From positions 1-34,446 of the forward strand of contig JARNMJ010000049.1 in assembly GCA_029432795.1 (NCBI GenBank): 34,446 bases of DNA. The letters are read 5' to 3'. Within the stretch, counting starts at the first letter, position 1, and every line of letters starts with the position of its first letter. A program made the translations under genes and the position numbers. Below, piece by piece: positions 1-34,446 of the stretch. The notes beneath the pieces were generated by a model. The model had not been told where the DNA came from. It saw only the letters and a program-made list of their open reading frames with translations, and made no database searches. The DNA is from Pontiellaceae bacterium B12219. Its GTDB lineage: Bacteria > Verrucomicrobiota > Kiritimatiellia > Kiritimatiellales > Pontiellaceae.

Positions 1-470
1 AACTCGATCGCGCAGCTTATCGACGGAAGCACTCCGCGCCCATCTTGGAAAAGATAAAATCCATCCTCGAAACCGAGCGGTTCCGGCAACTGCCGCAAAG
101 CAACTTCGGCAAAGCGATCAGCTACACCCTCGAGCGCTGGGACGCGCTCAATCTTTACCTCGAACACAGCGTACTCGAAATCTGCAACAACCTCGTCGAG
201 AATGCCATCCGTCCCACCGCCATCGGCAAAAAGAACTTCCTCTTCTTCGGCAGCCCCGACTCCGGCCAAACCAGTGCCGTCATTTACAGTCTCATTGAAA
301 CCTGCCGCAAACTCGACATCAATCCGGCAGTCTACCTTCGAGAAGTCCTTACGGCTTTGCCGACGATGAATCAATCCGAAGCAACCGATTGGACGCCTGC
401 CCGCTGGAAGTCATCCCGCGAAAACACCTCTTCGTAATCCTGTCAATGCGGACCCCGAACAGCCGCATAC
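1..470 (+). mobile_element. IS66-family insertion sequence, 3' end only
   Basis: The window opens inside an IS66-type element: the C-terminal part of its transposase is followed by a short non-coding tail. The likely right terminus is near 462-470 (agccgcatac), because an interspersed repeat resumes directly at 472. The left end, and any accessory IS66 orf1/orf2 genes, lie outside the window. The terminus is inferred from the junction with the repeat, since the matching left inverted repeat cannot be seen. Confidence 0.7.
3..437 (+). CDS. IS66-family transposase, C-terminal part (5' truncated by window edge)
   Basis: DDE transposase that would mobilise the IS66 element. The frame is open from base 3, before the first possible internal start (TTG at 45), so this is the 3' end of a longer gene. 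The visible part has the conserved IS66 end: LERWDALNLYLE, then NLVENAIRP (with the last catalytic Glu region), KNFLFFGSPDSGQTSAVIYS and a tail ending YLREVLTALPT followed by DWTPARW. This is the usual order for the last ~125 residues of the family, including the IS66 C-terminal domain. The stop at 435-437 comes a few residues after the TPARW motif, so the 3' end looks intact. It has no functional link to the sugar-degradation genes that follow. Confidence 0.88.
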   Translation, partial: LDRAAYRRKHSAPILEKIKSILETERFRQLPQSNFGKAISYTLERWDALNLYLEHSVLEICNNLVENAIRPTAIGKKNFLFFGSPDSGQTSAVIYSLIETCRKLDINPAVYLREVLTALPTMNQSEATDWTPARWKSSRENTSS

Positions 471-471
471 A

Positions 472-542
472 AACCTTTCAGCATGCCAGTTCTGTATCTT
501 CCGGGGTAAAAACTAAAGATCTCATCCGTCGTTGGTATAAGA
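472..542 (+). repeat. Interspersed non-coding repeat, copy A (interrupted)
   Basis: This stretch matches the reverse strand of 26097-26175. The first block, 472-497 (aacctttcagcatgcc...), matches about 22 of 26 bases. The last block, 515-542 (aaagatctcatccgtcgttg...), matches about 25 of 28. The middle is shorter here than in copy B. It lies between the IS66 end and the 3' end of the GH29 gene and encodes nothing recognisable. The outer hairpin arm seen in copy B is missing on the left, where the IS66 end begins. Confidence 0.7.
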
Positions 543-567
543 GACGAAAGCGTTCGGCCACTCTGTT

Positions 568-1902
568 CTACTTAAACGTTACGTTTTCAAGTTTCACGAC
601 TACGGTGTTCGGCCAACGCTTATTGTTGTAGATCCGCTGCGCACGCATCACAGAAATCTCAAGACCATCAGCGGTTTGTTCAAACTCAGAACTGGGGTCT
701 GCGTTTGCTTGGTATTCCAGAAACGTACTGTTCTGGCCCAAGACTGAAATTTCAGTATCGTCTGTAGCCGTCAGTTCTTTGAACAGAATTTTTTTCCGCT
801 CGCCATACTTCCACTTGTTTTGTTCACCGGAAAACTGCGTAAGGAACACATAGACCGATTTGCCATCTCTGGACTGCGTAAAATACATGCCATCCTCACC
901 CACTACCTTGCACGGGCGCACATCGTGAATTGCTTCCTTATTAACGAACATCCACAGTGCCAGCTCCCGGAAGCGGCGATCCTGTTCAAACGGAATGACT
1001 CCATACGGATCAGGCCCGACATTGATCAGCAGGTTGCCGCCTTTTGCACGTGTTTCAATCAGCATATTGATCAGCTCGGTGCCGGATTTATACTCTTCAT
1101 TGGTCGGTTTAAACTGCCACTGGTTACCTAGGGTAAAGCAGGATTCCCATGGTCCCGGCATCGGCTCTTTCGGAAGGCGTTGTTCCGGAGTTTCCATTTC
1201 GCCGCGGGTGACAATGCAGTTCGGCTGTTTTTTGTGAACATACTGCGCCAGTTTTTCCATGCCACGTCCATCAAAGAAAATGACATCGATTTCTCCATAG
1301 TTCGTAAGCAGCTCATCCAGCTGTTTTTTGTTGTAATCGCCAAGCGCATCGAAGCCGTCATCCATATGCCCGACCGCCCGGCGGATATCCCTTCCGTTGC
1401 GGTGCTGAAAGATAAAATCCTCCGGCGAAAAATAGAATCCGACCTTCAACCCATGACGGTGGCAGGCATCGACATAATCCTTCACGATGTCTTTTCCATA
1501 TGGTGTGTTCATAATATTGAAGTCGGTGGTTTCAGTATCCCACATACAGAACCCGTTATGGTGCTTCGTCGTAAATACCATATATTTCACACCGGCGAGC
1601 TTCGCAATCTCCATCCAGCGATCCGGATTATAATCCACCGGATTAAAGGTCTTCGGCAGCTCATTGATATATTCATCCAGATACTGATCCGAAGCACCCA
1701 CCATCGAATGACTGATCACCGAACCCAACTGTGAATCCATGGACCAGTGAACAAACATGCCCAGTCCCCAGTCCATAAACTCTTCTTCACGCTGTTCATC
1801 ATTCAGCAGTGGGCCGCGGCTACGCAATTCAATCGCCGCGGCATTCAGTGCCGTGCTGAGCAGAACGGCGGATGTTAATAAACTCATTATGCTTTTTTTC
1901 AT
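568..1902 (-). CDS. GH29-type alpha-L-fucosidase, exported
   Basis: Predicted retaining exo-alpha-L-fucosidase, removing terminal fucose from oligosaccharides in the periplasm or outside the cell. An upstream in-frame ATG at 1917 was rejected. The ATG at 1902 has AAGGAG seven bases before it and starts a clean signal peptide (MKKSIMSLLTSAVLLSTALNAAA). The 444-aa product shows GH29 barrel signatures: WGLGMFVHWS near residue 50, FTTKHHNGFCMWDT near 112-124, GLKVGFYFSPEDF near 155-165, and DVIFFDG with the presumed nucleophile Asp at about 211. The usual family version is WFDG, so Trp is replaced by Phe. A small beta-sandwich follows the barrel. It is the last gene of a three-gene operon, 32 nt after the beta-helix gene. 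Some GH29-like enzymes act on other sugars, so fucose is probable rather than proven. Confidence 0.85.
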   Translation of the reverse strand: MKKSIMSLLTSAVLLSTALNAAAIELRSRGPLLNDEQREEEFMDWGLGMFVHWSMDSQLGSVISHSMVGASDQYLDEYINELPKTFNPVDYNPDRWMEIAKLAGVKYMVFTTKHHNGFCMWDTETTDFNIMNTPYGKDIVKDYVDACHRHGLKVGFYFSPEDFIFQHRNGRDIRRAVGHMDDGFDALGDYNKKQLDELLTNYGEIDVIFFDGRGMEKLAQYVHKKQPNCIVTRGEMETPEQRLPKEPMPGPWESCFTLGNQWQFKPTNEEYKSGTELINMLIETRAKGGNLLINVGPDPYGVIPFEQDRRFRELALWMFVNKEAIHDVRPCKVVGEDGMYFTQSRDGKSVYVFLTQFSGEQNKWKYGERKKILFKELTATDDTEISVLGQNSTFLEYQANADPSSEFEQTADGLEISVMRAQRIYNNKRWPNTVVVKLENVTFK

Positions 1903-1934
1903 TATGCTCTCCTTCATTTCCGATTTACCAAAAA

Positions 1935-4316
1935 CTACAAATCAACCATTAACTGAATCACCTGCTGATTCCGAACCACGCTGAATTCAACGCAGCCCTT
2001 GGCCTTTAAAATCGCCTTTTTAAAATCGGCAATATCTTTTACCTGACGCCCGTTAACTTTCTGAACCAAATCCCCGTTCTGGAACCCGGCTTTACCCGCA
2101 GGAGATCTCGGCCGGAGACCCAGAAAGGCAACACCGCCCTCCTCTTTACTCACGCCAAAGGCTGAAAATTCCTCGCCGGTAAGCTCAGTCAGGGTCGCGC
2201 CCAAAAATGAAGTTGAGTTGGCCGATGAAGCACCTTTACTCTGCCCGCCCATCACAACAGGAAGAACCGGTGTGCGGGCAATGGCCTTGAGCGACGGTTT
2301 TTTCACACCGAACTGATCCATCGGGAAGTTTTTGAACCCGATTTTGAAAGCCGGCGACCCATCTTTAACGCGGAAATCCCCCGCTGCCGGTGCCACAAAC
2401 ATCGGATCTCCGAATATAGCATTTTCATCCCAGCCCATTCTTCTGGAAACCTTCATCACCGTCGCTTCATCAGCTGCGAAAAGGTTTTCATCTACACGCG
2501 TACTGTCCGTATAGGGCTTGCTCATGCGGGCCGGTTTATGCGGGGTCATAAAAATATTGCCGTAAACCTGATCCTTGCTGCCGTCATACCAGACGTGCGG
2601 ATGCAGTCCGTTATTGACCGTGATATTATTCCACGCATGACGGCGGAATCCCTCACGAAATTTCAAGCCGTTGTTCAGCATCAGGTTGTTGTATATATCG
2701 TAGTTGCTTGAACCATCATCCAAATCGATATCCCAACCATGGTCACAACGCCAGCGGCTGTCGCGGATAATGGTTGTTTTCATCGCATCCAGAAACGGCA
2801 GGTCCGGATCCTTATCAATCGCGGCCTGAGAGGATGCAGCATCCTTCCGCCAGAAACGGTCACGGCCCCATGAATTGAACGAACCATGATCGTGCGTTTC
2901 CAGCACCGTATCAAACACGTCGCATCGTTCAATCAGGTGACCACCCCAGGTGCCTTCACTAACGTTGATCCCCGCGCGGGCCGTGTCATAGATGGAACAG
3001 TCGCGGACTGTAATGCCCTGCGCCATGGAAATCTGTACGCCGGCCGGCTGCCGTTCCACCCGCCCGATACCATGAATGAGACAATCTTCCACTGCCGAAT
3101 CTGCGGGATAGTTGTTTGTCTTCGGCCCAGGCGTACGATCTATCTTCGCCAAATCATTCCGTTCGTTGTATTCAAACAGTGGATCACGCACCGCATCCGG
3201 GTCGCCCACAAAACAGACACCGCTCGCTCCTGTGTCATGGATATGGCACCCCTTCACCAGAATATCGCGGTTATAATTATTTACAAAGATGGCATTGCCG
3301 CCCACCTGATCAAATGTGCAATCCAGAATCCGGATATGCTTTGCACCGGTCAGCATGAATGCGCCGCCGCGATAGATAGCCCAGTCCGAACGAAGCAGCT
3401 GCTCCTTACAGTCCATGAACGTTCGCGCCGCATGGCGAACCGTGAAGCCCTGCAGCACAACCAACTGAACCGGACTTTTTTCCGAACCCTGGAACTCAAC
3501 CAGATGGCGCAGCCGAACTACCTCAATTTTAGCGCTAGAAAGATCCACACCGGCTTCCGGCATATAATAAAGAGTGGAGGTTTTTGCATTGTGGTACCAC
3601 TCGCCCGGGGCATCCAGTTCCTCAAAGATATTCTCCACCATACGGTAGTCGTTATGCATGCCCATTTTACGATTGTTCTGCCAACCGCCTTCATAGGTCA
3701 CGTCACCCTTACCGTCCTTGCCAGTGATCCGATAGTGATACCCACCCCAGCGTTTAATATGCATGGCGTGGATGTAACCCCCTGTTGGATCGGCCCAGTT
3801 TGCCGCACGTTCTTTGGATAAAGCATCAGCGGCGTATCCCTGATACGGCTCTGCCTTCTTGGCCGGATCATAGTTTGGATACCGGGCCATCCGCTGGTTT
3901 TTGCCATCAACAAACAGCTGATCAATATCCAGCCCTGCCGGCGTTTTCGCCTGGAAGATTCCGTCCTTGAAGGGGTTCCAGTCGAGATCCAGCTTCGCGC
4001 CGCCACTCAGCACTGCACCGCCTTCATTCACCGCTTTATAAATCACCGGATTCTTTTTTGAGCCGGAGTCCTCCGGCGTAAACACCACCGTTTCCGGAAG
4101 ATAATAAACGCCATCTTCAAAATGTACCGTAACAGGCGTCTTCCCGGCATGCGGGCGCACCTTCTCAACCGCACGTCCCAGCGTTGCAATCGGTTTCTCC
4201 TTCGTACCTGGATCTGAGTCACTACCCTGGGGGCTCACATAAAAATCCGCCGCATGGACCATTCCAACGGACAGCGTCAGCAGGCAAATCATCAGGTTAG
4301 CATGGTTTATTTTCAT
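1935..4316 (-). CDS. Right-handed beta-helix carbohydrate-active protein (GH141-like) with C-terminal PDZ domain
   Basis: Predicted secreted polysaccharide-processing enzyme. The signal peptide ends ...VGMVHAA. The first mature block (FYVSPQGSDSDPGTKEKPIATL, PVTVHFEDGVYYLPETVVF, PVIYKAVNEGGAVLSGG) is the usual N-terminus of DUF1565/GH141-like proteins. A long region (about residues 240-640) of short repeats with D/N-rich turns (VKGCHIHDTGASGVCFVGD, VRDCSIYDTARAGINVSEG) forms a parallel beta-helix. The last ~80 residues (FLGLRPRSPAGKAGFQNGDLVQKVNGRQV) are a PDZ domain, unusual on such an enzyme. Of two adjacent ATGs, the one at 4316 is preferred because it lies four bases after GGAG; the one at 4319 is only one base away. 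The paralogue at 8165-10378 lacks the PDZ domain. GH141 (fucosidase/xylanase) membership is inferred from sequence style and neighbours. Confidence 0.7.
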   Translation of the reverse strand: MKINHANLMICLLTLSVGMVHAADFYVSPQGSDSDPGTKEKPIATLGRAVEKVRPHAGKTPVTVHFEDGVYYLPETVVFTPEDSGSKKNPVIYKAVNEGGAVLSGGAKLDLDWNPFKDGIFQAKTPAGLDIDQLFVDGKNQRMARYPNYDPAKKAEPYQGYAADALSKERAANWADPTGGYIHAMHIKRWGGYHYRITGKDGKGDVTYEGGWQNNRKMGMHNDYRMVENIFEELDAPGEWYHNAKTSTLYYMPEAGVDLSSAKIEVVRLRHLVEFQGSEKSPVQLVVLQGFTVRHAARTFMDCKEQLLRSDWAIYRGGAFMLTGAKHIRILDCTFDQVGGNAIFVNNYNRDILVKGCHIHDTGASGVCFVGDPDAVRDPLFEYNERNDLAKIDRTPGPKTNNYPADSAVEDCLIHGIGRVERQPAGVQISMAQGITVRDCSIYDTARAGINVSEGTWGGHLIERCDVFDTVLETHDHGSFNSWGRDRFWRKDAASSQAAIDKDPDLPFLDAMKTTIIRDSRWRCDHGWDIDLDDGSSNYDIYNNLMLNNGLKFREGFRRHAWNNITVNNGLHPHVWYDGSKDQVYGNIFMTPHKPARMSKPYTDSTRVDENLFAADEATVMKVSRRMGWDENAIFGDPMFVAPAAGDFRVKDGSPAFKIGFKNFPMDQFGVKKPSLKAIARTPVLPVVMGGQSKGASSANSTSFLGATLTELTGEEFSAFGVSKEEGGVAFLGLRPRSPAGKAGFQNGDLVQKVNGRQVKDIADFKKAILKAKGCVEFSVVRNQQVIQLMVDL

Positions 4317-4333
4317 CATTCTCCTTCTTAAAG

Positions 4334-6220
4334 TTATTCCGATTTTACGGCCTCATGGTCCTGCAAATGATCTGCATCATCACTGTTTGTTATCCCGCCT
4401 CCAGGCTTCCAATCCTTGGAACGATACGCATGCACATGAGGAACATATTCCCCGCCCACCCATCGGAAATTGCGAAAGATCACCTCTGAATCCTTCCACT
4501 TTTTATTGCTGGGAGAGAGCTCAAGCACTCCGATTTCATTGATGGACGTACCGAGCTGCTCCTTACTCTTTTTTTCGACAAACTGATCGCCTGTCAGCGT
4601 GACGGTCTGCCATCCGCTGTCGGCATCCAGATTCACCTTGCACTCATAGGTCTCAAAGTCTGCAACCCAGTAGTTTTTATACAGACGCACCGTAAAATCT
4701 TCATCCACATCCGTTTTGATATCAAACTGCAACGACGCGCCTTTCGGGGCACGAAATTCGGGATCACTCGGCGCATAGGTAAACGGACTTACGCGCTCGG
4801 CCGTAAATCCGGGTTTCCCGCCCGGCCCCTTTACCGCTTTCAGCCGTTTATCAATTTTTCCAGGGATTGGATCCGTGCCGGTTGAGTTGCGTGTCCAGTT
4901 GCCTACGCCTTCCATGCCGTCATAGAAAACCCGCGAAGGATTTTTAATCGTCGCCACCGCATCGATGGTTGACGGAATCACCGCCTTCAACGGGCTCGAA
5001 ATAACAACCCCCGATTGGTAAAAAATATTGGCGAAGGCAAAAAGATATTCATTCGCATTCATAACAGGAACAGGTGCCGAATAAATATCGCCGGCTTGCT
5101 GAACGGCTGCATTGCGCCAGTGCCGGTTCACGGCATAGGGATTTTCCAGTCCGTAAAAAACCTCAACCTTTTCAACTTCATTTGGCTGATCCGGCTTCAG
5201 GAAAAAAAACGGTGCCCCGTCCTTACCGCGCTTGATCGCAGTGGCCGGATTTTCAGGCCAATTCCCTTCACCTTTTAAATAAAAATCAAACCAGGCCGGC
5301 AGGTCATGAATAAAGTCCACCCCGATGTGATGACGTAAACGCGGCGTCAGCGCCCATGCCCGCGGCACCCCTTCCGGAATCAGGTCCAGCGACTGTTCCG
5401 CACGATCCATGTAGCCATGCCGATCGTTGGAGGAGCTCATGAACAGCATGGGAAATTTAACATACGGAGCCGATGCCTCCGGAGCCAGCGACGCACGCCA
5501 GCGCAGATCATTTTCACTGGGCGTATGCCTGGGCATACCGACCGAATACCGCGTCTCATCATAGGTATAGGTATTCCAACCCGCCCCGTAGATGGCACAG
5601 CCCGCTTTAATGCGCGGATCAAATGCAATATTCCACATAATCGAGCCACCCATAGAGATGCCGTACGCACCGATCTTGTTTTTGTTCACCTCCGGCTGAC
5701 TTTCGAGATAAGTCACTGCCCGCATCGAGGCCTGCGTCCAAAGATAATAAGAATCGTATCGCGGTGTGGGTACGGTTACTTCTCCGCCGGTCCGGTGTTT
5801 ATGATCCCCGTTCTTGACCCCGTTCCAAAGCGTATAACGCTCCCGGTTCGGCCATTCACCACCCCAGTTAAATGTCACAACAGCATATCCCCGCCCGGCC
5901 AGAACTTTGAGCCAGTCTTTATTCGCGGTCTGCCCTCCGCCGTGAATATGAACGAGCCCCGGCAGGTTTTTTCCTCCGCTCGGCACCGCATAGATTCCAT
6001 AGATACGGACATATTTTCCGTCAAACCGCTCCCCGTTAAAATAGACCTCTTTATAGGTGACGCCGTCCTCCTCCCACATCTTAAGTATTTCTTCATCCAA
6101 CGGTTCGGCGCGCGGATCATACCCCTCCCAGATTTCCTCCGGACCCATAACATCATCTGCACTTGATAGACTCGAAATCCCAACTAAACCTGCAAGAATT
6201 ACCACATACCATCTATTCAT
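4334..6220 (-). CDS. Secreted alpha/beta-hydrolase esterase (acetyl-xylan-esterase-like) with C-terminal beta domain
   Basis: Predicted carbohydrate esterase that would remove acyl groups from a polysaccharide. The hydrolase fold is clear: the oxyanion strand LVHIHGGG, nucleophile Ser in YGISMGG (Ser about 189), acid Asp in SSNDRHG (about 266) and His in RLRHHIG (about 297). About 200 further residues form a beta-rich domain (FYDGMEGVGNWT ... SLQFDIKTDVDEDFTVRLY) resembling carbohydrate-binding jelly rolls. Three starts are possible. The ATG at 6220 gives MNRWYVVILAGLVGISSLSSA as signal peptide and has AAGG about seven bases upstream, so it is chosen over 6265 and 6226. It is the first gene of the GH29 operon and sits about 70 nt downstream of the predicted transcription start. 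The natural ester substrate cannot be told from sequence. Confidence 0.78.
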   Translation of the reverse strand: MNRWYVVILAGLVGISSLSSADDVMGPEEIWEGYDPRAEPLDEEILKMWEEDGVTYKEVYFNGERFDGKYVRIYGIYAVPSGGKNLPGLVHIHGGGQTANKDWLKVLAGRGYAVVTFNWGGEWPNRERYTLWNGVKNGDHKHRTGGEVTVPTPRYDSYYLWTQASMRAVTYLESQPEVNKNKIGAYGISMGGSIMWNIAFDPRIKAGCAIYGAGWNTYTYDETRYSVGMPRHTPSENDLRWRASLAPEASAPYVKFPMLFMSSSNDRHGYMDRAEQSLDLIPEGVPRAWALTPRLRHHIGVDFIHDLPAWFDFYLKGEGNWPENPATAIKRGKDGAPFFFLKPDQPNEVEKVEVFYGLENPYAVNRHWRNAAVQQAGDIYSAPVPVMNANEYLFAFANIFYQSGVVISSPLKAVIPSTIDAVATIKNPSRVFYDGMEGVGNWTRNSTGTDPIPGKIDKRLKAVKGPGGKPGFTAERVSPFTYAPSDPEFRAPKGASLQFDIKTDVDEDFTVRLYKNYWVADFETYECKVNLDADSGWQTVTLTGDQFVEKKSKEQLGTSINEIGVLELSPSNKKWKDSEVIFRNFRWVGGEYVPHVHAYRSKDWKPGGGITNSDDADHLQDHEAVKSE

Positions 6221-6297
6221 TTTCATACCTTTTTCCACCTTACTATTGCGCAGACTCGAGCACATCAGCGCATCAGAATCCTATCTACAAAACATAC

Positions 6298-6342
6298 ATA
6301 ATACAGCCTCACCCCAAAGGATCTATCCTCAGTCTTGGGGAT
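6298..6342 (-). promoter_or_regulatory. Promoter and 18-bp operator of the esterase / beta-helix / GH29 operon
   Basis: The plus strand carries ATCCTCAGTCTTGGGGAT at 6325-6342, an imperfect inverted repeat (half-sites ATCCTC and GGGGAT). Read on the minus strand, exactly 21 nt separate it from TATTAT (6298-6303), a good -10 hexamer, and no good -35 is present, as expected for an activator-dependent promoter. The same arrangement occurs at 23313-23358 before the other catabolic operon. An overlapping CCCCAA/TTGGGG inverted repeat (6312-6317 and 6334-6339) could also form. Confidence 0.5.
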
Positions 6343-6623
6343 TTTCGGTATTTTTCATAAAAAATCGGCATATGAATGAGGTCCTGGTTTAAGACTGTTG
6401 ATAAAGTCATATGGAGGGGCCCTGGCCTCAGCGACTTAAATGTGCAAAGCAGCTCCATCAAAGCCTTTCCCCGGTTTGGGCATGAAGGCCTATGCCCTTC
6501 CACATTCAATCTTTGAGTGCATTGAAGTCACCTCGCGCTTTATCTTCGAGCGAGAGGAAACATGGCTGATTGAAAGTGGAGTGAATATACATGCACGAAT
6601 ATACTATGGACCGCGCAAACGTC
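6343..6623. other. Intergenic region with no recognised gene
   Basis: No convincing gene is seen on either strand; the short open frames lack ribosome-binding sites and recognisable protein. The region holds a 20-nt hairpin, gggcataggccttcatgccc on the minus strand (6478-6497), which may help end the nine-gene transcript but has no T-run. It also holds a segment near 6390-6420 (aagactgttgataaagtc) that resembles the tips of some insertion sequences. It could be a decayed IS end, but no matching partner end was found. Confidence 0.3.
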
Positions 6624-8150
6624 CTATTTAACAGATTTGTACCATGCATTGTATTTCGCAAGTAACGTCTTGAATCGCTCCGGCTCCTGTTTAGCCAGAT
6701 CCGTGATTTCGGTTTCTTCTTTATTCAGATTATATAGACTCCAGTTTTCCCCGTCCTCTGTCACCAGTTTCCAGCCGCCATCGATGATGAACGACTGCCC
6801 GCCCCGGTTCATATAGATCGTGTCCTGATGCTTGATCGGCTGGTCGTAGAGTACGTCAGCAAAGCTGTCCCCGAGGATTTTTCGGCCGGATACCCCGTTG
6901 AAGGTTTCCGGATATTTCGCGCCGGAAAGTTCCAGAAAGGTCGGCATCACGTTGTAGAGGTGTGCAAATTTATCCGTAAACCGGCCCGGATTTCTGATGC
7001 CATTCGGCCAGTGAAGAATCATGGGTGTTCGTGCGCCGCCATTGTAGGCGCTGAGTTTATCCATGCGGTGCGGGGTGTTGGCGACATTGCTCCAGTTCCG
7101 GCCGACCATTAAGAATGTGTCGACCTCGCCTGCGTTTTCAGGAACTTTTCGTGAGGTCGCTTTTTCAGCCCCGTTATCCGAACAGAAAAGAATCAGCGTG
7201 TTTTCATAGACGCCCATCGCCTTGAGTTTCTGAATAATGTCTCCGATTCGTTGATCGACGCAGTCAATCATCGCGGCATGAATCTCCATAAGTTTTGCCT
7301 GTTCTGCTTGCTCCTTCGCACTCATCGTAGACCAATCCTCAGACGTTGGCGACGAGAGCGGGCATTTTTTCGGGTCAACCAGCCCCATCGCGACTTGTCT
7401 TTTATATCGTGCCTGCCGGATCGCCTGATATCCGGCATCATAGACCCCTTTGTACTTGGCAATATCTTCCGGCCAGGCCTGCAGCGGATAGTGCGGCGCC
7501 GTATAGGCCAAGTAGAGGAAGAAGGGGTGCCCGGTTTTTTCCTTTTCCCATTCATTTAAATAGTCGAGTCCCTTGTCCGTAAAGGCATCGGTCGAATAAA
7601 ACCCCTTGGGAAAGTACTGCTGATACGTTGGATCCTGCGTATCAAAGGTCAGCCCTTCATCGCACCAATAGCGTGTTTTGCCTTCTTTGTTGAGGGGGGC
7701 AGGTTCGCCTTCCCGCTGCAGGCCGGGGTTGAAGTGGTTGCACATTCCATCCCGAAGCCCGAAAGAATGGTCGAAGCCCTTGTCGACCAGATTGACCGTG
7801 GAGTGGTTTTTCCCGGAGCAATAGGTGTGATAGCCCGCGCTCTTCAGGACATTCCCCAGCGTCGGGTTGTTGTAGGTTCGTTGAGAGGCCCCGATATTGG
7901 AACGCCCCATCAACAGGCTGACCCGGCTCGCGCCGCATTTTGCATTATTATAAAAATGCCGAAAACGAACCCCGTTCTCCGCCAAGGAATCGATGTTGGG
8001 CGTTTTGATCTCCCCGCCGTAGCAGCCGAGATCCGAATAGCCCATATCATCCACCATAATGAACACGATGTTGGGTTTCTTGGGTTCCGCCGAAACCATC
8101 GACACCGCCGCGGCAAGGAAAAGAACAGATAGAGTCTTCATTTTTCTCAT
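6624..8150 (-). CDS. S1-family sulfatase (arylsulfatase type), exported
   Basis: Predicted formylglycine-dependent sulfatase that would remove sulfate esters from a sugar chain. A signal peptide (MRKMKTLSVLFLAAAVSMVSA) is followed by PNIVFIMVDDMGYSDLGCYGG with the metal-binding Asp pair at 34-35. The activation motif is CGASR: Cys72, the residue converted to formylglycine, and Arg76. Ala replaces the more common Pro, which the family tolerates. LFCSDNGAEK later supplies further metal ligands. Length 508 aa is normal for S1. The start has GGAG eight bases upstream. It is the last gene of the nine-gene operon, only 14 nt after the beta-helix gene. Activity requires a sulfatase-maturating enzyme, which is not encoded here. 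Sulfate position and sugar cannot be predicted without subfamily assignment. Confidence 0.9.
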   Translation of the reverse strand: MRKMKTLSVLFLAAAVSMVSAEPKKPNIVFIMVDDMGYSDLGCYGGEIKTPNIDSLAENGVRFRHFYNNAKCGASRVSLLMGRSNIGASQRTYNNPTLGNVLKSAGYHTYCSGKNHSTVNLVDKGFDHSFGLRDGMCNHFNPGLQREGEPAPLNKEGKTRYWCDEGLTFDTQDPTYQQYFPKGFYSTDAFTDKGLDYLNEWEKEKTGHPFFLYLAYTAPHYPLQAWPEDIAKYKGVYDAGYQAIRQARYKRQVAMGLVDPKKCPLSSPTSEDWSTMSAKEQAEQAKLMEIHAAMIDCVDQRIGDIIQKLKAMGVYENTLILFCSDNGAEKATSRKVPENAGEVDTFLMVGRNWSNVANTPHRMDKLSAYNGGARTPMILHWPNGIRNPGRFTDKFAHLYNVMPTFLELSGAKYPETFNGVSGRKILGDSFADVLYDQPIKHQDTIYMNRGGQSFIIDGGWKLVTEDGENWSLYNLNKEETEITDLAKQEPERFKTLLAKYNAWYKSVK

Positions 8151-8164
8151 TATACATTCTCCAA

Positions 8165-10378
8165 TTATCGGGCCAGCGTGCTTCCCGCCGTCGAAAGATC
8201 GATCGGTTGAATCCCGAGTTTGATGGCGGGCGAACCCGGCTTGAAACGGAAGATTTTCTGCTTCATGGCCGCTTCGTCAAACATCGGGTCGGCGTAACGG
8301 ATGCCGACCGTTGCTCCGTTGCGTTTGTCCGTGGGAACCAGGTCGTCGCCCACGTCGAATTCAGGAATCGGCGTTACGTCATAAACCAAGGAGTTCAAAA
8401 GATACTTCAAGGCGGCATACGCATTCTTCTCGGCCACGATTTCCTTTGGATTGCTCTTTCCCAGCTTGGAATCCGGCTCGTAGTGAATCGTTCCATCCGG
8501 CTTCGTATTGTAGAATACCAGATGTGTCAGCCCGTATCCCGCGTAGGGTATAAAGTTCAAGCGATTGAGATCGATTCCAAAATTATTATCCACTTCACAG
8601 GGACCTTTCATCATGAACATGTTATCCCCATTTCGGCAAACGTTGTTTTTGATGATCGTAAAGGCTGAAACATCATCCAGACGAATAAACCCGCGCGAGC
8701 CTCCCAGATCATAGATATAATTATATTCGCAAACATTGTCCTTTCCCATTCCTGAAAAATAAATGCCGTTCCCATCATGTAACTCCAGCATCACGCGATA
8801 GATCTCGTTATAGGCAATGAGGTTTTCCCGGGCGTGAAAGAAGGGTTCGATAATGCTCAGATCCTTTTGCATATCCCGCTCCGAGAGGTCTTTGATTCGG
8901 GGAAGAACCTCCGCTGCACGGATAGTCCCGATCCATTCGCGCCGGTTTTTCAACGGCTTCGTCCGTGTAAGAAATGCGGGGCGACAGCCGCTGATCACAA
9001 TCCCATTATAGGCCAGATCATGAATCGTATTGTGCGTGATTTCATTGTGCCCGCTCTGGGCAATGAAGATGCCGGGTGCGTGCTTATAAATTGCACCGAT
9101 GTGATGCAGGTAGTTGTTGTGAATCACATTAAACTTATTCTCATCCTTGAGCCCCGGCCCATACCCGTTCAGAAGAATCCCGGTTCCGCCGAGATGATGA
9201 AAGAGGTTGTCAACAATCTGAAGGCGCTGGCCGTAGAGATCCGAGCGCACCCCGTCGCCGCTGCTCGCCTCAAACGTGCAACCCTTAACGGAGCAATGCT
9301 CCGCATGGCGGAAGCGCAGGATCGCATTGCCCTTATCATACATATCCCAGTCGTGCTGAAGGCCGATGTCATCGGGTTTCCAGGTATCCCGGAGTCCGTG
9401 CCGGAACGTCAGCCCTTCAAAGTGGATATGCGTTGCGCGCGCTCCGTCTCCCACCCCGTCAACGCGGATGAATTCCTGCAAATAGGGTGCGCGGATATCG
9501 GCCGCTTCGATCGGTGCGGACGGCCAGAGATACACACAGCCGTTGGCGCTGTCGAACACCCACTCGCCTGGTTCATCAAGATACTCGATGGCATTTTCGA
9601 CGTAGTACGGTTTTCTGCCCACAAAACAATAGGTCGGATCAATCGCCACGGTTGCGGTCTTTGCCTGAATATCGATGCTCTCCAGCGGCAGAACGTTCAC
9701 CATCCAGCCATACCGGGGAGAGAGGTACAACTCGATATCGCGAGACTGCTTCCATTCCTTCAGATCCTCGCCCTCAAAATGAAAGACCCGGTTAAAGGAA
9801 ACGGGTTCGTCGTCATAGCCCATAAAACCCATCTTCTTGGGCTGTTCATTATTCGGATCCTTCACCTGATCTTTCGATGACACCAATTCGGGCGAGCGCG
9901 AGCGCGGCAGCAGCGTCAACCCGTCGTACAGCGACGTGATCTGCCACTTGCCTTTCAATCTGTCCGGAATTTCGCAATAAACGACTTTCCCCTTGGCCGC
10001 ATCGGAAATGCCCGGCAGATTTCCTTCCACCTTTTTCCAGTCCGTTAACTTTATCCCACCGGTAAAAACGGGTGTTTCATTAGCGTAGGCCCGATAGGTA
10101 ACCGGGTATTTTTCCGTACCGGAATCCTTCGGATCGAACACCACAGTTTCTCTCAACGGATACTCACCACCACGAATCGTCACCGTGACCGGGGCTTTCA
10201 GCCCATGAGCAATGAGTTTCCGAATACTGGAACGCGCACCATTCAAAGAGGCTAACGGAGCCTCTTTCGTGCCCGGGTTTGTATCTGCTCCATCAGGAGC
10301 AATGTACAAGTCTGCAGCCTGTATAGATGCAGACAGAAACAACAATCCTACTATCAAACTACAATTCATTGCTTTCAT
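8165..10378 (-). CDS. Right-handed beta-helix carbohydrate-active protein (GH141-like)
   Basis: Paralogue of the PDZ-bearing protein at 1935-4316. After the signal peptide (MKAMNCSLIVGLLFLSASIQAA) it has the same N-terminal block: LYIAPDGADTNPGTKEAPLASL, then VTIRGGEYPLRETVVFDPKDSGTEKYPVTYRAY and PVFTGGIKLTDW. A beta-helix follows, with turns such as HCSVKGCTFEASSGDGVRSD, LQIVDNLFHHLGGTGILLNG and HNEITHNTIHDLAYNGIVISG. The C-terminus carries the shared DPMF...FRFKPGSPAIKLGI end but no PDZ. The ATG at 10378 is chosen because AGGAG lies seven bases upstream; the in-frame ATG at 10399 has none and precedes the signal peptide by seven residues. It is embedded between two sulfatase genes. GH141-like fucosidase or related glycosidase is the best guess, with substrate unknown. 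Confidence 0.7.
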   Translation of the reverse strand: MKAMNCSLIVGLLFLSASIQAADLYIAPDGADTNPGTKEAPLASLNGARSSIRKLIAHGLKAPVTVTIRGGEYPLRETVVFDPKDSGTEKYPVTYRAYANETPVFTGGIKLTDWKKVEGNLPGISDAAKGKVVYCEIPDRLKGKWQITSLYDGLTLLPRSRSPELVSSKDQVKDPNNEQPKKMGFMGYDDEPVSFNRVFHFEGEDLKEWKQSRDIELYLSPRYGWMVNVLPLESIDIQAKTATVAIDPTYCFVGRKPYYVENAIEYLDEPGEWVFDSANGCVYLWPSAPIEAADIRAPYLQEFIRVDGVGDGARATHIHFEGLTFRHGLRDTWKPDDIGLQHDWDMYDKGNAILRFRHAEHCSVKGCTFEASSGDGVRSDLYGQRLQIVDNLFHHLGGTGILLNGYGPGLKDENKFNVIHNNYLHHIGAIYKHAPGIFIAQSGHNEITHNTIHDLAYNGIVISGCRPAFLTRTKPLKNRREWIGTIRAAEVLPRIKDLSERDMQKDLSIIEPFFHARENLIAYNEIYRVMLELHDGNGIYFSGMGKDNVCEYNYIYDLGGSRGFIRLDDVSAFTIIKNNVCRNGDNMFMMKGPCEVDNNFGIDLNRLNFIPYAGYGLTHLVFYNTKPDGTIHYEPDSKLGKSNPKEIVAEKNAYAALKYLLNSLVYDVTPIPEFDVGDDLVPTDKRNGATVGIRYADPMFDEAAMKQKIFRFKPGSPAIKLGIQPIDLSTAGSTLAR

Positions 10379-10404
10379 GCATATACTCCTGAATGACAAC
10401 AGCG

Positions 10405-11787
10405 TTACTTGAGGTTTTCGCGCTCAGCCGAAAACACATCCCCTTCAGGCTTAGCCGGCAGGGTTTGCTGCCAGTTTTCCAGCAGTTGGATCAGCTGTTT
10501 CACCGTTTCCGGCTGTTGCTCTTTCAGATCCGTTTTTTCATACGGGTCGTTGGAAATATCGTAGAGTTCGACATAACTGAGGTCTTCGTTGGTCACCAGT
10601 TTCCAGGTCTGATCCACGACCGCATAAGAGGCCCAATGATCGGGTTTGCTGTCCCGCGCCGGCCATTTGGACGGATATTTCCAATAGAGCGGTTTTTGAC
10701 GGGCGGCCGCCGGCTGCCCCTCCAGCACAGCAACCACGCTGATTCCATCCGGCTCATAGCCCTCCGGCATTTCCACGCCGGCTACGTCGCAGAAGGTGGG
10801 CAGCAGGTCGACGGCGGAAATGAGCGAAACTTCATCCACTTTTCCAGCCGGTACTTTTCCGGGCCAACGGACAATGAACGGCACGCCGATTCCGCCTTCG
10901 AAGAGAGAAGCTTTATATCCTTTTCGTCCACCCGTTATTCCTTTGGAGGCGCCTCGGCCAAAACCGGCTCCCGTCGCGGGATCGTAAGAAAGCGTAAGTT
11001 CATCACTGGCACCGGCGGGTCCATTATCCGAGCTGAAAACGACCAGCGTGTTTTCGGTCAGCCCAAGACGGTCCAGCGCGTCGAGCAGTTCACCCACCCG
11101 GTCATCGGCGTGCGACAGGATAGCAGCGTAAATCTGGTCGCCCTCATCTTCCAATCCCTGGAAACGCCAGCGGTATTCCGGAAGCACATGATGCGGCGTA
11201 TGCGGTTCATGCATCCAGACATTAATATAAAACGGTTTATCCTCACGTTGGCTTTTCTCCATGAACGCAATGGCGTTCATGGAATCTTCAAACCACGGCA
11301 TCTGTGAACCGGAGCAGTTGAACGCCCCATAGTGGTCGTAGCCATATTCACCCGGTGCGGGCGAGTCGGTAATCATTTCATTGGACAGATGCCACTTTCC
11401 ATAATGCGCGGTAGTATATCCACCCTCTTTCAGCATGCGAGGCAGATACGGCGCATCCAGCGAAAGCCAGTCGGGCATGTTCCGCCGCGCATTACTTTCA
11501 ACCGTGGCAAAGTGGCCGTCGACATTATGCCGCCCGGGAAAATGGCCGGTCATGACGGCGGTGCGGCTCGGCGAGCAGACCGGACTGGCGACCGTGAAAC
11601 GCTGAAAATCCATCCCCTCTTCCGCCAAGCGGTCAATGTTGGGGGTCTTCACATACGGATGTCCATGACAGCTCAGATCGCCCCAGCCCCAGTCATCCGC
11701 AAAGATGAAAAGAATATTGGGCTGCTCCGCGGCCTGCACGGCCGCAGCACATAAGACAGACGCTGCAATTATCATTTTTTTAATCAT
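10405..11787 (-). CDS. S1-family sulfatase, exported
   Basis: Predicted periplasmic or secreted sulfatase. A short signal peptide (MIKKMIIAASVLCAAAVQA) precedes PNILFIFADDWGWGDLSCHGHP (metal-binding Asp pair at 31-32). The canonical activation motif CSPSR (Cys71, Arg75) is followed by TAVMTGHFPGRHNVDGH. HYGKWHLSNEM supplies the conserved active-site Lys/His segment, and VVFSSDNGPAGA the late metal-binding Asp-Asn. Length 460 aa is typical for compact S1 members. GGAG lies seven bases before the ATG. It sits between the GH95 fucosidase gene (15 nt upstream) and a beta-helix gene (26 nt downstream), suggesting sulfate removal coupled to fucose release. The exact sulfate ester is unknown. Confidence 0.92.
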   Translation of the reverse strand: MIKKMIIAASVLCAAAVQAAEQPNILFIFADDWGWGDLSCHGHPYVKTPNIDRLAEEGMDFQRFTVASPVCSPSRTAVMTGHFPGRHNVDGHFATVESNARRNMPDWLSLDAPYLPRMLKEGGYTTAHYGKWHLSNEMITDSPAPGEYGYDHYGAFNCSGSQMPWFEDSMNAIAFMEKSQREDKPFYINVWMHEPHTPHHVLPEYRWRFQGLEDEGDQIYAAILSHADDRVGELLDALDRLGLTENTLVVFSSDNGPAGASDELTLSYDPATGAGFGRGASKGITGGRKGYKASLFEGGIGVPFIVRWPGKVPAGKVDEVSLISAVDLLPTFCDVAGVEMPEGYEPDGISVVAVLEGQPAAARQKPLYWKYPSKWPARDSKPDHWASYAVVDQTWKLVTNEDLSYVELYDISNDPYEKTDLKEQQPETVKQLIQLLENWQQTLPAKPEGDVFSAERENLK

Positions 11788-11802
11788 CGTTTTTCTCCTG
11801 AT

Positions 11803-14247
11803 CTATTTGAGCCGAATGCTCAGTTTCAATTCATCGCCTTTTGCCATCGTTACGGAACGATAACGGTTACCGTATGCTGATTCGGACACCGCCTCGGGAT
11901 TGCTGACGGTCAGCTCGGCCACTTCACCCGGAAATTTAAGATCGAAAGTATTATCGCGCAGGGCGTTCAACGTCATTTCGATTGTCCTGTTCTCCATATC
12001 CCAGCTGGCCGACGTGCGGGCGCCGGTGCGCGTGAGCATGTCGTTGAATTCGCCGGTCGTCCATTCCGTCGGCAAAGCCGGCAGGATGCGCAGCATATCG
12101 GCAGTCGACCCGCACAGCATTTCCATCACGGCCGCCGGAATCCCGAAGTTGGCATCCATCTGAAACGGCGATGTCCGCCCGTACACGTGCGTGGTGGTCA
12201 CACCCATTTTCCGCCAGTCGTTATGATAGGTAAACAGGTTCTGCCCCAGACAGCAGCGCGCCAGAATATCTAATGCATCTTTCGCCCGATCCCCATCCCC
12301 CAGACGGGCATAAACATTGGCCATGTGCGCCAGCGACCAGCCGGTCTGCGACGACAGCCCGATCACCAGCCGTTTTTCGATCGCCACGCGGCAGGCTTCA
12401 TACATTTCCGGATTGGATTCCTCGGTAATTTCCGTGCCGGGGAACAGCGGATAGATGTGCGACTGGTGCCGGTGCTCATAGCAGTCGGTGAAGTCCGGGT
12501 GCATCCATTCCTTAATCGCCCCGTCTTCGTTGATCTGATAGTCCGGCATATCGGCCAGCTGTTTTTTCCACCGCTTCACACCGGCCGGTTCAATTCCGAG
12601 CTGTTCACACGCATCAACCAGATTGCTGAAATTTTCTTTGGCGACCGCGTAGGAAATGGTCGCATTCATGTGGACCTTGACCCGTTCCTTGATGCTCGTC
12701 GGATAGTTTTCCGGAGACGATCCGGGGAAAAACATGTTTTTCCCATCGGGACCTTTCACGATGTAATCCTCATAAAAAAGGGCCACTTCTGTCATGAAGG
12801 GGATGGCGCGGTTTTTGAGAAACGCTTCATCGCCGGTAAAGAGATAATAGTCGTAGTAGTACGAAGCCAGCCAGCCGGCGGCATCTGTCCAATGAATCAC
12901 GTGGGGCGCGGTATGCCGCAGCACCCCGTTTTCCGGCGACATAAACGGCGGGATGAAAATTCCGCGGCATCCGAACAGCTGTTTTGCGTTGTAGCGGAAT
13001 GAATCCAGATTGCTGTCGAAATAGTCAAAGAAGTTCATCATGGAAGCTTCCAGATCACCGGGCAGTGCCTGCCAATAGTTCATCTGAAGGTTTTCGTTAT
13101 TGCCGAGGAAGCCGGCCCACGGCGGAATATAGTCACCATTCCAAATCCCCTGCAGATTGGCCGGATAGCCGCCGGGACGGGTACTGGAAATGAGCAGATA
13201 GCGCCCGTAATCGGCCAACCGCTGAACCAGCTCCGGTGATGCCGGATTCTGGTAGGCATCCAGCAACAGGTATTCATTGGGCGTATCCTGCGGGCCGTCC
13301 GGGTTGATATTGATCCGCACCGTGTTGAATTTTTTCCGGTGCAGCGGAGCATGGCGATTAAACAGCGCGGCATAATCTCCCTCCAGCGCCGCCAATTCTT
13401 TTTTCAGGCGCGGAACGGCAGTGGACGCCTCTTCGTTCGCAAAAAATCCAACGATGAGCAGCACATCATCCGCACCGGAATAACTGATTTCCCGACGACC
13501 GGTATCCACTTCACCGCCGGAGCAGATGACCCGCAAAACGCCGCCGAACTCCCCGCCATCGGTACCATCCGCATGGAACTCTACAATGCCACCCTCTGCA
13601 AGGGTCTTATAGGTAAAGGGCGAATCAATAGACTCGCCGTTCCTATCGATGGCATCTTTCAGGTCGTGAATATCCAGCGTAACACGGCCGCTGACGGCCC
13701 CGGCCTTGTCCGCCGTGATGGACATCACAGAAACATCATCCGGAATGGAAACAAACAGCTTTCTGGAAAAGCCGATATCCCCGTCGCGCCATTTGACCTC
13801 CACTTCACCGGTTTCAAAATCAAGCGTCCGGGCATACCCTTCAAACATCTGCTCGGTCTGCGTGGTAACCAGCAGATCGAAGGCCGGGTGGTAGCGCGCA
13901 TTGGTTCCCTTGAATCCCGCTTCTTTCATTTTTTTCGAATAGTGCGCGTTGGCTTCGACATAATTTCCTTCCAGCATCAGCTGGCGCACCACATCAAGGT
14001 CGGCCGACATATCCGGAAGTTCTGCAATCCGTCCGCCATACCAGAGTTCGTTATGGTTGAACAGTACCCGCTCTTCATTCACGGCCCCATAAACCAGCGC
14101 ACCGATCTTTCCGTTTCCCGACGGCAACGCCTCGCGCCACTGCTCGGAGGGTTTAACCATCGTCATTCCCCGACGATAAACAGGCTCCTCGCCCGGGGAC
14201 ACCAACGCACTTCCGAGCACGCCAAGTATTATCCATCGCTTCAACAT
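11803..14247 (-). CDS. GH95-family alpha-L-fucosidase (or alpha-L-galactosidase)
   Basis: Predicted inverting exo-enzyme releasing fucose, typically alpha-1,2-linked; some GH95 members take L-galactose. The 814-aa length and domain order fit GH95: an N-terminal beta domain opening with EQWREALPSGNGKIGALVYG and FNHNELWYGG, then an alpha/alpha barrel. Visible signatures are NLQGIWN (364-370), NENLQMNYW (384-392, the paired catalytic-site Asn residues), SPENYP with Glu513 at the general-acid position, GWSLAH (636-641) and MDANFGIPAA with Asp698. The pattern and spacing match the known fucosidase catalytic set (two Asn, Glu, Asp), so activity is likely retained. A signal peptide (MLKRWIILGVLGSALVSPGE) is short but plausible. 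AAGGAG lies nine bases before the ATG. The next upstream gene, the GH28-sulfatase fusion, ends 41 nt away. Confidence 0.92.
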   Translation of the reverse strand: MLKRWIILGVLGSALVSPGEEPVYRRGMTMVKPSEQWREALPSGNGKIGALVYGAVNEERVLFNHNELWYGGRIAELPDMSADLDVVRQLMLEGNYVEANAHYSKKMKEAGFKGTNARYHPAFDLLVTTQTEQMFEGYARTLDFETGEVEVKWRDGDIGFSRKLFVSIPDDVSVMSITADKAGAVSGRVTLDIHDLKDAIDRNGESIDSPFTYKTLAEGGIVEFHADGTDGGEFGGVLRVICSGGEVDTGRREISYSGADDVLLIVGFFANEEASTAVPRLKKELAALEGDYAALFNRHAPLHRKKFNTVRININPDGPQDTPNEYLLLDAYQNPASPELVQRLADYGRYLLISSTRPGGYPANLQGIWNGDYIPPWAGFLGNNENLQMNYWQALPGDLEASMMNFFDYFDSNLDSFRYNAKQLFGCRGIFIPPFMSPENGVLRHTAPHVIHWTDAAGWLASYYYDYYLFTGDEAFLKNRAIPFMTEVALFYEDYIVKGPDGKNMFFPGSSPENYPTSIKERVKVHMNATISYAVAKENFSNLVDACEQLGIEPAGVKRWKKQLADMPDYQINEDGAIKEWMHPDFTDCYEHRHQSHIYPLFPGTEITEESNPEMYEACRVAIEKRLVIGLSSQTGWSLAHMANVYARLGDGDRAKDALDILARCCLGQNLFTYHNDWRKMGVTTTHVYGRTSPFQMDANFGIPAAVMEMLCGSTADMLRILPALPTEWTTGEFNDMLTRTGARTSASWDMENRTIEMTLNALRDNTFDLKFPGEVAELTVSNPEAVSESAYGNRYRSVTMAKGDELKLSIRLK

Positions 14248-14288
14248 AAATACATTCTCCTTAAAACACGGTTCATCAATCCATGGAT

Positions 14289-17069
14289 CTAAATGCCCGG
14301 CATATCCTTTGCTGTTTTATCCCGCTTCCACCAATCCGGTCCCTCGTTGAGCACATCCGTATCGTACTCAATGAGTGCCTTTTCCAACCGTTGGAATCGC
14401 TCCGGTTCATGGGCGGAGAGATCCGTGGTTTCCCGCGGATCCTTGATCAGATTGTATAATTCAAATTTCGAGTAATCGGAGGTTCCGACGATTTTCCAGT
14501 CGCCCTCGCGCAGCGCGATCCTGAATTCCTTGCTGGTATTCCGCCAGTAGAGCGGCTTGGCCCGTTGGAAATCCCTGTTTTCAAGGATTGGAAGAATCGA
14601 CGAGGAATCGAAGGTCACATTTTCCGGCAGATCAATACCGGCAATCTCCAGCAAGGTCGGGAAGACATCGGAACCGATAATGGGTTCATTCGCAACCTCG
14701 CCCGGCTGAATCCCGCTCCGTTCAAAACCGGCGGGCCAGGAAATGATGCCCGGAACGCGGATCCCGCCTTCGTGGGTATGCCGCTTTCTGCCCCGCAGGC
14801 CGCCGGTACTGCCCCGATAGCGGTTGCTCCAGAGATTCTCACCCTTGCTCGGCGAACCATATTCGGTATCGCCTTCCGGCCCGTTATCGCTGGTGTACCA
14901 GATCAGCGTTTCCTCATACACACCTTCATCCTTCAGCGCCTGCACTATTTCACCAACGGCCTCGTCGATCTGCGTCACATTGGCGAAATACTGTTTCAGG
15001 TCCGGGTCTTCCACGTCCGGATACCGCGCCAGAAAACGGGGATCGCTGTCGATGGGGCCATGCGGTTCATGAAACCACAGCGTAATAAAGAAGGGTTTAT
15101 TCGGATCGCGATATTCCCGCAGCCACTTCACCAGCTCTTCGGCCACGATCTGAGCGGAATATCCTTCAACCCGTCCGAGCGCGTTTCCATTCAGGAAAAA
15201 ATTTTCAGGATTCTTATGACTCGGCCGCGCCACGTTTCCGGTTGCCAGCCAATAGTCATAGCCATAGTCATCCATCGTCGGCTGCCCCGGATCGGTGCTG
15301 AAGCCGTAGTTTTTAAACCGCTGCGGCCATTCGCCCTCCACCTTGATCCGCTCTTCGGTAAAGCTGCTGAGATGCCATTTGCCGAAATGCGCCGTTTGAT
15401 ATCCCTTTTTCCGCAGGAGCTGAGGCAGCGTGATTTCATCGCTTTGCAGATAGCAGTAATGATCCGCAGGCAGGAACCGGAACACCCCGTTCCGATACGG
15501 GGTCCGGCCGGTGAGAATCGCGGATCGGGAAGGCGAACAAACTGCGGCCGCAGCATAGCAGTGCGTAAACTTGATTCCTTCCGCGGCCAACCGGTCGATG
15601 TGCGGTGTTTCGATCATGACGTGTCCAAAGGATTCAAGATCCCCCCATCCCTGATCATCCGTCAGAATCTGGAGAAAGTTCGTTGCCCGCTTTGCAGTTG
15701 TGTCTTTCTGCACAAACCCCTCGACATCGTCCAGGACAATCATTTCACGCGCATCCGGTTCGCGGGTGGTCAGCCTGACGTTTTTAAACTCAATGTTTTT
15801 TGCATGGCGAATATAGGCGCCCCAAGCCGGCAGTACGCCGAAGAAAAACTGTTCCGGATAACGGGTCTCATCCTCCGCAACCACGTTATCGACTTCTTCC
15901 TCGGTGGCGTATCCGGGAAAACTGATGTTGATGTTTTCCAGCAGCACATCCTTCACATAGTGGCCGGGAATGCCTGAAATCATGATGGGGCCGGCTTTGG
16001 CCTTTTCCCGCTCGGAGTAATCGCCGGATTGATCGCGATCCTGCAGCGTCACCGTTGCCGTGATATCGCTGATGCGGATATTTTTCGCGATGCCTGCCGG
16101 CTTCTTAACGTCATTGCCGAAGGTACTGGCACGATTGCCCAGGCGGATAAAGACGGGACAGCCCACGTTATCCATCACCACCCTGGATATTTCGATATTC
16201 TCCATGCGGCCGCCATCCACCACCGCCAGTTTCATGGCCCCCATGGGACTGTCATAAAAATAGCAGTTGGTCAGTTTGATATCGATGAAGCCGCCGTAAC
16301 CGGAGGAACCGAATTTAAACGGCGCCGTATGGCTGCATACCCGGCAATTCCGGATCAGAATATTGCGGCAGGCATTCTTCGAACTTTTCAGGCAGATCGC
16401 ATCATCGCCGGATTGAATGTCGCAGTTTTCGATCAGCACATTTTCGCAACCATCCAAATCAATTCCGTCATTGTTCACGCCATTTTCCAGAAAGCGGATC
16501 GTCAAACCGGACATATGAATATTTTTGCAGTCGACCAAGTGCAGCCCCCAGAAGGCCGGGCGCTTATACGTTAAACCGGAAAACGTCAGATTTTCACACC
16601 CTTCAAAGCGAAGCAATCGTGGGCGGTTATCCCCGCGTTGTCCGGGGCGGCGTTTTGGAAAGGCTTCCGGGGTGCCCCGTCCGTCAATAACCCCCAACCC
16701 CTCCAGCCGGATATCGGTTGCATCCTCGGCATAAAGCAGGCATTGATCCTGCCCCTCGCGTGCGGGTCGCAGGTTTTCCGTCGGATAGTCTTCCATATTC
16801 AGACTGCCCAGCAGGGTCGCACCAAAATCCAGCGACAGCGTCACATGGCTTTTCAGGTGCAGCGTCCCGGTCTGATAGCTGCCGGCCGGAATCCACACCG
16901 TTCCTCCGCCGGCCTCACTGCAGGCATCGATCGTCGCCTGCAGCGCTTTGGTATCCATCGCCTCGCCGTCGCCCACCGCCCCGAACGCTTTAACATTAAA
17001 AACTTCGGCCTGCGCAACACCGACGAATGCGATCAGCGCCATCAAACCAACTGCTGTTTTTCTGTTCAT
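14289..17069 (-). CDS. GH28-like glycoside hydrolase fused to S1 sulfatase
   Basis: A single 926-aa chain with two enzymes. Residues ~1-452: signal peptide (MNRKTAVGLMALIAFVGVAQA) and a GH28-type beta-helix with NNDGIDLDGC (Asp ~201), SGDDAICLKSS (Asp ~222-223) and SHTAPFKFGSS (His ~247). These correspond to the polygalacturonase-type catalytic positions, although the classic GHG and RIK motifs are altered. Residues ~462-926: a full S1 sulfatase (FLQILTDDQGWGDLESFG, CSPSR with Cys ~511, FGKWHLSSF, YTSDNGPEG) without its own signal peptide. The linker, near 15685-15715, is about ten residues (QKDTTAKRAT). The ATG at 17069 follows AGGG by seven bases; the longer frame from 17180 overlaps the upstream gene and lacks these features. 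The GH28 half is a close paralogue of the lipoprotein at 21718-23151. A sequencing frameshift is unlikely because both halves are collinear and complete. Confidence 0.88.
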   Translation of the reverse strand: MNRKTAVGLMALIAFVGVAQAEVFNVKAFGAVGDGEAMDTKALQATIDACSEAGGGTVWIPAGSYQTGTLHLKSHVTLSLDFGATLLGSLNMEDYPTENLRPAREGQDQCLLYAEDATDIRLEGLGVIDGRGTPEAFPKRRPGQRGDNRPRLLRFEGCENLTFSGLTYKRPAFWGLHLVDCKNIHMSGLTIRFLENGVNNDGIDLDGCENVLIENCDIQSGDDAICLKSSKNACRNILIRNCRVCSHTAPFKFGSSGYGGFIDIKLTNCYFYDSPMGAMKLAVVDGGRMENIEISRVVMDNVGCPVFIRLGNRASTFGNDVKKPAGIAKNIRISDITATVTLQDRDQSGDYSEREKAKAGPIMISGIPGHYVKDVLLENINISFPGYATEEEVDNVVAEDETRYPEQFFFGVLPAWGAYIRHAKNIEFKNVRLTTREPDAREMIVLDDVEGFVQKDTTAKRATNFLQILTDDQGWGDLESFGHVMIETPHIDRLAAEGIKFTHCYAAAAVCSPSRSAILTGRTPYRNGVFRFLPADHYCYLQSDEITLPQLLRKKGYQTAHFGKWHLSSFTEERIKVEGEWPQRFKNYGFSTDPGQPTMDDYGYDYWLATGNVARPSHKNPENFFLNGNALGRVEGYSAQIVAEELVKWLREYRDPNKPFFITLWFHEPHGPIDSDPRFLARYPDVEDPDLKQYFANVTQIDEAVGEIVQALKDEGVYEETLIWYTSDNGPEGDTEYGSPSKGENLWSNRYRGSTGGLRGRKRHTHEGGIRVPGIISWPAGFERSGIQPGEVANEPIIGSDVFPTLLEIAGIDLPENVTFDSSSILPILENRDFQRAKPLYWRNTSKEFRIALREGDWKIVGTSDYSKFELYNLIKDPRETTDLSAHEPERFQRLEKALIEYDTDVLNEGPDWWKRDKTAKDMPGI

Positions 17070-17082
17070 CACATGTCCCTGC

Positions 17083-18180
17083 TTAATATCGATCCACAAA
17101 AAACTGAATCGTCTGCTCAATAATCTCCTCCCGCGACGGCGAAACGGTTCCATCGACGGGTCTCCAGTTGTGACCGGCATTTTTAACGATCACGATTTCC
17201 ACGGGAGCATCAATGGTCTTGAGCACCTCCTGCATACGGGTGGCGTGATGCACCGGAATGGTGGTGTCTTTATCGCCCTGCAGCATCAGCAGCGGCGGGC
17301 TCTCTTTCGTCAGATAAACAACCGGACTCATCTCGCGGAAGCGTTCCTCTTCATCGCCCTTATCCTTGCCCATGATTCTTCCGTGAAACCGGGTGCTTCC
17401 GTTAAACAGTTCCGGATCCTGGAAGTCGCAGGGACCATACCACGAAACGCCGGCCACCGTCTTATAGCTGTATTTTGCAAGTTCGGGATCCCCCTTCAGG
17501 CTCCCATCCTGAGGGGCCAGCAGAACCATCTGCGCCAGATGCCCGCCGGCCGAATCACCGAAGGTGTAGATCCGGTCCGGATCAATCCCGAGCTCCTTCG
17601 AATAGGCCGAAATGAACCGGAGCGCATCCATGGAATCAATCACACAATCGCGCATCGTCACCCCGTTCGCGGCCAGACGATAATCGACCGACAGCACACA
17701 GAATCCCTTTTTCAAAAGTTCCTTATGTACCCCTTTGAAGGAATTCATCCCGGCCCCTTCTTTACTGCCGGCCGCCCAGCCACCGCCATGGGTATAGATG
17801 ACGACCGGCTTTTTGGAACTGCTGTCTTTATCCGGAAAATAAAAATCAAAGAAAACAGGACCCTGAGGAGACTGCTTAAAAATGACATTCAGCCACTTTT
17901 CACCGGGACTGTCGATATAGGTAACCGGCATCTGCTTCAGCTCTTCCAATTCCAGGAAGCCATCTTTATCGGCATCATACCGCGCCATTTTTTTCCAGCT
18001 GCGCTCATTTTCAGACGGTTCAATTTTTCCGTCGTTGTTCTTATCCGAACGTGCAAGCGTCACTTGAGCCTTAACTCCGGTATAAACCTCTGTTGAATCT
18101 TTCAACGGTTCAAGGGCCTGAGCATTCAGCAAAGCCGACAGGGTTATACACAGCACAGTTTCCGATTTTAAATATTTCAT
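17083..18180 (-). CDS. EF-hand / alpha-beta-hydrolase esterase, exported
   Basis: Predicted secreted carboxylesterase of the HSL/BD-FAE-like group, perhaps removing acyl substituents. After a signal peptide (MKYLKSETVLCITLSALLNAQA) come two canonical EF-hand loops (46-57, DKNNDGKIEPSE; 69-80, DADKDGFLELEE) that should bind calcium. The hydrolase domain follows: HGGGW oxyanion motif (131-135), nucleophile Ser210 in GDSAGG, Asp303 or Asp305 in QGDKDTTIP and His337 in NAGHNW. The complete triad argues for an active enzyme. AGGTG lies about six bases before the ATG. The stop is only 13 nt before the GH28-sulfatase start, so the two genes are cotranscribed. A 65-nt gap separates it from the preceding gene and contains a small GAATC/GATTC hairpin. 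An exact substrate cannot be assigned. Confidence 0.85.
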   Translation of the reverse strand: MKYLKSETVLCITLSALLNAQALEPLKDSTEVYTGVKAQVTLARSDKNNDGKIEPSENERSWKKMARYDADKDGFLELEELKQMPVTYIDSPGEKWLNVIFKQSPQGPVFFDFYFPDKDSSSKKPVVIYTHGGGWAAGSKEGAGMNSFKGVHKELLKKGFCVLSVDYRLAANGVTMRDCVIDSMDALRFISAYSKELGIDPDRIYTFGDSAGGHLAQMVLLAPQDGSLKGDPELAKYSYKTVAGVSWYGPCDFQDPELFNGSTRFHGRIMGKDKGDEEERFREMSPVVYLTKESPPLLMLQGDKDTTIPVHHATRMQEVLKTIDAPVEIVIVKNAGHNWRPVDGTVSPSREEIIEQTIQFFVDRY

Positions 18181-18245
18181 AATACACCTGCTTTCATCTA
18201 TCCATTCACCGAATCACTGCGATTCATTACGGATGACACATAAAT

Positions 18246-20573
18246 TTATTCGCCTTTGGTTTTTCCGGAAAGATGCCGGTTGGACGCCAAAACATAGACC
18301 GGCCCGAGGGTGATATACTGCACCTTCAGATCTGCCTCATCGGACCCGTTCCCGGATGCCGTGGTGAAGGTGTTCTTCCCCGGGTTAACGACGAACGCCT
18401 GGGTTGTTGCCGGGAGGCTGCGAAGCACATTCCAGTTTCTGTCAAAAACGGTCGCCGTTTTACCCCCCTCAAATTTCATATACTCCGTGGGCAGAATCTC
18501 CCCCTTCACCATCAGGCGGCCTTTACCGTTCACTGTGATCAACGGATTCTTCAGCGCCGCGGAGTCGTCCTTGACATAGAGCATCACCTGCGGTTCCTGC
18601 GCCTCGTACGGATTCTCCAGCTCCATCGTCGTACCGGCCCTGATCGCCTGCCAGCGGGCCTGCGCGCCCCACTCCTGATCCAGGATAATGAGTTCGTCCT
18701 CTCCCGATGTCCGGCCCATGATGTAATGCGGTGTAAAAATATAGTTTCCGCTGCCGTCTCTGCTGAGCACGGCGGAAACGGGACCGGTGTGATGATTGCC
18801 GCGTCCGGTCATGAAGGTCCGCAGATAGTCCGCATCCGCCTCGTCAAACACAGGGGCCAACTCGTTCCAGTATCCGAAAAGTTCAAGACAATGATCGGTC
18901 AATCCATAGGTCTTCAACAGCTCCAGCGAAAGCTGCCCGCCGCTTTGTCCTCCACAAAAGAACAGCCGACGGCTGCCGCGCAGAATTCCGTTTGCAATAT
19001 CGAAGTGGATTTCCAGCTCACTCGTCGCGCTCTCCGTATGCTTTCGCCCCTTCTGATAAAGGCGCGGCCCGATGCGCAGAATCCAGTAATTCAGTATGCC
19101 CTCGATTTCCTTCGCTTTGCTGAACTTCATTTCAAAATGAGCAGGGAGCCCACCGCCGCCGACCACACTTCCAGTGGTTGGATGATCCACCCGGCTGTAG
19201 ACCTGATCGGTAAATTCACGGACATACCACGGCGGTTCATGCATCCGGCCCGTGCCGTCAAAGTGCAGGTGCGACACATTCACCTCGTTGAGGAAGTCTC
19301 CATAGTCGTTGCAGATTTCCTCGCCCAGACTGTCGGGCAGTCCGAAATCCTCTTCGAAATTAAAGGACCGATTGCTTTCAACCAGCGCACTCAATTCGGT
19401 TCCGGCCCGATGGGCTTTCGCGGTCGTACCCTTGCTGCCGCGCTCGCAATCCTCCAGCATCCACACCTCATCCTCGCGCTTCACAGAACCGACTTTGATC
19501 ACCTCATGACCGAGGCGGATATATTCCGGCTCCTTCATTTTGACGATGGGGTCCGGACCAAGCCGGAACGGGATGGTCGAAGCGGTTTCATCAACGGACT
19601 TAGCCAGCGTGCCGGAACACCAGCACATCAGGCGCGGATCAACGAAGGAAGACGAAAGGTATTTTTTGTCCCTGATCTGGGGAGAGAGGCTCTTCAACTG
19701 CAGCTGAATCCCCCGGTCTTCCAGATAACGGCTGTAGGCGATCAGATCCGCCTTGCCGCCCGGGAAGACGTCTGTTCGTGGAGTCGTCATACCCGACTCC
19801 CGCCAGCTGCTGGAGAACATATAAACACGATTCGCACCGCAGGGAATCACGTATTTTTCCGTCATTTCGTAGAGATTTTCCGCCGATCCGTCGGGATCCA
19901 CGCTCACCACGGCAATGCTTTTGAATTTGTCCGCCCAGCGATCCACCCAGGCAAGTACATCGGCTTCCGTCCAGGATTCAACAGCCGGCTTCACCATGTG
20001 CCCCGCCGCAGCCTGGGCCGACCAGATTTCAGCCAACACCGCATCGCGGTCGTCGCCGGACAGCCGGTTGTCGAAAAGCACCACACTGCCGCGCGATCCA
20101 TCACTGCGGGGCCGCGCCCATAGATAAGGCCAGGTCAGCACGGTGTTTTTGTTTTTTCTTACAGAACCTCTGGCGTTCATCAAATCATTCAAGGTGTACA
20201 CGGCAATATCTTCAGAATCAATCTGCAGGCTCAGGCTGTAATCCAGGCCGTCCCCAACCCCTTTAACATCGAGCAGATGAATCACGGCATGTCGGGGATA
20301 GGTATCAATCTGAAAGACAACGCCGAATGTTTTTTCGGAATCATAAACCCTGATTTTATTCCCGGTCTCAGAAATCTTATCCAGGCGGGTCTCGCCCTTC
20401 GGATGGCGAAGTATAAAACCGGTTGATCCCGTATCCGAAAAATCAGCACCGCCCAAAACCAGACGATCCATTTCTCCTGAGGCGTTAAAGCTGAGCTCCG
20501 ATTCGGCATACGACGAAACGGCCGTCAGGAGTCCGGCCAAACAAAGCACCCCGCACCGAACCCGATGTTTCAT
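18246..20573 (-). CDS. Large secreted protein of unknown family, possibly a glycoside hydrolase
   Basis: Not recognised. The 775-aa product has a signal peptide (MKHRVRCGVLCLAGLLTAVSSYA) and an N-terminal beta-rich part (residues ~25-170). The central region alternates hydrophobic strands and helices like a barrel (RVYMFSSSWRESGM, VSHLHFDGTGRMHEPPWY, LRGSRRLFFCGGQ). A C-terminal beta domain (VMLYVKDDSAALKNPLITVNGKG) follows. Conserved-looking acidic and aromatic clusters, such as HFDGTGRMHEPPWY, suggest a sugar-binding active site, but no known motif is clear. The start is between ATG 20591, which overlaps the upstream TGA as ATGA, and ATG 20573, with AGAGG nine bases upstream and a cleaner signal peptide; the latter is chosen. 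Its place between a putative glycoside hydrolase and an esterase in a tight operon points to polysaccharide breakdown. Confidence 0.6.
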   Translation of the reverse strand: MKHRVRCGVLCLAGLLTAVSSYAESELSFNASGEMDRLVLGGADFSDTGSTGFILRHPKGETRLDKISETGNKIRVYDSEKTFGVVFQIDTYPRHAVIHLLDVKGVGDGLDYSLSLQIDSEDIAVYTLNDLMNARGSVRKNKNTVLTWPYLWARPRSDGSRGSVVLFDNRLSGDDRDAVLAEIWSAQAAAGHMVKPAVESWTEADVLAWVDRWADKFKSIAVVSVDPDGSAENLYEMTEKYVIPCGANRVYMFSSSWRESGMTTPRTDVFPGGKADLIAYSRYLEDRGIQLQLKSLSPQIRDKKYLSSSFVDPRLMCWCSGTLAKSVDETASTIPFRLGPDPIVKMKEPEYIRLGHEVIKVGSVKREDEVWMLEDCERGSKGTTAKAHRAGTELSALVESNRSFNFEEDFGLPDSLGEEICNDYGDFLNEVNVSHLHFDGTGRMHEPPWYVREFTDQVYSRVDHPTTGSVVGGGGLPAHFEMKFSKAKEIEGILNYWILRIGPRLYQKGRKHTESATSELEIHFDIANGILRGSRRLFFCGGQSGGQLSLELLKTYGLTDHCLELFGYWNELAPVFDEADADYLRTFMTGRGNHHTGPVSAVLSRDGSGNYIFTPHYIMGRTSGEDELIILDQEWGAQARWQAIRAGTTMELENPYEAQEPQVMLYVKDDSAALKNPLITVNGKGRLMVKGEILPTEYMKFEGGKTATVFDRNWNVLRSLPATTQAFVVNPGKNTFTTASGNGSDEADLKVQYITLGPVYVLASNRHLSGKTKGE

Positions 20574-20587
20574 GTGATTATACCTCT

Positions 20588-21703
20588 TCATTTCCAATCG
20601 ATTTCGGCGGTCCAGGTTTCGAGATCCACAAAGACGGAGGCATGGGCGAATTCGCGCCGGTATTGCCAGTCCCTGCGTTGGAAATCACCCTTAGGCGGAC
20701 CGAGCGGTTTATCAAATTCCGGGTACCATACAAAGGTGCCGGTATCATCGCCCTGATAGCCCCAGGTATAGCAGAAATAGGAATAAGGCTCGGCGATCAG
20801 GAGATAACAGGCCAGCGGAAACGTGATGGATTCGCGGGCCATTTTCGTCCGCTCCTCCTTCGGCTTATTCATCATCTCTTTGTCCCGCCAGTCAAACTCC
20901 GGCCAGGCTTTAACCGCCAGAATTTTCCCCGATTTGGCCACGGTGTGAAGCATCTCGATATCCTCCGCAAGTTTCTCTTTTTTCCCGGGCTTCGCGGTCA
21001 CAAAATGCTCCTTCATCGCGCCGTCGGTCACCTTGAGCATGCGGGCGCCAATATCATCCGGATCGAGGTTAATGCCGTTCTGAATGAGGATTTTTGAAGG
21101 CCCAATTTTTCGGCGCGTATCCTTTACCATGGCAAGCATACCGTCATTAAGCGCATCACACTTTTCCTGGCCACATGCTTTAATTCGCCCGTTAGTACTG
21201 TATTTACCAATGGCATCAATAAAGACGCCATCTGCACCGCATTTCTCTACGGCAAATTCAGCCGTATCGGCCCACCACGTCTGCACGTTCCTTTGCGACA
21301 GATCACTGAAAGGGCTGCTGAAAATGGTCATCGGCTCTCCCGCCAGATTCACCAACTCTCCGCCCTCTGGAAAGTTCTCATTAAGCTTATACCCCCCGAT
21401 CTTTATGCAGGAATTCCAGTAGAACAGCACCGTCGCCTGCGGATTGCGTTTCTTAATCTCCTTTACTGCAATCGCAAACCCCTGTTCGGTACTGCCGTAT
21501 TTCCGTTTGCCATGGCCTTTTTCAATCGTAATAAAATCAAAATGCTCCGCCAGAAAGTCATGCTGTTCATCCGAAAATCCGTTGGACATGTTGGCAAGAT
21601 GGGCATAAAGCGGAACCGTATCCCAACTGAAGGGTACATTATATTCTGTTGCACACAGCGCCGTGAGCGGAAGTGCCAGAGAGAGTGCGAGTAATTTTTT
21701 CAT
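20588..21703 (-). CDS. Putative glycoside hydrolase (GHL15/GH168-like barrel), exported
   Basis: Predicted secreted TIM-barrel glycoside hydrolase. A signal peptide (MKKLLALSLALPLTALC) precedes a domain of about 350 residues that aligns by eye with residues 25-325 of the 2047-aa protein at 26210-32353. Shared blocks are ITIEKGHG/LTLEKIHG, GVFIDAIGK/GTYVDAIGK (Asp163 here), DGAMKEHF/DGFMREDI (Glu232 here) and DKPLGPPKG/HKPLGPPKG. The conserved Asp and Glu are the best catalytic candidates. Domains of this kind are annotated as hypothetical glycosyl hydrolases. The fucanase family GH168 is the specific family I would test, given the fucosidases next door. No strong ribosome-binding site is visible, so translation may depend on coupling to the GH28 gene ending 14 nt upstream. 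Confidence 0.65.
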   Translation of the reverse strand: MKKLLALSLALPLTALCATEYNVPFSWDTVPLYAHLANMSNGFSDEQHDFLAEHFDFITIEKGHGKRKYGSTEQGFAIAVKEIKKRNPQATVLFYWNSCIKIGGYKLNENFPEGGELVNLAGEPMTIFSSPFSDLSQRNVQTWWADTAEFAVEKCGADGVFIDAIGKYSTNGRIKACGQEKCDALNDGMLAMVKDTRRKIGPSKILIQNGINLDPDDIGARMLKVTDGAMKEHFVTAKPGKKEKLAEDIEMLHTVAKSGKILAVKAWPEFDWRDKEMMNKPKEERTKMARESITFPLACYLLIAEPYSYFCYTWGYQGDDTGTFVWYPEFDKPLGPPKGDFQRRDWQYRREFAHASVFVDLETWTAEIDWK

Positions 21704-21717
21704 TCGGCAAAGCCCCG

Positions 21718-23151
21718 TTATTTCGTTTCTTTAAATCCGGTCACATCGTCCAATACGATCCGTTCCCGGGCATCGGGTTCACGCACACTCAGGTCCACAT
21801 TTCTGAATTCCACATTTTTTGCGTGGCGGACATACGCACCCCACGCGGGCAGGATGCCGAAGAAATACTGCTCCGGGTAGCGCGTTTCATCCTCAACCAC
21901 TTCGCGTTTCGCGTCTTCTTCGGTTCCGTTTCCGGGATAGGAAACCTTGAAATTTTCCAGCACAACATCTTCCACGTAATGACCGGGAATACCACTGATC
22001 ATAATAGGGCCGGCCGTTGCAAATTCCCGATCGGCTTTTGTCTTTTCGCGCGGCTGTATTGTGACATTCGCCACGACATCGCTGATGTGTATGCCCTTGA
22101 CGGACCCGACCGAAGCACCTTCGGATTCATTCGGATTCAGCAGCGCCGTTCCGGTGTAGGTATTTTCCCCATACACCCTGCCCCGGTTGCCCAGACGGAT
22201 GAAAAGCGGCGACCCGACGTTATCCATCACAATGCGCGAAATGTTCACATTTTCCATGCGACCGCCGTCCACAATCTGCAGTTTAATGCCCCCCATCGGG
22301 CAGTCATAAAAATAGCAGTTTGAAACATCGATATCGATGAAGCCTCCGCTCGATGACGTGCCGAACTTCAGCGCCGCGGTATGGGAGCTCACAATGCAGT
22401 CGCGCACCACAATATTCCGGCACGGATACTTTGAACTCTTCAGGCAGATCGAGTCGTCGCCCGCCATGATGTCGCAGTTTTCAATCAATACGTTTTCACA
22501 TCCGTCGATATCAAATCCGTCATTGTTGGAATGGTTATCCTGCATGCGGACCGTCACACCGGAGATATGCACATCTTTACACTCGACGAGGTGAATGCCC
22601 CAGAAGGCCGGGTTCCTGTAGGTCAGTCCGGAAAACGTCACGTTTTGGCAGTTCTCGAAACGAATCAGTCTGGGCCGATTGTCTTTGCCGCCGGGCCCCG
22701 CCTTCTTCGGAAAAAACTCCGGCTTTCCGCGCCCGTCAATTTCGCCCAACCCTTCGAGGCGGATATTGACCGCGTCCTCCGCATAAAGAAAGCATTCGGA
22801 ATTTCCCTCGCGCGACGGCCGCAGGTTTTCAATGGGATAATCCGCGTGATTCTGGCTGCCCAGAATGTAGGCCTCATGATCCAGCGAAAGCGTCACATTG
22901 CTTTTCAACCATAACGTACCGGAAACATATTTACCGGCGGGCACACGGACCGTTCCTCCGCCGGCCTGTGTGCAGGCATCAATCGCCGCCTGCAGCGCTT
23001 TCGTATTCAGCGTCTCTCCATCACCCACCGCCCCGAATTCCCTGACATTATAAACCGACTCAGCTTTCTCTGCCACAGCCCTCGTGCTGCAAGCCGACAG
23101 CAGCACCATCCCGCAGACTACACGTAACCAAATCCAATTTTTCTTGCTCAT
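21718..23151 (-). CDS. GH28-like glycoside hydrolase, lipoprotein
   Basis: Predicted polygalacturonase/rhamnogalacturonase-type beta-helix enzyme, probably membrane anchored. The frame is open from 23205, but ATG 23151 has AAGGAA about seven bases upstream and starts MSKKNWIWLRVVCGMVLLSAC, a lipoprotein signal with lipobox LSAC (Cys21). The mature part begins VYNVREFGAVGDGETLNTKALQ, the standard pectate-lyase/GH28 opening. It then shows NNDGFDIDGC, AGDDSICLKSS and SSHTAALKFGTSS at the catalytic positions, with the same departures from classic GHG/RIK motifs as its paralogue in the fusion at 14289-17069. It is the first gene of the nine-gene operon, about 155 nt downstream of the predicted transcription start. 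GH28 normally attacks galacturonan; here a uronic-acid- or rhamnose-containing linkage in an algal polysaccharide is possible but unproven. Confidence 0.85.
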   Translation of the reverse strand: MSKKNWIWLRVVCGMVLLSACSTRAVAEKAESVYNVREFGAVGDGETLNTKALQAAIDACTQAGGGTVRVPAGKYVSGTLWLKSNVTLSLDHEAYILGSQNHADYPIENLRPSREGNSECFLYAEDAVNIRLEGLGEIDGRGKPEFFPKKAGPGGKDNRPRLIRFENCQNVTFSGLTYRNPAFWGIHLVECKDVHISGVTVRMQDNHSNNDGFDIDGCENVLIENCDIMAGDDSICLKSSKYPCRNIVVRDCIVSSHTAALKFGTSSSGGFIDIDVSNCYFYDCPMGGIKLQIVDGGRMENVNISRIVMDNVGSPLFIRLGNRGRVYGENTYTGTALLNPNESEGASVGSVKGIHISDVVANVTIQPREKTKADREFATAGPIMISGIPGHYVEDVVLENFKVSYPGNGTEEDAKREVVEDETRYPEQYFFGILPAWGAYVRHAKNVEFRNVDLSVREPDARERIVLDDVTGFKETK

Positions 23152-23225
23152 GTTCGATTTCCTTTTATTCATATAGCCCATCCCGTTGTGACTGGAGTTA
23201 CCCAAACTCTTACGATGCTACCCCC

Positions 23226-23243
23226 ATGGAAAATGCTTTCCAT
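23226..23243. promoter_or_regulatory. Perfect 7+7 palindrome in the leader of the nine-gene operon
   Basis: ATGGAAA-ATGC-TTTCCAT is a perfect inverted repeat. It lies about 75 nt upstream of the GH28 lipoprotein start codon and downstream of the predicted promoter, so it would be in the 5' leader. It could be a second operator, such as a LacI-type repressor site, or a short RNA hairpin. The role is inferred. Confidence 0.4.
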
Positions 23244-23312
23244 CACACAGGATAATGATTTTCCCCATAAAAAATTCCACTATCATCCAGAATAGAAAAT
23301 CATGATGAAACC

Positions 23313-23360
23313 AATTTACCCTACACAGTCATCCAATGGTATCCTCATATTAGGGGATAC
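23313..23360 (-). promoter_or_regulatory. Promoter and 18-bp operator of the nine-gene catabolic operon
   Basis: ATCCTCATATTAGGGGAT at 23341-23358, extended by GT and AC to a 22-bp imperfect palindrome (23339-23360), shares its outer 13 bases with the site at 6325-6342. On the minus strand a -10-like TAAATT (23313-23318) lies 22 nt beyond it, against 21 nt to TATTAT at the other site. No good -35 is seen. Because the kinase gene starts 53 nt away on the plus strand, the same site could also autoregulate the two-component genes. Confidence 0.5.
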
Positions 23361-23412
23361 ACTTGTTTCACGGGAAAAAAGGAACGCGCATCATCAAGTG
23401 ATATAGAAACGC

Positions 23413-25425
23413 ATGAAACCACTTCTCAACATCTTAACGGCGGCGGCTCTGGCCGGCATTCTGCCGCCCTCCCTCCTGTCGGCTGAACCGGAACCCGCAT
23501 CCTTAACCTCTTTAGAAAACCGGTTAAAAGAAATTGATTCAGAGCTCAAGACGCTGGCGCACCTCAGCCTGCGCAGCGGGGTCGGTGCCATAGGTTTCCG
23601 CTCCAAAATCTACAAAGACCCCGATCATACCGAATCGGTTCAGGTGGAACTCAACGGTGAAATTCCGATTGATAAAATCGTACTGGTACCAACGGTCTGG
23701 CGCCATGTCGAAGAGGGATTCATCGGGGATGCCTTTCCCTCGGAATTTCGGGTTATTGCCGGATCTGAAGGGAATACAAACGGCACGGTGATCGCTTCGT
23801 ATGCAGCAGCTGACAGTAACTATCCCGGCATTGCACCGCATATCATTGCATGTACAAATCAAACCGCATCCTGGGTTCGGATCGAAGCCACAAAGCTTGC
23901 TTCCAGATACCATGACGGACGGTACCTTTTCCAACTGTCGGAAATCATGATTTTCAGCGATTCAAAAAACGAAGCCCTTCACCGGCCGGTAACCACCTCA
24001 TCCCCGGCACACCCGAGATCCATCAGCTGGAATCCCCGACATCTGACCGATGGATTTACACCTTATCTGATGAACGGGGCTCACGGTGATAAGAGCCTCC
24101 CCTTCATCACCAGTCCCAAAGATATCCACCCCCCCGTTCTTTCCATCGATCTGGGAGAAACCTATACACTGACGCGTATCCACCTACACGCTGTTGATCA
24201 AAGCGACACCGTTCCTCAGTCCACAGCTGGCGACCTCGCCATACCACGCAGCATGACCGTGGAAGGAGCCAACCGACCTGACTTTTCAGATGCCGTAGAG
24301 CTGCTGCAGTTCCAGGGACTCACCATCTATGCAACGGGACCGATCATGATGTGGAACCTCACAGAAACGCCCTGCCGATACGTGAGATTCATCATACACG
24401 AACCCTTTCAGCACCATGACCACCCTTATGCGGACAAAAGAGTCGGGTTTGCAGAAATCGAACTTTTTTCCAATGACCGGAACGTGGCTGCCGGAAAACC
24501 ATTTGACATCAACCTTACCGTTAACAGAGAAGAACGCCTGTTTACGGCACTCACGGACCAGCGGAATCTTTATGGAAACATACTGCCGATTCGCACCTGG
24601 ATGGAGCAGCTCGCCCGGCGGCGCGACCTTGAGATTGAACGCCCTTTCGTTATGGCGGATCTGACTCACCGTTATGCACGGCAGAAAGCAATGCTCCGCC
24701 GAATGAGCTGGATCATCAGTATCCTGACCGCCGGAACCGTGATTATTATCCTCATCGATAAAATGGCCCGCAACCGCGCCATTTTACGCACCCGGAAACG
24801 TATCGCCGCCAACCTGCACGATGAACTCGGAGCAAATCTCCATGCCATCGGCCTGCTGGGCGATCATGCCATAGATCAGGTCGAAGCCGTTACCCCCCGC
24901 GAAGAACTATCCGAACTCGTGGAAACGCTGAACGAAATGCGCTCCTTCACCGAGCTGGCCGGCGCTGCTACGCGCTATTGCGTCAATATGCTGGAATGCC
25001 CCGGTCTTTATGAAAACCTCCCGGAGGAAATGCAGCGAATTGCATCACGCTTACTGGTTGATATTCACCACAGTGCCTCATTCGTAGACACGTCCATGCT
25101 CGGCACACTGAAAAAACGCGCCTGCATCGACCTCTATCTTTTCTATAAGGAGTGCCTCACCAACATCCTCCGTCACGCCAGTGCAACCGAGGTTTCCACC
25201 ACGTTCCAGATATTGGAAAATATGCTCCAATTAACCGTTATAGATAACGGTTGCGGATTGGATGCCGCACTGAATCCCGCCATTCCTAAAGCACTCAAAC
25301 GGCGGGCCCGCCTGCTTCGGGCACATCTTTCCTTCGAATCAACTCCAGAGGGGGGAACAACCATCCGTCTCACCTGCCCTCTCCGAAAAATAAGAGCCAT
25401 AAGAAAAAGGAACCCTCATGCCTAG
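23413..25425 (+). CDS. Sensor histidine kinase with two extracytoplasmic discoidin-like domains
   Basis: Membrane sensor kinase of the NarX/DesK (HisKA_3) class. Domain order: signal sequence (1-24); a first jelly-roll region (~50-183); a second, clearer F5/8 type C (discoidin, CBM32-like) domain (~186-353, with LSIDLGETYTLTRIHLHAV and CRYVRFIIHEPF...VGFAEIELFS); a helical stretch; one transmembrane helix (432-450); then the kinase. The phosphoacceptor His469 lies in RIAANLHDELGANLH, Asn584 in KECLTNILRHAS and the ATP-lid DNGCGLD at 611-617. Discoidin folds commonly bind sugars, so direct sensing of an oligosaccharide released by the neighbouring enzymes is a reasonable inference. No clear ribosome-binding site precedes the ATG. 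The stop overlaps the regulator start by 8 bp. It is divergent from the nine-gene operon, sharing its control region. Confidence 0.88.
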   Translation: MKPLLNILTAAALAGILPPSLLSAEPEPASLTSLENRLKEIDSELKTLAHLSLRSGVGAIGFRSKIYKDPDHTESVQVELNGEIPIDKIVLVPTVWRHVEEGFIGDAFPSEFRVIAGSEGNTNGTVIASYAAADSNYPGIAPHIIACTNQTASWVRIEATKLASRYHDGRYLFQLSEIMIFSDSKNEALHRPVTTSSPAHPRSISWNPRHLTDGFTPYLMNGAHGDKSLPFITSPKDIHPPVLSIDLGETYTLTRIHLHAVDQSDTVPQSTAGDLAIPRSMTVEGANRPDFSDAVELLQFQGLTIYATGPIMMWNLTETPCRYVRFIIHEPFQHHDHPYADKRVGFAEIELFSNDRNVAAGKPFDINLTVNREERLFTALTDQRNLYGNILPIRTWMEQLARRRDLEIERPFVMADLTHRYARQKAMLRRMSWIISILTAGTVIIILIDKMARNRAILRTRKRIAANLHDELGANLHAIGLLGDHAIDQVEAVTPREELSELVETLNEMRSFTELAGAATRYCVNMLECPGLYENLPEEMQRIASRLLVDIHHSASFVDTSMLGTLKKRACIDLYLFYKECLTNILRHASATEVSTTFQILENMLQLTVIDNGCGLDAALNPAIPKALKRRARLLRAHLSFESTPEGGTTIRLTCPLRKIRAIRKRNPHA

Positions 25426-26089
25426 CACAATTAAAGTCATGCTGGTTGAAGACAGCAAAATATACCAGAAAGCAATCGAAAGAGCCGTACAGGGGGATCA
25501 GGAAATCGAACTGATCAGTCAGTTCGGCACCGCTGAATTTGCCTTGCGCAGCCTGCAGCAGATGTCCACCCGCAAAGAACCGGATGTGCTGCTGCTGGAC
25601 CTCAATCTGCCCGGAATGAGCGGGCTTGAAGCACTCCCCTTTTTCCAGCAGGCCCTTCCTGACGCAAAAATCATCATATTAACCCAGTCCGATAAAGAGG
25701 CGGATGTGCTCGATGCGATCAAAAAAGGCACCGACGGTTATCTGCTTAAAAAATCCACCAACAAAGAGATCATTAAAGGGATAAAAACGGTCATGGACGG
25801 CGGGGCAACCATCGACAGCAACGTGGCCCGTTTTATCCTGCAAACCATGAAACAGACGCCTCGTCGAACAAAAACTGAAACTGAAAAACTGACGAAGAAG
25901 GAGCAGGAAATCCTTACGCTGGTTGCCGAGGGGCTCGAACAGCAGGAGATTGCGACGCAGCTCCACATTTCCCGCAACACGGTGGCTACTCATATCAGGC
26001 ATATCTATAACAAACTTGAAGTGCCCAATGCACCGGCCGCCATTAACAAAGCTTATAAACTCGGACTTTTTCAACAAAATAACCGCTGA
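25418..26089 (+). CDS. NarL/LuxR-family response regulator
   Basis: DNA-binding partner of the kinase encoded just upstream. The receiver domain (1-~125) has the acidic pocket Glu11-Asp12, phosphoacceptor Asp61 in LLLDLNLPGMSG, Thr89 in IILTQSD and Lys111 in GYLLKKST. The C-terminal LuxR-type helix-turn-helix (~157-215) reads LTKKEQEILTLVAEGLEQQE and then IATQLHISRNTVATHIRHIY. The ATG overlaps the kinase stop by 8 bp and has AAAGGAA five bases upstream, so the pair is translationally linked. This family usually binds inverted repeats of about 16-20 bp as dimers, which fits the 18-bp palindromes at 6325-6342 and 23341-23358; that pairing is inferred from proximity and site architecture. Confidence 0.93.
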   Translation: MPSTIKVMLVEDSKIYQKAIERAVQGDQEIELISQFGTAEFALRSLQQMSTRKEPDVLLLDLNLPGMSGLEALPFFQQALPDAKIIILTQSDKEADVLDAIKKGTDGYLLKKSTNKEIIKGIKTVMDGGATIDSNVARFILQTMKQTPRRTKTETEKLTKKEQEILTLVAEGLEQQEIATQLHISRNTVATHIRHIYNKLEVPNAPAAINKAYKLGLFQQNNR

Positions 26090-26096
26090 AGCCCCT

Positions 26097-26175
26097 TCTT
26101 ATACGAACAACGGAAGAGATCTTTGGTTTTAACCACGGAAAACAGGGAATACACAGAACATGCATACTGAAAGGT
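26097..26175 (-). repeat. Interspersed non-coding repeat, copy B
   Basis: Reverse strand of this segment matches copy A at 472-542 (aacctttcag-atgc--gttctgt and aaagatctc-tccgt-gtt-gtataaga). It is longer in the middle than copy A, including ttttccgtggttaaaacc. It lies between the convergent 3' ends of the response regulator gene and the 2047-aa protein gene. The two short open frames it creates in copies A and B look alike only because of this repeat. Confidence 0.7.
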
Positions 26176-26193
26176 TCCTTGTTTTCCGTGGTT
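26131..26193. terminator. Long hairpin between convergent genes (possible bidirectional terminator)
   Basis: AACCACGGAAAACA (26131-26144) is perfectly complementary to TGTTTTCCGTGGTT (26180-26193), a 14-bp stem with a 35-nt loop. On the plus strand the stem follows the regulator stop by about 40 nt; a run of four T (26127-26130) occurs just before the left arm, which gives an A-run when read from the other side. Since two convergent transcripts meet here, termination in both directions is plausible. It overlaps repeat copy B, so it may instead be part of that repeat's structure. Confidence 0.45.
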
Positions 26194-26209
26194 CATATCC
26201 GTTTCCAGG

Positions 26210-29200
26210 TTAATCCTTTCTAATTTCCAGCTTGATAAACGCAGCTGGAACATCGGCCGCATAGCGGTTCGTTACCGACTCATATCCATCGACTGCAGGC
26301 CCGACCAGAATCTGATCCTGTGCATTCGTCATGAAGACAGAGCCGATCAGGTTCGTTGTATCCATCATCAGGTAAGACAAACCCTCAGCAGCATAGTCCA
26401 CCCGACGAAAATGGATGTATTCAAAATAATTGGTTCCAGCTGCGGCTGTGAGTTGGATCCAATCTCTGGAACCGGCATCTGCATTCCTCGGATTCATACC
26501 CAACGCAAACTCCGCCAGATTATTATACCCATCCCCCAGGCCATCATTTTCCGGATCCGCCTCGGAGAGCGCATCATCGCCGGTCAGACCAAAGTCTGCA
26601 ACCCAGGCGGTATAGCCATCCTGATGGGTGGCCCCGTGCAGAATCACTTTATCAAACAGGGTGGTCGAACCGCTGTTATTCCGGCCGCCATAAATATAGA
26701 GCCGGAACTCCACCGCATCCGTTATGCCCTGGAACGGCGCAGCACTCAGATCGATGATATGACCGACCCACTCGCCGACATTCGTCGTGGTGCCTGACGC
26801 AATGGCATCGGCCTCGCCAAATCCATCGATCGAAGAATAGAGCGACCATGAATTGACCGACTCGACAGCATTCTCAATCCAGACCCGGAAGGTTAAGCGG
26901 GAAAGATCCATTTCAACCCTGTCCGCCGGCTCAACCGTGAACGTCATGTACTCATTTTCTGAAAGGGCATTTGATAGATTTCCGTTTCTTGTAAACCCAA
27001 TCGTATCCCGATTCCCTCCGAAGGAAATCCCATTGGTCGTTCCGAAAATATTTCCTTCTGCATCCAGATCTTCCGCAAGACTGTTCGCGCCTGTATCCAT
27101 CACAACGTTCAAGCCAGACCCAACGCCATACGCTCCGGCCGTTATATTCGGATCGCTAAGGGTTACATTCAGGGTGGCGGTACCTGTTCCATCATCAAAG
27201 TCATACGCGGCAATAACCTCCGTGACGTGTTGAATCACCGAAATCGACACCGGGGCCGGGGCACTGTCAACCTGCCCATCGTTTACTTTGAAGGTAAAAC
27301 TGTCCGCTCCCACATAGCCGACATCCGGTGTATAGCTCAAATTTGGAGCCGTTCCGCTCAGACTTCCATGAGCAGGAGCTGACAACACCTCGTAGTTCAG
27401 GCTATCGCCATCCGCATCCGTTCCGCTCAGCAGAAGGACCGTCGATTCTCCCTGGCGGGCGATGATCGTCTGCGCGGCAGCTTCCGGTGCATCATTGACG
27501 GAGTTGACGTTAATTGACACCTCGGCAATCAGGCTGTTTTCCGCACCATCATTCACCATGTAGAAGAATTGATCCGAACCGAAATAGTCCACATCCGATG
27601 TATAGACCAGGTTTGTTGCACTTCCGCTCAAGGATCCGTTCAGTGGCTGGCTCACGACCGAATAGGTCAGGTTGCTGCCGTCCGGACTCCACCCGCTCAA
27701 GGGGATAGCAACGGATTCTTCTTCGTTGACACTCACGCTGACTTCTTCAGCAATCGGACGCTTTTTGGCCAATGCAGCAATCGCGCTTTCCGAGAGTCCA
27801 TAGTTATAGATCCGGATATCATCCAGCATGCCTTCGTAATAGCTTGCATCCACGCCGCTGCCGAAACAGGCCCGGGCAACCGTACCGGTCATCATCGTGG
27901 TATTTCCTGTACCCGAATGCCACAACACCCCGTTCAGATAAATATCCATCGTTCCGGCCATGGCATCCTTGGTGAAGACCCAGTGGTTCCATTCGCCTTC
28001 GAAGTCCGCCTCGGAGGCCGTTTTCTCAATACGATCATATCCGCTGCTATCACCGGCATCCCAGTACACCTTGGAAGATGACCAGGGCACATGAATATTC
28101 AGCAATCGGTTTCCACTCGCGTCCTGAGCCGCGAACACCGTATCATTGCGCGGTTGCAGGGCCGCATCGCCGTTCACCCACATGGCGATCGTAATCTCAT
28201 TACTCACCGAGCTGAATAGTTCAGCAGGAATGCTTACCGAATCCGAAGATACGCTTCCATTAAACTCAAGCGCACCGCCGTCGCGGTCGGTCACCCACGT
28301 GCCGCCCGACAACGTACCGTCAAACCCATTCCCTGACACATCACTCACCACCGTGCCGCTGCCATCCGACATCGGCCAGTGTGCCAGCAACGCATGGGGA
28401 TATGAAACGGGATTTTCGAGATCCTGATAATCCGATGTCGCCACCGCATTCCCATACGATACATTCATGAACCAGGCGGTGGTATTTTCAGGAAGCGCCG
28501 CCGTTGTAACATATCGACCGTCACCGTCATCGACGAGCGCCGCCGGGGTAGCCGTCCAGATTCGCTCCGACTGAAGGCCGCTATCGGTTGTTGAAATCAG
28601 CGTTGCCGAATCCAATGTTTTGGTGGATTGGAAGGTAACCGATACCCTGTTTCCTGCTGCACTTACGCTTTCCTGAACGCACCACGGCGTTCCTTCAAAG
28701 ACGATGCTGTCCGCATAGGCTTTCGCGGTCTCGCTTTCGAAGGTTGCATAGTTGTGCCCCAGACCGGGAATGGAAGAAACCATATGAACGGCCGGCGATG
28801 CGGCATAGGTTTTGGCCTGTGAGTCCAGGCCGAAATGGATATCTGACGGCCACGAATACCACAAGGTCGGCAGTGTTGCATATTGCATGCGTACCATCGG
28901 ATCCCAAATGGTCTTATAAACCTCATTATCCACTAATGCCCGACCCCAATGGTTGTCCTGATCGTACAGATGTCCGCATCCGTAAATCGGAATCGCATAG
29001 GCCAAACGATCATCAATACCGATGGTGGTCGAGGTAATGACCCCGCCCCAGGAAGCCCCCATAATTCCGACCCGGTTTTCATCCACTTCCGGTAGCGAGC
29101 GAAGCAGTGAATTCGCCAGCACAGCATCCGCTACCGCATGATACATGAATTGATCGGTAATCGGGGACACACCGCTGTCGCCATAAATACCATTCCGGCT

Positions 29201-32200
29201 GGGCCCCGCCGCTTCGTGCTTATACCAATTGCCCACATTGTTTCCGGCAGCGATATCTTCAGCGGTCGCCGTATCATCGGTCTGCCCTTCAGTGGCAATT
29301 GATATCGCGGCATACCCATAGCTGTTCCATGTTTCTACATACGAGCTGTACGCCGTTCCGCCGCCGCCATGAACAATAATAATGGCCGGAACCTGATTCG
29401 AAGAACCGGCCTCTTCAGGCAACCCTACATACGCATAAAAACGGGTCGGATTGCCCAGATAATCTTCACCATCGATAAAGACCGGCACCACCTCTCCCGG
29501 ACGGACCGCCGCAAGGGTTGATCCCGTTGCTGAAGTGTACATCGCCGGCGCGTTGGTTAAACTGCCGATCGCCGCAACGGTCTCCGAATCGCTTAGCGCA
29601 ACATCCACTTGGCCGTGAAGAATCACTTTATCAAACAGCGTCAGCGAACCGCTGTTATTCCTGCCGCCATAGATATAGAGACGAAACTCAATGGCTTCTT
29701 CCAACCCTTGGAAAGAGGAATCGGATAAATCGATCACATAGTTGACCCATTGATCGGCAACCGTGGTTTCACCGGCATCGATGGCCTGTGCAAAACCGTC
29801 CGCCGATGAATACAGGGCCCACGAATTCGCCGCCTCGGTGACACTTTCAATCCAGGCCCGGAACGTTAAGCGGGATAGATCCATCGCCGCCCCGCCCACG
29901 GGTGTAACCGTGATGGTCATGTATTCATTCGATGATATGGCCGTCGAAAGATTAGCGGATCGGATAAATCCCAAACTGTCCCGACCCCCTCCGAAAGAAA
30001 GTGGATAATCGGTTCCGAAAAACCTATTTTCCGCATCCAGGTCTTCCGCAAGACTGTTGCCGCTCGAATCGACAATCGGATTCAAACCGGCACCAACCCC
30101 GAAATGACTGGCCGTTACATGAGGATTGCTGATTGTTACGTTCGTGGTGGCCGTGCCTGATCCATCATCAAAATCATATGCAGCGATCACGTTGCTCACG
30201 TTCTCGCTCACAAAAACCGACACCATGGCCGGGGCACTGTCCTCCAGACCATCATTTACCTTAAAGGTAAAACTGTCATTCCCCAAAAAACCGGGATCAG
30301 GGATATAGGTTAGATTCGGGGCCGTTCCACTCAGCATACCGTTGACCGGATCCGTTACGACCGTGTACGCCAGGTTTTCTCCGTCAACATCTGTTCCGCT
30401 CAGAGTAACGCCAAGCGGCTCACCTGCACTAACAACGATACTCCGGGGCAACGCCTCCGGCATATCCTGAACCCCGTTTACGGTAATCGAGACCTCCGCA
30501 GCATAGCTGTTGGTCACCCCATCGTTCACGAAAAAGTAAAAGCGGTCGGATCCGAAGAAATCCGCATCCGGCGTATAGGTCAGATTCGGAACTGTTCCGC
30601 TCAGCGTGCCGTAGGCTGGTTGTGCGCCCACCGTATATGCCAGGGGGCCGGGATTGCCGTCAGCATCCGAACCGCTCAACGTGATGGCAACAGAAGCATC
30701 CTCATTCACACTGATTGAATCCGAATCCGCAACCGGGCGCGTCTCGGCCAGCACTGCAATTTCGGACGCGGAAAGCACCGTGTTATAAATTCGGACATCA
30801 TCCAACGTACCTTCGTAATAATCAGTGCCCTCGCCGCTGCCGAAACAGGCATTGGCAACCACCCCGTTCATGGGTGTGGTATTTCCGGAACCGGACTGCC
30901 ATAGCGCCCCGTTCAGATACATATTCATGGTGCCGCTGGTTGCATTCTTCGTAAAGGCCCAGTGGTTCCACTGACCTTCAAAATCCGCAGTGGACGCTGT
31001 CTTAACAATGCGGTCATACCCGCTGCTGTCCCCTGCATCCCAAATCACCTGAGAGCCAGCCGCAGGCAACTGAATGTTAAACAGAGGGTTGCCGCTCGCA
31101 TCCAAGGCCTGGAACACCGAATCATCGCGCGGTTGTTCGGTTGCGTCCCCCTTTACCCACATGGAAACCGTGATTTCATTGGTTACAGCCACAAAAATAT
31201 CAGCGGGAATATTCACCGAGTCAGCAGACGTACTTCCATTAAACTCCAGAGCACCGCCACGTTGTCCGGTTACCCATGCACCGCCCGACAAGGTCCCATC
31301 ATATCCGTTACCCGACACATCGCTCACCGCCGTGCCGCTTCCGTCCTCCATCGTCCAGTGGGCAACCGGCGCCTGATGCCAGGTGATGATGGAATTGGTG
31401 TTTTCCAGATCCAGCCACACATCGGCATATTCAAAGGAGCGTTCATAGATCCAGTCACTGACGCGCACCCCCTTTCCTTTGGGCGGACCCAGCGGTTTGT
31501 GGTACTCCTCGCAATGCCACAACACATCGGCCCACCTTGCGGAATTATTGCTGAGGTCGGGAGCCAATGGGAAATATCTAAAAAAGCTTTTTTCATGAGC
31601 GACAACAAGGAACGCAGATAAGGCATATCTATAGTCCGCATTAAAACTGTTAAAAAACATGTGCTTATCGTTCGAAATCACCATGTATGCATTAAGATTA
31701 TCACGTATTTCACCAGGCGTTTCTTTTACAATGTCTTCTCGCATAAACCCGTCACAATGGTCGATCAAACCTCCGGGGTGCCCGTTCATAATCGTCAAAC
31801 CATCCAGTTGGCTCAGGGTCTTTTTAAACTCAGGTATCCACTCTGAATGACCGTGGGTATCAATTTTGCCAATTGCGTCAACGTAGGTCCCCACAACATT
31901 ACTGTCATTGACCACATCATCAGAAATGGAGGCCCAGAATTCCCGTCCCGCTGCAGTACCCATATTGTAAGCAAATGGATCCATTCCCCCATCCGGAACA
32001 AACAGATCAGGATAACTGGCTCGGTCCATATCATAAATGGCCGTGTATCTTTGCCATGCATAAAAGGCCTGCAGATAAAGCAAGACCTTGGTGTTCTGTA
32101 ATAAATCAGCGGTTGCGATTGTGGACTGGTCCAGGTTTCCCCCGGAAAACACATCGGCCCCATGTATCTTTTCAAGGGTAAGATAAGCGATATTCTCATC

Positions 32201-32353
32201 GATATATGCTAACTGCGCTGCTGAAAACATATCCCTGTCCTGTCCATGACCATAGCGTCTGATTTTGGACCAATCACCTTCCCAGACCGGCTCCGCCCAC
32301 ACCGCAACGGTAGAAATTGCGGCTAGCAGACTGAAATATACGAACCTCTTCAT
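26210..32353 (-). CDS. 2047-aa secreted multidomain protein: glycoside hydrolase-like, esterase, duplicated LamG/Ig-like modules
   Basis: Domains in order: signal peptide (MKRFVYFSLLAAISTVAVWA); glycoside hydrolase-like domain (~25-325; Asp159 in GTYVDAIGK, Glu206 in DGFMREDI), homologous to the protein at 20588-21703; module copy 1 (~329-914) made of a LamG domain, two cadherin/Ig-like repeats and a jelly-roll ending FDKVILHG; an alpha/beta-hydrolase esterase (~920-1312; VHGGGG, nucleophile Ser1101 in GASWGG, Asp1171, His1200); module copy 2 (~1321-1907) of the same order; and a C-terminal part opening with a calcium-loop-like DPENDGLGDGYNNLAEFALG. It is therefore a two-enzyme chain with large spacer/adhesion modules, probably acting outside the cell on an acylated polysaccharide. 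AAGGGA precedes the ATG by about eight bases. It lies downstream of a broken gene on the same strand, so its promoter is uncertain. Confidence 0.85.
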   Translation of the reverse strand: MKRFVYFSLLAAISTVAVWAEPVWEGDWSKIRRYGHGQDRDMFSAAQLAYIDENIAYLTLEKIHGADVFSGGNLDQSTIATADLLQNTKVLLYLQAFYAWQRYTAIYDMDRASYPDLFVPDGGMDPFAYNMGTAAGREFWASISDDVVNDSNVVGTYVDAIGKIDTHGHSEWIPEFKKTLSQLDGLTIMNGHPGGLIDHCDGFMREDIVKETPGEIRDNLNAYMVISNDKHMFFNSFNADYRYALSAFLVVAHEKSFFRYFPLAPDLSNNSARWADVLWHCEEYHKPLGPPKGKGVRVSDWIYERSFEYADVWLDLENTNSIITWHQAPVAHWTMEDGSGTAVSDVSGNGYDGTLSGGAWVTGQRGGALEFNGSTSADSVNIPADIFVAVTNEITVSMWVKGDATEQPRDDSVFQALDASGNPLFNIQLPAAGSQVIWDAGDSSGYDRIVKTASTADFEGQWNHWAFTKNATSGTMNMYLNGALWQSGSGNTTPMNGVVANACFGSGEGTDYYEGTLDDVRIYNTVLSASEIAVLAETRPVADSDSISVNEDASVAITLSGSDADGNPGPLAYTVGAQPAYGTLSGTVPNLTYTPDADFFGSDRFYFFVNDGVTNSYAAEVSITVNGVQDMPEALPRSIVVSAGEPLGVTLSGTDVDGENLAYTVVTDPVNGMLSGTAPNLTYIPDPGFLGNDSFTFKVNDGLEDSAPAMVSVFVSENVSNVIAAYDFDDGSGTATTNVTISNPHVTASHFGVGAGLNPIVDSSGNSLAEDLDAENRFFGTDYPLSFGGGRDSLGFIRSANLSTAISSNEYMTITVTPVGGAAMDLSRLTFRAWIESVTEAANSWALYSSADGFAQAIDAGETTVADQWVNYVIDLSDSSFQGLEEAIEFRLYIYGGRNNSGSLTLFDKVILHGQVDVALSDSETVAAIGSLTNAPAMYTSATGSTLAAVRPGEVVPVFIDGEDYLGNPTRFYAYVGLPEEAGSSNQVPAIIIVHGGGGTAYSSYVETWNSYGYAAISIATEGQTDDTATAEDIAAGNNVGNWYKHEAAGPSRNGIYGDSGVSPITDQFMYHAVADAVLANSLLRSLPEVDENRVGIMGASWGGVITSTTIGIDDRLAYAIPIYGCGHLYDQDNHWGRALVDNEVYKTIWDPMVRMQYATLPTLWYSWPSDIHFGLDSQAKTYAASPAVHMVSSIPGLGHNYATFESETAKAYADSIVFEGTPWCVQESVSAAGNRVSVTFQSTKTLDSATLISTTDSGLQSERIWTATPAALVDDGDGRYVTTAALPENTTAWFMNVSYGNAVATSDYQDLENPVSYPHALLAHWPMSDGSGTVVSDVSGNGFDGTLSGGTWVTDRDGGALEFNGSVSSDSVSIPAELFSSVSNEITIAMWVNGDAALQPRNDTVFAAQDASGNRLLNIHVPWSSSKVYWDAGDSSGYDRIEKTASEADFEGEWNHWVFTKDAMAGTMDIYLNGVLWHSGTGNTTMMTGTVARACFGSGVDASYYEGMLDDIRIYNYGLSESAIAALAKKRPIAEEVSVSVNEEESVAIPLSGWSPDGSNLTYSVVSQPLNGSLSGSATNLVYTSDVDYFGSDQFFYMVNDGAENSLIAEVSINVNSVNDAPEAAAQTIIARQGESTVLLLSGTDADGDSLNYEVLSAPAHGSLSGTAPNLSYTPDVGYVGADSFTFKVNDGQVDSAPAPVSISVIQHVTEVIAAYDFDDGTGTATLNVTLSDPNITAGAYGVGSGLNVVMDTGANSLAEDLDAEGNIFGTTNGISFGGNRDTIGFTRNGNLSNALSENEYMTFTVEPADRVEMDLSRLTFRVWIENAVESVNSWSLYSSIDGFGEADAIASGTTTNVGEWVGHIIDLSAAPFQGITDAVEFRLYIYGGRNNSGSTTLFDKVILHGATHQDGYTAWVADFGLTGDDALSEADPENDGLGDGYNNLAEFALGMNPRNADAGSRDWIQLTAAAGTNYFEYIHFRRVDYAAEGLSYLMMDTTNLIGSVFMTNAQDQILVGPAVDGYESVTNRYAADVPAAFIKLEIRKD
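26633..28393 (-). repeat. Internal duplication, module copy 2 of the 2047-aa protein
   Basis: Encodes residues ~1321-1907 and repeats the order LamG, Ig-like, Ig-like, jelly-roll of 29612-31369. Near-identical blocks include LLAHWPMSDGSG / PVAHWTMEDGSG and EFRLYIYGGRNNSGS. At DNA level, short identical runs (ccgctgccgaaacaggc in both) show the copies share recent ancestry. Confidence 0.85.
29612..31369 (-). repeat. Internal duplication, module copy 1 of the 2047-aa protein
   Basis: Encodes residues ~329-914. It is the partner of 26633-28393, with the esterase domain sitting exactly between the two copies. Total length is nearly the same (about 586 and 587 residues), so few insertions or deletions have occurred since duplication. 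Confidence 0.85.
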
Positions 32354-32377
32354 TGCATTCTTCCCTTTTTCTATTTG

Positions 32378-32402
32378 CTCGGGGAGGCAAGGCCCCCCCG
32401 AG
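32378..32402. terminator. GC-rich hairpin between two same-strand genes
   Basis: CTCGGGG (32378-32384) pairs with CCCCGAG (32396-32402), with an inner GG/CC pair. It sits 29 nt after the stop of the truncated gene and 25 nt before the start of the 2047-aa gene. No T-run follows in the minus-strand direction, so it may attenuate or stabilise a processed transcript rather than terminate it. Confidence 0.4.
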
Positions 32403-32431
32403 ATGGTTATACAGCGTGCTCGATCTCTATT

Positions 32432-34356
32432 TTAGGGTATGACCACCCGATAGAATCCGACGGGATCAACCATTTCATTGGTATAACTCATCATGCCGTC
32501 AATCCCGGCAACCGAATCAATATTGGTCCAGCCCGGCTCATAAACCAGATTGTTGTCATACTGCACCGCATAGGTAACACCGGAATAGGCATCCCAGCCG
32601 ACAACAGCTTCGGAACCGGAAACAGCGAACACGACTTCGCCGACTTGCGGTCCCAAACCGTCATCCACCCAACCCGTCAGGTTGACATTATCGATGCCAT
32701 GAGTACGAGCGGCCGTACTTGAATTATCGGTAGTCACAAACCGGAATTCAATAGACTCCCCGTTTTCCAACGCCTGGAAAGCGGCATTGGTCAGGGCGAC
32801 ATTCACATCATAGGTACCGTTTCCGGGGATAATTCCGGAGTCATACAGCGGCGTATCGCCGGTCATGAATGTGTTCGTACCCTGTCCGGTTACACTCGAA
32901 TAGATCGCCAACCGGAAATTAAGCGGCTGCACGCAGATATAATCGAGTCCCAGGTTATTCAGGTTCAGGGTGGCTCCCGGAGCCAGTCCCTCAACGGTAA
33001 AGCTGAAGGCGTGATAATTTGCGGACGTCGGGTCGATCGTGTTATTTGCAACATTATCGGCGGTTACATTAGCCGTTCCATTCAATGTAACATTCGCATT
33101 CGTATAGGAAGCCCCGGCACCCGCGTTGGCCAGATCCCAATCTGAAACATCGCTATAGGCAAAGACATCGGACGAAACACCATTCGTTTCACTGAAGTTA
33201 AAGATCGCGATCTTATATTCGAGCGGATCGCTCACAACCGTTAATGTGGAATCGGGATTTGACGCGGAATCGATGGCGTTGGAATAGGCCGGATCCGACC
33301 ACAGCATGGAAGCGGTATACGTGCCGGCATCCAGAGGATAGGGTCCGATCGCCACCTGTTCGAACGTCAGATCCTGATCAAGCATCAGGGTGCCCCCCGC
33401 AGCAAGCTCCAACGATTGTCCGGTACCATCATAATCATAGTTCAGATTCAGCAGCCCATTGGCTCCCACATTAAAACTCGCCGTCCCCAGCGAACCCTCA
33501 AGATTGCCTATCAGGTGACCGCTCGTAACCTGCCACACCCCGGCAAATGTATTTGAGGTCGTGTTGATCGTGACGTTTTCGTCGGGATCGGACTCATGGG
33601 TTCCCATATTGACCACCATGCTGGTGATATTTGAACCAATGGTCATCGGCGCCGAAATATTGATACTGCGGTTGTTTTCACCAGAGTTGAAAGTAATGGC
33701 TCCCGAGCCGTTATTCGTAGCAGAACGGATCGAACCATTCAGAGCACCGCCGCCCCCATTATTGCTGATTCCGGTGCCCGCATTCAGAATGAGATTGACC
33801 TCAGCAGGACTGGCTTTAAGTGCCAACGAGCTGCCTTCCGCTCGAAGCTCCAGAGAATCCCCGAGGAATACCGAAGGCCCTGTAGTTCCGGTACGCGTCT
33901 GACCAGCCAGCGCATTCACATAGGTATTGCCCGCCGCAGGTACCTGCGGCACCGTGTACGCAAGGTTAGTCCAAAAAGCTCCATTCCAGTCCAACCCAAC
34001 CCCAAGGTCCTGCGTCTGATAGAAGATCGAGGCCGCAACGGGGTCATCGATATAAAGTACGGTTACCTCTACCGAATTGGTCGCTAATTCAGAGCTGCCT
34101 GTTTCATTGTAGACCACATGTACCAGACCGGTCGCGCTTTCACCGTCCACTAGACCTGCGGCGCTGTTGTCGAACACGATCTCTACGGTTTGGTTGGAAG
34201 GAGAAGGCTCGTTCATGACAAACGATGCAGGCGGAACCACAGAAAATGCGCCTGGATAAATACTCTCCACGGAAATATCAACATCAACCGATGCCACCGC
34301 CGTACCGGAAAAAGCCACATCAACCAATCCGGTCGTCACCGTGACCGGTGCCACTA
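32432..34356 (-). pseudogene. Beta-rich secreted protein, 5' part removed by an insertion sequence
   Basis: The open frame gives about 640 residues of repetitive, Asn/Gly/Ser/Thr-rich beta structure. There is an Ig-like start (VDVAFSGTAVASVDVDIS), then an autotransporter-passenger-like beta-helix (LILNAGTGISNNGGG, TNNGSGAITFNSGENN, NTFAGVWQVTSGHLIGNLEG), a jelly-roll domain and a closing YTNEMVDPVGFYRVVIP. The C-terminus looks complete. The N-terminus does not: there is no signal peptide, only GTG at 34352-34354, and a stop at 34379-34381. The likely break is the TA at 34355-34356, next to an insertion sequence. The original was probably a large surface or secreted protein cotranscribed with the 2047-aa gene. 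Whether the remnant is still translated is doubtful. I cannot assign a biochemical function. Confidence 0.7.
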
Positions 34357-34377
34357 GTGTGCTGAGCCGTAAATAGA

Positions 34378-34405
34378 TTTACATTACAAAAAGTTATGGT
34401 ATGAT
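34378..34405 (+). promoter_or_regulatory. Candidate promoter of the insertion sequence transposase
   Basis: TTTACA (34378-34383) and TATGAT (34400-34405) with 16 nt between are each one base from the sigma-70 consensus. The ATG at 34413 lies seven bases past the -10 hexamer, so the transcript would be leaderless or nearly so. Confidence 0.45.
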
Positions 34406-34412
34406 GGTTTGC

Positions 34413-34446
34413 ATGGGTAGACCAATTCTTCAAATAGAAATCAATG
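34413..34446 (+). CDS. Start of a putative IS630-like transposase (3' truncated by window edge)
   Basis: Only MGRPILQIEIN is visible before the window ends. A Met-Gly-Arg-Pro opening followed by a short hydrophobic strand is common at the start of the helix-turn-helix domain of IS630-type orfA proteins, but eleven residues are too few for certainty. Two earlier in-frame ATGs (34401, 34404) overlap the presumed -10 hexamer, so 34413 is preferred. Confidence 0.4.
   Translation, partial: MGRPILQIEIN

Follow-up and report, generated by a model that had tools for sequence, protein, structure and literature searches.

How do bacteria with very large sets of sulfatases and glycoside hydrolases select which of them to express? 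Verrucomicrobiota, Kiritimatiellota and Planctomycetota have some of the largest known sets (about 500 sulfatases in Pontiella, PMC7356697), and the literature searched contains almost nothing on how these phyla make this choice. The question is raised at the scale of one locus by a 34,446-nucleotide stretch of contig JARNMJ010000049.1 from Pontiellaceae bacterium B12219 (the window below), where a sensor kinase and a response regulator are encoded divergently from a polysaccharide array (Table 1). Given a sensor family whose operator can be recognised, regulons would be definable from sequence, every locus would have a ligand to test and sugar-responsive switches would be available ready-made.

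On the gene maps, which were drawn with a simple longest-ORF rule, the 12 genes of the array fall into two likely operons on the minus strand, one running from 21718–23205 down to 6624–8150 and the other from 4334–6265 down to 568–1917. They encode GH28, GHL15, a BD-FAE esterase, a GH28-sulfatase fusion, GH95, two sulfatases, two GH141-like beta-helix proteins, an esterase and GH29.

Table 1. Features of the window, with positions counted from its first nucleotide.
Feature	Position	Strand	Basis or remark
12-gene polysaccharide array, two likely operons	568..23205	-	Pfam, ORF map
Operator-like palindrome, second copy, same variant, TCTATCCTCAGTCTTGGGGATTTT	6322..6345	.	57 bp before start of gene 4334-6265 (-)
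Operator-like palindrome GGTATCCTCATATTAGGGGATACA	23338..23361	.	divergent kinase/GH28 intergenic region; EM motif, leave-one-out scan
Discoidin sensor histidine kinase	23413..25425	+	670 aa, ATG start; ORF, Pfam, models
Discoidin / CBM32-like domain 1 (predicted), residues ~50-182	23560..23958	+	F5_F8_type_C E 2e-5; structure match
Discoidin / CBM32-like domain 2 (predicted), residues ~186-356	23968..24480	+	weak F5_F8_type_C_2; structure match
Conserved juxtamembrane segment (NVAxGK..LTDGxNxYG motif, then long helix)	24481..24699	+	alignment, model
Single membrane helix, residues ~430-452	24700..24768	+	hydropathy peak at 431, inside continuous modelled helix
HisKA_3-type dimerisation domain (H469) and HATPase_c (N584, DNGCG 611-615, GG 647-648)	24775..25392	+	
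NarL/LuxR-type response regulator	25418..26089	+	223 aa, D61; 8-bp overlap with kinase stop
LamG / bacterial-Ig / AXE1-like secreted protein	26210..32353	-	2047 aa; Pfam; convergent with regulator gene

The sensor kinase and its partner regulator

An earlier reading of the sequence alone had placed the pair at 23413–26089 and had given the kinase two extracytoplasmic jelly-roll domains, at least one of them F5/8 type C, then one membrane helix and a HisKA_3 kinase. These coordinates and this architecture are correct, and the Pfam and model evidence confirms the observation for the second domain as well. The kinase starts with a signal peptide, and its sole other strong hydrophobic segment is the membrane helix. 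Among its Pfam matches, HATPase_c (residues 574–658, E 6.9e-7) is above the cut-off, F5_F8_type_C (residues 69–161, E 2e-5) and HisKA_3 (residues 461–508, E 1e-3) are slightly below their curated cut-offs, and the second domain gives a weak F5_F8_type_C_2 match (0.015). The phospho-histidine of the DHp domain and the N and G boxes of the ATPase are present, H469, N584, DNGxG and GG being kept in 19 of 19 aligned kinase copies. The nearest NCBIfam models are UhpB/NarX, with scores far below their cut-offs.

An AlphaFold2 model of the sensor, built on an alignment of 74 sensor regions, has a mean pLDDT of 91.6 and a pTM of 0.90. When compared by VIA-align, domain 1 (residues 59–182) matches the chitosan-binding module 4zz5 (Z 11.4, rmsd 1.6, 100 residues aligned) and several CBM32 structures (Z 10–11), and domain 2 (residues 227–354) matches the CBM32 structure 4lks (Z 9.8, rmsd 2.5, 111 residues aligned); the resemblance to carbohydrate-binding modules suspected at first reading is thus found in both. 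The top Foldseek matches of the sensor are the tandem CBM32 pair of Clostridium perfringens ZmpB, fucosidases and a fucolectin, and the best matches also take in neuropilin and coagulation-factor domains. At E<=0.01, F5_F8_type_C is found in 63 of the 74 homologous sensor regions and F5_F8_type_C_2 in 58. The sequence profile and the beta-sandwich like that of solved members, which together characterize the PF00754 fold, are therefore both found. As a sequence search of the sensor against solved structures gives only matches with E 0.6–1 (neuropilin, CBM32), the fold claim depends on the model, according to which both domains would adopt a discoidin fold resembling that of CBM32 modules.

The full-length model of the kinase (pLDDT 87.3, pTM 0.67) has an unbroken helix at residues 393–492 that runs from the sensor through the membrane to the DHp helix, and neither HAMP nor PAS is found in this model between sensor and DHp. 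This long helix suggests a direct mechanical coupling without HAMP. The motif of the juxtamembrane segment resembles the beginning of a third discoidin domain.

The regulator encoded beside the kinase has a receiver domain (Response_reg, 2.2e-19) with D61 as phospho-acceptor and a LuxR-type HTH (GerE, 4.5e-18). Its nearest NCBIfam models are NarL/MctR, also with scores far below their cut-offs.

Copies of the kinase and their setting

Fourteen further full-length copies of the kinase (38–51% identity) are encoded by the 4.75 Mb genome, which makes 15 paralogues; a decayed relative with two stops is also present. Between paralogues, the discoidin domains are 43–47% identical and the kinase domains 53–56%. 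Regulators (48–61% identity) directly adjoin these kinases, except for one kinase that ends at the edge of contig C4. The end of C4 has no overlap with that of contig C5, which carries a regulator, and it is plausible that the two are one pair divided by the assembly. A sulfatase of C5 shares its strand with this regulator and may depart from the orientation rule described below.

A scan of the contigs of 85,000 species with the family alignment found hundreds of relatives, the best 78 of which belong nearly all to Pontiellaceae, Opitutia, Akkermansiaceae/Verrucomicrobiaceae and Rhodopirellula/Aporhodopirellula. The single window protein used as query on the same contigs gave no match, so that the family alignment was needed. 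Two relatives carry the labels Gammaproteobacteria and Actinomycetota, but the tree shows both as identical to Opitutia sequences, so that they are probably mis-binned. The family has a patchy distribution, with members at E<=1e-30 in 20 of 288 genomes of the phylum and several close copies in just 5 of 25 genomes of the same genus (15, 14, 14, 11 and 4). The sequence-only reading had proposed a sensing strategy distinct to one lineage; the family extends across Verrucomicrobiota/Kiritimatiellota and Planctomycetota, patchily in each. On the tree, 12 label changes are needed to account for the copies of the genome, most of which are paired there with orthologues from other Pontiellaceae. A recent tandem expansion is rejected by this interleaving with other families, and together with the orthologue pairing it indicates that the kinase repertoire is old and maintained.

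The copies are associated with polysaccharide loci. A sulfatase is found within 10 kb of 10 of the 15 kinases, versus 1 of 43 other HATPase proteins of the genome (Fisher p 6e-7), and the kinases are thus not mostly away from carbohydrate loci, in agreement with the association first proposed. All 37 sulfatases within 15 kb of a kinase are on the opposite strand. The same holds for neighbouring genes of at least 200 aa (118 opposite, 8 same), and in independent, named loci the split is 115 vs 18 for Pontiellaceae/Kiritimatiellota and 142 vs 36 for the Opitutia type, with a weak tendency in Planctomycetes (40 vs 23); in Akkermansiaceae-type loci, most neighbours share the strand of the kinase (38 opposite vs 66 same). 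Among the other gene pairs of the named loci, 27% are opposite. These counts indicate that the kinase-regulator cassette sits reversed within a co-directional array.

Five copies of the genome have no sulfatase inside 15 kb. Four of them adjoin genes for GH115, GH43 (GH43-CBM6), GHL15 or an esterase (GDSL/BD-FAE), and the fifth adjoins LamG/PKD proteins. The loci are polysaccharide-type, sulfated targets being only a part of them. A scaling of kinase number with sulfatase number was considered and rejected: relatives with 60–140 sulfatase candidates have zero copies and a relative with about 500 has 3–4. The family is no general sulfatase regulator.

A palindrome before the divergent operons

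Between the kinase and the polysaccharide operon lies a palindrome, yATCCc-nnnTTTnn-gGGATr, that is found again ahead of additional operons within these loci. In the window, its two copies lie in the sole two gaps of more than 70 bp in the array, and their core TATCCTCAnnnTnGGGGAT has two exact matches genome-wide, both inside the window. Similar palindromes were first spotted on comparing kinase upstream regions. In a single-copy search of each upstream region, the palindromes of the kinase promoters are individually non-significant. An EM motif built on 28 Pontiellaceae/Kiritimatiellota upstream regions reaches a log-likelihood of 128 vs 45–56 in six dinucleotide-shuffled sets, and an unconstrained model finds the same motif in these regions (159 vs 71–80 shuffled). 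The same element was obtained independently from 34 Opitutia-type regions, several rows being near-identical copies (190 vs 43–49 shuffled).

In leave-one-out scans of 297 kb around the kinases, all 20 strong matches are intergenic (9.5% expected), and 11 of them lie away from kinase promoters, before other array genes. These densities were measured on selected stretches of the genome: 220 kb of control DNA of the same genome without polysaccharide genes have one intergenic and two coding matches, and 160 kb of kinase-free, sulfatase-rich DNA have five intergenic and one coding. Three of these five resemble the L008 variant and lie on contig C218, in the stretch after the L008 system. Positions C6, T13, T14 and G19 are invariant in 31 of 31 sites, whose symmetry was partly favoured by the palindromic model that selected them. 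In 28 of the 31, the T-rich strand of the centre is the kinase strand, which gives these sites a fixed polarity relative to the operon.

The association has exceptions. Three copies of the genome (L004, L011 and L013) have no good site at the kinase promoter, and the palindrome was not found anywhere in the 22 kb of the locus L047 of Pontiellaceae B1224, whose kinase is the closest orthologue of that of the window (68% identity). In a small Akkermansiaceae-type set (n=11), only a different, weaker palindrome was found (50 vs ~37 shuffled), and the motif search of a small Planctomycete set (n=6) gave nothing above shuffles. The upstream regions of the window and L047 kinases both carry the unexplained element CCATCACACAGGATrATGATTTT.

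Operator variants are more alike between orthologous kinases (mean 19.3/24) than between other pairs (12.9/24, p 2.5e-5), and most orthologous pairs, with exceptions, show lower conservation in the DNA directly flanking the operator. Extra sites are only weakly more alike to the site of their own kinase than to others (p 0.04, carried by two loci). Strict locus-specific operators are therefore not claimed generally; the comparisons support operators bound to the kinase lineage, not strict insulation. The regulators differ among copies at recognition-helix positions after the conserved TV; the corresponding NarL residues K188, V189 and K192 contact DNA.

It is possible, if doubtful, that the 15 regulators are not separate local switches but a single network, cross-talking through an operator common to all. 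One consensus suits all copies, the kinase-free sulfatase-rich stretches also carry sites, and some extra sites are closer to the variant of another locus, those of the L010 locus resembling the L006 variant; however, operator variants track kinase orthology, the exact matches of the window variant are confined to its own locus and the recognition helices differ. These helix differences and the lineage-bound variants suggest that the copies probably cross-talk just partly. Local switches that are partly separate raise a testable question: have regulator and operator coevolved so that 15 paralogous switches in a single cell stay separate?

A candidate glycan switch and its relatives

The pair is likely to be a self-sufficient two-component switch that responds to glycans and controls its polysaccharide array through an operator of its own, and the following model can be proposed. 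The kinase would be tethered by one membrane helix, with its two CBM32-like domains facing outside the cytoplasm, where they probably bind oligosaccharides freed from the target glycan. The signal would then travel across the membrane through the one rigid helix of the model to the phosphotransfer domain and, judging from conserved motifs, H469 would hand its phosphate to D61 in the NarL-type regulator, which is co-transcribed with the kinase. A regulator dimer would bind the 20–24-bp palindrome before the divergent operon and before the second operon, and would more probably activate than repress the degradation genes. The 15 old, diverged copies would probably amount to one per glycan type. 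The paired regulator, the reversed placement in polysaccharide clusters and the usual shared site suggest that the copies are probably local on-switches for particular, largely seaweed-type, sugars.

Two elements of this model could be read otherwise. It is unlikely that the kinase senses a non-sugar cue such as the state of the envelope, a protein or lipid ligand or a metal. Many discoidin domains have non-carbohydrate ligands, which would fit the neuropilin and coagulation-factor domains among the best Foldseek matches and the copies that are not near sulfatases, but VIA-align ranks modules that bind carbohydrates (chitosan, galactose) highest and copies sit in carbohydrate-degradation arrays across several bacterial groups. 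There is also a rather slim chance that the palindrome acts at the RNA level, as an attenuator, terminator or leader hairpin of the polysaccharide or kinase transcript, and not as a site for the regulator. A terminator-like scan matches exactly this palindrome on the plus strand, and RNA pairing would explain as well the co-variation of its arms between copies. Against this, G-U is not over-represented among the non-Watson-Crick pairs of either strand (18 vs 18), orthologues conserve letters beyond mere pairing, the four invariant positions are kept in every site, the distance from palindrome to start codon ranges from ~20 to 300 bp and an Rfam search of the window gave no match. Finally, the kinases are very unlikely to control something else and to hitch-hike in a sulfatase-rich genome (~90 sulfatase genes in 4.7 Mb, where, of 91 sulfatase matches, just 23 have a kinase within 10 kb), given the rarity of sulfatases near other HATPase proteins, the strand bias of the neighbours and an operator that precedes neighbouring operons and is rare in control DNA.

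The preferred reading, a glycan-responsive switch, can be compared with known systems. NarX/NarL-type systems share its kinase and regulator domains and motifs, its adjacent genes and the nearest models of its regulator. Their sensor is a nitrate-type or other small periplasmic domain, whereas the window kinase has two discoidin domains, no HAMP, PAS or GAF, and an antisense position inside polysaccharide arrays. The hybrid two-component systems (HTCS) of Bacteroides likewise turn on a single polysaccharide locus through a sensor in the membrane, with many paralogues per genome (PMC10766802). In contrast to these, the window pair is unfused (670 + 223 aa), has a NarL-type and not an AraC-type HTH and belongs to PVC bacteria; no beta-propeller match was found in the window kinase, which has discoidin domains instead. 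The distinction from Bacteroidetes HTCS and SusR drawn by the sequence-only reading thus stands. In Clostridium thermocellum, RsgI/SigI combine paralogous transmembrane sensors that bear carbohydrate-binding modules outside with paralogue-related promoter elements (PMC12203970, PMC6056542), so that the idea of a sensor built on such modules is already known. Their output is a sigma factor freed by proteolysis, whereas the window system would use phosphotransfer, with different modules and in a different phylum; its kinase has no match to the RsgI domain in Pfam/NCBIfam, its cytoplasmic part being HisKA_3/HATPase_c.

The embodiment as a twin-discoidin kinase, its spread and its operator appear undescribed so far: in the literature searched, no paper joins discoidin and histidine kinase with polysaccharide utilization or Verrucomicrobi-, and the paper on the Pontiella type species does not mention these kinases and regulators (PMC7356697). 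On balance, we lean towards the view that Verrucomicrobiota, Kiritimatiellota and Planctomycetota have a family of glycan switches not described before, in which a twin-discoidin kinase and a NarL-type regulator lie antisense in polysaccharide arrays and palindromic operator variants diverged together with the regulators. In these phyla, such a family would play the part that the hybrid systems have in Bacteroidetes, and regulons and substrates would become predictable from sequence. A single remark on Pontiella agarivorans, a bacterium of the same family, reports PF07730/PF02518 kinases and PF00072 regulators near some sulfatases and GHs (PMC10880615) and says nothing of a discoidin sensor, a family, a rule of orientation or an operator; these kinases and regulators are probably of the same kind as the window pair.

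Putative regulatory sequences around the kinase genes

Downstream of the system at L008, a locus of the same genome, the stretch L157 (G000:C218:100501-120500) carries three strong operator sites, and the L008 system has its own sites near 91.2, 97.9 and 99.5 kb on the same contig. Taken together, these sites suggest a single regulon with six operators spread across ~23 kb. The region upstream of the window kinase (23206-23412) and that of its closest orthologue L047 (9600-10010) also have in common the sequence CCATCACACAGGATrATGATTTT, a possible second regulatory element. In several of the kinase copies from the genome of the window, TGnTATAA is located 10-20 bases 5' of the kinase ATG, which suggests that it would act as an extended -10 promoter and that the kinase mRNA would be almost leaderless.

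Juxtamembrane motif and relatives of the kinase

Alignment of the kinase copies revealed a conserved NVAxGK...LTDGxNxYG motif 3' of domain 2 (window 24481-24600). It resembles the beginning of another discoidin domain, the third, leading directly into the juxtamembrane helix. A distant relative of the kinase in the same genome, L016 (G000:C230:5926-7683), contains two in-frame stops and is adjoined by a regulator that is 35% identical; this relative is probably a decaying copy. In the tree, the kinases of L095 and L103 are identical to those of Opitutia and are carried by contigs labelled Actinomycetota and Gammaproteobacteria; these public records are likely mis-binned.

Other proteins encoded in the window

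The fusion protein combines GH28 (87-378) and sulfatase (501-849) in a single reading frame and is a candidate two-function enzyme acting on a sulfated rhamno- or galacturono-glycan. The large secreted protein harbors two LamG domains and four bacterial-Ig/cadherin repeats, along with a region resembling AXE1 esterases, and it matches GHL15 weakly; at other loci, the kinase is often adjoined by comparable large LamG/PKD/PEP-CTERM proteins. The domain combination of the beta-helix protein is an unusual pairing.

Features annotated in the window from Pfam matches
Feature	Position	Strand	Remark
IS66 transposase	3-437	+	C-terminal end only, at contig edge
Beta-helix protein	1935-4319	-	GH141-like insertion domain, C-terminal PDZ
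GH28-sulfatase fusion	14289-17180	-	963 aa
Secreted LamG protein	26210-32353	-	2047 aa
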